Virus record (IMG/VR): IMGVR_UViG_3300042908_000680
Location: 1 to 64,000 of that record
DNA from: a virus
Direction: 5' to 3' (one strand)
DNA length: 64,000 nucleotides
The translations under genes were made by a program, and so were the position numbers. Shown one piece after another: positions 1 through 64,000 of the stretch. Within the stretch, counting starts at the first letter, position 1; every line of letters starts with the position of its first letter. The notes below the pieces were generated by a model. It was given only the letters and a program-made list of their open reading frames with translations. It searched no databases and was not told the origin of the DNA.

Positions 1-92
1 TCCCATCCAGATATTACGACAATTTCTCCAGAATGAGTATATATTGATATGCCTATATTAGAAGTAAGTCTAATCGCTTCATCAAATGTCAT
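1..92 (-). CDS. hypothetical protein, truncated by window edge
   Basis: The first 30 codons of a minus-strand gene are visible, beginning MTFDEAIRLTS; its 3' end lies outside the window. The start overlaps the last 11 nt of the neighbouring glycosyltransferase gene, the usual packing here. Too little is present to assign a function. Confidence 0.6.
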   Translation of the reverse strand, partial: MTFDEAIRLTSNIGISIYTHSGEIVVISGW

Positions 93-729
93 ATAGTTTC
101 TCTTTTTCTACTATATCATAATAGTCTGGCGTGAATTCACCTTTTCTCATAGCCTCATTGTACCAAGGTGTATCCTGCTTGTCAAATAGTATATTGTGGT
201 GTACACGATTATTTAGTCTTTGTGATCCGCTTATCTCAAATTCCCAAGGGTTTTCTGATCCCCTTGTTATCAAACATGATTTAAAAAACTCTTTATTCCA
301 GATTGATGCTTGCATTGATATAGTATATAAACTGTTCTGTTGTAATCTGTATAAATTATCTATCAAATGAAATTTTTGGTATAAATTACTATCTTCATGT
401 ATTCCAAATCTATTTACCCCATTTTTTATAATGGACATATACATTTCAAATCTTGATCTTGGGATGGTTTTTCTCAAAAAATAGTCATCTTGCATCCATA
501 ATACGTAGTCTGTATCGACCATATTTAGAGCGTACTTGAGGCAATCCGAATATGGTATTTTGCCCGGTAGGATAGATTTAAAGCCATAATCGTTGAATTC
601 TAGGGTTTCAGATAGAAAATATCGTGATATATTTAGATTTTTATCCCAATATTTATCAAAAAGCCTAGCAAATTTCTTCCAAAGGAAGTTATATTTGTCA
701 CAAGTTCCGACTAATAAAGTAATGTTCAT
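82..729 (-). CDS. glycosyltransferase-like protein (GT-A type)
   Basis: 215 aa. The N-terminus (MNITLLVGTCDKY) is the first beta strand of a nucleotide-sugar binding fold, and the MQDDYF segment near residue 100 resembles the metal/nucleotide-binding DxD region of GT-A glycosyltransferases. The middle has aromatic and charged residues (WNKEFF, NPWEFE) as in bacterial and phage GT2-like enzymes. It would transfer a sugar to phage DNA, a virion protein or host surface glycan; the acceptor cannot be read. It lies apart from the late sugar cassette at 35-38.6 kb. Fold assignment is by motif only. Confidence 0.6.
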   Translation of the reverse strand: MNITLLVGTCDKYNFLWKKFARLFDKYWDKNLNISRYFLSETLEFNDYGFKSILPGKIPYSDCLKYALNMVDTDYVLWMQDDYFLRKTIPRSRFEMYMSIIKNGVNRFGIHEDSNLYQKFHLIDNLYRLQQNSLYTISMQASIWNKEFFKSCLITRGSENPWEFEISGSQRLNNRVHHNILFDKQDTPWYNEAMRKGEFTPDYYDIVEKEKLYDI

Positions 730-739
730 GTCAATTTGC

Positions 740-748
740 GTGTATAAT
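740..748 (+). promoter_or_regulatory. late-type promoter, GTGTATAAT
   Basis: GTGTATAAT lies 38 nt before the ATG of the only plus-strand gene in the left half. The same word occurs ahead of plus-strand units at 33209 and 58859, with a variant at 55850, and none has a recognisable -35 box. Confidence 0.6.
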
Positions 749-786
749 TGTATTGAGTACTCAATTTTTCATAAGGAGATAACACT

Positions 787-1146
787 ATGCCTCTCACACC
801 CGTTCAATCTGGACAATTAAATCCCGGTAGTAGTACATTTTTTGGATCTTCACTTGTTGCTGCTACTGGAGTAAACATTAGCCCCATGAGTGGAATATAT
901 ATTCCATTTAGCGCTCTTGAAAGTTATAAAATAGGTACTAGTGGTGATGTTAGGGAATTATTATACTCTATAGTAGACAAAATTAATACTGGTTTAACAA
1001 CTATGGGTATAAATACTTCATCAAATAAAGTAAGTACAACAAGCAGCATCTCATTCTTAGACGCAAATTCAGTCAGAAAATCATATGCTATGAACATGGA
1101 CTTGAATGTTACCGGTATGACATATGACGTTAAGGATGAAACTTGA
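787..1146 (+). CDS. probable virion protein, unknown function
   Basis: 119 aa, start supported by AAGGAG 9 nt upstream. The sequence is rich in Ser, Thr, Gly and Asn (MPLTPVQSGQLNPG, GVNISPMSGIYIPF) like the small structural proteins of the late region, with no enzyme motif. It is the only plus-strand gene among minus-strand genes, sits behind a GTGTATAAT late-type promoter and ends at a strong terminator, so it is probably a late monocistronic gene. A virion role is inferred from promoter and composition only. Confidence 0.65.
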   Translation: MPLTPVQSGQLNPGSSTFFGSSLVAATGVNISPMSGIYIPFSALESYKIGTSGDVRELLYSIVDKINTGLTTMGINTSSNKVSTTSSISFLDANSVRKSYAMNMDLNVTGMTYDVKDET

Positions 1147-1176
1147 TAGATAAGAAATAAACCAAAATTGGTTATG

Positions 1177-1210
1177 GGGAGTGGGCCTTTGGTCTACTCC
1201 CTTTTCTTTT
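1177..1210 (+). terminator. rho-independent terminator after the 787-1146 gene
   Basis: GGGAGTGGGCC, loop TTT, GGTCTACTCCC (11 bp with two G-U pairs) followed by TTTTCTTTT. The 3' arm contains the stop codon of the convergent protease gene, so the two genes share this DNA. Confidence 0.85.
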
Positions 1211-1958
1211 GAGTCTTTTGTCTTATCCAATCTAAAAAATTGCTGATCCTCGTATGTCCACTATCATCATTATACGTTGAGTCTGGCTTTTTGTCAAGGG
1301 TTGTGACGCAAGAATTTATACCAGCCAACTTGCCATCTATAAATAAACCTCCGCCACTATCCCCGCTACCTATTAAGAATTCAAGTTCTGTTCTATTTGA
1401 TATAGATGGACTGCAAATCAAAAGATCATTTTCTATTTTATCTATTTTGTTTGATCCACCCCTTCTCTTTTTATCTCCACCTTGTATTCCAGTTATAAAA
1501 GTGCCAGTTTTACCATAGCCAGCAATAGCACATATTTTGTCAACTTCATTTGATTCTTCGTATAGTTGTGGATAAAACTCAAGGTCTATATCTGAGGTTG
1601 TGTGGCATAGTGCTATGTCTGCAAATCCAAATTGCCTCTTTTCAAAATCTTCATGGCATATGATTTCATCTATAACTATAATCTGTTTTTTCTTTTCGTT
1701 GTGTAAAAAAGCAAATTTAGAGTCTTTTACAACATGAGCCGCCGTTAATACCCAGCGAGAATCTATAGCAACAGCAGAGGCTGAAAATAATCCCTCTTCG
1801 CTATCATAAGACCCCATTATCTCTAATACGCAATCAAACTTTTTACCGTATTCAATGTATTTTTCATCTGGAGTATTAGGATCTATTGTGCCAGCGTATA
1901 TATTAGGTATTAAACCAATAAGAAATCCAACTAGGAGGCTGTTGATAAGTTTGTTCAT
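1194..1958 (-). CDS. secreted trypsin-like serine protease (S1 family)
   Basis: 254 aa. The start is placed at the Met opening a signal peptide (MNKLINSLLVGFLIGLIPNI, cleavage likely after YAG) instead of a Met 13 codons upstream. All three catalytic residues of chymotrypsin-fold peptidases are present: His75 in TAAHV, Asp114 in ADIAL and Ser201 in GDSGGG. The protein should be exported and cut proteins in the periplasm or outside. Host-derived S1 proteases with signal peptides are rare in phages. The gene overlaps the HNH gene upstream by 56 nt, so the two are probably cotranscribed. Roles in entry, lysis or against competitors are all possible; none is shown. Confidence 0.9.
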   Translation of the reverse strand: MNKLINSLLVGFLIGLIPNIYAGTIDPNTPDEKYIEYGKKFDCVLEIMGSYDSEEGLFSASAVAIDSRWVLTAAHVVKDSKFAFLHNEKKKQIIVIDEIICHEDFEKRQFGFADIALCHTTSDIDLEFYPQLYEESNEVDKICAIAGYGKTGTFITGIQGGDKKRRGGSNKIDKIENDLLICSPSISNRTELEFLIGSGDSGGGLFIDGKLAGINSCVTTLDKKPDSTYNDDSGHTRISNFLDWIRQKTQKKRE

Positions 1959-2265
1959 TGTATGGCCTATTCTTGATTTTGAGTGATATTTGTTCACAAT
2001 CAGTGACTACATTTACATTCCAGCTTTTGTAGTCCATCAAATGGCCCAATAATAGATGACAATCAGAGCATAATGTTATTAAATTATCTGGATTTAATTC
2101 ATTACTTGGATCTAAATGATATGGTATTATGTGATGGACTTGTAGATCATTTTTTCTCCAACATGCCTGACAAATCGATTGGTGTTTTAAATGTTCCTTT
2201 CTGACGCTAGACCATTTTGGCGATCTAGAATAATCAGATATTTTGTTTCTCAACCAATTAAACAT
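1903..2265 (-). CDS. HNH endonuclease
   Basis: 120 aa. The HNH fold is shown by CQAC, then LQVHHIIPYH with the catalytic His, then LITLCSDCH, giving two zinc-binding Cys pairs around the active site. Size and architecture fit the free-standing HNH proteins common in phages. It may nick DNA in homing or packaging. It shares 56 nt with the protease gene and lies behind the motif at 2296-2306. Confidence 0.9.
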   Translation of the reverse strand: MFNWLRNKISDYSRSPKWSSVRKEHLKHQSICQACWRKNDLQVHHIIPYHLDPSNELNPDNLITLCSDCHLLLGHLMDYKSWNVNVVTDCEQISLKIKNRPYNEQTYQQPPSWISYWFNT

Positions 2266-2295
2266 AATTTTCCCATAAGATTAAAAAAACCCTTA

Positions 2296-2306
2296 TATAT
2301 ATACAC
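2296..2306 (-). promoter_or_regulatory. candidate promoter GTGTATATATA
   Basis: On the minus strand GTGTATATATA lies 30 nt before the HNH start codon. It is similar to the plus-strand late motifs and to the copy at 5579-5589, with no -35 box. AT-rich sequence makes chance matches possible. Confidence 0.35.
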
Positions 2307-2310
2307 TAAA

Positions 2311-2340
2311 TAAAAAAGGGGGTAGCTTTCGCCACCCCCT
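2311..2340 (-). terminator. rho-independent terminator after the Ig-like protein gene
   Basis: Minus-strand stem AGGGGGTGGC, loop GAAA, GCTACCCCCT, followed at once by TTTTTTATTT. It lies 29 nt beyond the stop codon of the 2370-2660 gene. Confidence 0.85.
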
Positions 2341-2369
2341 AATTCATTACTATATTAGGTAACTATTGT

Positions 2370-2660
2370 TCACTCTTCACGAACAAAAGCTACGCCAAAT
2401 TCACCCGGTGCTACGGGAGGTACAGTATCAACCGCAGTAAACTCAACGGTGGCTGGCGAACTTACATTGCCAGCATCGTCAACGTCTACTAGGGTTAGAA
2501 CAACACTATCATTATCTGAGAATGATAGCTCACCAAAACTGGTGGTATTTGCTGGGAAAGGTGATGTTGAACGAACTTCACCATTAACAGCCACTGAAAG
2601 TCTACGCTCTGCAACGTCACTATCAACAACTGGGCCAGCGGTTACATTATAAACTAGTGC
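2370..2660 (-). CDS. small Ig/fibronectin-like beta-sandwich protein
   Basis: 96 aa from MALVYNVTAGP; AGAGAGGAA before this ATG decides the start over an upstream in-frame Met. Alternating hydrophobic strands and the segment LVDVDDAGNVSSPATVEFTAVDTVPP match Ig-like or FN3 modules found in phage surface proteins, which bind carbohydrate or decorate capsids. There is no signal peptide or catalytic motif. It is a single-gene unit closed by a clear terminator, and its GC-rich codons suggest strong expression. Confidence 0.65.
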   Translation of the reverse strand, partial: ALVYNVTAGPVVDSDVAERRLSVAVNGEVRSTSPFPANTTSFGELSFSDNDSVVLTLVDVDDAGNVSSPATVEFTAVDTVPPVAPGEFGVAFVREE

Positions 2661-2790
2661 CATAGAAAATTCCTCTCTGTATAAAAAATCACATTTAAAT
2701 GCTATAGGATAGATACTACGCATATCCATCTTTCGCAAAACTTTTAGGTATCTATTAAATAGTCTGTCATTTAGCCATAAAAACATAAAT

Positions 2791-2961
2791 CTACTCTGCT
2801 TTGTATGTTAGCTCATCTACCTTTTCCATTATTATACTCATCTTGTGCTCATTTACACTGTGGCTCTGATTAATTTCATTAAGTATGTCAATATATAGTA
2901 AATTTACCGATAAAGATGATACTAATATTGAAAGTAATAATGCTACAAATGTATATTTCAT
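2791..2961 (-). CDS. small membrane-anchored protein
   Basis: 56 aa from MKYTFVALL, chosen because AAGGAG lies 8 nt upstream. Residues 3-24 are one membrane segment or signal anchor, followed by a polar tail (NEINQSHSVNEHKMSIIMEKVDEL) likely to be helical. Function unknown; a spanin or Rz-like role is conceivable but no lysis gene is adjacent. Confidence 0.6.
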   Translation of the reverse strand: MKYTFVALLLSILVSSLSVNLLYIDILNEINQSHSVNEHKMSIIMEKVDELTYKAE

Positions 2962-2996
2962 GAATAAACTCCTTAAGGTGGGATATTTTAGGTAGG

Positions 2997-3200
2997 CTAC
3001 CATTTTATACACCAACCGGGGGGTTTGTCGTTGTCTAAAATGGCTTTTCTTTCTTCTCTAAGTAGGGCTATTTCTTTTCTTTGGGTTTTTACTTCCAGTT
3101 TTAATGATTCTACTGTATTTTTAAGGGATTCTATCTCCCTCAATAGTCTATTTATATAGTCATCAGTATCTACTGGGAAGTCATTTATATTAATCTTCAT
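2997..3200 (-). CDS. small coiled-coil protein
   Basis: 67 aa. Residues 15-55 form a heptad-rich coiled coil (INRLLREIESLKNTVESLKL onward), with a short PPGWCIKW tail. It overlaps the upstream HNH gene by 11 nt. Unknown function; probably oligomeric. Confidence 0.65.
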   Translation of the reverse strand: MKININDFPVDTDDYINRLLREIESLKNTVESLKLEVKTQRKEIALLREERKAILDNDKPPGWCIKW

Positions 3201-3747
3201 CTATTGACCCATAATGTTTTAGTGCCGCCCTAGCATTTTGCTTGTGGGTTACTCTCTCTAAATTATCAAGACTGTTATTAGACTTATCGTGATCTATGTG
3301 ATTTACAATGAATAACTCTCTTAGAAAAACTTTAATAGATTCTGGAGTATTTTTATAGTCTTCTGCGTTGATTTCTTTTGGTAGGTTTTCATCAAATGGT
3401 TTCCAGCTATCAATTACTAATTTATGAACTCGACAATTTAATGATTGTTTTTTGGATCCTTTTGAGGTATATGCATAATCAAAAGTACCACAATTAAATG
3501 TAATATCTATACCAGCATATCCTTTTTTACACATACGAGCTTTTAAAAGTTTTTTATGCGAAGAATCAAAAATAAAAAGAAAATGACCTTTTTCCCCAAT
3601 AATTTGTTTCAAATGAGAATATATATTACCACTTTTTGAAACACTATATTCTTTTATAGGAATTCCATTTAAGATTACTGTGGTTAACTCTTCTTCATCG
3701 TCTATTTGATCTTCTGAAAAATCAAACTCTAGTTGATTCATTTGCAT
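3190..3747 (-). CDS. HNH endonuclease (HNH_3/NUMOD-like)
   Basis: 185 aa; the start MQMNQLEF has GGGAGGG 6 nt upstream. The C-terminus IVNHIDHDKSNNSLDNLERV followed by THKQNARAA is the HNH_3 motif (NHIDG-N---NL--VT--QN) of group I-type homing nucleases. The N-terminal half (YSVSKSGNIYSHL) resembles a NUMOD4-like DNA-binding segment. It is probably a free-standing homing endonuclease. It overlaps the genes on both sides. Confidence 0.85.
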   Translation of the reverse strand: MQMNQLEFDFSEDQIDDEEELTTVILNGIPIKEYSVSKSGNIYSHLKQIIGEKGHFLFIFDSSHKKLLKARMCKKGYAGIDITFNCGTFDYAYTSKGSKKQSLNCRVHKLVIDSWKPFDENLPKEINAEDYKNTPESIKVFLRELFIVNHIDHDKSNNSLDNLERVTHKQNARAALKHYGSIDED

Positions 3748-4012
3748 ACAAAGCCCTCCCAAGTGCTATCCTAACACCAAGTTTCTTATCATAGTTATCT
3801 TCTGTGCTACAAATGGCAAGACCATGCAAACGTTCACCATTAGGAGAATCAATAATAACTTCAGTAGAACCGCCCTTGGTATCTGGTCCGATAATCCCAT
3901 CAGTATAACCATAGACTCTCTTGCCATTTTGCCAAGCATGATATCCATTATAAAGACGGTTGTGAAAAACCTTTACTTTGTATCCACTATCTTGTAATTG
4001 TTTAACGTTCAT
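3722..4012 (-). CDS. hypothetical protein
   Basis: 96 aa with AAAGGT before the start. It has a basic, Gly/Tyr-rich centre (NGYHAWQNGKRVYGYTDGI) and the segment STEVIIDSPNGERLHGLAIC, suggesting a compact alpha/beta fold. The end overlaps the HNH gene. No family recognised. Confidence 0.6.
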   Translation of the reverse strand: MNVKQLQDSGYKVKVFHNRLYNGYHAWQNGKRVYGYTDGIIGPDTKGGSTEVIIDSPNGERLHGLAICSTEDNYDKKLGVRIALGRALYANESTRV

Positions 4013-4037
4013 TATTCAACCTTTCATAAAAAAATAA

Positions 4038-4124
4038 CGGAAGAAGTAGGATTCGAACCCACGGAAGTTTTTACGCTTCTTCTGATTAGTAATCAGATGC
4101 ATTAGTCCACTCTGCCATTCTTCC
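4038..4124 (-). tRNA. tRNA-Ser(ACT)
   Basis: 87 nt: acceptor GGAAGAA/TTCTTCC, discriminator G73 (serine-type), long variable arm GAAG...CTTC and T-arm GGTTCGAATCC. Anticodon stem TCTGA/TCAGA with loop TTACTAA gives anticodon ACT, which reads AGU. Bacterial Ser tRNAs for AGY normally have GCT, so the A34 form is unusual. No CCA is encoded; a T-rich run follows. Confidence 0.9.
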
Positions 4125-4129
4125 TACTA

Positions 4130-4158
4130 ATTGTATCTCTATTAGTTGCTATTGTCAA
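4130..4158 (-). promoter_or_regulatory. sigma70-like promoter for tRNA-Ser
   Basis: Minus strand TTGACA, 17 nt, TACAAT. The -35 box begins 1 nt after the CCA end of the tmRNA. Confidence 0.65.
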
Positions 4159-4159
4159 G

Positions 4160-4507
4160 TGGAGGCGGCGAGAATCGAACTCGCGTCCAGAATAATTTCA
4201 ATATAAACATCTACATCCTTAGTTAGTTGTTATCGCACAGCTAACAAAACTAACAGAATTATCTGTGTCAGATTGAATACAATCATTACCCCCATTTATG
4301 TTTGGTGAGGATACCATATCCGATTATCGGAGTCAGCATGATTGGGCAATACGGTTCATGCCACCGCACTCTTGCCTAACTAGGTCAGGCAGCGAGAGCG
4401 AAACGAGTTTCGCCAACTAACATTTTAATCGACTTTTATACTGGCCGGTCGATTAACCAGTGGATGCCATCTATATATCCGTTTACCTGTCGATACCTTT
4501 CGCCCCC
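4160..4507 (-). ncRNA. ssrA: transfer-messenger RNA (tmRNA)
   Basis: 348 nt. The 5' end GGGGGCGAAAGGTATCGACAGG and 3' end GACGCGAGTTCGATTCTCGC plus CGCCTCCA are the tRNA-like domain. The acceptor pairs GGGGGCG with CGCCTCC, leaving a third-pair G-U (the alanine identity signal) and an encoded CCA. A pseudoknot like PK1 is visible (ACTGG/CCAGT with AATCGAC/GTCGATT). A reading frame of nine codons ending in FALAA and TGA supplies the degradation tag. tmRNA rescues stalled ribosomes. The RNA begins 2 nt after the stop of a glycosyltransferase gene, so it may be processed from that transcript. Confidence 0.95.
4385..4414 (-). other. tmRNA tag reading frame, GETRFALAA-stop
   Basis: The sequence TTAGTT before GGC matches the position and form of the bases before the resume codon of E. 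coli tmRNA (ATAGTC before GCA). Reading from GGC gives GETRFALAA then TGA. With the alanine carried by tmRNA the tag would be AGETRFALAA, ending in the protease-recognised LAA. The resume codon is assigned by analogy. Confidence 0.8.
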
Positions 4508-4508
4508 T

Positions 4509-5198
4509 TTATATGTACCATAAATTACAATATTTGAAACGATTTATTTTATTATCTATGCCTATTAGACAATTATTATGTACTATAATTGCATCTTCTA
4601 ACGACCTTCCATCATGAAAACACATTCCATTTAAGAATTTATCTTTATCCAAATATTCATAGTAATCTTCTGGAATAATCTTATTAATTAGTAAATGATT
4701 TATGAGTTCTTGATCAGTTCCAGTGTTAGTTTTAAATTGTTCTATACTATCTATTACTATTTGTAAAAATTTATTAGAGTACTCATCATGATTAAAAACC
4801 ATAAATCCAGCACAGGCAGTCGCGTGAGGAAATTCGTTTTGTAGTAATACTTTTTTAGTATTGAATGATTTTCTCGGATCTTGTTTAAATATTACATCAC
4901 AATCTGTATAACAAATTTCACCATACTTATCATAATTTTCTTTAATTGCATTTAACTTAATCCACATTAAATCTCTAAATTTGTCTTCAATACTCTGTGA
5001 ATAATCGTAATATTCTGTTAGTTCTTGATCGATAAATAAGTAGCTATTCTTATGAAATTTAGACATATCTTCAAATGCAAATTTATCTATACACGCCACA
5101 ATAAAATCATCGTCGCTTATTCCAGAAAGTCTGGCACTTGCGATGAGATTTTTGCATATTTCTATGCATCCATTATTTGTGTATGTTAAAAATTTCAT
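4509..5198 (-). CDS. nucleotide-diphospho-sugar transferase (GT77-like)
   Basis: 229 aa. YTDCDVIFKQDP (about residues 96-107) is the metal-binding DxD motif of the Nucleotid_trans family. CAGFMVFNH and TDQELINHLL follow in the family's order. It probably transfers a sugar from a nucleotide donor to a glycan or protein. Its ATG overlaps the thioredoxin stop by 4 nt, so the two are translated together. The tmRNA starts directly after the stop codon. Confidence 0.8.
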   Translation of the reverse strand: MKFLTYTNNGCIEICKNLIASARLSGISDDDFIVACIDKFAFEDMSKFHKNSYLFIDQELTEYYDYSQSIEDKFRDLMWIKLNAIKENYDKYGEICYTDCDVIFKQDPRKSFNTKKVLLQNEFPHATACAGFMVFNHDEYSNKFLQIVIDSIEQFKTNTGTDQELINHLLINKIIPEDYYEYLDKDKFLNGMCFHDGRSLEDAIIVHNNCLIGIDNKINRFKYCNLWYI

Positions 5199-5536
5199 TT
5201 TAAGAAGTTTATTAAACTGCTCGGCCCATTATAGCCAATTTTTCTTCCCTTCTCTTTACCATTTTCAAAAACCACAAAGGCAGGGATCGTCTTTATATTG
5301 TAGCCTTCAACGATGTCTTTGTCAACATCAAAATTTACGTCTACGATGGTATAATTTTTTACAATCTCTGATAATTGTGGGTCATTTTTCATATCATTCT
5401 TAGCTACGTGGCAATATTTACACCAATCGGCGGAAAATATGATTAGAACTTTTTCGTTTGTGTTATCAAAAGCAAAAGCAGAAGCGATAGATATTAAACA
5501 CGAAATCAAAAGAACAGATACTAGTGTATTTCTCAT
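5195..5536 (-). CDS. exported thioredoxin-fold protein
   Basis: 113 aa. A signal peptide (residues 1-20, ending SASA) precedes a thioredoxin domain with active site WCKYC (Cys39, Cys42) and the cis-proline in TIPAF (Pro85). It probably acts outside the cytoplasm in disulfide exchange. The CKYC site differs from thioredoxin (CGPC) and resembles thiol-disulfide carriers. GGAGGG lies upstream and a possible promoter at 5579-5589. Cys-rich exported partners such as the 10265-10474 protein could be substrates, but this is inference. Confidence 0.85.
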   Translation of the reverse strand: MRNTLVSVLLISCLISIASAFAFDNTNEKVLIIFSADWCKYCHVAKNDMKNDPQLSEIVKNYTIVDVNFDVDKDIVEGYNIKTIPAFVVFENGKEKGRKIGYNGPSSLINFLK

Positions 5537-5578
5537 GCTATAACCCTCCAGTTGGTAAATAATATATTCTACCTTGAA

Positions 5579-5589
5579 TATATATACAC
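5579..5589 (-). promoter_or_regulatory. candidate promoter GTGTATATATA
   Basis: Located 43 nt before the thioredoxin ATG on the minus strand. The same word as at 2296-2306, without a -35 box. Confidence 0.35.
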
Positions 5590-5596
5590 TTTTTAA

Positions 5597-5785
5597 TCAA
5601 TCATTATTATCAACACCACCCTCGTATGTTAACTTGGGTATTAAATCATCATTTGTTTGTTCTACCTTTTTGATAGTAATTATCAAGAATGTATCTCCAT
5701 GATGATTTCCACCATCCAGTAATTTTTTCAGAGCATTACATACCTTTTCGCATGTAAGTTCTGGATTTATTTTAAAACAAATCAT
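5597..5785 (-). CDS. hypothetical protein
   Basis: 62 aa (MICFKINPELTCEKVCNALK onward). It has two Cys near the N-terminus and a helix-strand pattern, with no known motif. Its ATG overlaps the stop of the 30-aa membrane gene by 4 nt. Confidence 0.6.
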   Translation of the reverse strand: MICFKINPELTCEKVCNALKKLLDGGNHHGDTFLIITIKKVEQTNDDLIPKLTYEGGVDNND

Positions 5786-5874
5786 CTTTTCTCAATTTGA
5801 CAGATTATTACTGTGACTATTGCACATATAATATATACTATGCCCAATATTGTCCAAGCAGTTGTTTCATTCAT
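5782..5874 (-). CDS. 30-aa single-pass membrane microprotein
   Basis: Reads MNETTAWTILGIVYIICAIV onward and ends CQIEKR: one hydrophobic helix with a basic end. ATGA coupling to the next gene and an 8-nt overlap with the previous one support it as real. Function unknown. Confidence 0.6.
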   Translation of the reverse strand: MNETTAWTILGIVYIICAIVTVIICQIEKR

Positions 5875-6079
5875 TTAAATTAACCTCAATCTCTGCCCCA
5901 TCAAATACCCAATGATCTATACTATCTATATAGTTGTGGGTTGGAATTGGTTCATTTACAATTTTGAATTTAACGTCAAATATACCACTAATTCCTTGAT
6001 TCTGATAAAGATACTTTATAATAGCATCCTTAACATCTTCATCGCTCATAGTTATATGAGTCTTGTTATTAATCTTCAT
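5867..6079 (-). CDS. hypothetical protein
   Basis: 70 aa from MKINNKTHITMSD, chosen because TTGGAG lies 5 nt upstream. Acidic, with an alternating strand pattern near the C-terminus (WVFDGAEIEVNL). No family recognised. Overlaps the coiled-coil gene by 11 nt. Confidence 0.6.
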   Translation of the reverse strand: MKINNKTHITMSDEDVKDAIIKYLYQNQGISGIFDVKFKIVNEPIPTHNYIDSIDHWVFDGAEIEVNLNE

Positions 6080-6266
6080 GGTTCTCCAAAACAAATTTTT
6101 TGCTCTGCTCATTAAATAGTTTAGATATTAGATAGAATCTTTCATTTTCTAAGTATTGAATTTGTTCGTTTATGAAATCTATTCGCTTTTTAGTATCTTG
6201 TATACCTATACTGTTTTCGTACTTTTCTTTCATATACTCATTTAGTTGTTGTTCTCTTTTACTCAT
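6069..6266 (-). CDS. small coiled-coil protein
   Basis: 65 aa, almost wholly charged helix (KKRIDFINEQIQYLENERFY). Its start codon overlaps the stop of the 47-aa gene (ATGAGTAA). Unknown function. Confidence 0.6.
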   Translation of the reverse strand: MSKREQQLNEYMKEKYENSIGIQDTKKRIDFINEQIQYLENERFYLISKLFNEQSKKFVLENHED

Positions 6267-6402
6267 TGGTTATTGCCTTTAGCTTTTTTGTGATATTCTC
6301 TATAGTTTTAATAACCGGTGCTGTTAATGCATAGTCTTTCTTATATGCTTGTATAGCGTCTATAATCTTCCAAGCTTCATTTTTATTAATATCAATGTTC
6401 AT
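6259..6402 (-). CDS. hypothetical protein, 47 aa
   Basis: Starts MNIDINKNEAWKIIDAIQAY; a helical protein with Lys-rich C-terminus. The start overlaps the upstream stop by 4 nt (ATGA) and its stop overlaps the next start, so it fits the coupled gene chain exactly. Confidence 0.6.
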   Translation of the reverse strand: MNIDINKNEAWKIIDAIQAYKKDYALTAPVIKTIENITKKLKAITNE

Positions 6403-6566
6403 ACAAATAACCTGTCCTTTAGTAATTCTGCAATAGTTTTGTTAATATTGATTCCGTTTACAACTATTTCTTTGTCAGAATCATATTCATCAATTTCCAT
6501 ATATTTCATAGCATTATTGAAACACCAAAAGATAGCAAACTTTTGTTCAGTTGTCAGATTATCCAT
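6399..6566 (-). CDS. hypothetical protein, 55 aa
   Basis: Starts MDNLTTEQKFAIFWCFNNAM, then an acidic segment and DKEIVVNG. Linked to its neighbours by TAATG and ATGA junctions. No family recognised. Confidence 0.6.
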   Translation of the reverse strand: MDNLTTEQKFAIFWCFNNAMKYMEIDEYDSDKEIVVNGININKTIAELLKDRLFV

Positions 6567-6928
6567 TATTTCCACTCATTCCTATAAATTCCCGGTTGTA
6601 ATCTTGGCTCATAAGGTTTAACAGTCCATCCCATCATCATCAAATCTAATTTAATTTCGTCAGTAACAACCCCCTCATTGCCAGAACAATACCAATCTAT
6701 GTATTCTCCACTATTGATTATATCAGCTACTATACCGCCAGACATTCTCCATGAGCAACTCCACTCTTTATCACCATAAAAGAATCTGTTATTACACAAA
6801 GCCCCATATAGGTCTGTGCAATAGACTTGGCTATTAACACATTTGACTACTATGCGTTCATTATTAATGAGATCATATTCTAAGTCTGGCTTATCAAAAA
6901 CTGCTTTTAGTGTATCATTTAAGTCCAT
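6566..6928 (-). CDS. hypothetical protein
   Basis: 120 aa with several Cys and Trp (WSCSWRMSGGIVADI, EYIDWYCSGNEGVVTDE). The end (MMMGWTVKPYEPRLQPGIYR) looks like a folded beta-rich module. No known family. Overlaps the gene upstream by 10 nt. Confidence 0.65.
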   Translation of the reverse strand: MDLNDTLKAVFDKPDLEYDLINNERIVVKCVNSQVYCTDLYGALCNNRFFYGDKEWSCSWRMSGGIVADIINSGEYIDWYCSGNEGVVTDEIKLDLMMMGWTVKPYEPRLQPGIYRNEWK

Positions 6929-7650
6929 AGCGAACTCCTAATCTTAATTAGTTCAATTAGTTTTTCAGTATCTTCTTCATCATACTTATGCTCCATCTCA
7001 TCAATTTTGCGATAGTAATACTTTCCGTCTTTTTCTTTAGTGAACAGATCATATGGATTCGCCCTGTAGTCTCTATCTAGCCACCAATTGTAAAGTTCCA
7101 AAATCTTTTGAGAGGCTATTGCTTGTGCTGTTGCCTCATTGTAATCTTCATCATCTGGATTAAAACCATTATCTTCATTAAGTTTAAGGTCACAGGCCCA
7201 ATTTAAATAGTCTAATCCTGCTTGTTTGCATCTTCCGTTAACAAACTTATAGTTACGCTCTGGATATGCTTTCATCAAATGAGCCTGATCACTCTCAACA
7301 AAAAGAACCAACTCATTAAAAAGACCATGAAGAATACGATAGTCAAGATCATAATACTTCCCCGGTTTTAATCCTGTTCGTAAATAATGAAGTTTGTCAA
7401 TATATCTGTTACGAACATAAACTTCTATGGTATAGTAAATATCCATAGGAAAATGCACAATATCCTGTAAAAAGTTTAGAACTTCTTCAGCAATCCAATG
7501 TCGTAAAGGGCGTTTTGTTTTAGATTCTTGTCTCCAAGTTTCCCATTCATCTAAACCTAATGCTAATGGCTTAGTGTTTCCCCTAATAAGGTCAGCGAAA
7601 TGTGAGCAACTCCAGTAATTAATTCGGGATTGTTTTATAATTTTAAACAT
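6919..7650 (-). CDS. conserved-looking phage protein, unknown function
   Basis: 243 aa, rich in Trp, Tyr and Asp. The central segment (YVRNRYIDKLHYLRTGLKPG, then YYDLDYRILHGLFNELVLFVE) resembles a protein I recall from large aquatic phages, but no function is attached to it. The C-terminus is charged and helical. Joined to the next upstream gene by a one-base stop/start overlap. Confidence 0.65.
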   Translation of the reverse strand: MFKIIKQSRINYWSCSHFADLIRGNTKPLALGLDEWETWRQESKTKRPLRHWIAEEVLNFLQDIVHFPMDIYYTIEVYVRNRYIDKLHYLRTGLKPGKYYDLDYRILHGLFNELVLFVESDQAHLMKAYPERNYKFVNGRCKQAGLDYLNWACDLKLNEDNGFNPDDEDYNEATAQAIASQKILELYNWWLDRDYRANPYDLFTKEKDGKYYYRKIDEMEHKYDEEDTEKLIELIKIRSSLWT

Positions 7651-7877
7651 TATAGATCAATATTCACTTCATAATTGTTAAGTATTCTGTAAAACTCTTC
7701 TCTTATTTTGACTACAGCATCACGGGCATCTGTAAATGGATCACCATATTTTTCCCATGTGCGTAATGCTTCGCTTAAATCCCATAATACTCTTTGCATA
7801 CGAATTGCTTGATTCATTATGTCATACTGAGTCTTATCATCTGGATCGTCTAAATCAAAATTAAATGTAGCTTTCAT
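7650..7877 (-). CDS. hypothetical protein
   Basis: 75 aa, helical (IRMQRVLWDLSEALRTWEKY). It sits directly upstream of the 243-aa gene with stop/start contact; the pair probably works together. No known motif. Confidence 0.65.
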   Translation of the reverse strand: MKATFNFDLDDPDDKTQYDIMNQAIRMQRVLWDLSEALRTWEKYGDPFTDARDAVVKIREEFYRILNNYEVNIDL

Positions 7878-7878
7878 A

Positions 7879-8127
7879 TTATTCCTTAAATTTAACCATT
7901 AAATATGTGCCGAGAAACGCCCCAGACGCTAGTGGAATTAAGTAGTAAATGTTCTTACTATATGATACCACGCCAAACGCCAGTAGACTGTAGATTATAC
8001 TAGTCAAAACTGCTGCTGTAAAGGCCCGCTTTTTGTTAACGCTCATAATGTACCAAGCGTATAACATATCAATTGCAACATAAGTAACAAAGATTGTTAG
8101 TGCGGTTATGTAAGAAAAATCATTCAT
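7879..8127 (-). CDS. small integral membrane protein
   Basis: 82 aa with three hydrophobic segments (about residues 6-28, 36-55 and 60-78). Overlaps the zinc-finger gene by 4 nt. Could be a holin by size and topology, but no endolysin is nearby; left unassigned. Confidence 0.65.
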   Translation of the reverse strand: MNDFSYITALTIFVTYVAIDMLYAWYIMSVNKKRAFTAAVLTSIIYSLLAFGVVSYSKNIYYLIPLASGAFLGTYLMVKFKE

Positions 8128-8405
8128 GTGAAATATCTCTTTCCATTTAAAGGATCATGATCGTATGGGTAATCAAATGGACCCAAAACTTTGCGTTTTT
8201 TGTCTTTGATAAAATGTAATACTTCAGCAAAACAATCTTCACACAAATCAATATCATACTCCATACCATCATCCTTGCAACCATAACCCCAAGTAGCACT
8301 TAGTTCAGCATATTCATGGTCTATGTCTTTGGAGCAATTTTCTCCACAACAATCGCAATAAATCTTATCAATTGCTTTTCTAATTTCTTCTTTGTATGTT
8401 TTCAT
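8124..8405 (-). CDS. zinc-binding protein
   Basis: 93 aa with YCDCCGENC near residue 16 and LCEDCF near residue 54, giving CxxC pairs that would hold one or two zinc ions. The C-terminus is basic with PFDYPYDHDP. Probably binds nucleic acid or protein; unknown target. Confidence 0.65.
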   Translation of the reverse strand: MKTYKEEIRKAIDKIYCDCCGENCSKDIDHEYAELSATWGYGCKDDGMEYDIDLCEDCFAEVLHFIKDKKRKVLGPFDYPYDHDPLNGKRYFT

Positions 8406-8555
8406 TTAAGCAGACTTACTGATAACATTATATTTAACGTCCTGTTGATGAATCCTTGGCTTTTTATAGCCCATAAATACTTGGCTAGTAATAACCCCCA
8501 TACCAGTTATGAGAGTTACTACTATGCCCACGATAAATATGGTAAAATTGTTCAT
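8406..8555 (-). CDS. small single-pass membrane protein
   Basis: 49 aa from MNNFTIFIVGIVVTLITGMG: an N-terminal membrane helix and a basic cytoplasmic tail. Start placed here because of AGGAAA upstream and ATGA overlap with the 52-aa membrane gene. Confidence 0.6.
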   Translation of the reverse strand: MNNFTIFIVGIVVTLITGMGVITSQVFMGYKKPRIHQQDVKYNVISKSA

Positions 8556-8710
8556 TTGAATAAATTTCCTAAAGAAAGTATACTTGGAACCCACAATCCT
8601 ACGAATAGTGCCTGTTGCCTATTAAGGTCACTATCTCCTGCAAACCATAGTGTAACACTGAAAACAAAACTAGCAAATGCGGCAACAATAAAACAACTTC
8701 GACTACTCAT
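8552..8710 (-). CDS. small membrane protein, 52 aa
   Basis: Starts MSSRSCFIVAAFASFVFSVT and has two hydrophobic segments separated by AGDSDLNRQQ. AGAGAGGAA precedes the ATG. It forms a coupled pair with the next membrane protein. Confidence 0.6.
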   Translation of the reverse strand: MSSRSCFIVAAFASFVFSVTLWFAGDSDLNRQQALFVGLWVPSILSLGNLFK

Positions 8711-8725
8711 AATAATTCCTCTCTT

Positions 8726-8908
8726 TTAAATTTGAAACCCTTTTAATATATCTAGTATTCGTCGGGCTAACGCAGCACCGCCGACAATTCTACCATCAGT
8801 ATAATCTTCGCCATATCCAGCAGAAGATTCGTGATCTTTTTGATCTTGAACTTTTTCATTACATAACTTGATAATCTCAAGTATTATGTCTTTTTGTTTC
8901 TGATTCAT
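8726..8908 (-). CDS. hypothetical protein
   Basis: 60 aa: MNQKQKDIILEIIKLCNEKV, then a Gly/Asp-rich turn and a C-terminal helix (AALARRILDILKG). Overlaps its upstream neighbour by 32 nt. No known motif. Confidence 0.55.
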   Translation of the reverse strand: MNQKQKDIILEIIKLCNEKVQDQKDHESSAGYGEDYTDGRIVGGAALARRILDILKGFQI

Positions 8909-9077
8909 TTATATTAATACCTTGATGGTATCCTTCATCATATGCTGCTTTTAGCCAATCTTTTATTTGTAACCAGTTATCCACATTGTCTTTGGGGTAT
9001 TTTACAAGATCATCGTAAGCTCTTTCCATTCGCAAAGATAATCCCTCAGATTCATTAAGCCATTCATTAAAAGTCAT
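8877..9077 (-). CDS. hypothetical protein
   Basis: 66 aa from MTFNEWLNESEGLSLRMERA, chosen because AGGTG lies 8 nt upstream and the first Met of the open frame lacks a site. Helical, with Trp residues and KAAYDEGYHQG. Unknown function. Confidence 0.55.
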   Translation of the reverse strand: MTFNEWLNESEGLSLRMERAYDDLVKYPKDNVDNWLQIKDWLKAAYDEGYHQGININESETKRHNT

Positions 9078-9483
9078 TAGAAACACCTGAGTGTATCCAC
9101 TCTCCATCTTTTATTTGATAAACAACTACTGGACCACTAGATCGTATATAATTTCTTCCACCGTCAATCATGTTGCCATTCTTGAATGACTTATAATCAT
9201 AACGGCTTCTGCTATATTCTACATCGCCCTCATCATTTTCTACAGTTCCAAATGTTAAATTCTCAACTTGATCTGCATTGCCAATGTAAGATTCATCTCC
9301 CTTAAAGAAGACTGCAAAATATCTATTGCCAAATTCTGGGTGTGGAGTAGCTCTATAAAAAATATCACAAATGTTTCCATCGCCAAAGTCTGTGGTACAA
9401 ACATGAGATACTTTTACTCCATCTTTCTCAGAATAAAGTTCTTCAACCTTTTTAGTATTTGTAATTGGGCAGTGTTTTATCAT
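9067..9483 (-). CDS. hypothetical protein
   Basis: 138 aa, beta-rich with Gly and Asn turns (DFGDGNICDIFYRATPHPEF, then FKNGNMIDGGRNYI). The N-terminal KHCPITNTKK may be a metal site. Start coupled by ATGA to the upstream 54-aa gene. Confidence 0.6.
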   Translation of the reverse strand: MIKHCPITNTKKVEELYSEKDGVKVSHVCTTDFGDGNICDIFYRATPHPEFGNRYFAVFFKGDESYIGNADQVENLTFGTVENDEGDVEYSRSRYDYKSFKNGNMIDGGRNYIRSSGPVVVYQIKDGEWIHSGVSNDF

Positions 9484-9644
9484 AGCAGTTTTTCAAGTTT
9501 TCGTTTTAGATTGTTCATAATTTCCAGTTCGATCTTCATGCATTCGGAAAGACCTTCTGGACCACCATATATTTTATCCATACTGTCATCAATTGACTCA
9601 AGTATAACATCTATCTCAGCATCTGTCAAGACTAGGTTTTTCAT
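9480..9644 (-). CDS. hypothetical protein, 54 aa
   Basis: Starts MKNLVLTDAEIDVILESIDD, with GGPEGLSECM mid-way and a Lys/Leu-rich helix at the end. Coupled by ATGA to the next gene. The first 44 nt also carry a consensus promoter. Confidence 0.6.
   Translation of the reverse strand: MKNLVLTDAEIDVILESIDDSMDKIYGGPEGLSECMKIELEIMNNLKRKLEKLL
9601..9629 (-). promoter_or_regulatory. sigma70-like promoter inside the 54-aa gene
   Basis: TTGACA, 17 nt, TATACT lies within codons of the 9480-9644 gene and could fire the 9067-9483 gene separately. Confidence 0.45.
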
Positions 9645-9829
9645 AAAATTTTGTGCTGTTTCAATATTTTATATAGATCTTTAAGTTCACTACTATTTAT
9701 TCTCAGTTCGTGAGGGTCGCTGCTATTATAACTGAAAATTCTAACAAGGTAAGGTTTGTTTTTTAACTTTTTATTGTAATGAATTTCTATTAAGTCATAT
9801 TCAAGGACTATGGTGCGAAGTAGTGTCAC
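9641..9829 (-). CDS. hypothetical protein
   Basis: 62 aa, strand-rich (EYDLIEIHYNKKLKNKPYLV) with a C-terminal helix. Overlaps both neighbours by 4 nt. No family recognised. Confidence 0.55.
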   Translation of the reverse strand: MTLLRTIVLEYDLIEIHYNKKLKNKPYLVRIFSYNSSDPHELRINSSELKDLYKILKQHKIL

Positions 9830-10200
9830 GAAAGCTTGTTTTCATCTAAATCTATGTCTGAGTCTAAATCAAAAGGATCTTCTACAAATGTCATATTTTC
9901 AAATATATTGGATCTTTCAATGATTATATTGCTATTATCTTCTTCTTTTAGTTCCTGTTCCAGTTCTGGTTCCAGTTCTTCTTCTAGTTCCAGTTCTGGC
10001 TCTTCTAATACTACAACAAAGGAGTCTTGTAATTCTTCTTCAATCTCTTCTTTGGATATATCGTATGCTGGGGTCTTATACTTAAACATTTTTTGTTCTA
10101 TATCTTTACTATTAATTATCATATCTATGATTATTGATGCTGAACCAATAAACCATATTGATGCTATAGATGCTATTAATAGTATTGATATGTCATTCAT
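9826..10200 (-). CDS. membrane-anchored acidic-repeat protein
   Basis: 124 aa. An N-terminal membrane helix (about residues 5-27) is followed by a soluble domain with a Glu-rich repeat (EEPELELEEELEPELEQELK) and an Asp-rich end. The repeat arises from GARCTG-type codons and may vary in length. Probably membrane-tethered with a strongly negative tail; function unknown. Confidence 0.6.
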   Translation of the reverse strand: MNDISILLIASIASIWFIGSASIIIDMIINSKDIEQKMFKYKTPAYDISKEEIEEELQDSFVVVLEEPELELEEELEPELEQELKEEDNSNIIIERSNIFENMTFVEDPFDLDSDIDLDENKLS

Positions 10201-10217
10201 GTTAATATCTTTAAGAA

Positions 10218-10253
10218 TGTCTAGCCAACTACTCGATTTTCATTGGCTAGACA
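10218..10253 (-). repeat. 11-bp perfect inverted repeat between genes
   Basis: TGTCTAGCCAA, 14 nt, TTGGCTAGACA lies between the Cys-rich protein gene and the next gene. It would form a hairpin in minus-strand RNA. No clear T-run follows, so it may be a terminator of weak type or an operator. Confidence 0.6.
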
Positions 10254-10264
10254 ATCCATTAAAT

Positions 10265-10474
10265 TCAGTTACAGCAACTGCTGCCGCACTGGCGACTCTG
10301 CCTAGCCTTCTTTACAATACGAAATGGTGCTGTTAGAACACGCTTTGTTACGCTCACAACCGTTGATCCAGCCTTCCTAACTGGATTAGTCGAACATGAC
10401 CCGCTGCAACAATCTGCACTAGCAAGTGTAGCAGACCCAAGAACAATTGCAACCGCACAAATTAGATTCTTCAT
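10265..10474 (-). CDS. exported Cys-rich small protein
   Basis: 69 aa. A clear signal peptide (MKNLICAVAIVLGSATLASA) is followed by CCSGSC, a basic middle (KRVLTAPFRIVKKARQSRQ) and a final CGSSCCN. The seven Cys after cleavage suggest disulfide or metal bonding outside the cytoplasm. The layout recalls small secreted proteins of planctomycetes, a hint about the host or a captured gene. AAGGAGAA precedes the start. GC-rich codons differ from its neighbours. Confidence 0.7.
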   Translation of the reverse strand: MKNLICAVAIVLGSATLASADCCSGSCSTNPVRKAGSTVVSVTKRVLTAPFRIVKKARQSRQCGSSCCN

Positions 10475-10516
10475 AAATTCTCCTTAATTAGAAATTAAAA
10501 CAAAAGAATAGGTAAG

Positions 10517-10531
10517 GCGGTCCACGACCGC
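10517..10531 (-). promoter_or_regulatory. 5' leader hairpin of the Cys-rich protein gene
   Basis: GCGGTC, loop GTG, GACCGC forms a perfect 6-bp hairpin about 45 nt before the ATG. TATAAT lies just upstream, so the hairpin would be near the transcript 5' end and may protect it. Confidence 0.4.
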
Positions 10532-10626
10532 ATCTAAAATATTATAGCCCCTAACTTTTTTCAGACACACGAAATTTTTCTACAGGTGTAGGATTATTTT
10601 CTTATTTTATAAGTTAGGAAAATAGT

Positions 10627-10830
10627 TCATTCTTGAGGAACAATCTTATTGTCATCAACAACACACTGTCTCAAAAGATTAACAGCAGTTTCTAATAGGG
10701 AGTTAGTTGTTTTCAAATTATCCAAAAGACTATGTTCTATTTTATTGCCATTAAGAAGTGCCAACATAAAAATTCTCTCTTCATAGTCAAGCAAGAACTC
10801 TTGAACATTTTTTCTGAGTTTGTCATTCAT
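10627..10830 (-). CDS. hypothetical protein
   Basis: 67 aa, helical (MNDKLRKNVQEFLLDYEERI, then SLLETAVNLLRQCV). It is the first gene after the tRNA-Arg/Leu pair and probably shares their promoter. No family recognised. Confidence 0.6.
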   Translation of the reverse strand: MNDKLRKNVQEFLLDYEERIFMLALLNGNKIEHSLLDNLKTTNSLLETAVNLLRQCVVDDNKIVPQE

Positions 10831-10858
10831 TAGTTATTCTCCAAATAGTTATCAATAG

Positions 10859-10930
10859 TAGCCCCAAGAGGAATCGAACCTCTAACTAGACTTTAGAAGA
10901 GTCCTGTTATCTCCATTTAACTATGGGGCC
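10859..10930 (-). tRNA. tRNA-Arg(TCT)
   Basis: 72 nt: acceptor GGCCCCA/TGGGGCT (first pair G-U), anticodon stem GGACT/AGTCT, loop CTTCTAA giving anticodon TCT (reads AGA), T-arm AGAGGTTCGATTCCTCT, discriminator A. Confidence 0.92.
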
Positions 10931-10934
10931 AAAA

Positions 10935-11017
10935 TACCGCTGGCGAGACTTGAACTCGCAAGCCTAAAGGGCGTGGGATTTTAAGTCCCATGTGTATGCC
11001 AATTCCACCACAGCGGC
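10935..11017 (-). tRNA. tRNA-Leu(TAA)
   Basis: 83 nt with acceptor GCCGCTG/CAGCGGT, anticodon loop CTTAAAA in stem TGGGA/TCCCA (anticodon TAA, reads UUA), a long variable arm, T-arm GCGAGTTCAAGTCTCGC and discriminator A, all typical of leucine tRNAs. Confidence 0.92.
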
Positions 11018-11026
11018 GTTTCTATC

Positions 11027-11055
11027 ATCATACCACTATCATCGGCACTCGTCAA
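11027..11055 (-). promoter_or_regulatory. sigma70-like promoter for tRNA-Leu/Arg
   Basis: TTGACG, 17 nt containing GCCGATGATA, TATGAT, ending 10 nt before the tRNA-Leu. It overlaps the 3' end of the 11039-11209 gene. Confidence 0.7.
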
Positions 11056-11209
11056 GACACTTCTTTAGTTCTTCTTCATTAGATCTTAATCTTTTTAGTT
11101 CATCTTTAGCATTTAAGATGTTAAAATTAGTTATAGTCCAGTATCCTGTACTAATAGACTTCTCGCAACATTCAATCAAATAGTCTATGGGATTAGAGTC
11201 CTTGTTCAT
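11039..11209 (-). CDS. hypothetical protein, 56 aa
   Basis: Starts MNKDSNPIDYLIECCEKSIS. The start is decided by AGGAGT, which lies inside the CDSCRSKN codons of the upstream gene, exactly as in the two paralogues before it. The body is unlike those paralogues and helical (AKDELKRLRSNEEELKKCLD). Confidence 0.6.
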   Translation of the reverse strand: MNKDSNPIDYLIECCEKSISTGYWTITNFNILNAKDELKRLRSNEEELKKCLDECR

Positions 11210-11633
11210 TTTTACTCCTACATGAATCACAAAGGGTGCTAATCCAACCATTTTCATTTGGACTTCCTCTGTCTCCACAAACTTCACAAATCTTATAACT
11301 CATAGCCTCTGCCATAGAAACTAATCCTTCAACATAGTAATCACCGCCACTAAAATAAATTCTAAGACCGCCAAATTTTTCTTTGATTTGATCGAACTTG
11401 ACAGGAATATAATCGTTTTTGTATTCTGGTTCAGTTTTTTGTTTATATTTTGTCTGCCAAACAATATTATTTTCGTGATTCTTAATCATAAAACAAAGAG
11501 GAGAAATAATATCAAACCAACCATTTCCACATTCTATTCCCCATGCCATGCAACTATTTTTTATCCCAAGGTTTTTATTAGAAAAAAGTTCTGAATATTT
11601 TTCAAACAGTTGATTTTGTAGTTCTTGATCCAT
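11193..11633 (-). CDS. zinc-ribbon protein, tandem paralogue B
   Basis: 146 aa from MDQELQNQLFEKYSELF. It shares ECGNGW, FDQIKEKFGGLRIYF and MSYKICEVCG...LCDSCRSKN with the next gene upstream (11602-12045). CxxC pairs near residues 118 and 136 form a zinc ribbon. KFGGLR-type proteins occur widely in phages and bacteria without known function. The codons for CDSCRSKN contain AGGAGT and the next gene's start. Confidence 0.75.
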   Translation of the reverse strand: MDQELQNQLFEKYSELFSNKNLGIKNSCMAWGIECGNGWFDIISPLCFMIKNHENNIVWQTKYKQKTEPEYKNDYIPVKFDQIKEKFGGLRIYFSGGDYYVEGLVSMAEAMSYKICEVCGDRGSPNENGWISTLCDSCRSKNEQGL

Positions 11634-12045
11634 TTTTACTCCTACATGAATCACAAAGTGTACTGATCCAGCCGCCCTTATTTGGCTTTCCTTTATTACC
11701 ACAAACTTCACAAGTTTTATAACTCATCGTTTCAGCCATAGTAACCAAACCACGAATGTAATCATTTCCACCAGAATAATAAGCCCTAAGTCCTCCAAAC
11801 TTTTCTTTAATTTGATCAAATTTGAAATCAATAATTTTTTCATTGTTCCCAGCAATAAGTCTATTTCTATCTTTGATATTCTTATTGAGACTCTCTACTA
11901 TCTGGCAAATTGAATTTATAAGATCATACCATCCATTCCCGCACTCTATGCCCATACTCATACAACTTTCCATAGGACTTTTATCTTTATTGCTGAAAAA
12001 GTCTGGATATTTTTCAAATAGTTCATCTTGTAATACTTGGTCCAT
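11602..12045 (-). CDS. zinc-ribbon protein, tandem paralogue A
   Basis: 147 aa, starting MDQVLQDELFEKYPDFF and aligned end to end with the gene downstream: ECGNGWYDLI, FDQIKEKFGGLRAYY, MSYKTCEVCG and LCDSCRSKN are all shared. The C-terminus runs on (GSRTTKSTV) past the start codon of paralogue B, a 32-nt overlap. The pair arose by tandem duplication. Probably zinc-binding; function unknown. Confidence 0.75.
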   Translation of the reverse strand: MDQVLQDELFEKYPDFFSNKDKSPMESCMSMGIECGNGWYDLINSICQIVESLNKNIKDRNRLIAGNNEKIIDFKFDQIKEKFGGLRAYYSGGNDYIRGLVTMAETMSYKTCEVCGNKGKPNKGGWISTLCDSCRSKNGSRTTKSTV

Positions 12046-12048
12046 ATT

Positions 12049-12171
12049 TTACTCCACATCATACCATTCGGGGAAAAGATCTAAATATAGTTCGCCAAAT
12101 ATTGGACAGTCAGTGTTTATCTGCAAATCCAATATTGGCAAACTTTGTTCACAATCGTCAGAATCAATCAT
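12049..12171 (-). CDS. hypothetical protein, 40 aa
   Basis: Reads MIDSDDCEQSLPILDLQINT, then FGELYLDLFPEWYDVE: acidic and short. Its start overlaps the end of the upstream gene by 8 nt and its stop is 3 nt from the next start. Likely real by fit; unknown function. Confidence 0.5.
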   Translation of the reverse strand: MIDSDDCEQSLPILDLQINTDCPIFGELYLDLFPEWYDVE

Positions 12172-12469
12172 TACCACAGCTTTTGCGACAACAACTTCGT
12201 ACACCATTAAAGTCTAGATCAACTGAAGGATTAGTATCTTCAGAATAAGCATAGAATGAATCTGAATACTGATCTAACTTAAATGTCTGAGTAAATGTAT
12301 CAAATAGTTCAGCCTGTCTCCCCTCATGCAATACTCTGATACCAAAGAGCGTGCTAGCAATATCATCACGGTCTAGATCATGTTCTAATACTAATCTTGC
12401 TAGAAGGTTTAGTTCTTCAGCAATATCATTCATAGCAGTTATCTTGTCTTCAAGCTTAAAGCGGTCCAT
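12164..12469 (-). CDS. hypothetical protein
   Basis: 101 aa. A helical N-terminus (MNDIAEELNLLARLVLEHDL), a middle with FGIRVLHEGRQAELFDTF, and a C-terminal VRSCCRKSCGN that may bind metal. Overlaps the upstream gene by 14 nt. Confidence 0.6.
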   Translation of the reverse strand: MDRFKLEDKITAMNDIAEELNLLARLVLEHDLDRDDIASTLFGIRVLHEGRQAELFDTFTQTFKLDQYSDSFYAYSEDTNPSVDLDFNGVRSCCRKSCGND

Positions 12470-12662
12470 GTTGTCCTCTTTCTATTTCTTGTATTAAAGT
12501 TTCATAAAGTAAATCTGTCAAATCATCTTCTTTAATTAATTGTGGGTAATACATTCTAATGGTTTCAGAATAATCATTGTCATGCACATATTTAGCTGGT
12601 GGACTGTAATCAACAGTCGGTATTGTGGAACTAATGATTATTAATGAACCTAACTTGATCAT
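12456..12662 (-). CDS. hypothetical protein
   Basis: 68 aa. The N-terminus MIKLGSLIIISSTIPTVDYS may be a signal peptide or membrane anchor, followed by an acidic helix (LTDLLYETLIQEIERGQ). ATGA overlap with the upstream gene. Function unknown. Confidence 0.55.
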   Translation of the reverse strand: MIKLGSLIIISSTIPTVDYSPPAKYVHDNDYSETIRMYYPQLIKEDDLTDLLYETLIQEIERGQHGPL

Positions 12663-12994
12663 GTATAACGTCTAGAATATTCGCCCTGTATATCACTAAT
12701 AAATTCGGGATTATATCTAGTAGCATCTGGCCCAAGAATATATTCCTCTGGAACATGTTTGTAAACTCCCTTTTGCTTTGCTTCTTCCCAATCAAGACAA
12801 CCAAATCTGCTCCAATAAAGATACTTGAAACCCTCATAACTTTTAGTTTCCATAAGCATCTTCTCAACCAAAACGCAAAGCTTTTGCTTAGTAGATTGGG
12901 GAATTCGTGTTGAAAGCATATCATTAACTGTATTCTTGATATGTTCAAGGAATTCTACAGATACTTGCTTCCTTTTCTTTTTTGTAATCTTCAT
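12659..12994 (-). CDS. hypothetical protein
   Basis: 111 aa with a basic N-terminus (MKITKKKRKQVSVEFLEHIK) and an aromatic segment (GFKYLYWSRFGCLDWEEAKQ). This frame, not the overlapping one at 12631-12948, fits the ATGA and TAATATG junctions on both sides. Confidence 0.65.
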   Translation of the reverse strand: MKITKKKRKQVSVEFLEHIKNTVNDMLSTRIPQSTKQKLCVLVEKMLMETKSYEGFKYLYWSRFGCLDWEEAKQKGVYKHVPEEYILGPDATRYNPEFISDIQGEYSRRYT

Positions 12995-12995
12995 A

Positions 12996-13175
12996 TTATT
13001 CCTCCAAAGCTGACGAATTAATTGTTATACTAGGAAACCATTCATTGTCATTAACCTTGAATTCATCAATGTCCGCTTGATATTCTGATCCATCAACGAA
13101 ATCATAAACATACGCAACATCGTTATGTATGTCAGGATGATTATCAATATACTCTTTTAGTTCGCCCCAAGTCAT
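12996..13175 (-). CDS. small acidic protein, paralogue of the next gene
   Basis: 59 aa, MTWGELKEYIDNHPDIHNDV with YDFVDGSEYQADI later. It aligns with the 57-aa gene upstream (TWRELMKFI, YDYEDGKEHEAEI), so the two are a tandem pair. Function unknown. Confidence 0.6.
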   Translation of the reverse strand: MTWGELKEYIDNHPDIHNDVAYVYDFVDGSEYQADIDEFKVNDNEWFPSITINSSALEE

Positions 13176-13179
13176 TGTT

Positions 13180-13353
13180 TTATTCCTCTATGTTGTTGAT
13201 TGCTAAATATGGAGTCCAACCGTCTTGCAGTAATTCCGTTATTTCTGCTTCGTGTTCTTTTCCATCTTCGTAATCATATATTTTAACTTCTTCGTCTAGT
13301 GTTTCTGTATCTTGATCTGCTATAAATTTCATCAGTTCTCGCCAAGTCATCAT
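13180..13353 (-). CDS. small acidic protein, paralogue of the previous gene
   Basis: 57 aa, starting MMTWRELMKFIADQDTETLD. AGGAGTT precedes the ATG and a consensus promoter lies 22 nt further up. Paired with the 59-aa gene downstream. Confidence 0.6.
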   Translation of the reverse strand: MMTWRELMKFIADQDTETLDEEVKIYDYEDGKEHEAEITELLQDGWTPYLAINNIEE

Positions 13354-13374
13354 AACTCCTTTGCGATTGAACGT

Positions 13375-13403
13375 ATTATACAGTATCGTCTTCCTTGTGT
13401 CAA
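13375..13403 (-). promoter_or_regulatory. sigma70-like promoter
   Basis: TTGACA, 17 nt containing GACGATA, TATAAT; serves the 13353-to-10627 gene chain. It touches the last codons of the 13400-13675 gene. Confidence 0.75.
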
Positions 13404-13675
13404 GTACTTGAAGTTTCTTCTACCGGTTCTTCAAGGTCAACCCTAGATTTATAACTGCTATAACGATTAGGGTCAGCCATTCCACTGTCTATACGATTCT
13501 TCTTTGTTACATAAAATCCACGATCATCCTTGCAGACTACTTCATCTGCATTTATTGAAATAGGTTTATATTGTGATAGGTCAACGATCATAGATGAATC
13601 GCTACCATATGGTGTTTTGGTTGTTACAACTGTGCCAGACTCATGCTGGCGGGCCTTAAATAGTTTTCTTGCCAT
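13400..13675 (-). CDS. hypothetical protein
   Basis: 91 aa: basic start (MARKLFKARQHESGT), strand-rich middle (VVTTKTPYGSDSSMIVDLSQ, ADEVVCKDDRGFYVTKKNRI) and an acidic tail. Looks like a small folded beta protein. Overlaps the upstream gene by 20 nt. Confidence 0.6.
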   Translation of the reverse strand: MARKLFKARQHESGTVVTTKTPYGSDSSMIVDLSQYKPISINADEVVCKDDRGFYVTKKNRIDSGMADPNRYSSYKSRVDLEEPVEETSST

Positions 13676-14003
13676 TTTTATTATCCTTTGCTGAACAAGT
13701 CATACAATTCAAATCAGTGTCCCAATAAGTGTCAATTAAATCTTTAGAAGCCATTTTAGATAAATGAACGCCCAAAACCCAATCATTTACATCAGTAAAT
13801 ATCTTTTGTAAAAGCTTAGTATTTAGTAAGTAATCTCCATCTCTCTCAATAGCGTGTTGTTTTATAATAGATACTATCTCACTTGGCTTTATAAAGCCAG
13901 TAAGTTGATCTAATGGTATTTCTCTATTTCTGGCAACATCCTTGCCAATATGCTTTGCTGTCTTTTTTAAATGTTTAATTCTAACTAGTGGGTCTTTTTC
14001 CAT
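13656..14003 (-). CDS. hypothetical protein
   Basis: 115 aa, helical and basic (VRIKHLKKTAKHIGKDVARN), ending in LNCMTCSAKDNKNGKK with a CxxC. One-base overlap with the UvsE gene suggests cotranslation and perhaps a shared DNA-repair role. Confidence 0.6.
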   Translation of the reverse strand: MEKDPLVRIKHLKKTAKHIGKDVARNREIPLDQLTGFIKPSEIVSIIKQHAIERDGDYLLNTKLLQKIFTDVNDWVLGVHLSKMASKDLIDTYWDTDLNCMTCSAKDNKNGKKTI

Positions 14004-14917
14004 TATGCACCTATCAAATTGTTAGTGTAACGAGATATTGCATTATCCTTCATCTTGAGTTCAAAGTCAAGATCAAAATCTAAGCCATAAGTATTAAAAG
14101 AATTATTTGCGTAATCCGCGTGCGCTCTTGGGTTATTACCGGGACGGCTTTCGCTGTAATGGAACAGGGGTTTATAGTCGCCCCACGTTGCATAGCAAGC
14201 GTTTATAGCCTCTTCCTCTGATAAACCGTCTGGATGGCAGGCATGGTGTAAATAGTCGAATGTGATGGGTATGTTGGTCTTAGAATGAAATATAGATGTA
14301 AGTTCATGAACACTCCAGCAATTTACTTTATCATCGTTTTCGATGACAAGCCTGCTACGGCAATTGGGATCAAGAAGATTAAAACTGTTAGTAAATCTAG
14401 ATATAATAGAGTCATAGTCGCCCGTCTTATTATGAACGTGTAAATTCATTGGTGATCGGTAGTCTGCTGGGCATCCTATTCGATCCATGAAAGATGAATA
14501 AAAATTAAGTTCTGTAATCGTTTTGTCTACTGCTTTTTGGTTCATAGAAGCAAGGACATTAAATTCACTGGGATGACATGATATACGCACCCCAGTGTTT
14601 TTAATAGTATTTTCTAGAATGTCAAAACTGTCTTGTATATCATCATGATTTGGCAGATCATCTAACTCAATGCCAGCCTCGTCATATGTGATAAGAGGAA
14701 ACAAATCACTACTAATCCTGTAACTATAATCGCATTGCCCGCAATATTCAATAATGGCATTTGTAGTCTCCATATTGTTAAGAATTCTATCTCCCAATAC
14801 GGACAATGCTTCTTCCCTAGGCAGGCTAGAGAATCTTTTAAAGGTCATAGTTTGGAACTTAACTGGAGGGTCAAGTTCCTGTAACTTTAGAGATATACAA
14901 CAAAGGCCAAATTTCAT
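14003..14917 (-). CDS. uvsE: UV damage endonuclease (UvsE/UVDE family)
   Basis: 304 aa, the usual length. The family's TIM-barrel metal motifs appear in order: MKFGLCCIS, YRISSDLFPL, VRISCHPSEFNVLAS, LVIENDDK, ITFDYLHHACHPDG, and FHYSESRPGNNPRAHADY. These supply the His, Glu and Asp ligands of the metal centre. The enzyme nicks DNA 5' of UV photoproducts. It is expressed from a near-consensus promoter 34 nt upstream. UvsE is known in some phages and suits an aquatic, light-exposed host. Confidence 0.95.
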   Translation of the reverse strand: MKFGLCCISLKLQELDPPVKFQTMTFKRFSSLPREEALSVLGDRILNNMETTNAIIEYCGQCDYSYRISSDLFPLITYDEAGIELDDLPNHDDIQDSFDILENTIKNTGVRISCHPSEFNVLASMNQKAVDKTITELNFYSSFMDRIGCPADYRSPMNLHVHNKTGDYDSIISRFTNSFNLLDPNCRSRLVIENDDKVNCWSVHELTSIFHSKTNIPITFDYLHHACHPDGLSEEEAINACYATWGDYKPLFHYSESRPGNNPRAHADYANNSFNTYGLDFDLDFELKMKDNAISRYTNNLIGA

Positions 14918-14950
14918 ATAATTTACTCGTAGGTATGTGTCCGCTATCCT

Positions 14951-14978
14951 ATTATACTTCGTCTAGCGTACTTGTCAA
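14951..14978 (-). promoter_or_regulatory. sigma70-like promoter for uvsE
   Basis: TTGACA, 16 nt, TATAAT. The -35 box overlaps the stop codon of the upstream 82-aa gene. Confidence 0.8.
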
Positions 14979-15223
14979 CCTTGAGTCTGATTTTTCTTCC
15001 AACTGAACAAACTGTTTAGCCAAGCTTTTCTTTTACTACAATTACACTCTTGCAAGTTAAACCATTCCTTAAATCTCTCTTCAGTAATTCCTACTGATTT
15101 TAATGCCCCTTCAACAACATCGCCCAAACCTACTACATTATTAACTACGTGGCTATTAGGACTGATACCTTGGCTCTCTAATTGTTGTATTACTTGATCC
15201 ATTTCTTGTTTGATGTCGCTCAT
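14975..15223 (-). CDS. phage protein with CxC motif
   Basis: 82 aa. A helical N-terminus is followed by SVGITEERFKEWFNLQECNC and SKRKAWLNSLFSW. This GITEERFKxWF...CNC pattern recalls short proteins in other large phages; the Cys pair may bind metal. Function unknown. Confidence 0.65.
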   Translation of the reverse strand: MSDIKQEMDQVIQQLESQGISPNSHVVNNVVGLGDVVEGALKSVGITEERFKEWFNLQECNCSKRKAWLNSLFSWKKNQTQG

Positions 15224-15630
15224 TTTTTTCTCCCAGTTGTGGGTTTTAATCCCTTTTAGTATTTTTTTCGATGGTTTTCTGTGGGTACTTTTCCATCATT
15301 ACATAAGTAATATACACTCAAAAAGAGACTAGTTCTGGGATGTTAGATCATATACCTACAGATACGTTTAACACCATAAAAACATATATATAATATACAT
15401 ACTACAACCCATATACATAAGAGTAATAACACACTACATATTGCTACCCATAATTTTGATTTGAACGTGGATAATTCACATAAATAATAAATTTTCATAT
15501 ATGCCTATTTTTCTAGAGTCTATGGGTACTAGGGTAAGTGTAGAAGGTATATAAAGAGTAAGACCCACAGTAACCTTTAGGGGGCTATATGGGTCTATTG
15601 GTATATATGTATATGTATATGGTATATATA
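15224..15630. other. 407-nt AT-rich non-coding region with TATGGGT/ACCCATA repeats
   Basis: No credible gene. The short word ACCCA(T/C)A or its complement recurs at about 15280, 15404, 15437, 15520, 15561 and 15583, among long TATATA stretches (15385-15400, 15600-15630). A candidate promoter for the 14975 gene lies at 15308-15317. Repeats in an AT-rich gap could mark an origin or a regulator-binding region; nothing decides between them. Confidence 0.5.
15308..15317 (-). promoter_or_regulatory. candidate promoter GTGTATATTA
   Basis: Matches the GTGTATATTAT motif at 55850 but lies 85 nt from the start codon and has no -35 box. Confidence 0.3.
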
Positions 15631-15897
15631 CTACTCTATATTAGACAGAGCCAATTCTATCATACTAAGGTACTGATCTAGTTGTCTAGGGGTTAATTCC
15701 TTGCCATTAGCAGCAAGGGCATGTCTATATGCTAGCCTTTCCTTGGTCTTCATCTTGGGAAGTGGGCGTAATTCTCTTAATTTTGATTTATCAGTGCAAT
15801 TTACTATTTCTTTATAGGCTCTATAAGAGTCACTATCAGTATATGGTTCCTCATACAGTTCACTCATGTATAAGAAGAATTCTTTCTTTGTAATCAT
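15631..15897 (-). CDS. hypothetical protein
   Basis: 88 aa, helical, starting MITKKEFFLYMSELYEEPYT and containing PLPKMKTKERLAYRHALAAN and LTPRQLDQYLSMIELAL. AAGGGGA lies upstream. Unknown function. Confidence 0.65.
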   Translation of the reverse strand: MITKKEFFLYMSELYEEPYTDSDSYRAYKEIVNCTDKSKLRELRPLPKMKTKERLAYRHALAANGKELTPRQLDQYLSMIELALSNIE

Positions 15898-15920
15898 AGT
15901 ATTTTATCCCCTTGAAATTT

Positions 15921-15935
15921 GGGGCGTTTTGCCCC
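15921..15935 (-). promoter_or_regulatory. GGGGC/GCCCC hairpin before the 15631 gene
   Basis: GGGGC, AAAAC, GCCCC on the minus strand in the gap between two genes. It could end the upstream transcript or shield the leader of the next gene. Confidence 0.4.
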
Positions 15936-15985
15936 TTATATCTATAAATAAAGATGCTAAAACATAAATATTTGAGGAATTTGAC

Positions 15986-16423
15986 CTATTTTGCATGAAC
16001 AGGAATATTGGTCTTTACTATCTTATGTGGGCTACGATACATGTTTGGAATAGTATCAGACTTGATCTCTGGTCCCATATATATATACCCAAAGCCACCA
16101 TCATTAGCGTAAACAATCAAGCCATTAGTGTCTTTATTCTTAACAGTATATACTCCAGCATCAGTCATGTACTGCTTATCACCATTCTCACCTACATAAT
16201 AATTACCAGATCGTCCAATGACCTTAATACGATCACCAGTAGTCAAAGACTTCCAATCTTCAATTTCCTCAAACTTCTTTACCTTCTTAACCTTGGGCGG
16301 CTTCTTACTTTTAGAAGTAGCCCCAATGTTGAATTCAGTATTACAATGCTTACAGGTACGTGACCTAGCACCATTAATACCGTTACAACTCTTACATAAT
16401 TTCTGTCCACGCTTAACTTTCAT
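15986..16423 (-). CDS. zinc-ribbon protein with SH3-like domain
   Basis: 145 aa from MKVKRGQKLCKSCNG, chosen because AAGGAG lies 9 nt upstream. The ribbon is CKSCNGINGARSRTCKHC (two CxxC pairs). A Lys/Pro-rich linker leads to a small beta-barrel-like part (GDRIKVIGRSGNYYVGENG, then DAGVYTVKNKD). Probably a nucleic-acid binding protein; a role in transcription or translation is possible but not shown. Confidence 0.7.
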   Translation of the reverse strand: MKVKRGQKLCKSCNGINGARSRTCKHCNTEFNIGATSKSKKPPKVKKVKKFEEIEDWKSLTTGDRIKVIGRSGNYYVGENGDKQYMTDAGVYTVKNKDTNGLIVYANDGGFGYIYMGPEIKSDTIPNMYRSPHKIVKTNIPVHAK

Positions 16424-16485
16424 TTTTGTCTCCTTCACTGACTATAGCTACCTTGGCGATCTTAAAGAATTGAGTGATACACGCC

Positions 16486-16514
16486 AGTATACATCGTCTG
16501 CCACGGTTTGTCAA
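16486..16514 (-). promoter_or_regulatory. sigma70-like promoter
   Basis: TTGACA, 17 nt containing GACGATG, TATACT; fires the zinc-ribbon gene 63 nt downstream. Confidence 0.75.
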
Positions 16515-16606
16515 CTTTAAAAAAGTTTCTACGCATATACTATTAGTATATTTATAAGTAGAAAAGCAAATCTCACTGACTATGGCTACTCTGGCGATCT
16601 TATTAA

Positions 16607-16873
16607 TTAAGGTGATACAATAGATATTTTATTATTATCAGTATTGAACTTGACAAAATAACTATTGCTGATATACTTACCTTCAATGCCCTCAACATAA
16701 CGCTTACTATATAGATTAACGCGCCACTTATCATCAAATACATTAAAGCACTTTGAGAATATATAATCAGTGGGCTTCTCTACGTATTCAAATATAAAGT
16801 CACATGGTGTATATCCATAATTACTCTTCTTCACCGTAGTCTCTTCAACGTTTTCTTTTTTAATCTTTGCCAT
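16607..16873 (-). CDS. hypothetical protein
   Basis: 88 aa. A basic N-terminus (MAKIKKENVEETTVKKSN) precedes a strand-rich body with WRVNLYSKRYVEGIEGKYIS. AAGGAGATAATATATG supports the start. No family recognised. Confidence 0.65.
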   Translation of the reverse strand: MAKIKKENVEETTVKKSNYGYTPCDFIFEYVEKPTDYIFSKCFNVFDDKWRVNLYSKRYVEGIEGKYISNSYFVKFNTDNNKISIVSP

Positions 16874-17016
16874 ATATTATCTCCTTGGTTAAATCTCGCT
16901 GACTGTATTGCAATATGTTGAACCGTTTATATGGGGAAGTACAGCCCCATTTGCCCAGCTTATATATTTGCCCTATCTTATCTATTCTGTGCATCTTACC
17001 AAAGACACACTACCCC

Positions 17017-17045
17017 ATTGTACCATATCGACACACTCGACACAA
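17017..17045 (-). promoter_or_regulatory. sigma70-like promoter
   Basis: TTGTGT, 17 nt containing GTCGATA, TACAAT. Serves the 16607-16873 gene, with a leader of about 140 nt. Confidence 0.55.
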
Positions 17046-17088
17046 GTACTTGAGAACAAACGACTTACGTTGTCTTACCATTAGACTT

Positions 17089-17175
17089 GACGTAAGTACT
17101 TGGAAATAAAAGACTTATGAATGATCGCCCCGGCCCCGGTCGCCGCAAACCCTTATCACCAAAGGACTTACGACG
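17089..17175. repeat. two-hairpin repeat element, copy A
   Basis: Imperfect hairpin GTAAGTACTT..AAGACTTAT, a GC core (CGCCCCGGCCCCGG), then hairpin ACCCTTATCACCAAAGGACTTA. It lies between the DUF932 gene and the next transcription unit. The core differs from the other copies. Confidence 0.7.
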
Positions 17176-17194
17176 AATCGGGAGTTCGTGAGAG

Positions 17195-17224
17195 TGGGGA
17201 AGGGGGTTTCCCCCCAACCCCAAC
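17195..17224 (-). terminator. GC-rich hairpin after the DUF932 gene
   Basis: Minus strand GGGGTTGGGGG, loop GAAA, CCCCCTTCCCC begins 12 nt after the stop codon. It is a very stable stem but has no T-run after it, so termination is likely but not certain. Confidence 0.6.
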
Positions 17225-17235
17225 CCTCCCACTAA

Positions 17236-18432
17236 CTAAGCGGTCAGAGCGAAAACCTTTTCGTAATCCTTGTCGGTGAAAGTATCAGCACGACGCAGGA
17301 TCGTTGCCCAGCGGTCTGCATTAGTATCAAGCAGACTGCCAGCGATTTCATCGAACTTCACCCAAGTCTTATTATCAAACTTCTGTCCCGCACGGGTCAG
17401 ACCGTTGATAATACCAAAGAGATTACGCTCTCCAGATTCCATAGTAATATACTGCTCAAGAAACTCAGTTGCTTCACGCTTGCTCAGTTTGTAATCCGAC
17501 GATACCGTAGCCACAACACCCTTCACGCTAGCCTTGCCAGTTTCCAAGGCACGGGTAGCCAGAAACTGCTTGATGCCGGGAGCAAGAAGCGGAATCTGAT
17601 CTTGGATATTATGAGCGATTTCCGTTTTCAGAACAGCGAGGTCGATATTGCCACGGTGAACGCGGCGAATCTTCTCACCCTTAGTCTGACCCCAGATGCA
17701 ACCGTTCATACAGATGGCACGAAAAAGGCTAGGCGTCTGGCTAATGCGGCGAGTGCCGATTTCGCAGTTGCCCACACTAATCATTCCACCATAATCACTA
17801 TCGTCAGCACCGTAGTCCATGATAGTATCGGGGATAAGGATATTGCCATAGATAGTATCCTCATCGCCACGCCAGTGACTGAAACGACCGCCGGGAACAA
17901 ACTCCGACAGGGTTTCCAGATACCAGCGATTATCCACTGGAGCATATTGCTCAGTCACGAACGCACGGCAAGTACCATCCGTATATGTACGGAGTCGGAA
18001 CTTCTTATCGGCGTCGATTCGACGCAGAGCATTGTTGCCAACGTATGCCATCGTGTCAGCATCCGCAAGATCGAAGTTTTCGATATTACGCATCTCACGA
18101 AGGAACGAGGACGAGGTAACACCCACGCGAACGCTAAACTGTTCAATGGCGTGGTCCGTAGGGCGAAACTCTCGTCCATCGTTCAACTTCAAAAAGAATC
18201 CTTTATCATTACCAACACAGGTAATGTTCTTACGCTCAGTCAGAATATCTTCGCGGTTCTCCACAGCGACGTTGGCATCTTGCATGACCTGCTCGTAGGT
18301 CTTGGTCTTTGCCCACCAATCCTTGTGAACATGCGTACCCTTCTCAAAACCAGTGCCAGTAGCACCAGTGAGAGTACGAACAAAATCGCCTTCGCTCGGC
18401 TTGCTCTGAATCGTCAACTTATCGTAACTCAT
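17236..18432 (-). CDS. DUF932 phage/plasmid-like protein
   Basis: 398 aa from MSYDKLTIQSKPSEGDF; AGGAG before this ATG sets the start. Family signs are GREFRPTDHAIEQFSVRVGV, the VDNRWYLETLSEFVPGGRF segment, a central RAICMNGCIWG and the C-terminal NRWATILRRADTFT-like helices. DUF932 proteins occur in phages and plasmids; their role is not established, though links to replication or anti-defence have been proposed. GC-rich codon use and a near-perfect promoter suggest it is one of the most expressed early genes. The long reverse frame inside it is a by-product of codon bias. Confidence 0.85.
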   Translation of the reverse strand: MSYDKLTIQSKPSEGDFVRTLTGATGTGFEKGTHVHKDWWAKTKTYEQVMQDANVAVENREDILTERKNITCVGNDKGFFLKLNDGREFRPTDHAIEQFSVRVGVTSSSFLREMRNIENFDLADADTMAYVGNNALRRIDADKKFRLRTYTDGTCRAFVTEQYAPVDNRWYLETLSEFVPGGRFSHWRGDEDTIYGNILIPDTIMDYGADDSDYGGMISVGNCEIGTRRISQTPSLFRAICMNGCIWGQTKGEKIRRVHRGNIDLAVLKTEIAHNIQDQIPLLAPGIKQFLATRALETGKASVKGVVATVSSDYKLSKREATEFLEQYITMESGERNLFGIINGLTRAGQKFDNKTWVKFDEIAGSLLDTNADRWATILRRADTFTDKDYEKVFALTA

Positions 18433-18468
18433 TATCAATCTCCTAGTAGTGGGTTATCAACTTCTCGT

Positions 18469-18496
18469 ATTATACAGGATCACTCGTCGTTGTCAA
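18469..18496 (-). promoter_or_regulatory. sigma70-like promoter for the DUF932 gene
   Basis: TTGACA, 16 nt, TATAAT: full consensus in both boxes. The -35 box is read as codons in the end of the upstream zinc-finger gene. Confidence 0.85.
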
Positions 18497-18710
18497 GGTC
18501 TGGCGGAAACATTTCATCGAAACATTGTCCGCAGATTCCGCTCAACAGTAGTTCACGTTCATTCATAGAAAGATAGTGCAGGGCATCTTGAATAGCAAAT
18601 GCACCACTCAGCCAATCGTACATATCATTCTCATTGAACATCAGCACAAACTGACGCCCGCAGTTCTTGCAGAAAGCATCGCACGAAGTATCGTAAACCG
18701 CAGCAACCAT
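18480..18710 (-). CDS. zinc-finger protein
   Basis: 76 aa from MVAAVYDTSCDAFCKNCG, set by AAGGAG 6 nt upstream. CKNCG and CGQC (residues 14-17 and 59-62) form a likely zinc site around a helical middle. The C-terminal PDLDND codons double as the next promoter's -35 region. Confidence 0.65.
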   Translation of the reverse strand: MVAAVYDTSCDAFCKNCGRQFVLMFNENDMYDWLSGAFAIQDALHYLSMNERELLLSGICGQCFDEMFPPDLDNDE

Positions 18711-18729
18711 AACTGTCTCCTTTTCAACC

Positions 18730-18757
18730 ATCATACCCTATATATCGGGCATGTCAA
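18730..18757 (-). promoter_or_regulatory. sigma70-like promoter
   Basis: TTGACA, 16 nt containing CCCGATA, TATGAT; fires the zinc-finger gene. Confidence 0.8.
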
Positions 18758-18784
18758 GGGGTCAGCATTAGTTTTTTCTTTTTG

Positions 18785-18868
18785 ACGTAAGTTGTTTGGT
18801 GATAAGGACTTACGATCAGCGGGGCGGGCCGCGTTCGCCCTAAATCCTTGTGGCTAAAGGACTTAGAG
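18785..18868. repeat. two-hairpin repeat element, copy B (inverted core)
   Basis: Outer arms and the TTCGCCCTAAA flank match the other copies, but the 14-nt core reads CGGGGCGGGCCGCG, the exact reverse complement of CGCGGCCCGCCCCG in copies E and G. It sits between a gene end and a promoter. Confidence 0.8.
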
Positions 18869-18896
18869 CGAATCACGGTGCTAGTCTTCCCAAGCA

Positions 18897-19358
18897 TTAT
18901 CCAAACTGAGTCCATCTACGCTCAGTAATAATATCTTTATATTTCTCGCCAGCAGGACTAAGTTGTACCATACCACTTACGCAGAATATACAACCATCTT
19001 CATCTCCCGGCTCATCATATCTATCGCCTTGATCTTCATCGTAATTATCAAAGTATAAAGTCAATCCAGTTTTTTCGTTGAAAGCCTTTGTAAGATTGAT
19101 AATATGATTGTCATACACCTTAACCATTTCCTCTGCAATCTTTTCGCTATCTTCGCTTTCTGGATTATCCAAAGATTCTAAGATATTCTCTTTGAACTGA
19201 TCGGGATCGCTCCACGACATCCAACATCCAATACTATTCCAACCCACAGAATCAAAATACTTTTCCTTTTCAATAGCCGCTATTTCATCTGGACAAATCT
19301 TTTTCAGTTCATCGTATGGAATAACATAACTACTTACCGCATAACTACCCATACCCAT
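18897..19358 (-). CDS. hypothetical acidic protein
   Basis: 153 aa from MGMGSYAVSSYVIPYDELKK; AGGAG 8 nt upstream sets the start. Features are GWNSIGCWMSWSDPDQFKEN and an acidic loop (DNYDEDQGDRYDEPGDEDGC). No known family. Confidence 0.65.
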   Translation of the reverse strand: MGMGSYAVSSYVIPYDELKKICPDEIAAIEKEKYFDSVGWNSIGCWMSWSDPDQFKENILESLDNPESEDSEKIAEEMVKVYDNHIINLTKAFNEKTGLTLYFDNYDEDQGDRYDEPGDEDGCIFCVSGMVQLSPAGEKYKDIITERRWTQFG

Positions 19359-19360
19359 GA

Positions 19361-19549
19361 TTAGCACTCCTGAGTTTCTATGTATGTTTTACCAGTAGCA
19401 GTTTCGTATACTTCAGAAATCGCCCACGATTCCATATGTACAGTATTTTCATCTGGATACTGTGGGAGTAAAATGCCACACTTTTTAATAGCATCCTCAA
19501 TAGAGTTACAGTCTCGCATAACAGCATTGATAGTAACGTAATGGTACAT
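19361..19549 (-). CDS. hypothetical protein
   Basis: 62 aa from MYHYVTINAVMRDCNSIEDA, set by AAAGGT 5 nt upstream. The gene ends 2 nt before the next start. Contains VHMESWAISEVYETATG; unknown. Confidence 0.6.
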   Translation of the reverse strand: MYHYVTINAVMRDCNSIEDAIKKCGILLPQYPDENTVHMESWAISEVYETATGKTYIETQEC

Positions 19550-19550
19550 A

Positions 19551-19760
19551 TTAGACCTTTGAGTAGTAGTTACTGAAAATATCATCCCACGTTGGAAACT
19601 CGTAGAAAGGATCTCCCTCGTTTACACACGCTCCCGTTTTCTGGTTGTAAACGTCATAGAAAGATACATTACGAGTATCCATATCAGCCCAAGAATCATA
19701 ACACGCATAAATATCATACTGTACATCATCCATAACATAGGTGGCTACTTTCTCGTTCAT
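19551..19760 (-). CDS. hypothetical protein
   Basis: 69 aa, aromatic and acidic (YDIYACYDSWADMDTRNVSF), ending FPTWDDIFSNYYSKV. AGGAGATAGTAT precedes the start. Unknown. Confidence 0.6.
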   Translation of the reverse strand: MNEKVATYVMDDVQYDIYACYDSWADMDTRNVSFYDVYNQKTGACVNEGDPFYEFPTWDDIFSNYYSKV

Positions 19761-19822
19761 AATATACTATCTCCTAAATGGTTGGGGGCGTGTTGACTTT
19801 TAGTATTCAAACAACGTCCTAT

Positions 19823-19879
19823 TTATTCTTCTGTAAACAGCATACTCCAAACGAAAATCATAATCATTAGTTCTATCAA
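19823..19879 (-). CDS. possible 18-aa membrane peptide
   Basis: TTG start 4 nt after AGGGAGG reads MIELMIMIFVWSMLFTEE, a single hydrophobic helix. It lies in the gap after tRNA-Ile. Real expression is uncertain. Confidence 0.25.
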   Translation of the reverse strand: MIELMIMIFVWSMLFTEE

Positions 19880-19911
19880 GGAACCTCCCTAGTGTGATGA
19901 TAACAACACAA

Positions 19912-19987
19912 TAGGGCGAGTAGGAGTCGAACCTACCTATGAACACCTTATAAGAGTGTCGGATGCAACCGGCTTACCTTTCGCCCC
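19912..19987 (-). tRNA. tRNA-Ile(TAT)
   Basis: 76 nt: acceptor GGGGCGA/TCGCCCT (first pair G-U), anticodon stem ACACT/GGTGT, loop CTTATAA giving anticodon TAT (reads AUA), T-arm GTAGGTTCGACTCCTAC. Most bacteria and phages read AUA with a CAT tRNA modified to lysidine; an encoded TAT avoids that need. Confidence 0.9.
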
Positions 19988-20009
19988 ATAGATACGGGTG
20001 ACGCATAGT

Positions 20010-20038
20010 ATTGTACCACACGCCACCCGTACACTCAA
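20010..20038 (-). promoter_or_regulatory. sigma70-like promoter for tRNA-Ile
   Basis: TTGAGT, 17 nt, TACAAT, ending 23 nt before the tRNA. Confidence 0.6.
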
Positions 20039-20045
20039 GGGAGAA

Positions 20046-20258
20046 TCAACGATAGCACTTCGTTTCAATCATCTTGTCGCACAGCAGAGTACGCACAGTC
20101 TGATCCATAGAACGAACCACGGCATATCGACCATTAGGGCCAGTACCAACACGCAGAACACGACCAGTGTGGAACTTCAGTACGTTCTTAGTACCGTGCA
20201 GAGGATACTTACACTTGATATGACGATCCTTACGCAGACTAGCAAAGTTATTAGACAT
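20046..20258 (-). CDS. small basic protein
   Basis: 70 aa from MSNNFASLRKDRHIKCKYPL, with GGGAGAG upstream (a second ATG directly before is possible). GRVLRVGTGPNGRYAVVRSM suggests a small beta barrel. High GC and basic charge suggest nucleic-acid binding; unproven. Confidence 0.6.
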   Translation of the reverse strand: MSNNFASLRKDRHIKCKYPLHGTKNVLKFHTGRVLRVGTGPNGRYAVVRSMDQTVRTLLCDKMIETKCYR

Positions 20259-20268
20259 CATCTCTCCC

Positions 20269-20409
20269 TTAGTTAGAAAAAACCATCGACTCAACTTCAG
20301 TGAGGGTCAACACAACCCTTGCACCGTTCTTCTCAAATGTCACACCATCACGACTAATACGCACAACCTTGCCCGCATCAGTCTCGTCGTTCAATCCCAG
20401 AATCTTCAT
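20269..20409 (-). CDS. hypothetical protein, 46 aa
   Basis: From MKILGLNDETDAGKVVRISR, set by GAGGAACGAC before the ATG. Short strand-turn-strand protein (VTFEKNGARVVLTLTEVES). Probably paired with the basic protein gene 10 nt downstream. Confidence 0.55.
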   Translation of the reverse strand: MKILGLNDETDAGKVVRISRDGVTFEKNGARVVLTLTEVESMVFSN

Positions 20410-20434
20410 GTCGTTCCTCATTGTTATCGTAATG

Positions 20435-20791
20435 TCACCACCAACTATCATACACTACCGTTAGTCCGCTGTCAAGTGCTTCTCGGGCTTTCTTGACAAA
20501 CTCCAAGTCCTGCCGACCGTACTCTACATCGCTATTACTACCAAAGAAAAATCCTACGGTGTCTGGCAGACTAGCATTAGTAACATCCTGCTCTAGACTA
20601 TCCAGATCTTCCTTAGTAAGTTCAAGTTGAACGCAGTTGAAAGAGTCATCATTATCGTGGGCGTTAGGGCGACCCTTACTTTCCCACAGATTCTCCATCC
20701 AACCTTGAAGATTAGGATGCTTACGCCAGCAAGCGAGTTCTTCCTTCTCTCCATTGTTGTCAACAGCAAATGCCCACTGATCCAAACCCAT
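20435..20791 (-). CDS. conserved phage protein (MGLDQ family)
   Basis: 118 aa with MGLDQWAFAV at the start, WRKHPNLQGWMENLW, FNCVQLELTKEDL, VGFFFG and a final VYDSWW. I recall this pattern from hypothetical proteins of many large phages, sometimes mislabelled as metabolic enzymes; no function is established. Confidence 0.7.
   Translation of the reverse strand: MGLDQWAFAVDNNGEKEELACWRKHPNLQGWMENLWESKGRPNAHDNDDSFNCVQLELTKEDLDSLEQDVTNASLPDTVGFFFGSNSDVEYGRQDLEFVKKAREALDSGLTVVYDSWW
20447..20475 (-). promoter_or_regulatory. sigma70-like promoter
   Basis: TTGACA, 17 nt, TATGAT, within the last codons of the 20435-20791 gene; fires the 46-aa and 70-aa genes. Confidence 0.75.
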
Positions 20792-20857
20792 TGTAAACTC
20801 CTAGTTAGTGGTTGCCAGAATGGATACTAGGTTACTACTACTTCACCTAGTATCGAC

Positions 20858-20886
20858 ATTCTAGCGTAACGTCTTTAGAAAATCAA
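20858..20886 (-). promoter_or_regulatory. sigma70-like promoter with GTCGATA after the -10
   Basis: TTGATT, 17 nt, TAGAAT followed by GTCGATA. The -35 box overlaps the stop codon of the upstream gene. Confidence 0.65.
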
Positions 20887-21152
20887 GCGGTTCCAACCGC
20901 AACTTCCGCTTCGGCCTTCTTGGCCTTGGGAGCCTTGGGAACCTTGACCTTGGCCGGTTCCTTGATACCAGCAACCCTTGCCCGCCAAACCTTGAAACCC
21001 TGCTCCTTGAGAGTCTCGGTCTTGACAGGATGAACAGCGGCGATATTGCCAATGCCATCGACAGACGCGAGAAGCGTATCACGAACAGCCTGCGGCTCAA
21101 TACCAACCGGCGAATCAGTCACAATATCAACAACAAACGTAAACTTCTGCAT
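20883..21152 (-). CDS. small protein with Lys/Ala/Pro tail
   Basis: 89 aa. A ferredoxin-like N-terminal part (MQKFTFVVDIVTDSPVGIEP, then LLASVDGIGNIAAVHPVKTE) is followed by a histone-H1-like tail (KVKVPKAPKAKKAEAEVAVG). The tail suggests nucleic-acid or ribosome contact. GC-rich and preceded by AGGAG and a strong promoter, so probably abundant. Confidence 0.65.
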   Translation of the reverse strand: MQKFTFVVDIVTDSPVGIEPQAVRDTLLASVDGIGNIAAVHPVKTETLKEQGFKVWRARVAGIKEPAKVKVPKAPKAKKAEAEVAVGTA

Positions 21153-21200
21153 AATAATCTCCTCTTATCAAGTTAGTGTTATCAACCCGTTACTCTAATC

Positions 21201-21228
21201 ATTATACATGTATTATCGGCTCTGTCAA
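21201..21228 (-). promoter_or_regulatory. sigma70-like promoter with GCCGATA spacer
   Basis: TTGACA, 16 nt starting GAGCCGATAA, TATAAT; fires the 20883-21152 gene. Confidence 0.85.
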
Positions 21229-21256
21229 GCGGAATCTTGAAAAAAATTTTTATTGG

Positions 21257-21341
21257 TCATAAGTCTTTGGTGGGTAAGGACTTACGACGAACGCGGCCCG
21301 CCCCCTTGGTCCTAAATCCTTGTGGGATAAGGACTTAAGGC
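21257..21341. repeat. two-hairpin repeat element, copy C
   Basis: Hairpin TAAGTCTTTGGTGGGTAAGG (closing CTTA), core ACGCGGCCCGCCCCC, then hairpin TAAATCCTTGTGGGATAAGG (closing ACTTA). It fills the space between the bL12-like gene and the next promoter. Confidence 0.8.
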
Positions 21342-21346
21342 GAGCT

Positions 21347-21703
21347 TCAAGAGTTAGTGGTCCAGCAATCCATACCACACTTCTTGAGTTCGTCGCACAG
21401 TTTTTGTGCAGATGCTGGGTCAAGAGGAGGAGAGTAGTTAGTTTTAGCGTCGTGCTGACAACTTTCAACCCAATCCTTACTTTCCTTGAGTCCCCAACCG
21501 GTAGCAAATCGGAGAACCTTGATGGCAGCGATCTTATGATCCCAATACTGAGTGTCATACCTGACACCGTTACAGCCAACCAACAACTTCTCGTTGCCAG
21601 TAGCCAGTTCCAGAGCCTTGATGATCCTCTCGTAAAGATCGGGGCTATTGGTTGAAGTAGCAATGCTCACCATCTCACGAATCGTCATGCCAACGTTAAT
21701 CAT
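21347..21703 (-). CDS. ribosomal protein bL12 C-terminal-domain-like protein
   Basis: 118 aa. Residues 57-118 follow the L7/L12 C-terminal domain closely: KIAAIKVLRFATGWGLKESK then DWVES, against KVAVIKAVRxATGLGLKEAK then DLVES in E. coli, and later ASAQKLCDELKKCGMD against the closing helix. That domain recruits translation factors to the ribosome. The N-terminal part (MTIREMVSIATSTNSPDLYE) is not the bL12 dimer domain. It may act in translation control or mimic the stalk. bL12 has been reported in other phages. AAGGAA precedes the start. Confidence 0.8.
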   Translation of the reverse strand: MINVGMTIREMVSIATSTNSPDLYERIIKALELATGNEKLLVGCNGVRYDTQYWDHKIAAIKVLRFATGWGLKESKDWVESCQHDAKTNYSPPLDPASAQKLCDELKKCGMDCWTTNS

Positions 21704-21975
21704 TTGTTTTCCTTATTAGTAATCCAAGGGTAATCGGGAGGGTAATCTTCGCTAGGTGGTTGTGGTTTCTCTTGTCCTAAATCTGGCATCCACCACGGGG
21801 CATCCATATAATCTACATTTCCCCAAGTTTCGCCACAATAGATATTATGAATACAAAACTTATCATCATAGTTTATCTTATATGTACCACGCCACACACC
21901 AATGGCCTCACCATAATAGATGATCTTTTGACCATTAACAGGGCGACGAGGGCCATGAAAACTAATCCATTCCAT
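21700..21975 (-). CDS. hypothetical protein (DUF551-like start)
   Basis: 91 aa. MEWISFHGPRRPVNGQKIIY then YGEAIGVWRG resembles the W-I-S...P-xxGxxVLV opening of DUF551 proteins. Rich in Trp, Tyr and Pro. ATGA overlap with the bL12-like gene. Function unknown. Confidence 0.55.
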   Translation of the reverse strand: MEWISFHGPRRPVNGQKIIYYGEAIGVWRGTYKINYDDKFCIHNIYCGETWGNVDYMDAPWWMPDLGQEKPQPPSEDYPPDYPWITNKENK

Positions 21976-22061
21976 TATTGATTTCTATTCTTATACTGAA
22001 AGTAAAGGAAAGCAACTGCTATTACTGTACCACAGATACATTGTACCATTTCGTTAGTCAT
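21975..22061 (-). CDS. 28-aa membrane microprotein
   Basis: Reads MTNEMVQCICGTVIAVAFLY then FQYKNRNQ; one hydrophobic helix with a basic end. It sits in a chain of overlapping starts and stops (TAATG, ATGA). A Met one codon upstream is also possible. Confidence 0.5.
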   Translation of the reverse strand: MTNEMVQCICGTVIAVAFLYFQYKNRNQ

Positions 22062-22228
22062 CATACACTCATCGCTATTTTGTAGGCAAAGTCAATCAAC
22101 TCTTCCACAGTTATACCATGCTCTGCTGCTAATGTCAAGGCATCTTCTCTGATTGGTTTACAAGCCGCAACCATAGGGCTTTTCAAAACCTTCATCACCT
22201 TCAGCATTGCTTTTTCTTTATCAGTCAT
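22061..22228 (-). CDS. hypothetical protein, 55 aa
   Basis: Starts MTDKEKAMLKVMKVLKSPMV; helical, with ACKPIREDALTLAAEHGITV. It overlaps both neighbours. Its codons contain a promoter at 22110-22138. Confidence 0.55.
   Translation of the reverse strand: MTDKEKAMLKVMKVLKSPMVAACKPIREDALTLAAEHGITVEELIDFAYKIAMSV
22110..22138 (-). promoter_or_regulatory. sigma70-like promoter inside the 55-aa gene
   Basis: TTGACA, 17 nt, TATAAC within coding sequence; could fire the 21975-21347 genes. Confidence 0.4.
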
Positions 22229-22424
22229 TCAATCCATTCCTTATCATTTGGATTAGGTTAGAAGCATCACCCAAAGCCGCAGATTCAAAATCATCATCAA
22301 GATTTTCAGCAACGCTATCAAGTATATTCTCAATATTTAATAATGCAATACCAATATCATGAAATGATAAATCATCAATATCAATACTAAGAGCATCTGC
22401 TATTTGTTTCTTAGATATTCTCAT
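22221..22424 (-). CDS. hypothetical protein
   Basis: 67 aa, starting MRISKKQIADALSIDIDDLS. The N-terminus resembles a short helix-turn-helix, the rest is acidic helix. AAAGGAAAAAA precedes the start. A DNA-binding role is a guess. Confidence 0.55.
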   Translation of the reverse strand: MRISKKQIADALSIDIDDLSFHDIGIALLNIENILDSVAENLDDDFESAALGDASNLIQMIRNGLND

Positions 22425-22515
22425 TTTTTTCCTTTGTATTATAAACCAGCGAATCTTTTACGCCCCGATTCTTATAACCCACGCCTATAACGTTCAAGGC
22501 TTGGAAACCGTTCAC
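22411..22515 (-). CDS. possible 34-aa leader peptide after the tRNA-like RNA
   Basis: A GTG start 5 nt after GGGAGGA opens a 34-codon frame (VNGFQALNVIGVGYKNRGVK onward) that overlaps the next gene start by 14 nt. It lies 92 nt beyond the structured RNA. It may be a small gene or a translated leader coupling to the 22221-22424 gene. Confidence 0.4.
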   Translation of the reverse strand: MNGFQALNVIGVGYKNRGVKDSLVYNTKEKNENI

Positions 22516-22606
22516 GGAAATCCTCCCTGCAAAGAAATTAGTTTGCTAGCAACAACTAGTATATCTTTGGTCTGGCTCTTGGTAACGGTTACTGGTTGTA
22601 TTATAT

Positions 22607-22738
22607 TGTGTGTCGGGAATCCAACCCGATAGAGAGCAGCATAAGCCTTCCCATAGCCTAGGTCGGCAACCCCATACATCCATTAGATGCAGACGCTGTT
22701 TGCTGGGCTATCTCTCTAGTAGCGGCAACTACCACACA
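22607..22738 (-). ncRNA. structured RNA with tRNA-like four-way junction, unidentified
   Basis: 132 nt with four contiguous helices and no unpaired bases at the junction: closing stem TGTGTG/CACACA; a D-arm-like hairpin GTAG-TTGCCG-CTAC; a long arm opened by TAGAGAG/CTCTCTA and continued by CAGCA/TGCTG; and a T-arm-like hairpin TCGGG-TTGGATT-CCCGA. The bulge ATAGCC in the long arm can pair with GGCTAT further in (pseudoknot). A smaller hairpin TGCATC/GATGTA lies at its tip. A promoter stands 26 nt upstream. It is not a normal tRNA: no anticodon arm, no GG in the D loop, and G instead of C at the T-loop position 56. It is not the tmRNA, which is elsewhere. Confidence 0.7.
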
Positions 22739-22763
22739 TAAGTTTGTTTTGTCTTACTCCCTC

Positions 22764-22791
22764 ATTCTACACTATGTTATCGGCTTGTCAA
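22764..22791 (-). promoter_or_regulatory. sigma70-like promoter for the tRNA-like RNA
   Basis: TTGACA, 16 nt (AGCCGATAACATAGTG), TAGAAT. The -35 box overlaps the stop codon of the upstream gene. Confidence 0.8.
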
Positions 22792-23198
22792 GGGGCAATC
22801 TTTAGAGGATTCAAAATATCTTGCCTACATTCATTATAGAACACACCCTTTGATGTAAGGTGAAGGATGTCAAATGCAAGACCGTCAATGTTTCTTCCTG
22901 ACCAAGTATGCCAGTATGGGAGTTTCCTAGGGTCATACTTTAGGTGAGTAGAATATGAGGGGATATATGAATCATCATATTTAAATCCATCCTTAAACTT
23001 AATCCATGCACAAACATCCTTATTAGCCCCCATATAAATCTTGTTTGCTACATTACGGTTGTTATATAGAACACAGTTATGGAGTTCAATGATTTGCTCT
23101 TCTGGATGAATATACCAGACCCTCTTAGTTATAGTATCTTTGAACTGCCAGTGCTTATAGTGTTGACCAGCCCCAAGATGAAAACGAACATTAAACAT
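22788..23198 (-). CDS. hypothetical protein
   Basis: 136 aa, strand-rich with many aromatic residues (FHLGAGQHYKHWQFKDTITK, then KYDPRKLPYWHTWSGRNIDG). Its stop codon sits in the promoter of the structured RNA. No family recognised. Confidence 0.65.
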   Translation of the reverse strand: MFNVRFHLGAGQHYKHWQFKDTITKRVWYIHPEEQIIELHNCVLYNNRNVANKIYMGANKDVCAWIKFKDGFKYDDSYIPSYSTHLKYDPRKLPYWHTWSGRNIDGLAFDILHLTSKGVFYNECRQDILNPLKIAP

Positions 23199-23201
23199 AT
23201 A

Positions 23202-23396
23202 TCACCATGCGTAAATGCCAACTCGTTCAATATTAGACTCTAGTTTACCATTCTTGTAGATATAGTCAATAGCAGCATTTTCATCCTCACTAGGTGTGCC
23301 GCCAAGAATATCTTCTGGAATATCTATAAAGAATATATCCCAAGTAAAATCATCGAACAAACAATAATATGTGATATTTCTTATTAGAGTATTCAT
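23202..23396 (-). CDS. hypothetical protein
   Basis: 64 aa, starting MNTLIRNITYYCLFDDFTWD, acidic (GGTPSEDENAAIDYIYKNG). ATGA overlap with the Api92-like gene. Unknown. Confidence 0.6.
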   Translation of the reverse strand: MNTLIRNITYYCLFDDFTWDIFFIDIPEDILGGTPSEDENAAIDYIYKNGKLESNIERVGIYAW

Positions 23397-23884
23397 GCTT
23401 CTTCCTCCATCATCTCAAAGAACTCGTCCATACCATACTCATTCCACAGTGCTACAGGAATAATATCCTGCTTATTATCTATATCACCATATTCAATATA
23501 GTTGTCAATACCATTATCCCAAATGCCACAGTAGGCCATTCCCGGCTCAAAGTATGTAGCACGAACATTATAATCCAACTCTACCAGTTTTTCGTAGAAC
23601 TGAATAGGGGGCGACCATGCGGTATTGAATGACACCACAACCTTACCATCTTCAATCTTAGCAGGATCGTAGTATTCATCCTTGCCAAAGTCCCACTTGG
23701 TTCCCCAGTTATTGCAACACCAGTTATACCAACGCGGATTTGGCCCATCATCTTCATAATATCCTTCGGGAACTGGCAAGTAATGCTCACACGTTTTGCC
23801 AGAGTTATAGGCATCAACAAACTCTTGCAACTTCGCAGGATCGCTATGGGAAATATACAGATTATTCATGCACCAGTTAGGCAT
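23393..23884 (-). CDS. Api92-like protein with ferredoxin-like domain
   Basis: 163 aa. MPNWCMNNLYISHSDPAKLQ, WCCNNWGTKWDFG, VSFNTAWSPPIQFYEKLV and FEPGMAYCGIW are the ordered motifs of the Api92-like ferredoxin-fold family found in phages and mobile elements. No enzyme activity is known for the family. It heads a coupled group with a one-base overlap at its start. Confidence 0.8.
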   Translation of the reverse strand: MPNWCMNNLYISHSDPAKLQEFVDAYNSGKTCEHYLPVPEGYYEDDGPNPRWYNWCCNNWGTKWDFGKDEYYDPAKIEDGKVVVSFNTAWSPPIQFYEKLVELDYNVRATYFEPGMAYCGIWDNGIDNYIEYGDIDNKQDIIPVALWNEYGMDEFFEMMEEEA

Positions 23885-24033
23885 TAGATGTCTCTTTCTT
23901 CAATGACGTTAGAGGAACCACAATCCATACACTGACAGTTATCATACGGGCCACCAATGACGTTACCATCTTGGTCTACCCATGCGTCATAACCTATACG
24001 ATTACTATCGCACTGTTCACATATCATACTCAT
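23884..24033 (-). CDS. 49-aa zinc-ribbon protein
   Basis: Starts MSMICEQCDSNRIGYDAWVD and has CQCMDCGSSN: two CxxC pairs around a strand turn, the form of a small zinc ribbon. TAATG contact with the Api92-like gene. Confidence 0.65.
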   Translation of the reverse strand: MSMICEQCDSNRIGYDAWVDQDGNVIGGPYDNCQCMDCGSSNVIEERDI

Positions 24034-24205
24034 CACGCCACCTCCTGTCAATAGACTTACGAGTACGTTGACGCTTGGGACGATTATCGAACACCGTATA
24101 TTTGTGTTCTTGGTGTCCCTGCCGCATTTCCCACGGCATAACTTTCTTGATTTTGATTACGTTGCGGCGTGGCCGAGTATCGTCGTTGTTGTGGAGGGTA
24201 ATCAT
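24017..24205 (-). CDS. small basic protein (overlapping frame)
   Basis: 62 aa, very basic (KIKKVMPWEMRQGHQEHKYT, PKRQRTRKSIDRRWRDEY). It overlaps the 3' part of the 24084-24410 gene by 122 nt in another frame and lacks a good ribosome-binding site. It ends inside the start of the zinc-ribbon gene, as real genes here do. An internal promoter at 24272 could serve it. Confidence 0.4.
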   Translation of the reverse strand: MITLHNNDDTRPRRNVIKIKKVMPWEMRQGHQEHKYTVFDNRPKRQRTRKSIDRRWRDEYDM

Positions 24206-24410
24206 ACCATATTCCGTTTTCGTGTTGATAGTAAACTTTGTCAGTATTAGGATCGTAAGCCATCAGACAGTATTGTATAGGATAGTTCGTCTTTGTCAAG
24301 ACCTCAGTTTTAGATATTTGAGGGATTTTTATATTTCCAGATTGAACATCCTTAAAGCCCGTATACACCAATCCACAAATCGTGATAATCACGCCAATCC
24401 ACTGAATCAT
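24084..24410 (-). CDS. membrane-anchored protein with Gln/Asn-rich tail
   Basis: 108 aa from MIQWIGVIITICGLVYTGFK; AAGGAG lies upstream. One N-terminal membrane helix, a polar body (YDPNTDKVYYQHENGIWYDY) and a low-complexity tail rich in Gln, Arg and Asn. Function unknown. Confidence 0.55.
   Translation of the reverse strand: MIQWIGVIITICGLVYTGFKDVQSGNIKIPQISKTEVLTKTNYPIQYCLMAYDPNTDKVYYQHENGIWYDYPPQQRRYSATPQRNQNQESYAVGNAAGTPRTQIYGVR
24272..24299 (-). promoter_or_regulatory. sigma70-like promoter inside the 24084-24410 gene
   Basis: TTGACA, 16 nt, TACAAT within the coding frame. A transcript from here could start translation at MAYDPN of the same frame or at the basic protein. Confidence 0.55.
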
Positions 24411-24429
24411 GATACCTTTCTCCTTTTTC

Positions 24430-24457
24430 ATATAAGGATTATCGGCAGTCTGTTCAA
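24430..24457 (-). promoter_or_regulatory. sigma70-like promoter with GCCGATA spacer
   Basis: TTGAAC, 16 nt (AGACTGCCGATAATCC), TTATAT; 20 nt before the membrane-anchored gene. Confidence 0.6.
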
Positions 24458-24503
24458 GAAACTTTAGGCTGGCTGACTACCCCTGCGAAAATGATCGGGC
24501 TTG

Positions 24504-24653
24504 TTAGGCAAAGACAACCTTATATTCCGCAGTCTTTTCAACCCACACATTTTGCCCATATTTCTCAGTTGCCTTAACATACGCTTCAAACTGGCTAGGG
24601 GATGATACATACCCCGCAAACCGGTTATTCTTCCAAACTCTCCATACATACAT
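24504..24653 (-). CDS. hypothetical protein, 49 aa
   Basis: From MYVWRVWKNNRFAGYVSSPS, with QFEAYVKATEKYGQNVWVEK after. AGGAG 7 nt upstream, balanced composition and regular strand-helix pattern mark this frame as the real one; a longer overlapping frame (24464-24649) reads as Arg-rich noise. Function unknown. Confidence 0.7.
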   Translation of the reverse strand: MYVWRVWKNNRFAGYVSSPSQFEAYVKATEKYGQNVWVEKTAEYKVVFA

Positions 24654-24674
24654 AACTGTTTCTCCTATATACGT

Positions 24675-24702
24675 ACTCTACCATAACTATCGGTCAAGTC
24701 AA
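24675..24702 (-). promoter_or_regulatory. sigma70-like promoter with ACCGATA spacer
   Basis: TTGACT, 16 nt (TGACCGATAGTTATGG), TAGAGT; fires the 49-aa gene. Confidence 0.65.
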
Positions 24703-24720
24703 GACTCTATCTTTAATGAT

Positions 24721-24805
24721 CCTAAGTCTATATTCTGTAAGGATTTACGTCAAATCTCCCCGGCCCCGCTCACCATAACTCTAATGGCGGCAAGGGTTTA
24801 CGTCA
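24721..24805. repeat. two-hairpin repeat element, copy D
   Basis: CTAAGTCTATATTCTGTAAG and GATTTACG, core CTCCCCGGCCCCG, then a degenerate right hairpin ending AAGGGTTTACG. It touches the stop codon of the 24803-25030 gene. Confidence 0.7.
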
Positions 24806-25030
24806 CATTGTCCAACCAGCTTCGGCGGCAACTAGTTTAGTGGGAATAACAATAGTATCCGGTTTTGCTGTGGCATAATCTTTCATACCACGCTCGTCTA
24901 TATAAAAGTGTTCATCTAGTACGTCAAACTTATTAGTTTCCCCTAGTGCTACAACAGCGGCCTCTAGTGGACTTTTATCTGTAGAGTAGATAAGTTCCAA
25001 CGTGTTAGACTTGATATAAAACTTACTCAT
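24803..25030 (-). CDS. hypothetical protein
   Basis: 75 aa from MSKFYIKSNTLELIYSTDKS; the start overlaps the upstream stop (ATGAGTAA). SPLEAAVVALGETNKFDVLD and ...HFYIDERGM suggest a small alpha/beta protein. Unknown. Confidence 0.6.
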   Translation of the reverse strand: MSKFYIKSNTLELIYSTDKSPLEAAVVALGETNKFDVLDEHFYIDERGMKDYATAKPDTIVIPTKLVAAEAGWTM

Positions 25031-25526
25031 AGCAGCAACCGCCCTTTCTGCAAGTGATACAATAACAGTTATCGCTGGTAACGCTTTCATCGCCAGTATC
25101 AATACATACCATAACGGGAAGACCGCCACGCATTACAAATCCTACATTACCGGGATGATCGTCACCAAAATGAAATCCACAATCTTCCATATTACCTATT
25201 AGATTGCATATCTCATCTTCATAATCATACATAATACTTTGACGATCACAACATTCACAACCATTACCGGGACAGCAGATTAGTTCAGCGATTTCTGTGA
25301 TAAAACCCCATCCACTAAGACTCTTATCACTCCTACGAACACGCCCGACTTGACTATAAACATATGGGGCAAGATTATACATAGAGAGTTCAGTCTGGTT
25401 AGCATGTGCAATGTCTGCACTCATTTTAGAATCGAATACCTTGAAGCCCCTATTCTTCATTCCCTTGAGTTTATAGAATGAGGACGCACAACCCGCACCG
25501 CTCTTTTTCTTTACAATAGTATACAT
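25023..25526 (-). CDS. protein-kinase-like fold protein
   Basis: 167 aa from MYTIVKKKSGAGCASSFYKL. FHFGDDHPGNVGF followed by VMVCIDTGDES resembles the catalytic loop and DxG metal-binding segment of kinase-like folds (HxDxxxxN...IDxG), here with His-Pro-Gly-Asn. A Cys cluster CCPGNGCECCD lies between, and the end is CYCITCRKGGCC, so it also binds metal. Such short kinase-like proteins occur in phages without known substrates. GGGAG sets the start. Confidence 0.5.
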   Translation of the reverse strand: MYTIVKKKSGAGCASSFYKLKGMKNRGFKVFDSKMSADIAHANQTELSMYNLAPYVYSQVGRVRRSDKSLSGWGFITEIAELICCPGNGCECCDRQSIMYDYEDEICNLIGNMEDCGFHFGDDHPGNVGFVMRGGLPVMVCIDTGDESVTSDNCYCITCRKGGCCYE

Positions 25527-25528
25527 AA

Positions 25529-25747
25529 TCAACTCCCAAGGCTAATGAGTACGGAATCGTCCAGACCGCAAAAATCAATAGTAATATCTAATACTTGTTC
25601 AAGCATGGCCTTACTAATCAAGGTATCCTCATTAGTTCCAAATGAAATATCACTATGGCATATTTCTTCTATAACATGATCATAATCTAAAGTATTCTGC
25701 TCACAAACATCGGCAAGTGTAACGCAGTCGTATATAAAAACTTTCAT
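25529..25747 (-). CDS. hypothetical protein
   Basis: 72 aa, acidic helix-rich (ADVCEQNTLDYDHVIEEICH). The gene ends 2 nt before the kinase-like gene. Unknown. Confidence 0.6.
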   Translation of the reverse strand: MKVFIYDCVTLADVCEQNTLDYDHVIEEICHSDISFGTNEDTLISKAMLEQVLDITIDFCGLDDSVLISLGS

Positions 25748-25755
25748 ATTTATCC

Positions 25756-26460
25756 TTAGTGAGAGGGAAACAACACGTTAGCCAAACCCTTGACGCACAG
25801 ATTACAGTCTACACTACCCTTCGTCGGTGTGCAAGTGACAACGCCACGACCACGACGGATTTCGGGGCAAGTGATAAACTTCGTACCATTTAGCACGACG
25901 AGTTTGGGCAGACTGTTACGCCACTCAGCAGCAGCGGCTTTACGCTTGGGACGCTTCTTAGCAATCTTTTGATCACTATCGCACCACGCGAACAGTTTGA
26001 ACCCTTGAGCCTTTGCCTCATTCATATCATCGTCATTGTGGATACTAGCATATACATTCATATACTTTTCAAATGCCACAAGGCGACTATCGTAGATATG
26101 AGTATAAAACCACATATCGGGCAATGATTTACCTTCCGATATGATACTCTCACAAGCCCACGTTACATTCTCAACATAGTTGGTATCCAACTCACCATTG
26201 AGAAACCAATCGCCACGCTCATGCCAACGAATAGACTTCTCTTTACGAATCGCTTCCAGAATCATAGCACGAATACGATTCTTTTCTGTGATAAGATTCT
26301 GCATACCAGCAGGACGCACGTTAGGATACATTTTCTCGGTTTGCTCTGCATAGCAACCGTCACCAAGAAATGCACAACTAGGTGGGCAAGTATCACCCAC
26401 GGGACGCGACACCACCAAACAACCCTTGCCAAGTTTATCGTTACCGTCTGCAACTTTCAT
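25756..26460 (-). CDS. GP88-like phage protein
   Basis: 234 aa. The N-terminus has GDTCPPSCAFLGDGCYAEQT, the Cys cluster of the mycobacteriophage gp88-type family; RWHERGDWF follows, and the C-terminus has CTPTKGSVDCNLC. The Cys sites probably hold an iron-sulfur cluster or zinc. The family's biochemical role is not established. Strong promoter and GC-rich codons point to high expression. Confidence 0.8.
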   Translation of the reverse strand: MKVADGNDKLGKGCLVVSRPVGDTCPPSCAFLGDGCYAEQTEKMYPNVRPAGMQNLITEKNRIRAMILEAIRKEKSIRWHERGDWFLNGELDTNYVENVTWACESIISEGKSLPDMWFYTHIYDSRLVAFEKYMNVYASIHNDDDMNEAKAQGFKLFAWCDSDQKIAKKRPKRKAAAAEWRNSLPKLVVLNGTKFITCPEIRRGRGVVTCTPTKGSVDCNLCVKGLANVLFPSH

Positions 26461-26483
26461 AACTTTCTCCTGTGTATGCCATC

Positions 26484-26511
26484 ATTCTACACTCTATATC
26501 GGCACGGTCAA
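26484..26511 (-). promoter_or_regulatory. sigma70-like promoter with GCCGATA spacer
   Basis: TTGACC, 16 nt (GTGCCGATATAGAGTG), TAGAAT; 23 nt before the GP88-like gene. Confidence 0.75.
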
Positions 26512-26552
26512 GGGGAAATATTTAGCAGTTGTTGCAAAAAATGAAATAACTG

Positions 26553-26627
26553 AATCCTAGGGCATTTGGCACGAAAAACGCGGCCCGCCCCGTTGTTGCT
26601 AAATCCTTGAGAGATAAGGACTTACGA
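26553..26627. repeat. two-hairpin repeat element, copy E
   Basis: Left part is ATTTGGCACGAAAA instead of a hairpin; core CGCGGCCCGCCCCG; right hairpin CTAAATCCTTGAGAGATAAG and GACTTACG. Lies between tRNA-Asp and the next promoter. Confidence 0.75.
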
Positions 26628-26635
26628 AAAGATAA

Positions 26636-26709
26636 CGAGAATGACGGGACTTGAACCCGCAACCTCTAGCGTGACAGGCTAGCGATCTAACCAATTGATC
26701 TACATTCCC
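26636..26709 (-). tRNA. tRNA-Asp(GTC)
   Basis: 74 nt: acceptor GGGAATG/CATTCTC, anticodon stem CTAGC/GCTAG, loop CTGTCAC (anticodon GTC), T-arm GCGGGTTCAAGTCCCGT, discriminator G as expected for Asp. Confidence 0.93.
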
Positions 26710-26713
26710 AAAA

Positions 26714-26785
26714 TGACCCCACAGGGAATCGAACCCTGATTCTCGGAGCGAAAATCCGATTTCCTAACCGTTAGAAGATGGGGCC
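26714..26785 (-). tRNA. tRNA-Glu(TTC)
   Basis: 72 nt: acceptor GGCCCCA/TGGGGTC, anticodon stem TCGGA/TCCGA, loop TTTTCGC (anticodon TTC), T-arm CAGGGTTCGATTCCCTG. Confidence 0.93.
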
Positions 26786-26788
26786 AAG

Positions 26789-26860
26789 CTGGCAAAACAG
26801 GATTCGAACCTATAACCTAGCGGTTAACAGCCGCTTGCACTACCGTTGTGCTATTTGCCA
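26789..26860 (-). tRNA. tRNA-Asn(GTT)
   Basis: 72 nt: acceptor TGGCAAA/TTTGCCA, anticodon stem AGCGG/CCGCT, loop CTGTTAA (anticodon GTT), discriminator G. Confidence 0.93.
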
Positions 26861-26864
26861 ATAT

Positions 26865-26933
26865 TTCGGGACTACGATTCGAACGTAGAAAGACTGATCC
26901 AAAGTCAGTCGTGATACCGTTTCACCATCCCGA
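26865..26933 (-). tRNA. tRNA-Gln(TTG)
   Basis: 69 nt, slightly short: acceptor TCGGGAT/GTCCCGA, anticodon stem ACTGA/TCAGT, loop CTTTGGA (anticodon TTG), T-arm CTACGTTCGAATCGTAG. Confidence 0.9.
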
Positions 26934-26935
26934 AG

Positions 26936-27007
26936 AGCCGACAACAGGACTTGAACCTGTAACCTACTGATTACAAATCAGTGGCTCTACCATTGAGCTA
27001 TGTCGGC
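26936..27007 (-). tRNA. tRNA-Thr(TGT)
   Basis: 72 nt: acceptor GCCGACA/TGTCGGC, anticodon stem ACTGA/TCAGT, loop TTTGTAA (anticodon TGT), T-arm ACAGGTTCAAGTCCTGT. Confidence 0.93.
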
Positions 27008-27019
27008 CACCACCGCAAC

Positions 27020-27163
27020 TCAACCGTCAGCCTCCGAACCATAAATATTGTACCATTCACCACTATCATCTACTACGATAATCTCCTCATCATATACGAT
27101 AAGATCATCATACTCTTCAGTATCGTAAGGGCCGCACCATTTCATGACATTTTCGTTGTACAT
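27020..27163 (-). CDS. hypothetical acidic protein, 47 aa
   Basis: MYNENVMKWCGPYDTEEYDD, then strands ending GEWYNIYGSEADG. It lies between tRNA-Lys and tRNA-Thr and would be cotranscribed with the tRNA cluster. The ribosome-binding site is weak. Confidence 0.5.
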   Translation of the reverse strand: MYNENVMKWCGPYDTEEYDDLIVYDEEIIVVDDSGEWYNIYGSEADG

Positions 27164-27195
27164 AGTATTTAGGGGTTAAAGGAATGGTTTTATCT

Positions 27196-27224
27196 ATTAT
27201 ACTGTATACACACCAAAAAGTCAA
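27196..27224 (-). promoter_or_regulatory. sigma70-like promoter for the five-tRNA cluster
   Basis: TTGACT, 17 nt, TATAAT, immediately after the end of tRNA-Lys. It should fire the 47-aa gene and tRNAs Thr, Gln, Asn, Glu and Asp. Confidence 0.7.
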
Positions 27225-27298
27225 TGAGTCATGTAGGATTCGAACCTACGACCAACGGATTAAAAGTCCGATGCTCTAACCAACTGAGCTAATGACCC
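27225..27298 (-). tRNA. tRNA-Lys(TTT)
   Basis: 74 nt: acceptor GGGTCAT/ATGACTC, D-arm GCTCAGTTGGTTAGAGC, loop CTTTTAA (anticodon TTT), T-arm GTAGGTTCGAATCCTAC, discriminator A. The outer anticodon-stem pair is T-T. Confidence 0.92.
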
Positions 27299-27308
27299 CC
27301 GCGAATCA

Positions 27309-27536
27309 TCAAGTCAAATCTTCATCATTATCCTCAATATCGTCAGTAATATCTTCCGCAATGTTATTGATATACTCTAAATACTCTTTATCAGAATGGC
27401 TCTCTAACCATTGATCCATTAGTTCTCCCGCCATAATATCCTGCAAATACAGGGTAATATCTTCGGGCCACTCATGGAATGGCTTCTTAATAGCGTCCTT
27501 GATTTCCTTACTGGTGTATATTCCGAATATGTTCAT
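27309..27536 (-). CDS. hypothetical acidic protein
   Basis: 75 aa: MNIFGIYTSKEIKDAIKKPF, LYLQDIMAGELMDQWLESHS and an acidic end. Precedes tRNA-Lys in the same transcript. Unknown. Confidence 0.6.
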   Translation of the reverse strand: MNIFGIYTSKEIKDAIKKPFHEWPEDITLYLQDIMAGELMDQWLESHSDKEYLEYINNIAEDITDDIEDNDEDLT

Positions 27537-27574
27537 TTCTTCCCTTATAATGTTATCGGTTACTGACTCTTAAT

Positions 27575-27603
27575 AGTTTACTCTAAAATGGTAGGTCTGT
27601 CAA
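27575..27603 (-). promoter_or_regulatory. sigma70-like promoter
   Basis: TTGACA, 17 nt, TAAACT. The boxes are inside or next to the last codons (YDLTDLPF) of the upstream gene. Confidence 0.6.
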
Positions 27604-27759
27604 GTCATACTCTCGCTGACTATCCCCACAGCATCGATCTTCATTCTTTGGGAGAGACTCTCCCCCGCATTTTGCCTGCCTTTTGTATTCTTCCCATTCC
27701 TCCCAAACTACCAAATCTGCCGTTTCCTCACAATGTACCCAATCATCCCATTTTGACAT
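27583..27759 (-). CDS. hypothetical protein, 58 aa
   Basis: From MSKWDDWVHCEETADLVVWE, set by AAGGAG 7 nt upstream. Trp- and Glu-rich, with Cys near the end (AKCGGE, EDRCCGD) that may bind metal. Unknown. Confidence 0.6.
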   Translation of the reverse strand: MSKWDDWVHCEETADLVVWEEWEEYKRQAKCGGESLPKNEDRCCGDSQREYDLTDLPF

Positions 27760-27791
27760 GGTGTAACTCCTTGTACTGTAACGACTTAAGT

Positions 27792-27819
27792 ATCCTAGCA
27801 TATTATCGGCTTTTGTCAA
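27792..27819 (-). promoter_or_regulatory. sigma70-like promoter with GCCGATA spacer
   Basis: TTGACA, 16 nt (AAAGCCGATAATATGC), TAGGAT. Confidence 0.75.
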
Positions 27820-27838
27820 GCCTGACTTTAAACTTTCT

Positions 27839-27919
27839 CTAAGTCTATATATATCAACACTTTACATCAAATCCGGCCCGCCCGCCTAGCCCTAACTCCT
27901 TTGCCCATAAGGACTTAGG
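27839..27919. repeat. two-hairpin repeat element, copy F
   Basis: Degenerate left arm CTAAGTCTATATATATC, core CCGGCCCGCCCGCC, right hairpin CTAACTCCTTTGCCCATAAG and GACTTAGG. Confidence 0.7.
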
Positions 27920-27941
27920 AGAAGGGTCTAGGCAGTGTACA

Positions 27942-28346
27942 TTAAAACAGGTGTGCCACACCAGCCTTGAACAAAAGTTCACCTACAGCTGAACGCCTGC
28001 ACATGTCGCTACGTTCAGCATAGAACTGTCGAAAATCACCGTTACTCATTTCGCATGTAACAAGCGTAGGACTACGCTTAAACTCACTATCATATTGACG
28101 GTAATCACTTGTCCAGTTCAAACGCGAGATTTCAGCCTGACTCAACTTGCGAACACCAACAACCTTGGCGAGATACCTTTCATAGTCGCCCGTTACTGGC
28201 TGGAAGTATCGAAAGTTATATACAGTACCAGCAACAGCATTAGTAAGACTATCATTTACACCCCTATAAATGTTATATAGAAGAAAAACACCAATCGCCG
28301 CAACGGCACAAGCAAAACAAATGCCCAAAGTAAACGCATCATTCAT
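27942..28346 (-). CDS. membrane-anchored protein
   Basis: 134 aa. An N-terminal membrane helix (about residues 7-28) is followed by a soluble domain with YRYFQPVTGDYERYL-like strands, KLSQAEISRLNWTSDYRQYD and RQFYAERSDMCRRS. No known family. One-base overlap with the acidic gene upstream. Confidence 0.6.
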   Translation of the reverse strand: MNDAFTLGICFACAVAAIGVFLLYNIYRGVNDSLTNAVAGTVYNFRYFQPVTGDYERYLAKVVGVRKLSQAEISRLNWTSDYRQYDSEFKRSPTLVTCEMSNGDFRQFYAERSDMCRRSAVGELLFKAGVAHLF

Positions 28347-28597
28347 CAGAAATCCTCCCCATAGTAACCGTAATCCTCATCCGTTCCCCAACCGGCTGAT
28401 TCCATCGCGGAATCGTGATCACCGTCCATGCTGTCATCGTAATCTTCTTCGCTATCATAATCTTCACCATGATTTTCATCGTAGTATTCTACAATCTGCT
28501 GGTGAAAATCGTCATGATCATCATAGTTAGCGTCGATATCGTACATGTCATCCTCATAAGAGTTATCGGGATCGTAGCAGGGATCTGGGTGACTCAT
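28346..28597 (-). CDS. very acidic low-complexity protein
   Basis: 83 aa from MSHPDPCYDPDNSYEDDMYD; about half the residues are Asp, Glu or Tyr. AAGGAG sits 8 nt before this ATG; an ATG two codons earlier is too close. Such acidic proteins can mimic DNA, but there is no other evidence here. Confidence 0.6.
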   Translation of the reverse strand: MSHPDPCYDPDNSYEDDMYDIDANYDDHDDFHQQIVEYYDENHGEDYDSEEDYDDSMDGDHDSAMESAGWGTDEDYGYYGEDF

Positions 28598-28618
28598 CTT
28601 CATTTCTCCTTTTCACTA

Positions 28619-28647
28619 ATCCTACCATACAAGATCGTTGATGTCAA
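28619..28647 (-). promoter_or_regulatory. sigma70-like promoter in the end of the upstream gene
   Basis: TTGACA, 17 nt, TAGGAT; the boxes encode PLDINDLVW and stop of the 28622-28810 gene. Confidence 0.7.
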
Positions 28648-28810
28648 GCGGCTCGGGATACATTTCATCCCATAATCCGGTCACTTCCGCATAATCAAAC
28701 GGGCTGCAATCCGGTTCGTCAATCGGCTCAACCATTGGTTCCAATACTTCTTCTGCGATCAGCGTGGCAAAGAAAGCATCCATCGCGGTTTGATCTTCAA
28801 AGGTATTCAT
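28622..28810 (-). CDS. hypothetical acidic protein
   Basis: 62 aa from MNTFEDQTAMDAFFATLIAE, set by AAGGAG 8 nt upstream. Rich in Glu, Asp and Pro (EPMVEPIDEPDCSPF). Unknown. Confidence 0.6.
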   Translation of the reverse strand: MNTFEDQTAMDAFFATLIAEEVLEPMVEPIDEPDCSPFDYAEVTGLWDEMYPEPLDINDLVW

Positions 28811-28835
28811 CGTCATTTCTCCTTCGTATACCATC

Positions 28836-28863
28836 ATCATACAGGGTATATCGGCAATGTCAA
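28836..28863 (-). promoter_or_regulatory. sigma70-like promoter with GCCGATA spacer
   Basis: TTGACA, 16 nt (TTGCCGATATACCCTG), TATGAT. Confidence 0.8.
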
Positions 28864-28903
28864 GCCCCCTGCAACAATATTTTTTCCTTAAAAAGATGAA
28901 AGG

Positions 28904-28972
28904 TGATTTGGCACGAAAATCGCGGCCCGCCCCGTTCGCCCTAAACCCTTGTCAGATATAGAGTTACGTCAA
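28904..28972. repeat. two-hairpin repeat element, copy G
   Basis: Left part ATTTGGCACGAAAA, core CGCGGCCCGCCCCG and flank TTCGCCCTAAA as in copy E, with a degenerate right hairpin ending GAGTTACG. Confidence 0.7.
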
Positions 28973-29046
28973 CTATTCACAATCCAAGCCGCTATACATC
29001 CGATCACGAATGAAATAGAAAGAACAATCGCATCACCTGTACGCAT
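28969..29046 (-). CDS. 25-aa membrane microprotein
   Basis: MRTGDAIVLSISFVIGCIAA then WIVNS, one membrane helix. AAGGAAG lies 8 nt upstream, inside the end of the previous gene. It is the last gene before a repeat element. Confidence 0.5.
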   Translation of the reverse strand: MRTGDAIVLSISFVIGCIAAWIVNS

Positions 29047-29048
29047 AT

Positions 29049-29147
29049 TCACTTCCTTATTGGAAAAACAAGATCAGAAACAAGGTAAGAACCAACAACG
29101 CCAATAATAAATCCCACACCTATTTGTACCCAGTTAATATCGACCAT
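29049..29147 (-). CDS. 32-aa membrane microprotein
   Basis: MVDINWVQIGVGFIIGVVGS then YLVSDLVFPIRK: a Gly-rich membrane helix with basic end. AAAGGGA upstream. Its stop is 2 nt from the next start, so the two microproteins are made together. Confidence 0.55.
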   Translation of the reverse strand: MVDINWVQIGVGFIIGVVGSYLVSDLVFPIRK

Positions 29148-29162
29148 CCGTGATCCCTTTCT

Positions 29163-29465
29163 TTAAGAAATAAGTACCATATTATCTTCAAACGGAGTAC
29201 CATCACGCAAAAACCATTCAAAGTTTTTCTGGTACACATTCACGGGGCTATACTGATTAATACGCTTTTTAGTAGTGCTGGTTCGATATCCACCGCTGCT
29301 CAACTTAACCAGCCCGTTAGGATAAAAAACCACCACCTTAGTACCGTGCAACTCAATCGCCACACTTCCGTCATGTTCAATATAAGCGTATGTATTATTT
29401 CCCACCTTACGTTGACCGCGATTAGTCTTGCCCAAAACCATCTTTGTTGCTTCAGCGTGATTCAT
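29163..29465 (-). CDS. hypothetical basic protein
   Basis: 100 aa. GKTNRGQRKVGNNTYAYIEH, VAIELHGTKVVVFYPNGLVK and a final FEWFLRDGTPFEDN make a beta-rich, basic protein of a type I recall from other phages. Function unknown. Confidence 0.65.
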   Translation of the reverse strand: MNHAEATKMVLGKTNRGQRKVGNNTYAYIEHDGSVAIELHGTKVVVFYPNGLVKLSSGGYRTSTTKKRINQYSPVNVYQKNFEWFLRDGTPFEDNMVLIS

Positions 29466-29500
29466 TTTCTTTTCCTTTGGTTACTTCTCTTATATCGACA

Positions 29501-29528
29501 TTCTATCGTCTAGATTTTAGTTGTCAAG
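29501..29528 (-). promoter_or_regulatory. sigma70-like promoter with GTCGATA after the -10
   Basis: TTGACA, 16 nt ending GACGA, TAGAAT followed by GTCGATA. Confidence 0.75.
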
Positions 29529-29585
29529 CGGATTCTCGCTGACAACGCTGACTACCACATGATCCGGCCACTTTGGCCGAGACTT

Positions 29586-29615
29586 CCCAGTTTGCCCAAA
29601 CCGCCCAAACCCCCC
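29586..29615 (-). repeat. G-quadruplex-type G-rich tract
   Basis: On the minus strand GGGGGG, 3 nt, GGG, 6 nt, GGG, 6 nt, GGG fits the canonical quadruplex pattern. It is part of an imperfect tandem of GGCAAxxTGGG-like units downstream of the 29659 gene. Confidence 0.5.
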
Positions 29616-29658
29616 ATTTTGCCTAGATTACCCACCTTGCCTATCTTACCAAAACCCC

Positions 29659-29985
29659 CTATTCTTCGTGAAATGCGGAGATTTCCTGTCCTGCCACAGC
29701 GTACATCTCATACATACTACGCAAAGCCTCTACCCTCTCTTTGCTTCCCGGTTTGCCTACCTTATGCTTCATGAGGTCACTACCCCCCACAAGGCGGGGA
29801 TCGACTTTCTCTTTCTTCATCTTGCCCATATTTCGCAAAGCCGTTTTATTAAACTTGATTACCTTTTCGCTCTTGATTGGCCCATATTCGCCATCGGCTA
29901 GGCTAGGCTGATGAGGAACGGCGATTCCCAAAAAGCATGAACGAATCTGACGTTCGGCATCGCGGATAATCTTAAACTTTTTCAT
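29659..29985 (-). CDS. hypothetical basic protein
   Basis: 108 aa from MKKFKIIRDAERQIRSCFLG, set by AAGGAA upstream. ALRNMGKMKKEKVDPRLVGG and KVGKPGSKERVEALRSMYEM are basic and helical. Unknown; nucleic-acid binding is possible. Confidence 0.65.
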   Translation of the reverse strand: MKKFKIIRDAERQIRSCFLGIAVPHQPSLADGEYGPIKSEKVIKFNKTALRNMGKMKKEKVDPRLVGGSDLMKHKVGKPGSKERVEALRSMYEMYAVAGQEISAFHEE

Positions 29986-30002
29986 TTTTTGTTTTCCTTG
30001 TT

Positions 30003-30125
30003 TCAAGAGTTCATGAACCGAATAGCATCTTGGGAAGTCTTAAAAACCCCCAACAGTTTACGCTTTCCGTTGGCTTCGGAATATACCTTATACTTGTTTC
30101 CGACTACGATCAAAACCTGAGTCAT
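30003..30125 (-). CDS. 40-aa small protein, paralogue of 32173-32301
   Basis: MTQVLIVVGNKYKVYSEANG then KRKLLGVFKTSQDAIRFMNS. It aligns over its whole length with the 42-aa protein at 32173-32301 (MTTLVLIVVGKKYKVYKDMG, KRRLLGSF, FMNA). Both are complete small beta-beta-alpha proteins. GAGGA upstream sets the start. Confidence 0.65.
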   Translation of the reverse strand: MTQVLIVVGNKYKVYSEANGKRKLLGVFKTSQDAIRFMNS

Positions 30126-30153
30126 TTTCATTTCCTCTTTCTTATCTATCGAC

Positions 30154-30181
30154 ATTCTAGCGTCTAATCTTGAATATGCAA
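30154..30181 (-). promoter_or_regulatory. sigma70-like promoter with GTCGATA after the -10
   Basis: TTGCAT, 16 nt, TAGAAT followed by GTCGATAG. Confidence 0.55.
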
Positions 30182-30191
30182 GCGGAAAAAC

Positions 30192-30353
30192 TTACGATTT
30201 TTCTTTTTCGTTTTTCGATTCTTCGAACCGCTTTTGATTTTCACGATTCTGACGATCTATCTCCAACAAACGGAGTTCAACGTCAACATATCCTTCCCGA
30301 TTGTCACGGGAATAATCATAACCATCATCGGAATATCTATAAGACTTTCTCAT
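30192..30353 (-). CDS. hypothetical charged protein, 53 aa
   Basis: MRKSYRYSDDGYDYSRDNRE, then helix ELRLLEIDRQNRENQKRFEE and a Lys/Glu tail. The gene ends just before the next promoter. Unknown. Confidence 0.55.
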   Translation of the reverse strand: MRKSYRYSDDGYDYSRDNREGYVDVELRLLEIDRQNRENQKRFEESKNEKEKS

Positions 30354-30357
30354 ACTA

Positions 30358-30504
30358 TCAACCTTTCATGCTTTCAAAAAACTTACGAACCATTTCATCA
30401 TTCTTTTTCATATCCTTATTCACAATCGGCATATTGTATGCAACTTGCCTATTGTTTTCATTCTTGATTCTCTTAATCGCATTTTTCATTGTCTTATTCA
30501 TCAT
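30358..30504 (-). CDS. hypothetical basic protein, 48 aa
   Basis: From MMNKTMKNAIKRIKNENNRQ, set by AGAGAGAG upstream. Basic helices throughout; unknown. It ends 4 nt before the next gene. Confidence 0.55.
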   Translation of the reverse strand: MMNKTMKNAIKRIKNENNRQVAYNMPIVNKDMKKNDEMVRKFFESMKG

Positions 30505-30624
30505 CTTAAACTCTCTCTTTCTTATGCTATATATAAGAGCAACTACCGTGCCAAACATAGATTATTTTTTTTTGCGTTTCGCTCGGGAAAAACGCTATGA
30601 CATTTTTTGTGCTTAGATATTGAG

Positions 30625-30704
30625 CGTAGCATTTTGCAACACCCTGTAGCATTTTGCGTTAGTGATTTCAGCCGTGAAACTGTGGTAGTGTAGCATTTTG
30701 CAAC
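30625..30704. repeat. three copies of GTAGCATTTTGC(AAC)
   Basis: The word occurs at about 30626, 30646 and 30690, twice followed by AAC. Spacing is irregular (20 and 44 nt). Function unknown. Confidence 0.6.
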
Positions 30705-30720
30705 GGTCTACCCATCTTAA

Positions 30721-30757
30721 CATGCCTCTTTTTTAGGCGTGGAATTTTTTATTTTTT
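30721..30757 (+). terminator. candidate plus-strand terminator
   Basis: CATGCCT, loop CTTTTTT, AGGCGTG, then GAATTTTTTATTTTTT. Oriented against the surrounding genes, so it may stop antisense transcription. Confidence 0.45.
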
Positions 30758-30780
30758 GGCACAGCCTTTGCGTCGATACT

Positions 30781-30880
30781 CGCCCTAAGTCCTTATGCTA
30801 TAAGGGTTTACGTCAAATCTGGGGGGCCGGATTCGCCCTAAGTCCTTTGGTAGTAAGGGTTTAGGTCAAATCCTAGGGCA
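30781..30880. repeat. two-hairpin repeat element, copy H
   Basis: CGCCCTAAGTCCTTATGCTA plus TAAGGGTTTACGTC, a changed core (TGGGGGGCCGGA), then TTCGCCCTAAGTCCTTTGGT plus AGTAAGGGTTTAGGTC. Both hairpins intact. Confidence 0.75.
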
Positions 30881-30914
30881 AACCGTGTGCCATTCGCGCT
30901 TGGCACGGGATTTG

Positions 30915-31100
30915 CTACGCGAAATACTGCTCTCCCCAAAAGTCCTCATCATACCCCTCTTCCTCATCTTCCTCATCTTCACCGGGAACACCGTAACCTA
31001 CCAAAAATACCTCACCCTCTTCGTTTGCCATTTCTTCCCAGCCCTTGTAGATATCCTCTTCGTTGATTTCGCTCATATCGTATACAAAGTCGTTGGTCAT
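30915..31100 (-). CDS. hypothetical acidic protein
   Basis: 61 aa: MTNDFVYDMSEINEEDIYKG, a hydrophobic GEVFLVGYGVPG and an acidic tail (EDEEDEEEGYDEDFWGEQ). Unknown. Confidence 0.6.
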   Translation of the reverse strand: MTNDFVYDMSEINEEDIYKGWEEMANEEGEVFLVGYGVPGEDEEDEEEGYDEDFWGEQYFA

Positions 31101-31130
31101 TTTCTTTTTCCTTTTGAAGTGATGAAATGG

Positions 31131-31159
31131 ATTCTACAGTATCTTATCGGCAGAGTCAA
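31131..31159 (-). promoter_or_regulatory. sigma70-like promoter with GCCGATA spacer
   Basis: TTGACT, 17 nt (CTGCCGATAAGATACTG), TAGAAT. The -35 box includes the stop codon of the upstream gene. Confidence 0.75.
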
Positions 31160-31275
31160 GAGCGATTCTTGAAATATTCTTGGATTCTTTTTTCGTCCCT
31201 ATGATTCTCAAAAACCGTCACAACCTCAACATAAAAAACATAGACCAAAGCACCGATAAAAATCATTCCGATCAT
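31156..31275 (-). CDS. 39-aa membrane microprotein
   Basis: MIGMIFIGALVYVFYVEVVT then FENHRDEKRIQEYFKNRS: one membrane helix and a charged cytoplasmic tail. GGAAAAGAAA precedes the ATG. The stop codon lies in the next promoter. Confidence 0.55.
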   Translation of the reverse strand: MIGMIFIGALVYVFYVEVVTVFENHRDEKRIQEYFKNRS

Positions 31276-31301
31276 TTTCTTTTCCTTTCCCTTATATCGA
31301 C

Positions 31302-31329
31302 ATTATACAGACTTTTCTTGAATCGTCAA
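31302..31329 (-). promoter_or_regulatory. sigma70-like promoter with GTCGATA after the -10
   Basis: TTGACG, 16 nt, TATAATGTCGATAT. Confidence 0.7.
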
Positions 31330-31339
31330 GAGGATATTT

Positions 31340-31531
31340 TTACGATTTTTCGATTTCGTTTTCCGAAACTAGCATCGTATCACCAGCACTATAGGCAAAC
31401 CTTGAACCCTTGAAAGATACGCTATGGTCTAGCCTCAGTTCAAAGATTCCACGATTGGTGCATTCTCTTACGATATATCCAGAAACCTTTTTGGTTTCAT
31501 ATGCTGATCGAACGTTGCAAATCACTTTCAT
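31340..31531 (-). CDS. hypothetical protein
   Basis: 63 aa, strand-rich: MKVICNVRSAYETKKVSGYI, FELRLDHSVSFKGSRFAYSA. Probably a small beta barrel. Unknown. Confidence 0.6.
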   Translation of the reverse strand: MKVICNVRSAYETKKVSGYIVRECTNRGIFELRLDHSVSFKGSRFAYSAGDTMLVSENEIEKS

Positions 31532-31558
31532 TTCTCTTTCCTTTTCTCTTATATCGAC

Positions 31559-31586
31559 ATTATACCAGAAAATCTTTAGCCGTCAA
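31559..31586 (-). promoter_or_regulatory. sigma70-like promoter with GTCGATA after the -10
   Basis: TTGACG, 16 nt, TATAATGTCGATAT, nearly identical to the promoter at 31302. Confidence 0.75.
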
Positions 31587-31620
31587 TACTGTACAAATGT
31601 TTTTTCAAGATATTTTTATG

Positions 31621-31775
31621 CTAGCAAATACCATGCCAAAGATATTTTATTCCCTTAAACACCTCATCGATACGATGTCCTCATTAGCCGTAAGTCTATA
31701 TACAGTAAGGGTTTACGTCAAACGCGGCCCGCCCGATTTGCCCTAAGTCCTTATAGGGTAAGGGTTTACGTTCAA
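31621..31775. repeat. two-hairpin repeat element, copy I, with shared upstream block
   Basis: The clearest copy: hairpin CGTAAGTCTATATACAGTAA plus GGGTTTACG, core ACGCGGCCCGCCC, then hairpin CTAAGTCCTTATAGGGTAAG plus GGTTTACG. About 65 nt on its left (ATGCCAAAGATATT, CCCTTAAACA, CATCGATACGATG) are also shared with copy J. Confidence 0.8.
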
Positions 31776-31840
31776 TCTTCTACAGTCATACAGATGTACA
31801 GTAGTCCAACGTACACGCATACGAATACTAGAATGGGCAT
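31772..31840 (-). CDS. 22-aa membrane microprotein
   Basis: MPILVFVCVYVGLLYICMTV then ED; AGGGAG 8 nt upstream. A single hydrophobic helix. Very short, so expression needs proof. Confidence 0.4.
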   Translation of the reverse strand: MPILVFVCVYVGLLYICMTVED

Positions 31841-31895
31841 TCTATTGTCTCCCTATTGTGGGGGGTGCTTACCGGTTTAGATTAGATAGTACGCT

Positions 31896-32111
31896 CTAGG
31901 CTGCGTGAATGAACACCCGTTCACTCTTGGTCTGATTCGTGATGGTTACGATCCAGTTGCGACCACTACCATCCTCACGCATGACAGCATTGATAAGGCC
32001 AGCATATACCCTACCCTTCGGGTCGATCACACTGGTATACTTACCAGCGATCATAGATGCGAAGATAGTGTTGAGGTTATTCTTACGGACAGCGTATGCA
32101 GTGCCAAACAT
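31896..32111 (-). CDS. hypothetical basic protein
   Basis: 71 aa: MFGTAYAVRKNNLNTIFASM, SVIDPKGRVYAGLINAVM, NWIVTITNQTKSERVFIHAA. Two short beta hairpins are likely. Unknown. Confidence 0.6.
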   Translation of the reverse strand: MFGTAYAVRKNNLNTIFASMIAGKYTSVIDPKGRVYAGLINAVMREDGSGRNWIVTITNQTKSERVFIHAA

Positions 32112-32147
32112 TTTCTTTTTCTTTCTTAGGGTTGGATAACTGTGGAT

Positions 32148-32176
32148 ATTATATCTATCGTCTATCTATTTGTCAA
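32148..32176 (-). promoter_or_regulatory. sigma70-like promoter
   Basis: TTGACA, 17 nt containing GACGATAGA, TATAAT. TTGACA includes the TGA stop of the upstream gene. Confidence 0.8.
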
Positions 32177-32301
32177 GCGTTCATGAATCGTTCGGCCTCA
32201 GTCGAACTATTGAAAGAGCCTAGAAGCCTACGCTTACCATTGCCCATATCCTTGTATACCTTGTATTTCTTTCCTACTACGATCAGCACAAGCGTTGTCA
32301 T
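32173..32301 (-). CDS. 42-aa small protein, paralogue of 30003-30125
   Basis: From MTTLVLIVVGKKYKVYKDMG; a longer open frame runs upstream through the promoter and is not used. It has the same beta-beta-alpha layout and KRRLLGSF/FMNA ending as its paralogue. Its TGA is part of the next promoter's TTGACA. Confidence 0.65.
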   Translation of the reverse strand: MTTLVLIVVGKKYKVYKDMGNGKRRLLGSFNSSTEAERFMNA

Positions 32302-32329
32302 TTTCTTTTCCTTCTCTTTCTTTTGCTCT

Positions 32330-32358
32330 ATTATATACATCGGCTTTCGCCGTGTCAA
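32330..32358 (-). promoter_or_regulatory. sigma70-like promoter
   Basis: TTGACA, 17 nt (with AAAGCCGATGTA), TATAAT. Confidence 0.8.
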
Positions 32359-32377
32359 GCCTATAGAAAATATTTTT

Positions 32378-32542
32378 TCAGTTATTGGAAGCGGGAAGCC
32401 TACGAACGATATAAACCCTGCAACCATCCTCACCATCCCATTTATCGAAAGCGGCAGTATTGGCCGCATCCTCACTAGTGAAAGGGCCGATGAAGTCTAG
32501 TTCACAATCCCAAGCGTCTACGATTTGAGCGAAGTATGTCAT
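32378..32542 (-). CDS. hypothetical protein, 54 aa
   Basis: From MTYFAQIVDAWDCELDFIGP; FTSEDAANTAAFDKWDGEDG and VYIVRRLPASNN follow. A small alpha/beta protein. Unknown. Confidence 0.6.
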   Translation of the reverse strand: MTYFAQIVDAWDCELDFIGPFTSEDAANTAAFDKWDGEDGCRVYIVRRLPASNN

Positions 32543-32570
32543 TTTCTTTTCTCTTTCTTTCTTTCTCTCT

Positions 32571-32599
32571 ATTATATCTATCGTCTTTTCCCGTGTCAA
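32571..32599 (-). promoter_or_regulatory. sigma70-like promoter
   Basis: TTGACA, 17 nt (with AAGACGATAGA), TATAAT. Confidence 0.8.
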
Positions 32600-32602
32600 G
32601 CC

Positions 32603-32797
32603 TCAAGCAAAAAGATTTTCGGAAGTTTGAGTCATCATGTCAACGTACATGCTACGGTATCCAATACCTTCATTCCGCGAACTATCTTCAATCATGATTC
32701 GGATCATTTCACGACCCTTGACCATTTTCTTTTCTACAATGAAGCCCGTATAAGTCTTGCCATTGTAGGTTGTCTTGATTTCAGTGTTGATTGTCAT
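32603..32797 (-). CDS. hypothetical protein
   Basis: 64 aa: MTINTEIKTTYNGKTYTGFI, VEKKMVKGREMIRIMIEDSS. Likely a small beta sheet protein. It is the first gene of the minus-strand early region next to the strand switch. Confidence 0.6.
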   Translation of the reverse strand: MTINTEIKTTYNGKTYTGFIVEKKMVKGREMIRIMIEDSSRNEGIGYRSMYVDMMTQTSENLFA

Positions 32798-32828
32798 TTT
32801 TCTTTCTCTCTTTCTTTCTTATGCTCTT

Positions 32829-32856
32829 ATTATACCATACTTATCGGCCATGTCAA
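32829..32856 (-). promoter_or_regulatory. sigma70-like promoter with GCCGATA spacer
   Basis: TTGACA, 16 nt (TGGCCGATAAGTATGG), TATAAT: consensus in all parts. Confidence 0.85.
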
Positions 32857-32912
32857 GTGGCAATCTAAAATATTTTTGAATATAATCTTGTGCCAAAGCA
32901 AGAAATATTCTC

Positions 32913-33027
32913 TAGAGCAAATGCTGTGCCAAATATATTATTCTCTTAAACAGAACATCGTGTCGATCATATGATTAGTCGTAAGTCTATATATACCAAG
33001 GGTTTACGGCGAACGCGGCCCACCACA
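32913..33027. repeat. two-hairpin repeat element, copy J (right half missing)
   Basis: Shares with copy I the block GTGCCAAATATATT, CTCTTAAACA, CATCG...CGAT and hairpin CGTAAGTCTATATATACCAA plus GGGTTTACG, then GCGAACGCGGCCCACC. The right hairpin is absent. Confidence 0.7.
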
Positions 33028-33040
33028 TACCATCATGTTA

Positions 33041-33175
33041 AAATAGGGGATATAGGGGGGTTTTATCTTATAAGTAGTCTAGGCAAGATACGTCGAAAAA
33101 ACCGGGGGTGGTCCATTCACAATTGGAAATATATAAACTAATGTACTACCCAATCCTCCCCCATCGCCCCTATTT
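33041..33175. repeat. inverted repeat at the strand-switch point
   Basis: AAATAGGGG (33041-33049) pairs with CCCCTATTT (33167-33175), and partial pairing continues inward (AGGGGGG with CCTCCCCC). The arms flank about 95 nt between the last minus-strand unit and the first late gene. Confidence 0.55.
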
Positions 33176-33208
33176 GATCCATTTAATCTGTCAATTTATC
33201 GCTATGCG

Positions 33209-33217
33209 GTGTATAAT
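33209..33217 (+). promoter_or_regulatory. late-type promoter, GTGTATAAT
   Basis: GTGTATAAT 19 nt before the first late-region start codon; no -35 box. It would start the 33237-55818 transcript. Confidence 0.65.
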
Positions 33218-33236
33218 GTTGTATAGGAGACTTTTT

Positions 33237-33407
33237 ATGAAAAAGAAACAAACAATTGAAACGCAATTGGATTGTCGCGCTACCGCTTCTTTACAGCAAC
33301 AAATAGAATCTGACTTAAATCAGACGGATAAATCACTAGCATCGTTACTCTCCAATAAGGATAAGGATACTGAAGAGGATAACGATGAAACCAAGTCAAG
33401 CGATTGA
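33237..33407 (+). CDS. small acidic protein, first late gene
   Basis: 56 aa from MKKKQTIETQLDCRATASLQ, set by ATAGGAG upstream. Polar and helical with an acidic end (SNKDKDTEEDNDETKSSD). It overlaps the next gene by 23 nt. Unknown; could be a small head or regulatory protein. Confidence 0.65.
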   Translation: MKKKQTIETQLDCRATASLQQQIESDLNQTDKSLASLLSNKDKDTEEDNDETKSSD

Positions 33408-34164
33408 GACTGTAGTAAATCAAGACGGAACTAACGATCTTTTACTATGCGGCATTTCTAATCTATTTAAAGCTTCTTACGACTATTCAGCCGCCGTTTA
33501 TAACAAGCTTATTACTGAAGATAACTCAATATCTAATGTCGTTGGATATGGTGAAGACAATAAATTCTTCTATATTCTAGAAACATACGGCCCCAACAAT
33601 AAAGTTGTTAGATACGAGCATGGTCTTGGCTATGCTTACCAGCAAGACGATAAAGCTTATTTTAAAAGATTTCTTCAAATATATAGTGGTAGCCGAGTAG
33701 AAGAGAAATCAGTTTGTTTTAAACAGACCGACTATTTCCCCTGTGATAAAGACCTAGTAACAGTATTACGTTCAACTCTTCCCGAACATTATTTCATGTG
33801 CTTATATGAAGATAATTGTGTCTTATCTTCTACCGGCCCGTTTGTTGCTAGCTCAATCAAGATTAAAGAAAATTCTTTCTTAGCTCGCGTTAACGATAAC
33901 GATCTTTCTAGCGTATCGTTCGATAGTAAAACATTTAGCGATATTATTGCTGAAGCTTTAAATAAGTATGCTAAACAACTATTGCTTAAAACTTCAAGAC
34001 TTAGCGTTAACAAGCTATCGGTAAAGCAGTTGCAATTAGAGCCTTCTAGTGATACTAGCGTTAAAAAAGGTACTTTTATATACGACGAAACAACGGACAC
34101 CGTTAAGTTCTATAACGGTTCGAAATGGAGAACATTACTGTGGGCAGAAGACGAGTCGGAATGA
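33385..34164 (+). CDS. probable virion structural protein
   Basis: 259 aa. The C-terminal segment KKGTFIYDETTDTVKFYNGS then KWRTL is the GTxxYDxxxxxxKxYxGxxW motif common at the ends of phage neck, tail and fibre proteins. No enzyme motif is seen in the N-terminal 200 residues. Its stop codon overlaps the sigma factor start (ATGA). Confidence 0.65.
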   Translation: MKPSQAIETVVNQDGTNDLLLCGISNLFKASYDYSAAVYNKLITEDNSISNVVGYGEDNKFFYILETYGPNNKVVRYEHGLGYAYQQDDKAYFKRFLQIYSGSRVEEKSVCFKQTDYFPCDKDLVTVLRSTLPEHYFMCLYEDNCVLSSTGPFVASSIKIKENSFLARVNDNDLSSVSFDSKTFSDIIAEALNKYAKQLLLKTSRLSVNKLSVKQLQLEPSSDTSVKKGTFIYDETTDTVKFYNGSKWRTLLWAEDESE

Positions 34165-34649
34165 AGATACCTAAAAATATGACAGAACAACAAGTGATAG
34201 ATCAGATTAACATTGTCGTTAATAGGATATCATCACGATATACTTTTCATGGGTATGAGGTTGAGGATATAAAACAAGAAGCTTTTATTATTTGCATGGA
34301 TGCGCTAGAACGTTATGATCCAAGTCGCCCCTTGGAGAATTTCTTATCAGTACACTTATCTAATAGGCTCAAAAACTTCGTTCGTGATAATTTCTATACT
34401 AAAGATGAAGAAGAAAAGAAGAAGATCCTAAAACCCAGCAGTTTATCTTATGAAGATTATGTTCCTCATGAAGAAAAAGTTGAGGATGACAAAATAGACG
34501 CCCAAGCCCTACAAAAGACTATTGATATGAGATTACCAGCAGAATACCGATCTGATTACCTAAAAATAATTAATGACGTTTACGTTCCAAAGAAGAGAAG
34601 AGAAGAAATCATTGCGATAATCAAGGAGTTGATTGATGAAGAAGGGTAG
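34161..34649 (+). CDS. phage sigma factor, gp55-like (sigma70 region 2)
   Basis: 162 aa from MKIPKNMTEQQVIDQINIVV, coupled by ATGA. HGYEVEDIKQEAFIICMDAL, ERYDPSRPLENFLSVHLSNR and LKNFVRDNF carry the region 2 helices (the D--Q------A---YD---G--F--Y-----R pattern) that bind RNA polymerase and melt the -10 box. No region 4 is present, as in T4 gp55, so it should need no -35 box. That fits the GTGTATAAT late motifs. A longer start at 34125 is possible. Confidence 0.85.
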   Translation: MKIPKNMTEQQVIDQINIVVNRISSRYTFHGYEVEDIKQEAFIICMDALERYDPSRPLENFLSVHLSNRLKNFVRDNFYTKDEEEKKKILKPSSLSYEDYVPHEEKVEDDKIDAQALQKTIDMRLPAEYRSDYLKIINDVYVPKKRREEIIAIIKELIDEEG

Positions 34650-35421
34650 AATTTCTAAAGACGAAGAGCGTACTATTGGTAGGCTAATTAATAGCTTAAC
34701 AGTAGAAGACATTGCCAAGCAACTCGACCGAGACGTTGAATCTGTTGACAACTTCGTTAAACGTAAGTTCAAGGTTGGATTGTCAAACGAAGAAGCCGCC
34801 GCATACTCTCTAGAAGATCGCCCCTACTGGATTGAATTAGAGAACCAGTTTACTCCTTCAGAACTAGAGCTTTTTAAGTATCACTGGTCGCGCATAATCT
34901 CACAGTTCAAGGATGATGTATTTCCAACAGAAGAACTACAGGTAGTAGATGTTATTAAGCTAGAAATACTTATGAACCGCTGCTTAAAGAGTAATAAAGA
35001 TAACCTTAACGAGATGACCACTTTAGAAAAAATGCTAGCAGATGAGCGCGCCGTCGATAAGGATCAGCGTGACCATGACTACGTTTTAAATCTAGAGCGT
35101 CAACTAGCTTCATTACGGGCTTCGCAAGAAGCCCTCAATAGGGACTATCGTGAACTCCAAAGCAAAAAAGCCAGTATGTTACGAGAGATGAAGGGAACCA
35201 GAGAGCAGAGAATCAAGCGACTTGAAGATAGTAAGCAAAGCTTTACATCTTGGGTTGCTCACCTTATGCAAGACCCAGAAACGCTAAAGCGATACGGTAT
35301 CGAAATGGAAAAGATGAGACTTGCTATGCTTAAAGAGAAAGAACGTTTAAGCCAGTTCCATCAATACGAGGACGGGCAGATTGATCAGCCCTTCTTAACG
35401 CCAGATACGGTAATAGACTAA
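34636..35421 (+). CDS. probable small terminase subunit
   Basis: 261 aa, set by AAGGAG 7 nt before the ATG. The N-terminal 50 residues (ERTIGRLINSLTVEDIAKQL, then VDNFVKRKF) form a helix-turn-helix; a long coiled coil (about residues 135-200) and a Lys/Glu C-terminus follow. This order, position upstream of terL and length fit a TerS that recognises DNA and oligomerises. Sequence families are too diverse to confirm. Confidence 0.55.
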   Translation: MKKGRISKDEERTIGRLINSLTVEDIAKQLDRDVESVDNFVKRKFKVGLSNEEAAAYSLEDRPYWIELENQFTPSELELFKYHWSRIISQFKDDVFPTEELQVVDVIKLEILMNRCLKSNKDNLNEMTTLEKMLADERAVDKDQRDHDYVLNLERQLASLRASQEALNRDYRELQSKKASMLREMKGTREQRIKRLEDSKQSFTSWVAHLMQDPETLKRYGIEMEKMRLAMLKEKERLSQFHQYEDGQIDQPFLTPDTVID

Positions 35422-35993
35422 TGAACAGACTAGATATAATCAAAATTCTTATTAAGAAATCGCAAGCTGAAAAATATCTAGAAATAGGTACAAAAGATGG
35501 CTATGTCATAAATAATATACAATGTAAATATAAAGTTGGGATTGATCCTGACCCAAACTCATCGGCTACATTTCATATAACTTCTGATGAGTTTTTTGCT
35601 TACCACAATAAAGATACATTTGATGTTATATTCATAGACGGTTTACACCATTATTATCAAGTTCTTAGAGATATAAAAAACTCACTTAAAGTATTAAATC
35701 CAAATGGATATATAATATGTCACGATATAAATCCAACTGAAGAGTACTTACAGACAGTTCCTAGGAAGCACGAATCTTGGATGGGTGACTGCTGGAAAGC
35801 GTGGGTAATAATCAGATCACAAATGCCAAATTTAACAATGAAAGTTTTAGATGTAGATTGTGGATGTGGAGTTATCAAGTTTGGATCTCAAGAACTTATA
35901 CAGTTAGATGAAGAGCTTAACTGGGACAATTTAGTTAAAAATAGAAAAACTTGGCTCAATCTCGTATCCATGGGGGAGATATACTCTTTATGA
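35421..35993 (+). CDS. class I SAM-dependent methyltransferase
   Basis: 190 aa. AEKYLEIGTKDG is the SAM-binding glycine motif, YKVGIDPDP the acidic loop after strand 2, and FDVIFIDGLHHY then GYIICHDINP the later motifs of Methyltransf_24-like enzymes. It may methylate a sugar or small molecule, given the neighbouring glycan genes. TAATG contact with the TerS-like gene. Confidence 0.8.
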   Translation: MNRLDIIKILIKKSQAEKYLEIGTKDGYVINNIQCKYKVGIDPDPNSSATFHITSDEFFAYHNKDTFDVIFIDGLHHYYQVLRDIKNSLKVLNPNGYIICHDINPTEEYLQTVPRKHESWMGDCWKAWVIIRSQMPNLTMKVLDVDCGCGVIKFGSQELIQLDEELNWDNLVKNRKTWLNLVSMGEIYSL

Positions 35994-36874
35994 AGATAAT
36001 TAAAGCAACATATGGTGGGGTTGACGTATCTGAAAAATTACAAAGCTGTGTCAAAAATAATAAATTATTTGTTCGCGCAGATAATAACTTATTTGGCGAT
36101 ACAAATGCTGGTGTTCTTAAATATCTAGATGTTGAACTTGAATATAATGGCGAAATACATAAATTAAGTACAGAAGAAAATAAAATGTTGATATTTCCAA
36201 AGAATGATATAAAAAAACTTGGAATTTTTTACTCAGATAATTTTGATACAAACATAAGATCATGTATTTTAGCATCACTTCAATCTATAGAAAAAGCAGC
36301 TTTAAATAAAGCAGATATAATAACAAATATGTGGTGGCCAGAGCCAGAGAATCCATTTTTGGAAATAATATCAACATCTCAGTCTAGATCCCATTTAAAT
36401 CAAGTATTGCAGATACTACAATTATTATTTACCGCTCAAACAATTAAAAACTACGAATACGTTAGTTTCTTAGAACACGATGTTTTATATGCAGAGGGAT
36501 ATTTTGATTATAATCATTTTGATGAAGATTATATAATAAACACAAATTATATAGGTATGAGAAAAGAAGGTTTTCAGTCTGTTAGACAAAACGACAAACC
36601 AACTAGTCAGATCACAATGAAATTTGATTTTGCTTTGAATCATTTCTTGAAGATATTACCAAATGCATTAATGCGAAACGCTGGCTCCCTAGAGCCACAT
36701 TGGTCAGATAGCATAAAGTATAGTTTTAAAGTATATAAAGCACTAAATCCAAATATCCATATTAATCATGGAAGACATTTTACATCTCATTTCGATTGTT
36801 TTTATCATGACTATCAACAAAATAATGATTACTGGGGTAATATTACAAAATATAACGATTTATTTTTTAGATAG
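35990..36874 (+). CDS. glycosyltransferase-like protein with DUF3395-like N-terminus
   Basis: 294 aa from MKIIKATYGGVDVSEKLQSC, with GGGGGAG upstream and ATGA coupling. The first 60 residues (KATYGGVDV, NNLFGDTNAGVLKYLDV) resemble the DUF3395-type beta module. The rest has a GT-A look: GIFYSDNFDT and the FLEHDVLY acidic motif, then HINHGRHFTSHFD at the end. The fusion may bind the acceptor with one part and add sugar with the other. Assigned from motifs only. Confidence 0.55.
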   Translation: MKIIKATYGGVDVSEKLQSCVKNNKLFVRADNNLFGDTNAGVLKYLDVELEYNGEIHKLSTEENKMLIFPKNDIKKLGIFYSDNFDTNIRSCILASLQSIEKAALNKADIITNMWWPEPENPFLEIISTSQSRSHLNQVLQILQLLFTAQTIKNYEYVSFLEHDVLYAEGYFDYNHFDEDYIINTNYIGMRKEGFQSVRQNDKPTSQITMKFDFALNHFLKILPNALMRNAGSLEPHWSDSIKYSFKVYKALNPNIHINHGRHFTSHFDCFYHDYQQNNDYWGNITKYNDLFFR

Positions 36875-36882
36875 GAAATAGT

Positions 36883-37536
36883 ATGAAAAAATATAAATAC
36901 AATATTGATGATTATAATTTAGTTGACATCATTAGATGCGCATTTAATATAAATCAATTAGACCAAATACATTCTATTTTAGATACAGATTTGGGTATAC
37001 CGACCGATCCAAGTCAAGATCAAACTACTATTTTTCACAAAATATTTTATCAGCTATACGAACAAGAAAATTCAGAATTTCTAAAAGTATACAATGACTT
37101 TGTTGCATATTTAATCTATAAGCATTTTGAAGATAAGAATATAGTTTATCAGTCTACACCAACATTTAGAGTACAAATTCCTAACAATATAGCTGTTGCA
37201 AAGTGGCATAAAGATAAAGCTTATAACCACTCACCTAAAGAAATCAATATATATCTCCCACTAACTAAAGCATTTGACTCTAATACAGTATGGGCTGAAA
37301 GCGAAGAAGACAAGGGCGATTATTCTCCAATGAATGCTGAGGTTGGAGAGTATTATATATGGGATGGGGCGAATTTAAATCATGGCAACAAAGAAAACAA
37401 AACGGGATTTAGTCGGGTTAGCCTAGACTTTAGACTTATTGATAAAAAGGATTTCGACTATGCTGGAACCAGTGTAACAACTAAGGTTCCCATGAAACTT
37501 GGACATTACTGGAAGGAATATAAGGGAAAAGCATGA
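36883..37536 (+). CDS. Fe(II)/2-oxoglutarate-dependent oxygenase (StrG-like)
   Basis: 217 aa. AVAKWHKDKAYNHSPKEINI gives the iron ligands His109 and Asp111; LNHGNKENKTGFSRVSLDFR gives the distal His167 and the Arg that holds 2-oxoglutarate. The layout matches StrG-type oxygenases that act on sugars or amino sugars. Placed directly before gmd, it probably hydroxylates or oxidises a sugar precursor. Confidence 0.75.
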   Translation: MKKYKYNIDDYNLVDIIRCAFNINQLDQIHSILDTDLGIPTDPSQDQTTIFHKIFYQLYEQENSEFLKVYNDFVAYLIYKHFEDKNIVYQSTPTFRVQIPNNIAVAKWHKDKAYNHSPKEINIYLPLTKAFDSNTVWAESEEDKGDYSPMNAEVGEYYIWDGANLNHGNKENKTGFSRVSLDFRLIDKKDFDYAGTSVTTKVPMKLGHYWKEYKGKA

Positions 37537-38621
37537 AAGCTATAATATTCGGAATAACAGGACAAGATGGTAGCCACCTAGCAGATCTACTTCTAGATAA
37601 GGGGTACGATGTAATCGGGGTTACTCGACGCTCTAGTGTAGATAATACCCAAAGAATAAAGCATATATTGAATCATTCTAGGTTCCATCTAGTCGAGGGG
37701 GACATAACCGATTCTAGTAGTGTTTTGAATATTCTTCGTAATAACGAACATGTAGATGAAGTCTACAACCTCGCCGCTCAGTCTCATGTTGGAACCTCAT
37801 TCACTCAGCCTTCCCTAACTTGGGATATAACGGGCAAAGGGTGCTTAAATATATTGCAGACTATGGTAGATTTAGAGATGTTTGGCAGTAGGTTTTATCA
37901 AGCCTCCTCCAGCGAGATGTTTGGCAGAGCTTACGATACTGACAGGTATGGTACGAAATACCAAGATGAAAATACTAGGTTTTTACCTCAATCCCCTTAC
38001 GCTGTAGCAAAGTGTGCTTCCCATTACGCTGTTGGCTTATATCGTCAGGCTTATGGGATACATGGAAGTTGCGGCATACTATTTAACCACGAAGGCCCAA
38101 GGCGTGGAGATAACTTCGTTACCAAAAAAGTAGTAAATTGGGTAGTTTCTTTCATAGATTGGATACATGACACTAATATTACCAGTACTGAATATATTCA
38201 ATCTTTAGACAATAATATTGTATATAATGATGTGACCTTTCCTAAGTTGATGTTAGGTAATTTGGACGCTTATAGAGATTGGGGATATGCTGGAGATTAC
38301 GTAGAAGCTATGTGGCTAATGTTACAGCAAGATGAACCAGATGATTACGTTATATGTACAGAAAATACCTATTCTATTCGTGACTTATTAGATGCCGCTT
38401 TTGGCTATTTTGGTATTTATGATTGGAGTAATTATGTTGGAATAGATCCTAAATTCTACAGACCGGCAGAGGTAGATTACTTAAGAGGCAGATCAACAAA
38501 GGCTAAAGCTAAACTGGGATGGACACCAAAATATGACTTGAACAGTCTTATTAAGCTTATGATAGAAGAGAAAATTAATGAAAACCTACAGAATAATGCT
38601 CGACATATCAAATGTGTTTAG
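37533..38621 (+). CDS. gmd: GDP-mannose 4,6-dehydratase
   Basis: 362 aa, full length. GITGQDGSH (residues 7-15) binds NADP; NLAAQSHVGTSF, ASSSEMFGRA, SPYAVAKCASHY and LFNHEGPRRGDNFV are the GMD signatures with catalytic Ser126, Glu128, Tyr156 and Lys160 (Ser at the site usually Thr). It makes GDP-4-keto-6-deoxymannose, the branch point to GDP-fucose, rhamnose or perosamine. Coupled by ATGA to the oxygenase. Confidence 0.95.
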   Translation: MKAIIFGITGQDGSHLADLLLDKGYDVIGVTRRSSVDNTQRIKHILNHSRFHLVEGDITDSSSVLNILRNNEHVDEVYNLAAQSHVGTSFTQPSLTWDITGKGCLNILQTMVDLEMFGSRFYQASSSEMFGRAYDTDRYGTKYQDENTRFLPQSPYAVAKCASHYAVGLYRQAYGIHGSCGILFNHEGPRRGDNFVTKKVVNWVVSFIDWIHDTNITSTEYIQSLDNNIVYNDVTFPKLMLGNLDAYRDWGYAGDYVEAMWLMLQQDEPDDYVICTENTYSIRDLLDAAFGYFGIYDWSNYVGIDPKFYRPAEVDYLRGRSTKAKAKLGWTPKYDLNSLIKLMIEEKINENLQNNARHIKCV

Positions 38622-38826
38622 CAGAATAAGACATTTATTTCTTAAATCATATAATAGCCCATTTCCTACTATATTCGTAAACGCAGATGACCCAGATGAT
38701 GCATGTTTTGTAGTGTTAAACGATCTTATTAAAATTATTATGAAGCAAAATCCATCAATAGACATGAGAATAGCCTGCATAGAAATTAGAAGAAAATCCA
38801 GAATAGATAAAATATACGAATTATGA
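38578..38826 (+). CDS. hypothetical protein
   Basis: 82 aa overlapping the end of gmd by 44 nt. It contains YNSPFPTIFVNADDPDDACF and a helical, basic C-terminus. Joined to the HNH gene by ATGA. Unknown. Confidence 0.6.
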   Translation: MKTYRIMLDISNVFSRIRHLFLKSYNSPFPTIFVNADDPDDACFVVLNDLIKIIMKQNPSIDMRIACIEIRRKSRIDKIYEL

Positions 38827-39083
38827 AAAGAAATTACGATGACCCCGCATACGAGAGCTTTAGGAAAGCCGTGTTAAATCGGGACAAAAGAAAGTGTATG
38901 ATGCCGGGATGTGGGAAAAAGCTATCCTTACAAGTACACCATATTAAAAAGTGGTCTAGAGCCAGCGCATTAAGATATGACGTTTCAAATGGTATAACAT
39001 TATGTAGGAAGTGCCATGACTCAATAAAGGGTTATGAACACCAATACGAATCATTATTTAGGATTATAGTCGATGACGTATAA
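38823..39083 (+). CDS. HNH endonuclease next to terminase
   Basis: 86 aa. CMMPGCGKKLSLQVHHIKKW followed by NGITLCRKCHDSI is a complete HNH with two zinc CxxC-type pairs. HNH genes beside terL often aid DNA packaging cleavage, as in HK97-type phages; this is known for relatives and inferred here. Confidence 0.9.
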   Translation: MKRNYDDPAYESFRKAVLNRDKRKCMMPGCGKKLSLQVHHIKKWSRASALRYDVSNGITLCRKCHDSIKGYEHQYESLFRIIVDDV

Positions 39084-39573
39084 AGTTGCTCCACCATTCA
39101 CTGTTATAAAAGACACCAGAGAGCAGGACGGCTATTTTTTTAGCGAGTTCAATACTTGCGCTGGAATGATAGATCAAAAGCTGGATACTGGTGATTATTC
39201 CATACTTGGAATGGAAGACAAAATATGTATAGAAAGAAAGGGTTGCGTTGAGGAACTAGCAGTTAATCTAGGACAAAAGAAACATGCATTCTTAGCTGAA
39301 GTAGAGCGAATGACACCATTCCCTCATAAATTTATTGTCTTAGAATTTTCTTTAGAAGACCTCATCAAGTTCCCTGACGAAACAAGAATACCAGTTAAGA
39401 ACAAGGGAGCTTTGAAGATTACTGGTAAATATATGTTAAAATGTTTGTTTGAATTTCAGCTATATAACAACGTTCAAATATTATTTTGTGGTAATAAATA
39501 TAATGCTTTTCTTGCAGTCAGTAGTATACTAAAAAGAGTAAATGAAATGTACACAATAGGGAGGAAGAAATGA
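39073..39573 (+). CDS. ERCC4-type nuclease
   Basis: 166 aa. VIKDTREQDGYFF, DTGDYSILGMEDKICIERKG and KHAFLAEVERM carry the ERCC4 metal-binding pattern (Asp, Glu-Arg-Lys). These nucleases cut branched or flap DNA and serve in recombination or packaging. Overlaps the HNH gene by 11 nt. Confidence 0.9.
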   Translation: MTYKVAPPFTVIKDTREQDGYFFSEFNTCAGMIDQKLDTGDYSILGMEDKICIERKGCVEELAVNLGQKKHAFLAEVERMTPFPHKFIVLEFSLEDLIKFPDETRIPVKNKGALKITGKYMLKCLFEFQLYNNVQILFCGNKYNAFLAVSSILKRVNEMYTIGRKK

Positions 39574-40211
39574 TGGAACCAGAACTATTGAAAGATTTTC
39601 ATGACTATGGAGCTAATATTGCCACAAGGGAAATATTTCTTCACAATCATTACCATTCTGAAGATAATCAAAATCCCGGCGTTGAATATAGGATGTCTAA
39701 TACCTTCATTAAGAACTTAAGGGCATTAGATATGAGAAGCAATGCAAATATAACTATTCATTGCCATAGCATTGGTGGCGAATGGGCTGATGGTATGGCG
39801 ATATATGATGCTATACAGATGTGTAGATCATATGTTACTATTATCATATATGGTCAAGCTGAATCTATGAGTAGTATTTTTATGCAAGCCGCAGATTACA
39901 GATATATGACTCCCAATTCTCATTTTATGTCTCATTATGGCTCTGTTGATATTAATACTGATTATTTAAGTGCTATAAGCGAGTCTGACTATCATAGAAC
40001 TACTGCTGATACTATGTTTAATGTATATGCTGGTAGATGCGTAGAGGGCAAATTCTTCTATGAAAAGTTTGGTAAGAAGCCAAGCGTCAAGCAGGTTCGT
40101 CAGTACTTAATAAGAAAGCTAAAGTCTGGAGATTGGTATTTAAACGCAGAACAAGCTGTTTATTATGGTTTTGCTGATTCTATATTACGGAACTGGCATT
40201 TCACAGAATGA
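39570..40211 (+). CDS. ClpP-like serine protease
   Basis: 213 aa. YGQAESMSSIFMQAA holds the catalytic Ser99 in the ClpP GxAxSM context, and HFMSHYGSV the catalytic His122 (IMxHxP-like). NAEQAVYYGFADSI corresponds to the conserved end. Phage ClpP-like proteases often mature the head, but here the gene is just before terL and far from the capsid genes, which have their own candidate protease. GGAGG precedes the start. Confidence 0.85.
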   Translation: MMEPELLKDFHDYGANIATREIFLHNHYHSEDNQNPGVEYRMSNTFIKNLRALDMRSNANITIHCHSIGGEWADGMAIYDAIQMCRSYVTIIIYGQAESMSSIFMQAADYRYMTPNSHFMSHYGSVDINTDYLSAISESDYHRTTADTMFNVYAGRCVEGKFFYEKFGKKPSVKQVRQYLIRKLKSGDWYLNAEQAVYYGFADSILRNWHFTE

Positions 40212-42196
40212 AAAAAGATAATCTTAAAACAATAGATGAGGCATGGTTAGGATTAGATGTCATAGAAGCTGACATTTTTAATCCTATGTCTATTATTAAC
40301 CCATCAGATGATGACTTTCATCTTAAGTTGTCTTGGTTAATGAGTAGACCCGAATATCTACCATTTTTATGTCATCAAGTACTTAATATACAGCTTTTAC
40401 CATCTCAGTCATTAATTATGCATGAGTTGTGGAATAGAAAGTTCCCCATGTTAATTGGTAGTCGAGGTCTTGGTAAGTCGTTCCAGTTAGCCCTTTATTC
40501 TATATTAAGAGCTATGTTAATGCCCAAACGAAAGATTGTTATTGTTGGTGCTGCATTTAGACAGTCCAAGGTTTTATTTGAATACATGGAAACTATCTGG
40601 CGTAATGCCCCAATGTTAAGAGATATGTGTGATGGCAATAGCGGCCCCACTAGAGATGTTGACAGATGTACTATGAGGATTAATGAGAGTGTTATAACCT
40701 GTTTGCCACTAGGTGACGGTCAAAAGATTAGAGGTCAACGCGCTAACGATATCGTTGCAGACGAATTTGCTTCTATTCCTAGAGATATATTCGAAAATGT
40801 AGTCGCGGGCTTTGCTGCTGTTAGTGCTGATCCTGTGCAAAATGTTAAGAGAATATCCGCAAGAAAGAAGGCGGCAGAGCTTGGAATAGAAATAGAAACT
40901 GAAGAAGAGAATACAGAGATAAAAGATAATCAAATTATTCTTTCTGGTACTGCTTATTATGATTTTAATCATTTTGCTACCTACTGGAAAAAGTGGAAAG
41001 CTATTATAAAAAGTCGTGGAAATAGAGCCAAGTTAACCGAAGTATTTAGTGGAGAACAACCCCCAGATACATTTGATTGGCGACAATATTCTATAATAAG
41101 AATACCATATGAACTATTACCAGTTGGCTTTATGGATGCTGATCAAGTGGCAAGATCAAAAGCCACAGTACATGCTGGTATTTATCAGATGGAATATGGG
41201 GCTTGTTTTACTAGGGATAGTCAGGGCTTCTTTAAAAGATCATTAATAGAGTCTTGCGTTGTTGGTAGTAATGAGAATCCCGTTATGGACTCTAAGGGCG
41301 ACATTATAAAATTTGAGGCATGTCTTATTGGTGAGACAAATAAAAGATATGTTTTTGGTGTTGACCCCGCATCTGAAGTAGATAATTTTAGTATTGTAGT
41401 CTTAGAGATTGGCGGAGATTATCGTAAGATAGTTCATTGCTGGACAACAACAAGACAAGAGCATAAAGAGAAAGTAAAGAAGGGATATGCTAAAGAATCA
41501 GATTTCTATGCATATTGTGCGAGAAAAATTAGGGACTTAATGAGACTCTTCCCATGCGTTCATATTTCTATGGATGCTCAAGGTGGTGGTGTTGCAATTA
41601 TGGAATCGTTACACGACAAAGATAAAATTAAAGATGATGAAATGCCAATTTGGCCTACTATTGATGATGATAAGCCCAAAGATACAGACGGAGAAAGAGG
41701 GTTACACATATTAGAAATGTGTCAATTTGCCAGATATGATTGGCTAGCAGAAGCTAATCACGGAATGAGAAAAGATTTTGAAGATAAAGTTTTGTTATTT
41801 CCATTTTTTGATTCTATAACACTTGGATTATCAAGCTCTGAAGATGGTTTAAAAAGCAGAATGTTTGACACTTTAGAAGAGTGCGTCATGGATATAGAAG
41901 AACTTAAGGATGAATTATCTATGATCCAGATGACCCAAACATCTAATGGTAGAGACAGATGGGACACTCCAGAGGTTATAGTTGGAACTGGTAGAAAAAG
42001 TAAAATGAGAAAAGATAGATATTCTGCACTCTTAATGGCTAATATGGCTGGCAGAATAATACACAGGACTCCAACCCCAGAAACCTATCAGTTTTATGGC
42101 GGTTTTGCTACTGGTGGTCATGTTCCAGCAAAAGAAGACGAAAAGCTATATATTGGCCCCAGTTGGTTCTCTGATAACATGAAAGATGTGTATTAA
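40208..42196 (+). CDS. terL: terminase large subunit
   Basis: 662 aa. Walker A is GSRGLGKS (residues 84-91), Walker B with catalytic Glu is DIVADEF (181-187). The C-terminal RNase H-like nuclease has FGVDPASE (Asp386), VHISMDAQG (Asp456) and the KDRYSALL segment near residue 630. It cuts concatemers and pumps DNA into the prohead through the portal. ATGA overlap with the ClpP-like gene. Confidence 0.97.
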   Translation: MKKDNLKTIDEAWLGLDVIEADIFNPMSIINPSDDDFHLKLSWLMSRPEYLPFLCHQVLNIQLLPSQSLIMHELWNRKFPMLIGSRGLGKSFQLALYSILRAMLMPKRKIVIVGAAFRQSKVLFEYMETIWRNAPMLRDMCDGNSGPTRDVDRCTMRINESVITCLPLGDGQKIRGQRANDIVADEFASIPRDIFENVVAGFAAVSADPVQNVKRISARKKAAELGIEIETEEENTEIKDNQIILSGTAYYDFNHFATYWKKWKAIIKSRGNRAKLTEVFSGEQPPDTFDWRQYSIIRIPYELLPVGFMDADQVARSKATVHAGIYQMEYGACFTRDSQGFFKRSLIESCVVGSNENPVMDSKGDIIKFEACLIGETNKRYVFGVDPASEVDNFSIVVLEIGGDYRKIVHCWTTTRQEHKEKVKKGYAKESDFYAYCARKIRDLMRLFPCVHISMDAQGGGVAIMESLHDKDKIKDDEMPIWPTIDDDKPKDTDGERGLHILEMCQFARYDWLAEANHGMRKDFEDKVLLFPFFDSITLGLSSSEDGLKSRMFDTLEECVMDIEELKDELSMIQMTQTSNGRDRWDTPEVIVGTGRKSKMRKDRYSALLMANMAGRIIHRTPTPETYQFYGGFATGGHVPAKEDEKLYIGPSWFSDNMKDVY

Positions 42197-42235
42197 AAAG
42201 TAGCATTCCGATTACATTCCAATTAAGGAAAAATT

Positions 42236-44329
42236 ATGAGTGAAGAAGACATGATAACTTGGTCAGATGACAATTTTTCTAGCAAATCTAATGCTATGGA
42301 GAGGTTGTCCGACAATATCAACTCTTATTCTGGCTTGAATAAATCTACTGGTAGCGATGCTTATAGAACCTTTATAGACATTGAGCCAAATAGGTCAGTA
42401 AGACCCGGTTTTAATAAACTTGATTATTACGCATTTAGACAAACCGAGTCTGTACCCACGCAACAACGACGCATTATTAAGATGTGCATGGATGCTTATG
42501 ATAAAGTTGGCATTATACGAAATATTATTGACTTAATGGGCGATTTCGGAAGTCAAGGGATAAGTATTGTTCACCCCAATAAAACAGTTGAAAAATTCTA
42601 CCAACAATGGTTTAAGAGTGTAAATGGGAAAGAAAGATCAGAAAGATTCTTAAATAATCTTTACAAAACTGGCAATGTGATTATGTATCGCAGTTATGCC
42701 AATGTGACTCCAGAGCTTGAAAAGTACATGAAGTCTCTAGCAAAGGATATTAAGGTTGAAACTCCAAACATTAAGCAGAATCAGATTCCTTGGAGATATA
42801 ACTTCTTTAGTCCTCTTAGTGTAGAGTTAAAAGATGGTAAGTTAGCACTGTTCATGGGTATCTCAAATTATACCTTGAGTGCTGGAACATTCTTAGATAC
42901 TTTTCAGTCAGGCTCACTTCCCAACGATGTTCTTGATAGCTTGCCAACTGATATTAAGAAGGCATTGCTAAACAAAGAAAAAAGAATCCCACTTGATTCA
43001 GAAAGACTTTGCGTTTTTCATTATAAGAAAGATGATTGGCAGATGTGGGCAAATCCCATGATCTATGCTATCCTAGATGATATTATTATGTTAGAAAAAA
43101 TGAGATTAGCAGATATGTCCGCTTTGGATGGTGCTATATCTAATATTCGTCTATGGACACTTGGCAATCTTGAGCATAAAATTTTACCCAACAAAACAGC
43201 TATTAATAAATTACGAGATATTCTATCCAGTAATGTTGGTGGTGGCACGATGGAATTAGTTTGGGGGCCAGAACTATCCTTCAAAGAATCTAGCAGTGAA
43301 GTATACAAATTCCTTGGTTCTGAAAAATATACTTCGGTACTCAATAGTATATATGCTGGGTTGGGTGTTCCTCCAACATTAACTGGTATGGCTACTGGCG
43401 GTGGCGGCTTTACTAATAACTTCATTTCGCTCAAAACTCTAGTAGAAAGACTTCAGTATGGTAGAGATCAGTTAACTAGATTTTGGGAAAAAGAAATTGA
43501 AATGGTTAGACAGGCTATGGGTTTTAGATACAAAGCCTATATTCAGTTTGATCAAATGACTTTATCAGACGAAGCCGCAGAGAAAGCTCTTCTATTACAA
43601 CTTGTGGATAGAGATATCATCAGTCAAGAGACTGTTCTTGAAAGATTTAAGGAGATTCCTCAGATCGAAAAGATTAGACTACAAAGAGAATTTGACGAGA
43701 GGCAGGGCGAAGATACTCCAGATAAAGCTGGACCATTCCATAATGCTAATCATAAAATGGATCTTGAAAAGATTGCTTTACAAGGAGGAAAAGTTAATCC
43801 ACAGGATGTTGGTTTAAAGACCAGTGTTCCAAAAGATATCTTGATGCCAAAACCAGTAGCACCCGGTGGAGGTCTTCCTAATGCGCCTAAACCTAGCAAT
43901 CCAAACGGCAGACCACAATTTAAAAAAGATAATGGACCAAGAAAGCAAAGAGTAGCAACGCCAAAAAAGAAACCGGGAGTAGCTGAATTTGTATATTGGG
44001 CAGAAGAAAGTTGGAAAGAAATCTCAGACGTTCTTACTGACGCATATCTAAATTCTAAATCTAAAAAGAACTTAAGGCAGCTAACAAAGTCAGAAGTAAA
44101 AGAGCTTGAAAAATTAAAAGTAGATGTTCTAACTAATGTAGATATAATGTCTGAAGTAAATGCTACTTCAATAAGAGATATACTTAGTGAGAATAGAAAA
44201 ACCCCTATGGTATTTGCTAGCGTTCTACAAGAAGAAAGTATTAATCCAGAGTTCATGAATATTGACAAGTATAGAATGCGTGTCATAAGTTTATATATCC
44301 AATCACAATTAGCAGAAATGGAAGAATAA
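42236..44329 (+). CDS. portal protein
   Basis: 697 aa directly after terL with AAGGAAAAATT before its start. Portal signs are the clip/stem region WANPMIYAILDDIIMLEKMR, then YAGLGVPPTLTGMATGGGGF and RLQYGRDQLTRFWEKEIEMV. It forms the ring at the DNA entry vertex. A Pro/Gly/Lys-rich linker near residues 535-580 precedes a helical C-terminus. GTGTATTAA at 42188 may be a weak extra late promoter. Confidence 0.93.
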   Translation: MSEEDMITWSDDNFSSKSNAMERLSDNINSYSGLNKSTGSDAYRTFIDIEPNRSVRPGFNKLDYYAFRQTESVPTQQRRIIKMCMDAYDKVGIIRNIIDLMGDFGSQGISIVHPNKTVEKFYQQWFKSVNGKERSERFLNNLYKTGNVIMYRSYANVTPELEKYMKSLAKDIKVETPNIKQNQIPWRYNFFSPLSVELKDGKLALFMGISNYTLSAGTFLDTFQSGSLPNDVLDSLPTDIKKALLNKEKRIPLDSERLCVFHYKKDDWQMWANPMIYAILDDIIMLEKMRLADMSALDGAISNIRLWTLGNLEHKILPNKTAINKLRDILSSNVGGGTMELVWGPELSFKESSSEVYKFLGSEKYTSVLNSIYAGLGVPPTLTGMATGGGGFTNNFISLKTLVERLQYGRDQLTRFWEKEIEMVRQAMGFRYKAYIQFDQMTLSDEAAEKALLLQLVDRDIISQETVLERFKEIPQIEKIRLQREFDERQGEDTPDKAGPFHNANHKMDLEKIALQGGKVNPQDVGLKTSVPKDILMPKPVAPGGGLPNAPKPSNPNGRPQFKKDNGPRKQRVATPKKKPGVAEFVYWAEESWKEISDVLTDAYLNSKSKKNLRQLTKSEVKELEKLKVDVLTNVDIMSEVNATSIRDILSENRKTPMVFASVLQEESINPEFMNIDKYRMRVISLYIQSQLAEMEE

Positions 44330-44330
44330 G

Positions 44331-44726
44331 ATGGCAGCTGCAAAATATGATTTTGATGTTGAACAGGGTTCTTCTTACAACCTAACATTCATTTATAAAA
44401 ATAATGCAGGCACACCAATTGATATTACTAACTGGTGCGCCAGAATGCTAATTACGACCAGCGATAATCAAACAATAACTTATACCTCTGGAAACTCTAA
44501 TTCAGACTATAAAATGTCTATAGATGGAGTCAATGGTAAGATCACTCTTATGTTACCAGCTTCTACCACCAATAATTTTACATTCAAAACAGCAAAATAT
44601 GATTTTGAGTTAGAATCAAATGATATCTTCTATACTAACGGCGGTCAGTATACTACCAGAGTTTTATTTGGTCTTATAACAATTATCAAAAGAAATAGCA
44701 AAAATTCTACCCAAATGGAGTGCTAA
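44331..44726 (+). CDS. virion structural protein (baseplate or fibre-linked)
   Basis: 131 aa, beta-rich: FDVEQGSSYNLTFIYKNNAG, PIDITNWCARMLI, GKITLMLPASTT. The opening QGSSYNLTF...DITN..R is common in phage proteins preceding fibres. Starts 2 nt after the portal stop. Confidence 0.65.
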   Translation: MAAAKYDFDVEQGSSYNLTFIYKNNAGTPIDITNWCARMLITTSDNQTITYTSGNSNSDYKMSIDGVNGKITLMLPASTTNNFTFKTAKYDFELESNDIFYTNGGQYTTRVLFGLITIIKRNSKNSTQMEC

Positions 44727-47700
44727 ATGAGCAACTACACTATAGAAGTCACTGAAAATGTAGTTAATCTTGATGTTCTCAAAGATCATGATGTTATTAT
44801 AGAGATAAAATCCTCTGATAACTTTATTACATTTGATACCCCCAGCGGCTATCCTATATTATTTACTAGCGGAACTCTTCCCGTTAGTAGAGTTGGTAGT
44901 GGATACTTAATTGAAAATTTAACTAGCGGTAATACTATAGTTAGAACATTTGGTGATCAAGTAGTAAGTGGCTCTAAAATATTCAATGGAGATATTATAT
45001 CTTCTGGAAATTCATCTTTCAAATTTCAGCCAACTTCACTAGCTCCATCTTATTTTCCAGTACTAATATCTGACCCATCGACTTTTTCTCGTCAAGTCTA
45101 CACAAGAACTTCTTCTCAAGTTAAGTCTGATTTTGGACTTAACAATGTACAAAATATTGCGTTATCTGGCTTAAATTTTTCTGCTGGTAGCGGCTTAGTT
45201 GGTGGTGGTGATTTATCGGCTAGCAGAAGTTTTGATATTGGTGCTGGCGACGGCATTTCTGTTGGTGCTGATAGTATTTCGGTTGATTCTACCGTTGTCA
45301 GAGCTAATAACATAGATCAAAGTATTAGTGGAATAAAAAGTTTTATTAATACCTCTGGCACAAGATTTACTACTGGTGGATCATCAAGTAAAGATATTAT
45401 ACTTAGACCAGTTAGCGGTGTAACATCTAACAATTCTATTACTATTTCTCCGCACACTAATATAGTTTCTAATAGAACTTACCATCTTCCAGAAGCCGGT
45501 GCTGATGCGGACTTCGTTATGACCGCTGGTAGTCAAATTATTACCGGATCAAAAGCTTTTACTAGCTCCATAATATTTAACAGCGGCACATTTAATTCTC
45601 TTAGAGTTGGAGCTACACCCGTTGCACTTAGCGGACACACTCATACTAGTTTTGCATATCTTAATATAGGATCTCCTAATATAACCAATTATTTAACCAT
45701 ACAAGTTCCCGGCGGTTATGCTGCTGGCGTTTATCAAGATAATGCATTTTTTCAAATAATTAATAATGATTCTGGAGATACTGTTTTTGGTGTTGATGGA
45801 TATGGCAGAATAATTTTTGGCACAATTGACGCTTATAATGTCAATGGTTTAAATGATGCTATATCTTTACAAATCCCAACAAGCATAGTTTATACTTCTG
45901 GCAATCAAAGTATTAGTGGCGTAAAAACTTTTACCAATAATATAAACGTTAGCGGATTAATAACAGCTAATAGTGGAAACTTTACAAATAGTCTCAACGT
46001 TAATGGCACTAGTGTCAGTATTAGTGGCCATACCCACACCTCCTCAAACATAACAGATTTCAATAGTAGTGTTAGCGGATTATTACCAATAACATTATTA
46101 ACCGCTGGTAGTGGTATTGGTATATCTGGCGTTGGTTCTAATTATACAATATCTACTACTGGAACATTTGGTTTAACTCAAACTCAAGTAGATTCTAGAG
46201 TAAATACTTTAACTAGTGGAATTTATGCTCCTCTCACTGGAGCTGTTTTTACTGGTATCATTAGTGGACCAAGTGGTAGTTTTACATCTTTAAAAGTATC
46301 TAATGTCGATGTTTCTGTTAGTGGACATACTCACAATATATCTGATATTACATCGCTACAAACAACTCTTGACAACAAACAGCCATCTGGAAATTATGCC
46401 CTTAGCTCTCATAATCATATATCCAGCAATATAACAGATTTTAATACTAGTGTAAGTGGATTAGTGAATGGTATATATGCCCCATTAAGTAGTCCATCAC
46501 TTACAGGAACTCCATTAACTCCAACAGCAAATGCTGGAACTAATAATACTCAAATTGCTAGTACAGCATTTGTTCGCACAGAAATAAGTAATTTAGTGGC
46601 TTCTGCTCCAACTGCACTAGATACTCTCAACGAATTAGCAACTGCTTTAGGTAATGATGCTAATTTCTCTACCACCGTCACAAATAATCTTGCTGGAAAA
46701 GCTAATCTAAGTGGTGCAACATTTACTGGAAGTATTAGTGGCCCCAGCGGAAACTTTACTTCACTAAAAGTTAACAATGTTGATGTTAGTGCTAATGGTC
46801 ATACTCACACATCTTCTGACATTACTAATTTTAACTCAGCCGTCAGCGGTTTGCTTCCAACTATAGCCAATAGTGGTGACAATAGATTACTAACCAGCAC
46901 CGGATCAACTGTTGGGATTAATGCTGAAAGTAATTTAACATTTAATGGGTCTTTGTTAGCAGTTAGTGGTAATCTGGTCGCTAATACTGGTACTATTAAT
47001 AGTTTAAACTTTAATAATATTGGAGATCCCGACCTTTCAATAAGACAATTAGCTTGGAATAATAGCGAGGGAAGTTTGGCTGTAGGCTTAAGTGATACTT
47101 ATGAAATGTTTCTTGGTGGAGAATTACATTACAGAGTAAGAAACAATACTGGTTCCTCAATATTAGCCGGTACAGCAGTTTACGCAACAGGATTAACTCC
47201 GGGAGGAAATAATAGAATAGAAATTGCTCCCAAAGCTGCTGACGGATCAATAAGAGAAGTTCGATTTATGGGTCTGGTCACAGAAAATATTGATAACGGA
47301 GTTAATGGATTTACAACTCACTTTGGATATATCAGAAATATTGACACTAGGGGTGATTATGCTGCTAACGGAGCAACTAATAAAGTATGGGCCTCTGGTG
47401 AGCCTGTCTGGGCAGAAGGAGATATTCTTTATATTCATCCCACGGCAGAAGGTAAATTAACTAAAATAGAGCCAAAGCATAGTATTAGTGTTGCTATAAT
47501 TCTTAATCGTCATCAAAATCAAGGCAAGCTTTTTGTTAGACCAACTAGTTATGGTCATTTGGGTGATAATCACGATGTTGACGTAAGCGGAGCAACAAAC
47601 GGTCAGTTTCTACAATACAACTCTACTACAGATTATTGGGTTCCTAGTAGTAGCGGAAACTTTACTTCTTTAAGTGTAAATAGCACCGGGGTAAGCATTA

Positions 47701-48935
47701 GTGGCCATACTCACTCATCATCAAATATTACCGATTTCAATAGTAGCGTAAGTGGACTACTACCAGTAGGAACTGCTAATTATTTAAGCAAGTTTGGAAC
47801 TGGTGGTAGTGGACTAAGTAATAGTTTAATTTATGATAATGGAACTAATGTTGGCATAGGAACAACATCGCCGTCTTATCAATTAGATGTTACTGGATCT
47901 GGAAGATTCCTTTCTGGATCAAACTCAATAATAATAGATCCATCCGGTAGGAGCATTAATGCATCTACCACTGATATATTCTTAAAAGCAAATAACAAAA
48001 CTATATTCAGAGGCTTAGATGCTAACGCTTGGAGCGACAATGTAAATACTACATATTTTCAAGTTGGAACATTTAATGCCAATTGCGCTTTTGCTTCCCA
48101 GAGTGCTAATCCATTCACAAGATTAGGATTTTCTGCTAGTAATTTTCATTTTACTCCTAATTATATTAATACTGTAGCTGCCCCAACGGCTATGTTCCAA
48201 ATTGATGGAGCATCTACAACGGGAAATTTGGTTGTCACTTCTGCCGGTAGCGTTGGCGTGGGAACAACAACTCCGTCTAAAAAACTAGATGTCATTGGAG
48301 ATGCTAGAGTTAGCGGAGTACTAAATCTAGTCAATGCATCAGATTCAACGGATAGATCAATAGCTGTTACTTCTAATAATATGACATTCGCTGGGGTTCA
48401 TGGTATATTCGAATATAGCGTTGGTCTTAGAGGTAGTAGAGGTTCGGCCTGTGGTCTAGAAAGCAATGCTACAAATGGATATCTAGCATTAGCGGCTGGT
48501 GGTTCAGAAAAAGTACGTATTGCTACTGATGGAAAAGTAGGAATTGGAACCACTACTCCAAGTGGACAATTACACGTTGTTGGAACTGGTTTATTTACTA
48601 ATATTGACATCAACGGATCAGTACTTGTTGGGTCTGCATCATTAACAGTAAATGGTGGGATTTTGACTCAAGGAGCATTTGTACGAACATCTATATTTAG
48701 TCTTTATGGTGACAACAATACAAAAATATATAAGCCAGATGGTTCTACTTTGGGCTATAGTGTGAGTAGTTCTAGCTATAAACATTCTTTTGGATATGAT
48801 CTTACTGGAAATCATAATTCATGGGCTACTATTAGCTCTAGCGGCTTGACTATTGGGAGTAGTACACTGTCAAGCTCCAATCTACCTAGTATAATAAATA
48901 ACACAAATCTATATTTATGGTCAAATTTTAACTAA
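44727..48935 (+). CDS. long tail fibre with HxH repeats
   Basis: 1402 aa. About six GHTH(T/S/N) motifs, mostly followed by SSNITDFNSSVSGLLP, punctuate a Gly/Ser/Asn-rich beta chain; in T4 gp37 such HxH motifs bind iron inside a trimeric needle. Repeats NVGIGTTSP and SGQLHVVGTG lie in the last third. A middle domain (residues about 770-950) is less repetitive. The end lacks an obvious chaperone domain. It is probably a trimeric fibre or adhesin for host binding. Confidence 0.8.
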   Translation: MSNYTIEVTENVVNLDVLKDHDVIIEIKSSDNFITFDTPSGYPILFTSGTLPVSRVGSGYLIENLTSGNTIVRTFGDQVVSGSKIFNGDIISSGNSSFKFQPTSLAPSYFPVLISDPSTFSRQVYTRTSSQVKSDFGLNNVQNIALSGLNFSAGSGLVGGGDLSASRSFDIGAGDGISVGADSISVDSTVVRANNIDQSISGIKSFINTSGTRFTTGGSSSKDIILRPVSGVTSNNSITISPHTNIVSNRTYHLPEAGADADFVMTAGSQIITGSKAFTSSIIFNSGTFNSLRVGATPVALSGHTHTSFAYLNIGSPNITNYLTIQVPGGYAAGVYQDNAFFQIINNDSGDTVFGVDGYGRIIFGTIDAYNVNGLNDAISLQIPTSIVYTSGNQSISGVKTFTNNINVSGLITANSGNFTNSLNVNGTSVSISGHTHTSSNITDFNSSVSGLLPITLLTAGSGIGISGVGSNYTISTTGTFGLTQTQVDSRVNTLTSGIYAPLTGAVFTGIISGPSGSFTSLKVSNVDVSVSGHTHNISDITSLQTTLDNKQPSGNYALSSHNHISSNITDFNTSVSGLVNGIYAPLSSPSLTGTPLTPTANAGTNNTQIASTAFVRTEISNLVASAPTALDTLNELATALGNDANFSTTVTNNLAGKANLSGATFTGSISGPSGNFTSLKVNNVDVSANGHTHTSSDITNFNSAVSGLLPTIANSGDNRLLTSTGSTVGINAESNLTFNGSLLAVSGNLVANTGTINSLNFNNIGDPDLSIRQLAWNNSEGSLAVGLSDTYEMFLGGELHYRVRNNTGSSILAGTAVYATGLTPGGNNRIEIAPKAADGSIREVRFMGLVTENIDNGVNGFTTHFGYIRNIDTRGDYAANGATNKVWASGEPVWAEGDILYIHPTAEGKLTKIEPKHSISVAIILNRHQNQGKLFVRPTSYGHLGDNHDVDVSGATNGQFLQYNSTTDYWVPSSSGNFTSLSVNSTGVSISGHTHSSSNITDFNSSVSGLLPVGTANYLSKFGTGGSGLSNSLIYDNGTNVGIGTTSPSYQLDVTGSGRFLSGSNSIIIDPSGRSINASTTDIFLKANNKTIFRGLDANAWSDNVNTTYFQVGTFNANCAFASQSANPFTRLGFSASNFHFTPNYINTVAAPTAMFQIDGASTTGNLVVTSAGSVGVGTTTPSKKLDVIGDARVSGVLNLVNASDSTDRSIAVTSNNMTFAGVHGIFEYSVGLRGSRGSACGLESNATNGYLALAAGGSEKVRIATDGKVGIGTTTPSGQLHVVGTGLFTNIDINGSVLVGSASLTVNGGILTQGAFVRTSIFSLYGDNNTKIYKPDGSTLGYSVSSSSYKHSFGYDLTGNHNSWATISSSGLTIGSSTLSSSNLPSIINNTNLYLWSNFN

Positions 48936-48945
48936 GAGGTGAAAT

Positions 48946-49326
48946 ATGGCAGTGTCCCCACAATTCGCAGTAATTCCAAGATTATCAATAGTTCAAGCCT
49001 CTGGTGCTAATACCGCCACTGACGGCACAGGAACTTTAGCAACATTGATAACAGCCGGTTTTAGTGGAACAAAAATATATGAAGTTGTAGTAGATGCAGC
49101 ATCAACAACAACCGCCGGAATGGTCAGATTGTTCGTTAATGATGGTACTAATAATAGACTATTTGATGAGTTTAACGTTTCTGCAACAACAGCATCTTCA
49201 ACAGTGCCAACATTCAGAACATCTAAGAGTTATTCTAATTTAGTACTACCAAGCGGCTATGGATTAAGAGCATCAACACACAATGCTGAAACATTTAACG
49301 TATATGCATTTGGAGCAGACTTATGA
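48946..49326 (+). CDS. small beta-rich virion protein
   Basis: 126 aa: NTATDGTGTLATLITAGFSG, YEVVVDAASTTTAGMVRLFV, GYGLRASTHNAETFNVYAFG. The pattern is a jelly-roll or sandwich fold I recall from other phage structural clusters. GAGGTG precedes the start; its end overlaps the next gene. Confidence 0.65.
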   Translation: MAVSPQFAVIPRLSIVQASGANTATDGTGTLATLITAGFSGTKIYEVVVDAASTTTAGMVRLFVNDGTNNRLFDEFNVSATTASSTVPTFRTSKSYSNLVLPSGYGLRASTHNAETFNVYAFGADL

Positions 49327-50564
49327 ATGATGGTATCCTAGGACAGAAGAAACAAAACCTTTTTAGCTTTAGTAGTTACCCAACTCTTACTAAAGATGAA
49401 AATAACTTTTCATTATCTAATGATGCTAATGTTATACGCTTGAGTTCAGATGCTACAAGAAGCATAACGGGCTTTGGTGCTTTACAAAGTTCGTCAGTTA
49501 CTATTTATAATGTTGGCTCTTATGATATTAGAATAGTTCATCAGTCTGCAAATAGCTTTGAGACAAATAGAGTTATTAGTGCTACCGGAAGTGATCTTGT
49601 TATCGGGCCTAATGATAGTCTAACGTTAGTATATGATAACGTGTCGTTAAGATGGAGAAGTGGTGGTGCTGTAAAGGTAGACTCTATATCTGGTCAGGCT
49701 GGTGTTTATAGTTTTTACAGAAATTCTGGTCCTAGTGATGCTACTTTTGTTAGTGCCGGAAGCTGGACTTGGAATATTCCTTCTGGCGCAAAATTGATTA
49801 CTATTGACGCTATTGGTGCTGGTCAAGGTGGAGGTAGTGGTAGAAGAGGTGCTGCTGGAACTGCTAGAGGTGGTGGCGGTGGTGGTGCTGGTGGTGGTCG
49901 AAGTATGTTTACTATTCCAGTTGTTGAACTTGGTGGAAATACTAATCTAACTATCGTAGTAGCTGCTGGTGGTGCTGGTGCTGCTGCCGTTGCTGTTAAT
50001 GATACTAATGGTAATACTCCTGCTGCTACTTTTGCTACTGTTGTTAGAATCACAGCAACATCCAAAGTTTTAATTTATATCTGGAGAACTAACGGTGCTG
50101 GTGGTGGAACAACCACTGGTGGAGCGGCTGGCTATTCAGATTGGACTAATATGTGGATCGGTAGTCAGGGCGGTGCTGGAAGTAATAGTTCTACTGCTGC
50201 TGGAGGTTCTTTTTCAATTGCTGCGGCGTGTGGTGGTGGTGGTGGTGGTGGTATTGGAGCAGATAATGTTGCTGGTGCTGGAGGCGGAACAGTAAGCGAA
50301 GAAATTGCTAGAGGAGCCGCAGCTGTAGCTTTCGGAACTGCTGGCGGCGGTGCTGGTGTTTCTGCCCCAACATATATTCCCGGCGGTGCTGGAGGTGGAG
50401 GTTCTGGTGGTGGTGGTAATGCTAGCGGTGTTGGTGGAAATGGTGGTAATGGGGCTTTTCCCGGCGGTGGTGGTGGCGGTGGTGGTGCTAGCTTAAACGG
50501 TTTTGCTAGCGGTGCTGGAGGCAATGGTGCTGACGGCTTTGTTAAAATCTACGTGTGGTACTAA
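49323..50564 (+). CDS. glycine-rich adhesin
   Basis: 413 aa. The N-terminal third (FSLSNDANVIRLSSDATRSI, LVYDNVSLRWRSGG) is a fibre attachment module. The rest is Gly-rich with runs such as GGGGGAGGG and PGGGGGGGGASLNGFASGAG, closing with ADGFVKIYVWY. Polyglycine helix bundles of this type form the tip adhesin of some T-even-like phages. The Gly codons are mostly GGT/GGA, so slippage could vary the tip. Confidence 0.7.
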   Translation: MNDGILGQKKQNLFSFSSYPTLTKDENNFSLSNDANVIRLSSDATRSITGFGALQSSSVTIYNVGSYDIRIVHQSANSFETNRVISATGSDLVIGPNDSLTLVYDNVSLRWRSGGAVKVDSISGQAGVYSFYRNSGPSDATFVSAGSWTWNIPSGAKLITIDAIGAGQGGGSGRRGAAGTARGGGGGGAGGGRSMFTIPVVELGGNTNLTIVVAAGGAGAAAVAVNDTNGNTPAATFATVVRITATSKVLIYIWRTNGAGGGTTTGGAAGYSDWTNMWIGSQGGAGSNSSTAAGGSFSIAAACGGGGGGGIGADNVAGAGGGTVSEEIARGAAAVAFGTAGGGAGVSAPTYIPGGAGGGGSGGGGNASGVGGNGGNGAFPGGGGGGGGASLNGFASGAGGNGADGFVKIYVWY

Positions 50565-50566
50565 TT

Positions 50567-50992
50567 ATGATACAAACAACAGAAAATACAACATCGATTG
50601 CTATTGTTAGACAAGAAGACAATAAAGTGCTAACCTTTATAAGAATGGACTATCCAGAAGGGTGGGAACCAGAAGAAGGTTATTATGCTATTGGAGATGA
50701 TCTACTTCCAGAAGGTTGGGAGCGTATTCCTCCAGAGCCAGAAAAAGTTCCAGATAGTGTAACCGCTACACAAATAAGATTGTGGTTAGTAACTCACGGA
50801 ATTAGTTTACAAGCTATTGACTTGACAATAGATAGTATAGAAGATACTCAAACTAGAGATATTGTTAGAGTTCAGTGGGAATATGCTCCATATGTTGAAA
50901 GAAAACACTTTATGATTAATACATTAGGTGCTGCTCTTGGATTTTCATCAGAACAAATAGATAATGCATTCATAGAAGCTAGTAAATTATAG
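50567..50992 (+). CDS. probable tail fibre assembly chaperone
   Basis: 141 aa from MIQTTENTTSIAIVRQEDNK. The C-terminal part (VTATQIRLWLVTHGISLQAI, VQWEYAPYVERKHF, LGAALGFSSEQIDNAFIEAS) matches the xTxxQxRxxL...xWEYA...LxxALGxxxxQxDxxF pattern of small proteins following phage fibres. It may also be a minor virion protein. Confidence 0.6.
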   Translation: MIQTTENTTSIAIVRQEDNKVLTFIRMDYPEGWEPEEGYYAIGDDLLPEGWERIPPEPEKVPDSVTATQIRLWLVTHGISLQAIDLTIDSIEDTQTRDIVRVQWEYAPYVERKHFMINTLGAALGFSSEQIDNAFIEASKL

Positions 50993-50999
50993 AGGACTT

Positions 51000-53900
51000 A
51001 TGGCCGGAATAATAACTTCATCGTCGGTTGGATTTAATCCTTTAACAGCTTTTACAACTAATTGCTCATTTTGGTTAGACGCTGATGATCTAACCACAAT
51101 GACGCTTAGTGGATCTAGTGTTACTGAATGGAGAGATAAGGCTAGAAATCTAAGCTTTACTATTGGAACTGGCTCTAATGATGGCAATCGTTCTCCTCCT
51201 ATTTTAAGTAGTAGAAATGGAAGGGGTGCTGTTCAGTTTAATGGTACTAATACTATTTTACGAAATGCGACCGGTGATCTTACCCCTTTGAATAGGACAA
51301 TATTTGTTGTCATTGAAAAGGGGAGCGGATCTGATACTAACGGAGAAGCCGCAATATCTTTATGCCAAAAAGACTCTACTTTATATGGATATTTCACAAC
51401 ATTTGGCTTTGTTACTGGATATCCTTATAATAGTAAAAGAGTAGATTTGGCCGGTGCTACTGCTAGATGGTATGAATATACCTTTAATACTGGCGATTTA
51501 GTTTTAATGAGAAGTCAAAATAGAGATGATACTTATTTAAGTGGAACGTTTGTTGATTCTCAATTATATGTTAATAAGACTATAGTTACTAGAACCACCA
51601 ATATAATAGGTGGTTTTATGACATCATTCACTAGGGGTATAATTCTTGGTGGAACCGATGGTAGATTAGCAAGTGGTTTTTATGGAAATTACTTTTCTGG
51701 AAAAATTTGTGAAGTAATATGTTTTGATAATATTCTTTCATCACAAGAATCTGAGATTGTAGAAAATTACTTGAGTAGAAAGTGGGGGTTGGGATTGTCT
51801 GGTAGCGATGATCCAGCACAAGATATAGCCTCTATTTCTATTCCACAATACTCTATTGATACTTATCCAGTAAATATTGATCAATTTATTCAAGATATAG
51901 CGTCACCGAATAATATTTCTGGTTGTCAACTATGGTTAGACGGAAGTGATCTCTCTAGCATTTCTTTATCTGGTGTTTATGCAACTCAATGGAATGATAA
52001 GAGCGGATATAATAGACATATGGTTGAACAATCTACTAGTGCGCCCACATTGCAAGCTAGTGGCCTCAGTAATAAAAATGTTATTAATTTTTCTGCTACA
52101 GCTAAAATGTCTATTCCAAATAGTAGTGGATCATTTAACTTTCTACACAATACAACTGGTGGCACAATTATATATGTGGTAAAGCCATTTGCTATTGATA
52201 ACAATGCACAGTATGGCAGGTTTTTGCATAATGATGATAATGCAAGTAATAATATTGGTTTTAATATCTTTTTTGATGATAGACCGGCTACTTTAGGTGC
52301 TAGCAATAGTTTAAGATGTGGTATAACTAGAGGAGTTGGTGGTACTAGTACGGCAGACTATTTGGTAAATAATGTAATACCAGAAATGAATAAATTTGTT
52401 TTACAGTCTGTCATGTTTAATAGCAATGAAGCAGTTGCTAGAAATCGAATAAAGACATTTACTAATAGCAAACAAAATGCTGGTTCAAATTCATCTACCA
52501 ACGCTCCATCGTCTTCCCTAACCTCAACTATTAACCTTACTTTAGGATCGGCAAATTCTGATAGTTTTACAGGACAACTTGCAGAGTTAATAATATATTC
52601 TGGTTCTTTATCTTCTTATGACTTGTTAAGAGTAGAAAGATATTTAGCAAAAAAGTGGGCAACTCAAACAAACTCTTCTTGTAAGTTGTGGGCTGATTGT
52701 AGTGATCTATCTACTTTAAAACAAAATAGTGATGGCACAGGAGCAGTAATATCATCTGGAGATCCGGTTGGTTATATTTTAGACAAGAGTGGTAATGGAA
52801 ATCATCTTATTCAGCCAACAGCTTCCTCAAAACCATTTCTTGATACTACTACATTTAATGGCTTACCTTCTGCTAATTTTGAAGCCCCTCAATTTATGTA
52901 TAGTGACTCACTGACTATTTTAAATGGCAGCGATAAGCCCGCTACTGTTATCATGGTTTGCAAGCCCAAACGATTTGTTGTGAATGGGAGTATATTTGCT
53001 TTTACTAGATATGATAGTAATATTCCTTATTTTACCCTTTGGGGGCAAGTGGGTGGCGGTAGGGGAGAAACTGGATACGTGGACATAAGAACAAGAGCAG
53101 ATGATTTAACTAATAAATCAGCAGTCTCAGCTTATACTTCTCAGCTTACTACAGAGCCAGTTATCTTTACAATTAAAATCGATGGATTAAAAGTTCATGC
53201 CAGACAAAATGGTTTAATTGTTCTCAATAATTCTGACATAGATGTTAATAGTAAAACTCAAAATAGATTTAGTATTAATGTTAATGCTAACTCTGCGATA
53301 GGTTTTCATCAAAATATTACTCTTGGAGAAGTATTAGTATTTGACAGCGCACTAACAGATACTCAAATTTCTTCGTTAGAAAAATATCTTAGTAAAAAAT
53401 GGGGCATTGGAATAGAAAGGCCAACATCAAGTCATAAAGAAGTAAAAAACTATATTAATAGAGTATATGCTAACGGCGGATTGATTAGTCAAGAAACTAT
53501 AAATAAGGTAACTGATTTTTGTTACGATATAGATAATGCTGGATTGCGAAACAAAATGTGGAGAACAAACTTATTTTGTGGAAACAATCTTAATGCCGCA
53601 CTTGTTCCACTATACAGAGGTCCAACTCCTGTTGATCAATTCTATGGTAATCCCGTTGATGTTAATTCTGGACCATTTACTGGACCAGACTATAACGAAA
53701 GGGGCCAGCAAGGCGGATTAAGAAGTGACAGACGAAGTAAATATTTAAATACCGGATTTAGATGTGATACTATTCCATATACTGATACCCACTTGTCATT
53801 TCATGCTAGACCGCCAAATACCACAGCGATGATAGCTTCTCCAACTGGTATTACTGGATGCTCATTATGGTTAGATGCTAGTGACGCAACATCAGTTTTA

Positions 53901-55436
53901 CTTAATGGTAGTGCAGTTTCTGGATGGAATGATAAAAGCGGTAACTCCAGACACTTCATTCAAAATTCTGGAGTTTGCCAACCCACTTATGTTACATCTA
54001 GTATTAACTCTAAAAATATAATTAGATTTGATGGTACTAATGATTTTATGATTGGTAGTTCTGGCTGTAATAGTTTGCTACAAAATTTAGGAAACTATAC
54101 TATATTAACAGTATATAAACCAACTAATTTGACTAGTCAGAATCGCACAATAATAGCGGACACATATGGACTAGGCAGTGAACTATGGAGTGTTGTAACC
54201 CCCACCATACAAAATACTGCGGGTTCTAATGGCGTTTGGAATAGTGGCACTTTGACAATGAGCAATACTGCTATTGGGACAAATGCTGGATATCCAAGAT
54301 TTGACTTTGGTTTTCCAAGTATGGTTGCTGGAAGAATCTATACAGTGTCTGGCACATTAACTGGTGATATTACTGGATTACAAGCCGGATCACCAATTAG
54401 ATTATCAACAGCTGGGAATAATAACTATATAACATATGAACCATCTACTGGAAAGTTTTTTGGTACAGTAGCAGCAGCAGCAACCGTTGGCATAGAAATT
54501 ATATTGGATGGTACAAAATTATCCAGTGTTAGTATATCTGGAATCTCTATCAAAGAAACATCATTACGAAACAGATTATATACTAATATTAATAGCTCTT
54601 TTTCACAGGGCGTTAAGCGTACCACATCAGATGTACTTGGTGTTCTTTCTACTAACAATACTATGGTCGTTGGCACTACTTACTTATTTAGTTCTTGGTT
54701 TTCTCCAAATAGCCAAAAATCATCTATTTATTTTGCTGGCGAGTTAGATAATATTGGTACAGGATATCACGGTCTTGGAAATACTGATAACACAGCTTCT
54801 TATGAAGTTGTTATAGGATCTATAGGTTCACTATATAATAGCCCCGGTTGTGAAATGCTTCAAGGCGATCTTGCAGAATTAGTGATATATAATAAAAAAC
54901 TTAGTGATGATGAAATGACTAGCCTTACCAAATATTTTGCTAATAAGTGGGGGCTTACTGGTATGGGAGTTATGTGTGGACCAACTATGGGAAGTTTTAT
55001 GGGTGGTACTCCAGACGCTTCAGTATGGTATGCTAACCAATATAGGCTTAGTTTAGATTATAATAGTGTAACAACTAATACTTTAGTCGGGGGAATTTTA
55101 GCTGGTAATTCTCAAGCTTCTCAATCTTCACGATCAGTAAATAATGGTGGACACTTTGTTGTTAGTAGAAGTGGCAATTCAGATATTAGATCGTATGACG
55201 ATGGTACTCAAATAGGATTTAGCTCCACCGTTCCAACTTCTGGATTTTTTCAAACCAGCGTTCCCATCTTCGTATTTGCAGTTTCTAATTTTGCATCAAC
55301 ACTACAGAGTGGTCCACCAAACACATTCATTGGATATGGTGGAGGATATAGTATAGGAAATTATTTATCACCAACAGAAGTTAGTACATTTAGTAGAATT
55401 ATGAATAAATTTCAAGCTTCACTAGGGAGAATATGA
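51000..55436 (+). CDS. giant virion protein with four LamG-like modules
   Basis: 1478 aa. Four concanavalin/LamG-type modules start with (F/L)WLDASD...W(N/R)DKSGN and end with (E/V)xYLSxKWG: about residues 20-265, 305-550, 560-805 and 945-1320. A different linker (residues about 815-920, KEVKNYINRVYANGGLISQE) lies between modules 3 and 4, and a final domain closes with FSRIMNKFQASLGRI. LamG folds bind sugars, so it is probably a receptor-binding or capsid-exposed adhesin. GAGGACTT precedes the start. Confidence 0.75.
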   Translation: MAGIITSSSVGFNPLTAFTTNCSFWLDADDLTTMTLSGSSVTEWRDKARNLSFTIGTGSNDGNRSPPILSSRNGRGAVQFNGTNTILRNATGDLTPLNRTIFVVIEKGSGSDTNGEAAISLCQKDSTLYGYFTTFGFVTGYPYNSKRVDLAGATARWYEYTFNTGDLVLMRSQNRDDTYLSGTFVDSQLYVNKTIVTRTTNIIGGFMTSFTRGIILGGTDGRLASGFYGNYFSGKICEVICFDNILSSQESEIVENYLSRKWGLGLSGSDDPAQDIASISIPQYSIDTYPVNIDQFIQDIASPNNISGCQLWLDGSDLSSISLSGVYATQWNDKSGYNRHMVEQSTSAPTLQASGLSNKNVINFSATAKMSIPNSSGSFNFLHNTTGGTIIYVVKPFAIDNNAQYGRFLHNDDNASNNIGFNIFFDDRPATLGASNSLRCGITRGVGGTSTADYLVNNVIPEMNKFVLQSVMFNSNEAVARNRIKTFTNSKQNAGSNSSTNAPSSSLTSTINLTLGSANSDSFTGQLAELIIYSGSLSSYDLLRVERYLAKKWATQTNSSCKLWADCSDLSTLKQNSDGTGAVISSGDPVGYILDKSGNGNHLIQPTASSKPFLDTTTFNGLPSANFEAPQFMYSDSLTILNGSDKPATVIMVCKPKRFVVNGSIFAFTRYDSNIPYFTLWGQVGGGRGETGYVDIRTRADDLTNKSAVSAYTSQLTTEPVIFTIKIDGLKVHARQNGLIVLNNSDIDVNSKTQNRFSINVNANSAIGFHQNITLGEVLVFDSALTDTQISSLEKYLSKKWGIGIERPTSSHKEVKNYINRVYANGGLISQETINKVTDFCYDIDNAGLRNKMWRTNLFCGNNLNAALVPLYRGPTPVDQFYGNPVDVNSGPFTGPDYNERGQQGGLRSDRRSKYLNTGFRCDTIPYTDTHLSFHARPPNTTAMIASPTGITGCSLWLDASDATSVLLNGSAVSGWNDKSGNSRHFIQNSGVCQPTYVTSSINSKNIIRFDGTNDFMIGSSGCNSLLQNLGNYTILTVYKPTNLTSQNRTIIADTYGLGSELWSVVTPTIQNTAGSNGVWNSGTLTMSNTAIGTNAGYPRFDFGFPSMVAGRIYTVSGTLTGDITGLQAGSPIRLSTAGNNNYITYEPSTGKFFGTVAAAATVGIEIILDGTKLSSVSISGISIKETSLRNRLYTNINSSFSQGVKRTTSDVLGVLSTNNTMVVGTTYLFSSWFSPNSQKSSIYFAGELDNIGTGYHGLGNTDNTASYEVVIGSIGSLYNSPGCEMLQGDLAELVIYNKKLSDDEMTSLTKYFANKWGLTGMGVMCGPTMGSFMGGTPDASVWYANQYRLSLDYNSVTTNTLVGGILAGNSQASQSSRSVNNGGHFVVSRSGNSDIRSYDDGTQIGFSSTVPTSGFFQTSVPIFVFAVSNFASTLQSGPPNTFIGYGGGYSIGNYLSPTEVSTFSRIMNKFQASLGRI

Positions 55437-55437
55437 T

Positions 55438-55818
55438 ATGAGTATTTTAGATGGTAATGTTCAACCAAACTTAGCAGAACAATCTGCCAAGCAAATAATC
55501 AATCAAGCTCGTCAGACATTTCATCAAATAACTGACTCTTTTAATGATGGTACGGTCTTATTTTGGAGCAATCCTTATGGATTAAAACCATCAGAAATTG
55601 CTGAAGCCCTTGGACCAAACGCGGTGGAAGTATTTAAATTACACTATGCTTTAGGCCAATTTATTGCTAGTATAAAGCCCGAAGCAATATATAATTCATT
55701 ATCTTTAGTTGGTCAATTTACTATGAATGAAGATGGAACTGTAACAGTTATCGATAATGATAACCTCCCGCCGGTTACTCCTCAAGATTTTAATGCCTCA
55801 CTAACTGGTGATCGTTAA
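55438..55818 (+). CDS. hypothetical virion-linked protein
   Basis: 126 aa, helical: NLAEQSAKQIINQARQTFHQ, EALGPNAVEVFKLHYALGQF. Closes the first late transcript. It resembles small helical proteins found after fibres or before head genes. Unknown. Confidence 0.6.
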   Translation: MSILDGNVQPNLAEQSAKQIINQARQTFHQITDSFNDGTVLFWSNPYGLKPSEIAEALGPNAVEVFKLHYALGQFIASIKPEAIYNSLSLVGQFTMNEDGTVTVIDNDNLPPVTPQDFNASLTGDR

Positions 55819-55849
55819 GTAATCAATTTAATATGTTTATACGATTTTT

Positions 55850-55860
55850 GTGTATATTAT
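55850..55860 (+). promoter_or_regulatory. late-type promoter, GTGTATATTAT
   Basis: Motif 24 nt before the protease-scaffold start, after a 31-nt gap from the previous stop. No -35 box. Confidence 0.55.
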
Positions 55861-55884
55861 CTTGAGAGACACCAAGGAAAAAAT

Positions 55885-57294
55885 ATGAAGATATATGCAC
55901 AAGAAATAGCTGACGGAGTATCAGAACGTATCAAAAGTGATACGACTGTAGCTTATTGTTCGCAAGCTGTGTTAACAACCGAAACAAATTCAATTAAGAG
56001 ATTGATTGATAAAGTAAAGGCTTCTAGCAATCCTAATCAAATTGATCTTTACTATATCAAATCAATTCTTGTTTCTACTGGGTGGAATAAAAACGACGAT
56101 GTTTTCGATCCGCAGCAAACTTGGGCGGCTCGTAGTACCCCAGAAGATAAACAATTCAACTTAATGCATAATGAAAATGACATCATAGGACATATCACTG
56201 GAAGTTATGTTGTTGATCAAGATGGCAATAAAATCGGCGCAACTGAAAATGATGACGCCCCATCTCAGTTCGATATCGTAACCGAAGCTGTAATTTATAA
56301 CAGCTGGACTAATCCAGAGAACAGAGAGAGGATGAGTAAGATTATATCAGAGATAGAGCAAGGCAAGTGGTTCGTTTCGATGGAATGTTTATTCGCCGGT
56401 TTTGATTACTCCGTTAAAGACACCTCTGGTCAAACCAAGGTTATAGCACGAAGTGAAGACTCGGCATTTTTAACAAAACATCTTAGAGCATACGGTGGAA
56501 CCGGAGAATACGAAGGCTATCAAATTGGTAGATTATTGAGAGATATTTCTTTTTCTGGTAAGGGTTTAGTATCCAGACCAGCAAATCCTAGAAGTATAAT
56601 TCTTGATTCTAGCAAGGCTTTCTCTGTTAATGAAGAACAAACTATTTCCAATGTTTCAGAAGGAGAAGTTAATATGTCAGAAAACATCGAAGAGAAGCAG
56701 CTAGATACTGCCCCAGTGGTAGAAGAAGCTGTACAAGTTGTAGCCGAAGAAGTCAAGGTTGAAAATAATACTTCAGAATTAGAGGCCGCTTTAGCTGCTA
56801 AAGATACTGAAATTCAAGCTTATGCTTCAAAGGTAACAACATTAGAAGAGACTATTGCTAACTTACAAAAAGATTTAGCAGCAGTGAACAAGGATATGGA
56901 AGAAATGAAGAAAAAGGAAAAAGATCGTAGCCGTAAAGAAAAATTAGTTATGGCCGGTTTTGAAGATGCAGAAGCCGACGAATCGCTCTCGCTATATGAC
57001 GCATTAAGTGACGAAGCTTTTGAAGCTGTTGTTGCTGCAATGAAGAAGAAGTGGGGAGCAATGAAGGACAAGATGATGAAAGAAGATAAAGAAGAAAAGA
57101 AGGAAATGGCTTCAGAAGTCGCTGCTACAGAAGAAAAGACTGAAGTAGCAGAAGAGTCAACTGCTCAACTTTTTGAAGAAGTTAAATCAACAGAAGCCAC
57201 TCTCGTAGATGCTTCTGATGAAGGTGAAGAAATAGAGGCCACAAGAGCTAGTGTGGCAGAGTGGCTAACAAACAACGTTTTACGTAATAAGTGA
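55885..57294 (+). CDS. prohead protease fused to capsid scaffold
   Basis: 469 aa. The first 240 residues fit an S78-like prohead protease: KQFNLMHNENDIIGHITGSY (candidate catalytic His95) and GKWFVSMECLFAGFD (candidate Ser165), then ISFSGKGLVSRPANP. From residue 264 on it is acidic with a coiled coil (about 295-350) and a Lys/Glu-rich core, the look of a scaffold. The order protease-scaffold, decoration, capsid is typical. A second start inside the frame is listed separately. Confidence 0.75.
   Translation: MKIYAQEIADGVSERIKSDTTVAYCSQAVLTTETNSIKRLIDKVKASSNPNQIDLYYIKSILVSTGWNKNDDVFDPQQTWAARSTPEDKQFNLMHNENDIIGHITGSYVVDQDGNKIGATENDDAPSQFDIVTEAVIYNSWTNPENRERMSKIISEIEQGKWFVSMECLFAGFDYSVKDTSGQTKVIARSEDSAFLTKHLRAYGGTGEYEGYQIGRLLRDISFSGKGLVSRPANPRSIILDSSKAFSVNEEQTISNVSEGEVNMSENIEEKQLDTAPVVEEAVQVVAEEVKVENNTSELEAALAAKDTEIQAYASKVTTLEETIANLQKDLAAVNKDMEEMKKKEKDRSRKEKLVMAGFEDAEADESLSLYDALSDEAFEAVVAAMKKKWGAMKDKMMKEDKEEKKEMASEVAATEEKTEVAEESTAQLFEEVKSTEATLVDASDEGEEIEATRASVAEWLTNNVLRNK
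56674..57294 (+). CDS. nested in-frame scaffold protein
   Basis: AAGGAG 8 nt before an in-frame ATG at codon 264 (SEGEV then MSENIEEKQ) would give a separate 206-aa acidic coiled-coil protein. This repeats the lambda C/Nu3 arrangement, where the scaffold is made in excess from an internal start of the protease gene. Inferred from the site and domain border. Confidence 0.65.
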   Translation: MSENIEEKQLDTAPVVEEAVQVVAEEVKVENNTSELEAALAAKDTEIQAYASKVTTLEETIANLQKDLAAVNKDMEEMKKKEKDRSRKEKLVMAGFEDAEADESLSLYDALSDEAFEAVVAAMKKKWGAMKDKMMKEDKEEKKEMASEVAATEEKTEVAEESTAQLFEEVKSTEATLVDASDEGEEIEATRASVAEWLTNNVLRNK

Positions 57295-57310
57295 TAAAAG
57301 GAGAAAAACT

Positions 57311-57757
57311 ATGGCCCTAAAAGCAGATAGATATGAGCTTCAAACTGATATCAGTTTCTTCTACAATGCCGGGACAGCAAATCGCGGCGGTGTAGTATGT
57401 CATGATACAGCTGGTTCGGGTGCAGCTATGGATCAAGGTGTTAACCTTGTTAAGTATGCTACATCAGGCGTTCCAGTTGGCGTTTTATTAAATGATGTAG
57501 TAAATAAGGATCTAACCCGTACTCATCTTAATCAGTATAAGGATGAAGTTCAGAAGGGTGGTAAGGTTACAGTACTCCGCAAGGGTTATGTTGTAACTAA
57601 CAGCGTCACTGGAACACCTAGTGCCGGTGCAACAGCTTATCGCTGCACAGTAACTGCTGGAAATTTCAGCACAGTTGCTAGCGGCAATGCTGTTGGTGGA
57701 TTCATGACCAGCAAAGATGCTGACGGTTATGCCAAAGTCGAAGTAAACCTTCCCTGA
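57311..57757 (+). CDS. capsid decoration-like protein
   Basis: 148 aa: MALKADRYELQTDISFFYNA, a beta-rich middle (GVVCHDTAGSG, GVPVGVLLNDVVNKD) and GFMTSKDADGYAKVEVNLP. Position between scaffold and capsid gene, Gly/Thr/Val content and strong AAGGAG fit a decoration or stabilising protein. Family not identified. Confidence 0.7.
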   Translation: MALKADRYELQTDISFFYNAGTANRGGVVCHDTAGSGAAMDQGVNLVKYATSGVPVGVLLNDVVNKDLTRTHLNQYKDEVQKGGKVTVLRKGYVVTNSVTGTPSAGATAYRCTVTAGNFSTVASGNAVGGFMTSKDADGYAKVEVNLP

Positions 57758-57782
57758 CTAATATAAACAAGGAGAATTAAAC

Positions 57783-58793
57783 ATGCCAATAACTGAAAGA
57801 CCCAGCGATGATTTTATCGCTCTCCTACGTAAGTCAGGGGATGCCGATATCAATGTGGCTATGGCCGCTCAACGTGAGTTTGCCAAAGCACTAGAACTCC
57901 CACTCCGTAAGGGCGTTTTAGTCGGTAATGTACTCGGTAATATTTTCGAAACCATCAATGTAGAAGCCGGTTCAACAACCGAATTCCCTCTTGATCTTAT
58001 CTCCCCCGGCCTTGAAGGTGAGCATGTTGCTTACACCAATCCCGGTCACGGTAGAATCCCAGAGCGTTCGGTCGAAGGCGACTACGTGATGATCCCCACC
58101 TACACAATCGCATCATCGGTTGATTATCTTCTTCGCTTTGCCCGCGAAGCCAGATGGGACATCGTTGGTCGCGCAATGCAGGTGATGGAAGCCGGTTTCA
58201 CCAAGAAGATGAACGATGACGGCTGGCACACTCTTCTCGCCGCTGGCGTTGATCGTAACATCCTAGTCTATGATGCTGATGCAACAGCTGGTCTATTCTC
58301 AAAGAGATTAGTATCACTTATGCAGACAGTCATGCGTAGAAACTCGGGTGGTAATTCGGCATCAGTTGGTCGTGGCCGTCTAACCGATATCTATCTATCG
58401 CCAGAAGCTTTAGAAGATATTCGTAACTGGGGTCTAGATCAAGTTGATGATGTGACCCGTCGTGAAATCTACAATGCCGATCCAGCTTCAGCTGTTGTGA
58501 CCAGAATCTTTGGTGTTAACCTCCATGACCTAGACGAACTAGGTGAAGGTCAGCAATACCAGAACTTCTTCACATCTGATCTTGGTGGTGCATTAGCATC
58601 TGGCGGCGACGTTGAACTCGTAGTTGGCCTTGATCAGTCGATGAACGATAGCTTCGTGATGCCTGTTAAGCAGCAGCTACAGGTATTCGAAGATCCAGCC
58701 CTACATCGTCAGCAGCGCGCTGGCTACTATGGTTGGGCTGAACTCGGCTTTGGTGTTCTAGATAATCGTAGAGTCATCCTTGGCTCATTCTGA
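57783..58793 (+). CDS. major capsid protein
   Basis: 336 aa after AAGGAG. It is preceded by scaffold and decoration genes and followed by a terminator. Features are a helical N-arm (DINVAMAAQREFAKALELPL), TTEFPLDLISPGLEGEHVAY, and a C-terminal MPVKQQLQVFEDPALHRQQR then AGYYGWAELGFGVLDNR, a capsid P-domain/A-domain style. Codons are markedly C-ending and GC-rich relative to the neighbours, as expected for the most abundant protein. Confidence 0.88.
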   Translation: MPITERPSDDFIALLRKSGDADINVAMAAQREFAKALELPLRKGVLVGNVLGNIFETINVEAGSTTEFPLDLISPGLEGEHVAYTNPGHGRIPERSVEGDYVMIPTYTIASSVDYLLRFAREARWDIVGRAMQVMEAGFTKKMNDDGWHTLLAAGVDRNILVYDADATAGLFSKRLVSLMQTVMRRNSGGNSASVGRGRLTDIYLSPEALEDIRNWGLDQVDDVTRREIYNADPASAVVTRIFGVNLHDLDELGEGQQYQNFFTSDLGGALASGGDVELVVGLDQSMNDSFVMPVKQQLQVFEDPALHRQQRAGYYGWAELGFGVLDNRRVILGSF

Positions 58794-58823
58794 TCTAGAT
58801 ATTTAAAGAAGATAGTCACAATT

Positions 58824-58860
58824 AAAGCCATCTTCAAGCGATTGGGGGTGGCTTTTTTGT
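58824..58860 (+). terminator. terminator after the capsid gene
   Basis: AAAGCCA...TGGCTTT stem followed by TTTTT (58856-58859 run). The next late promoter begins inside the T-run, so termination and re-initiation are side by side. Confidence 0.8.
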
Positions 58861-58867
58861 GTATAAT
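58859..58867 (+). promoter_or_regulatory. late-type promoter, GTGTATAAT
   Basis: GTGTATAAT directly after the capsid terminator and 42 nt before the next start; no -35 box. Confidence 0.65.
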
Positions 58868-58909
58868 AAGTTAGATAAAGTTATCCAAGGATACGAATAG
58901 GAGAAAAAT

Positions 58910-59653
58910 ATGGCCGCACTATCGGATTATCTTGAGTCTGGATTATTGAGCCACATATTTAGAAATACAGCTTTCCCCAGACCTTCTACAATAGCAATTG
59001 CATTAACAAGCGGTGTTCCACTTGATTCTGACACGGGTTCCACTATCCCAGAATTAGCTTCTGGAGTAAGAAGTGGTCTTGATTTTGTAACAACAAATTA
59101 TAAAAGAATTGTTTTGGGGCCACCAGCTACTAGCGGAGATAATACTTGGAATTCAGTTGGAATTGATGCTACTACAGCCTATAGCGTATCTGGAGTAAAA
59201 TCAAGCGGTACTGTTGTTGGAAATACAACTACTTTTTCAACACAGCCAGAGTATGGATATTTCTATCCAATGTTTATAAACGAGCAGGCCGCAAAAGATT
59301 ATAGTACATCAAAAGGCGGCAATGGATCAGCAATAGTATATACATTTGCTAAAGAATTTCCATCTGTAACTTTTTATGCTCCGTCAGGCAATAATATTTT
59401 TCAGTCTGGAGTTACTCTTAAATCTAACTACCCAGATTATGAAGGCAATGGATTTATCAGAAATAAAAACCAGATGGTATTTAACTCCGCATTTACTGAA
59501 TGGGGCTGGGTTTCTGGTATAGCTATTTTAGATCATGAAACCGTAGGTTCTGGTAACTTGCTAATGTACGCTAAGTTAACTAACCCACGATATGTTTACC
59601 TTGGAGACAACATAAGGTTTGATGCGAATTCGTTAGAAATTAGTCTAAAATAG
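58910..59653 (+). CDS. virion protein, tail-fibre related
   Basis: 247 aa: MAALSDYLESGLLSHIFRNT, PSTIAIALTSGVP, and the ending FTEWGWVSGIAILDHETVGS, LLMYAKLTNPRYVYLGDNIR. The phrase (L/I)xxxAFTxWGxVxxxxIxD...GNLLxxxxL matches a small phage structural family. TAGGAGAA upstream. Role unknown. Confidence 0.65.
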   Translation: MAALSDYLESGLLSHIFRNTAFPRPSTIAIALTSGVPLDSDTGSTIPELASGVRSGLDFVTTNYKRIVLGPPATSGDNTWNSVGIDATTAYSVSGVKSSGTVVGNTTTFSTQPEYGYFYPMFINEQAAKDYSTSKGGNGSAIVYTFAKEFPSVTFYAPSGNNIFQSGVTLKSNYPDYEGNGFIRNKNQMVFNSAFTEWGWVSGIAILDHETVGSGNLLMYAKLTNPRYVYLGDNIRFDANSLEISLK

Positions 59654-59668
59654 TTACTGGAGCTTAAT

Positions 59669-62600
59669 ATGATATTAAGCAAGTCTCAACTTGTAAATAA
59701 TATTAACAGTGAGATATCTGATCAATCATATGGTCAAATATCCCCCTACGACATTAGACATAATTTATTAGACATAATAGATTCTGTTCATAATCTCACC
59801 TCTTCTCAAGATTTAACATCTCTTAATCTTGCAACTTTTGCGGATGGAAATACTAAAGTTGGTCAGTTAACTTTAGAAAACATTGCGTTAGCTGGATATT
59901 CTAGTCAAGATAATACTGCTATTGGCTACTCTGCCTTGAAGTCCAATTACCAGAGCATTAAAAATACAGCTGTTGGATCATATTCTTTATCTTGCAATAT
60001 CTATGGTCAAAGTAATGTTGCGATAGGATATAATGCCCTTGCTGGCAATACTGTTGGTAATTTAAACGTTGGGCTTGGCAGTTATACTTTACATAATAAT
60101 AAATCTGGTAATGGCAACATTGCTATTGGTCATGGTGCTGGATACTATGTTGATAAAAATACTAACAATAAGCTATTCATTGCTTACCATCCTATTGATG
60201 GAAGTTATATTTGTAGTAACCCAAATGGTTCTGGATTAACTCCATTAGTATATGGCGACCTATCAACAATACAATTAGGTATTGGTGTTAAGCTTTTACA
60301 CCCATACGGTAAATTGCAAATTGGTGGAGATGTAACACCATCTGGCGACACTGTATTAAATCTAGGTCATCCATTATATAATTGGAAAAATTTATATTTA
60401 TCAAATTCACTTATATTCTCTAATACTGCATCTATAGGTCAAGATAGTTCATATGGATTATCTGTTAAGGGAATCTTATCACCAACAGTAGATAATTTTT
60501 TTACTTTAGGACAATCTGAAAAGAGATGGAGTGCTGGATATTTTAGAAATTTGGTTGTTGATGGTACTGCTAATATAAATAATTTAGTAACTATCAATAC
60601 TCAAAACTATAGCGGAATATATTTATATCTAGGAACTAATTCTGTACTTAATCCAATATATTCAGATGCTGGATTAATAGGTGGCGGCTTAATATTGAAA
60701 TCTACAAATAGTAGAGAGTATGCCCTATCTTACTATCCACCAAGTTCTGGTATGCCATGCTTTGTTGGTGAATACGAAAAATCTACCTTCAGAACCAATA
60801 CTAGTTTTCAAGTCCCAAGTACAGCCTATATCCAAGCCAATAGTTTTATTTCTTATAATGCTAGCGGAGTTAGTAACAACGATTGCTATGGACTATTCTT
60901 TAATAGTGGTATAACCTACATATCTAGAAAGAATATTTTAGGATCAAATCCCGGTGCATCTGATGGAGTTCTAGCTGGTATTGGTAATGTAAACTTCTTA
61001 TCTAACTCTGGTGAGTTGACAAATTATGTTATGTCGGTATCTTCTATTGAATCTGGCGTTAGTGTTAGCCAAAGATTTTTGACGGGAACAAAAATCAGAC
61101 AAAAAGATTCATCAAATAATAACAAAGATAAGTTAAGTGGATTTGAAATTAAATATATTGATGATTCTAATCTAGGCATAATAGGCCCGCTTACAGATAG
61201 GCTAGTAGTAGGATCATATGATCGTACCTCTAAGTTTGTAAATGGTTTGGTCGTTATGAAAAACGATCAAGATGGGTCTGTAATGGGAGTTACGAATATA
61301 GCTTCTATTACAGAAAATGTAATACCAAAAACTATTTTTAATGTTAGATCATCAAATAATTGCATTGGTAGATTTACTAGTGAAAATAATGGTAATTACA
61401 AAGCTGCTATTCAACTACTAGCAAGAGAAAACTGTGAAGCTAGTGGTGTAGAAATTGCATATCTAAATAATAGTGGCATTGCTGATGTAATTATATATAA
61501 GAATTCTAATGCTACTAATTTCATTAGAATGAAAGACATCAACGAAATTGGTATACTTTCTAGTGGAATTACAAACGCTACAATCACAATTGGACATAGC
61601 GGTATTGCTAAACTACCAGTTATAAGCTTAAAAGATAGCCTAGGGGTTGGTGATTTAACTGTTAATCCATCTGGAGGTTATGGCAAACTATATAATCTTA
61701 GAGCAGAAAAGGGATTTGCTAACCAGTGCAATTCACTATACTTCATGGATGGATCTGGCAACTCTACTGATTTAGTTGTTAATAAGCTTGACAATGTAGA
61801 TGGTAGGGCTGTTTATGTAGATGGTAGTGGAAATACTTTTGCTGGATATTTATCACCATCTGGAAGAAAGGCTATAACTAGAGCAATTAACAATAATATT
61901 TCTTATGGTTATCAAGCTCTTTATAGTATTTTATCTGGCTCTGGTAATTTGGCTATCGGTTATGACTCTCTTTATAATCTATCATCTGGAAATAATAATA
62001 TTGTAATTGGTGAATCTTCTGCTAGTGGATTAAGGAATACATCTAATAACATTATTATTGGTAACAAATCATTTAATAAAACTGCTGATTTATCCAATAC
62101 TAGTGGTAATATAATAATTGGTCATAATATTGGTGCTAGTCAAAGTGGATCTTATCAATTTTTACTTGGAAATAGACCAAATGTTGTTTTATTGGAGGGT
62201 AGGCTTGGTCCAAACAATACTGATAAATTTTTAAGCTTACCAAGTAGTGGTAGATTATATATTAATAATCATGATAATACCGAAGGATTATGTGTAAAAT
62301 CTAATCTGATAGAGGTTATTGATAGTGGTGGAAGCGACTATCCACAAAATGATCTAAGATTTAGATTTATTGGTAACAATTCATCAGATCTTTTAATATT
62401 AAATCATGATGCAGAACCATTATATAATACTCCCAGATATGCGGAGCATATAGTAGATGGAGACATGGCTATAGCAACTCCATACGCAGAGCTAAACGGT
62501 GATTTGCGTTTAAGGGGTTATCTTCTATTTAGTGATAGAACTACTTTAACTAGTGCCAGCGGTATTACACATGCCACGTTATTAGCAGATAGTGGAGTAC

Positions 62601-62902
62601 ATCTGGGAAATAGTGGAATAGCCATAGCTAATAGTGGAATAAATCTTACTAACTCTATGTTTATTGAAGGGTACATGCCTAATGGAATGTCTGCTGCTCC
62701 CAACCTATCTACCAAAACTAGCGGTATTTTAATTCCAAAAGATATCAATTGGGCAAATTCTGGCACTATATTTATTATGAACAGAGATACAACATCTGTT
62801 ATTCATTCTGGTGCTTATGTAATAGCCGCTAGAGTCAACGATGAATATAAACCAATATGGGTGAGTGCTAGCGATACGGCTTGCGTCTGCTGCAATCATT
62901 AA
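59669..62902 (+). CDS. long tail fibre with YadA-like repeats
   Basis: 1077 aa. Two blocks of NVAIGYNAL/NTAVGSYSL-type repeats (about residues 83-160 and 750-830) are the left-handed beta-roll repeats of YadA-type trimeric adhesins. The first 80 residues (SQLVNNINSEISDQSYGQIS) are the attachment part. The end ARVNDEYKPIWVSASDTACV then CCNH is Cys-rich, with no chaperone domain. Probably a trimeric fibre. Confidence 0.8.
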   Translation: MILSKSQLVNNINSEISDQSYGQISPYDIRHNLLDIIDSVHNLTSSQDLTSLNLATFADGNTKVGQLTLENIALAGYSSQDNTAIGYSALKSNYQSIKNTAVGSYSLSCNIYGQSNVAIGYNALAGNTVGNLNVGLGSYTLHNNKSGNGNIAIGHGAGYYVDKNTNNKLFIAYHPIDGSYICSNPNGSGLTPLVYGDLSTIQLGIGVKLLHPYGKLQIGGDVTPSGDTVLNLGHPLYNWKNLYLSNSLIFSNTASIGQDSSYGLSVKGILSPTVDNFFTLGQSEKRWSAGYFRNLVVDGTANINNLVTINTQNYSGIYLYLGTNSVLNPIYSDAGLIGGGLILKSTNSREYALSYYPPSSGMPCFVGEYEKSTFRTNTSFQVPSTAYIQANSFISYNASGVSNNDCYGLFFNSGITYISRKNILGSNPGASDGVLAGIGNVNFLSNSGELTNYVMSVSSIESGVSVSQRFLTGTKIRQKDSSNNNKDKLSGFEIKYIDDSNLGIIGPLTDRLVVGSYDRTSKFVNGLVVMKNDQDGSVMGVTNIASITENVIPKTIFNVRSSNNCIGRFTSENNGNYKAAIQLLARENCEASGVEIAYLNNSGIADVIIYKNSNATNFIRMKDINEIGILSSGITNATITIGHSGIAKLPVISLKDSLGVGDLTVNPSGGYGKLYNLRAEKGFANQCNSLYFMDGSGNSTDLVVNKLDNVDGRAVYVDGSGNTFAGYLSPSGRKAITRAINNNISYGYQALYSILSGSGNLAIGYDSLYNLSSGNNNIVIGESSASGLRNTSNNIIIGNKSFNKTADLSNTSGNIIIGHNIGASQSGSYQFLLGNRPNVVLLEGRLGPNNTDKFLSLPSSGRLYINNHDNTEGLCVKSNLIEVIDSGGSDYPQNDLRFRFIGNNSSDLLILNHDAEPLYNTPRYAEHIVDGDMAIATPYAELNGDLRLRGYLLFSDRTTLTSASGITHATLLADSGVHLGNSGIAIANSGINLTNSMFIEGYMPNGMSAAPNLSTKTSGILIPKDINWANSGTIFIMNRDTTSVIHSGAYVIAARVNDEYKPIWVSASDTACVCCNH

Positions 62903-62913
62903 AGGATATAGCT

Positions 62914-63984
62914 ATGGGCAGACCAAATGACCCGTGTTTCAAAAAGCCAGCACCATATTTAACTTATGCAGAACCGGTAACTACTACTACATTATCTCCA
63001 GAAGATATTGATTTTTTTGTTTTGCCGCAGAATGATGTTCCATGTCCAGAAAAAGATAGTCTTTACCAGTTTACTCCTAAATATAAGAGATTGAGTAATC
63101 TTTTTACACAAGTATCTACGGTGAGAGTCAATATTGCTGGATGTGAGCCATATTCATTAAACTTAATCGGAAATGATAAAGATTTTTTTGAATTAAGTGG
63201 TAGTGGATTATATTTTAATTATACAAATGCTGTCGCTAGAAGTTATAGCGTTACTGTAACTGCTAATAATTTGATAGGATCAGTGCTTAGTAGTGCTAAT
63301 TTTTCTTTGGGAGTGAATGTTTTAGCTTGTAGTACTACTACTACAAGTAGCACTTCCACAAGTACTAGCACAAGTACTTCTCAGCCCCCACCACCACCAC
63401 CACCAAGCACCAGTACTAGCACTTCCACAAGTACTAGCACTAGCACTAGCACTTCAACCAGCACAAGTACCTCTACTAGTACAAGTACTAGCACTCCGAC
63501 TACTAGTACAAGCACTACTAGCACAAGCACCACTAGTACAAGCACAACCGGTACAAGCACTACTGGAACCAGCACAACTGGAACCAGCACCACTGGCACA
63601 AGCACTACTGGAACCAGCACCACTGGAACCAGCACCACTGGAACCAGCACAACCGGTACAAGCACCACTGGAACTACACAAAGTCCTCCTGACCCACCGG
63701 TTGGAACAACTACTACACCACCAACAACCACTACAACTACTTCATCTCCAACTCCACCACCACCCGCTTGTCCACCGCCATCCGTTGATAATGGTAAAGG
63801 GGCTTGTTGTGATGGAGATGTCTGCGAATGCCCCGGTGAAACTTATCAGTGTGGATCAACTACTGGGTTTGATATGGTATGTTGTCCCAGTATAGCTGGA
63901 TGGATATGCGCTGACGGGATTTGCTTACTCGTTCCTATAACATCACCACCCGCGTTTTCTAATATAGGGGTATTTAAATTTTAA
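62914..63984 (+). CDS. mucin-like virion protein with Thr/Ser repeat and Cys-rich end
   Basis: 356 aa from MGRPNDPCFKKPAPYLTYAE; AAAGGA upstream sets the start over a TTG 33 nt earlier. An Ig/cadherin-like domain (residues about 55-140, CEPYSLNLIGNDKDFFELSG) is followed by a roughly 150-residue run of TSTSTS, TTGTSTTGTS and PPPPPPP, then a Cys-rich domain (KGACCDGDVCECPGETYQCG, CCPSIAGWICADGIC). The repeat could be a flexible or glycosylated stalk, useful given the sugar genes nearby. Confidence 0.7.
   Translation: MGRPNDPCFKKPAPYLTYAEPVTTTTLSPEDIDFFVLPQNDVPCPEKDSLYQFTPKYKRLSNLFTQVSTVRVNIAGCEPYSLNLIGNDKDFFELSGSGLYFNYTNAVARSYSVTVTANNLIGSVLSSANFSLGVNVLACSTTTTSSTSTSTSTSTSQPPPPPPPSTSTSTSTSTSTSTSTSTSTSTSTSTSTSTPTTSTSTTSTSTTSTSTTGTSTTGTSTTGTSTTGTSTTGTSTTGTSTTGTSTTGTSTTGTTQSPPDPPVGTTTTPPTTTTTTSSPTPPPPACPPPSVDNGKGACCDGDVCECPGETYQCGSTTGFDMVCCPSIAGWICADGICLLVPITSPPAFSNIGVFKF
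63336..63680 (+). repeat. tandem Ser/Thr codon repeat
   Basis: Short units built from AGTACTAGC-type 9-mers, then AGCACCACTGGAACC/AGCACAACTGGAACC 15-18-mers, repeat through the gene. Units differ mainly at third codon positions, so protein length may change by slippage without frameshift. Confidence 0.75.
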
Positions 63985-64000
63985 TGTCATCACAAGTCTA
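63984..64000 (+). CDS. next late gene, start only
   Basis: TAATG overlap: an ATG begins on the last base of the previous stop and reads MSSQV before the window ends. Too short to identify. Confidence 0.45.

Follow-up and report, generated by a model that had tools for sequence, protein, structure and literature searches.

A 132-nt interval of a 149.5-kb IMG/VR phage record (IMGVR_UViG_3300042908_000680) raises the question of whether it encodes a structured RNA, of what kind, and to what end. The window that we analyzed comprises positions 1 to 64,000 of this record. A first-pass annotation of the interval had proposed a new class of phage RNA that perhaps mimics tRNA, and this proposal is borne out in that the stems of the RNA, here designated RNA1, vary with compensation and no Rfam family matches it. 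The Rfam comparison, suggested at the time as a check, yielded neither a known family, an identity we reject for lack of a match, nor an intron-bearing tRNA.

RNA1 is encoded on the minus strand

The structural elements that had been described from the letters all occur at 22607-22738: the TGTGTG/CACACA and TAGAGAG/CTCTCTA stems, a pair of small hairpins, a four-way junction with no bases to spare, and the pseudoknot of ATAGCC with GGCTAT. Homologues supply a compensated pair in the pseudoknot. The strand assignment requires revision. An exact-pattern scan identified five further records with RNA1, four of them with distinct sequences (L087 duplicates L084). Read on the minus strand, these window-type homologues pair in 100% of cells for all 50 proposed pairs (250/250 pair cells standard, pseudoknot included), versus 90% on the plus strand, which the annotation had used. 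We therefore take the minus strand to be the functional one and reject a plus-strand RNA. The plus-strand reading falls to 90% because one-sided changes, as well as several conserved pairs, that are G-U on the minus strand become A-C mismatches. Every tRNA of the window, and its tmRNA, is encoded on the minus strand. Owing to the wrong strand, the D- and T-like arms had been swapped and the T-arm undervalued; the hairpin labeled D-arm-like is in fact the T-like arm TCGGG-TTGGATT-CCCGA. The elements of RNA1 are as follows:

22607-22738, minus strand: RNA1 (subtype 1a), a tRNA-like four-way-junction RNA with a pseudoknotted long arm; homologues and consensus fold
22733-22738, minus strand: 5' strand of P1, acceptor-like, pairs with 22607-22612; two compensated pairs
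22719-22732, minus strand: P2, D-like hairpin GTAG-TTGCCG-CTAC; stem invariant in 1a, loop TTGC invariant
22712-22718, minus strand: 5' strand of P3 (TAGAGAG), which closes the base of the long arm with 22630-22636; invariant in 1a, compensated changes in the wider family
22706-22710, minus strand: 5' strand of the pseudoknot (TAGCC), located in the bulge of P3, partner GGCTA at 22654-22658; compensated C-G to U-A, structure-free alignment
22701-22705, minus strand: 5' strand of P3b (CAGCA), pairs with 22637-22641; consensus fold, wider family
22668-22697, minus strand: P5 hairpin, apical part hypervariable in the wider family, missing from subtype 1d; consensus fold and family comparison
22645-22667, minus strand: P6 hairpin, whose loop makes the pseudoknot; consensus fold, covariation
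22613-22629, minus strand: P4, T-like hairpin; C-G to U-G change tolerated only on the minus strand, and the covariance model R1 picks tRNAs

Folding of the single sequence gave z scores of -1.68 (plus) and -2.09 (minus), which by themselves are weak evidence. Given the minus-strand alignment and no structure, RNAalifold recovered the same fold. Slid controls of the window-type alignment paired in 30-47% of cells, and three pairs in this set are compensated, two in P1 and one in the pseudoknot.

A family with constant anatomy and covarying stems

Two close relatives of the phage (G003 and G002) have the same promoter, leader and downstream RNA, with the RNA1 slot filled by a different sequence of the same anatomy; in G003 the identical leader precedes a different RNA1 subtype. 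G011 carries a similar RNA of this anatomy in another setting. The remaining members were gathered through two scans on short conserved stretches, the P5 core and the downstream RNA2; the short-pattern scan also drew in many coding sequences, which were discarded. A descriptor search delivered 49 unique members from phage contigs, which comprise L252 and four main subtypes:

Subtype 1a: the window type
Subtype 1b: the commonest
Subtype 1c: T-loops TGCGATT or TGCGAAT
Subtype 1d: shorter, about 107 nt

Across these 49 members the anatomy is constant, consisting of a closing stem, a D-like hairpin, a long arm with a bulge-to-loop pseudoknot (75-120 nt, replacing the anticodon arm) and a T-like hairpin. 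L121 contains two RNA1 copies in tandem. A covariance model built from subtype 1a only (R1) finds L247 (7.7e-5), L252 (3.2e-4) and L197 (0.0036) at full length, together with weaker others.

The descriptor search requires pairing, and the full pairing rates it returns are biased accordingly; for this reason, we added a motif-only set and a structure-free alignment. Selection by a 10-base motif gave 59 matches, approximately 41 of which we judged by eye to be family members. The pseudoknot is kept in all of these, and P3 is intact in each of them except L143, which has a single mismatch. The structure-free test used a MAFFT alignment of 25 members of subtypes 1b and 1c that was not fitted to the structure: 92.3% of its cells pair, compared with 85.0 ± 0.5% in shuffles and 36-44% in slid controls. 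The pseudoknot pairs in 25/25 sequences, with one position divided between C-G (13) and G-C (12). Compensatory change in the stems, which the first-pass annotation had named as a check, is found here in 21 pairs changed on both sides, including two in the pseudoknot, in addition to the three window-type pairs. A further alignment (A7), fitted to the covariance model, was left out of the pair counts. Once homologues are considered, their sequences indicate that the structure is real, far beyond chance, and we assign RNA1 with near certainty to a structural class of tRNA-like four-way junctions with a pseudoknotted arm.

Likeness to tRNA

The fold is a four-way cloverleaf with acceptor-, D- and T-like arms. 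RNA1 has no anticodon stem-loop, the pseudoknotted arm standing in its place. The T-like arm equals a tRNA T-arm apart from position 56, and P1 and P4 together amount to 11-12 bp in 35/47 members; the T-like arm is tRNA-typical only in 1a, 1c and L252, the P4 loops of 1b and 1d being different. When R1 was run without filters over the window, 10 of the 15 non-self matches fell inside tRNA or tmRNA genes (11 genes, right strand; binomial p ~7e-18), with single matches that are weak (E about 4-6) and rest largely on the T-arm. Over the T4 tRNA region, its best nine matches comprised seven sense-strand tRNAs, one antisense match and the 3' part of rnaC. A separate weak R1 match, L251:3233-3318 (minus strand), contains the canonical T-arm GTTGGTTCGAATCCAAC, receives no tRNA call from ARAGORN and is possibly another tRNA-like RNA.

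In tRNA geometry, the elbow is closed by a G19-C56 pair (PMC4810234). The earlier remark that RNA1 lacks the D-loop GG and the T-loop C56 proved informative, as on the minus strand a C19-G56 pair of the window subtype could substitute for G19-C56. Within the family, the loops of the D-like and T-like hairpins change in step (TTGC with TTGGATT in 1a, TGAT with TTTGATT in L252, TAGC with TGCGATT in 1c, and ATGC with GCGT or GCAT in 1b). From few events, the 19-56 pair may be interpreted as C-G in 1a, A-U in L252 and G-C in 1c, and the loops of 1b as a kissing pair. An encoded CCA is lacking in RNA1. Many members show CCA after P1, but there it is merged with the linker; since the phage's own tRNAs are also without CCA, we dropped an encoded CCA end as a feature.

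ARAGORN and Rfam call no tRNA at the RNA1 site. They also call no tmRNA there, whereas the true tmRNA was found at 4159-4507, and RNA1 has no tag-encoding frame. The tmRNA gene (4159-4507, minus strand) is full-length, encodes the tag peptide GETRFALAA and adjoins a tRNA-Ser gene. RNA1 is not a tRNA, a tmRNA or a riboswitch.

A promoter-driven array of structured RNAs

RNA1 belongs to an array of structured RNA modules driven by a sigma-70 promoter, a context, together with the wide family, beyond what the first-pass annotation could see. The parts surrounding RNA1 are:

22764-22791, minus strand: sigma-70-type promoter of the RNA array, TTGACA-16-TAGAAT; 11/12 consensus matches, best nearby
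22739-22763, minus strand: leader ending in ACAAAACAAACTTA, a 5' single-stranded linker; ACAAAC-type 5' flank common to most family members
22596-22602, minus strand: linker AATACAA between RNA1 and RNA2; exact word just 3' of 34/47 family members
22446-22595, minus strand: RNA2, second structured RNA and last module of the array; 47 unique homologues, covarying stems
22434-22440, minus strand: linker AATACAA after RNA2, ahead of ORF 22221-22424

RNA1 had been credited with its own consensus promoter and with the absence of an open frame. A near-consensus promoter does exist, but the best match is the minus-strand one, which ends 25 bases from the RNA1 start; the plus-strand candidate is weaker (9/12). 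The absence of a frame holds only loosely: ORFs of 43-55 codons overlap the site on both strands. In other records, arrays are preceded by the same promoter with the same spacing. In the first third of the record, sigma-70-type matches occur on the minus strand only. Nine near-consensus sigma-70 promoters at 14951-32856, all on the minus strand and several with a common GCCGATA in the spacer, likely represent the phage's own promoter family.

AATACAA often marks the module boundaries, and the exact word also lies just upstream of 21/47 RNA1 family members. RNA1 is upstream of RNA2 in 45/52 loci and downstream in 0/52; a T-rich stretch follows RNA2 in 31/52. Phages differ in module order and content and swap both modules and arms with one another; RNA2 swaps arms itself. 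At least two other array modules are tRNA-like. One, at L271:995-1092 (minus strand) and also in L242, L272 and L282, qualifies as a tRNA under the Rfam model at 30.3 bits and has a 38-nt insertion on the anticodon side. Another, of about 147 nt, with acceptor GGGGTTAT/ATAACCTC, T-arm CGGGTTTGAATCCCG and long extra arms, occurs in L085, L201:13807-13960 (plus strand) and L223. A 54-nt module is also found among the arrays.

Two side observations concern related records. Between RNA1 and RNA2 of L202 lies a short RNA1-like unit (TTCGTGGGTTCAGCC...TAGAGAGTCGATTAATCTA...CACCACGA), seemingly without the long arm, as if that arm were an exchangeable insert. In L085, a Pistol self-cleaving ribozyme (2645-2707, minus strand; 55.7 bits) is situated near a tRNA-Arg gene.

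BLAST against INPHARED (50,697 phage records) found nothing like RNA1, and RNA2 and the other modules were likewise unmatched; a large-window megablast led to nothing. None of the proteins neighboring RNA1 belongs to a PHROG of known function. A genome-contig scan returned a single Lake Lanier contig of 4.6 kb from an Alphaproteobacteria bin, which is insufficient to assign a host.

Possible functions of RNA1

The RNA1 gene lies on the minus strand, immediately behind a promoter, in an array closed by RNA2, and its fold is self-contained and cloverleaf-like. Our data also support the replacement of the anticodon arm by a larger one that is exchangeable in part and in which the pseudoknot is conserved. 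The reading we favor is that RNA1 is a freestanding, trans-acting, tRNA-scaffolded phage RNA that is excised and whose elbow binds a host factor handling tRNA, which it would inhibit or decoy; we hold this reading tentatively, at slightly less than an even chance. Judged from sequence, action in trans is quite probable, and a tRNA-handling factor is a plausible target that falls just short of an even call. P1 and P4 would stack into a helix of tRNA length, and the P2 and P4 loops would dock as an elbow. tRNA-maturation enzymes may excise RNA1 at the single-stranded linkers, producing a stable molecule about 130 nt long. The elbow could then engage a processing, modification or end-repair enzyme, the ribosome, or a tRNA-targeting defense protein; the pseudoknotted arm would contribute specificity, and RNA1 would serve as an inhibitor or decoy during infection.

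A broader proposal, possible but on the doubtful side, is that such phages maintain a combinatorial toolkit of RNAs. It would consist of promoter-driven arrays of interchangeable structured cassettes, several of them tRNA-scaffolded with swappable pseudoknotted effector arms replacing the anticodon arm; by exchanging cassettes and arms, these arrays would evolve to inhibit or decoy defenses or host factors that handle tRNA. RNA viruses are well known to mimic tRNA, whereas little work has addressed trans-acting tRNA-like RNAs of DNA phages. The shuffling of RNA1 with other structured RNAs by related phages points to an uncharted set of phage RNA tools, and the modular array also contains several other undescribed RNA families. 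The broad, covarying RNA1 family offers natural variants enough to make structure and function testable, and, if the elbow is functional, it provides a direct handle on the host factor targeted.

The four-way junction is kept across subtypes while the P4 and P2 loops differ in kind, the pseudoknot is the most constant feature, and modules stand head to tail with short linkers. These features would fit an RNA whose tRNA likeness is a processing or stability tag only and whose pseudoknotted arm is functional, with a partner unrelated to tRNA biology. However, the paired changes of the two loops suggest selection on the elbow itself, and non-tRNA-like array modules must be released some other way; we consider the tag explanation unlikely, though one to be weighed seriously. 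It is improbable that RNA1 instead mimics a tRNA-mRNA pair on the ribosome, with the pseudoknot imitating a codon-anticodon helix as in intergenic-region IRESs to stall or redirect translation: the pseudoknot does lie directly past the 8-bp arm beneath the tRNA-like elbow, but further from the junction than an anticodon, and IRES-like coding context is absent.

Bacterial Y RNAs (YrlA) are non-coding RNAs with a tRNA-like domain. In some jumbo phages, TROVE proteins occur with a tRNA-like partner (PMC7824862), so RNA1 could be conceived as the Y-RNA-like partner of a Ro60/TROVE protein, host Ro60 included. However, the record holds no TROVE/Ro60 gene by a search that was positive in a control genome, RtcB was not found, and RNA1, unlike YrlA, has no Rfam match; we reject a Y RNA with a phage-encoded Ro60, conclude that on present evidence RNA1 is not a Y RNA, and rate any such partnership as very unlikely. 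The chance that RNA1 is a self-cleaving ribozyme processing the array is equally small. It has a compact pseudoknotted fold, a Pistol ribozyme is present in L085, and theta ribozymes adjoin phage tRNAs (PMC10879173), but Rfam ribozyme families gave no match at RNA1, the arm tip is mostly hypervariable, and no conserved cleavage site was evident. A cis-acting leader or riboswitch would agree with the location between the promoter and ORF 22221-22424; yet RNA2 and other modules intervene before any gene, and RNA1 holds no constant position before one gene family, the following modules and genes varying among records, which leaves this option a slim prospect indeed. Finally, we give almost no credence to, and have rejected, a decayed or intron-bearing tRNA (a tRNA-type T-arm and junction, but no ARAGORN or Rfam tRNA call, no anticodon arm, and strong purifying selection with compensation rather than decay) and an element acting as DNA, such as a recombination site moving cassettes (cassette-like module swapping, but changes tolerated as G-U on one strand only, a mark of RNA).

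Relation to known tRNA-like and phage RNAs

The RNA1 family belongs to nothing tested here, and precedents exist both for tRNA-like RNAs and for phage RNAs in the vicinity of tRNA islands; what could prove categorically new is the array, with its exchangeable cassettes of structured RNA. With tRNA and the tRNA-like domain of tmRNA, RNA1 shares acceptor-, D- and T-like elements and, in most members, the composite helix of 11-12 bp. It differs from them in the long pseudoknotted arm on the anticodon side, the absence of a tag frame and a junction without linkers.

The pseudoknot of plant-virus tRNA-like structures is located in the acceptor part, whereas that of RNA1 is on the anticodon side. 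Such structures (e.g., TYMV) combine mimicry of the tRNA elbow with pseudoknotting (PMC4810234); they terminate RNA virus genomes, while RNA1 would be a separate RNA from a DNA phage. GOLLD and ROOL are large, ornate phage RNAs of unknown function that are often found near tRNA islands (PMC12286853). They measure 600-800 nt and more, compared with 132 nt for RNA1, and their Rfam models gave no match at RNA1.

The nearest analogue we found is T4 rnaC (species 1 RNA). The function of the T4 stable RNAs C and D is still given as unknown (PMC9697503). Like RNA1, rnaC is phage-encoded, similar in size (139 nt) and located beside tRNA genes; unlike RNA1, its predicted fold has another arm order and no matching pseudoknot. 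Homology is not supported, because R1 scores only the T-arm part of rnaC, and no better than ordinary tRNAs. In its 3' part, rnaC (T4 record AF158101, 70908-71046, minus strand) carries a canonical tRNA T-arm, CCGGGTTCGAATCCCGG, and may merit a fresh look as a tRNA-like RNA.
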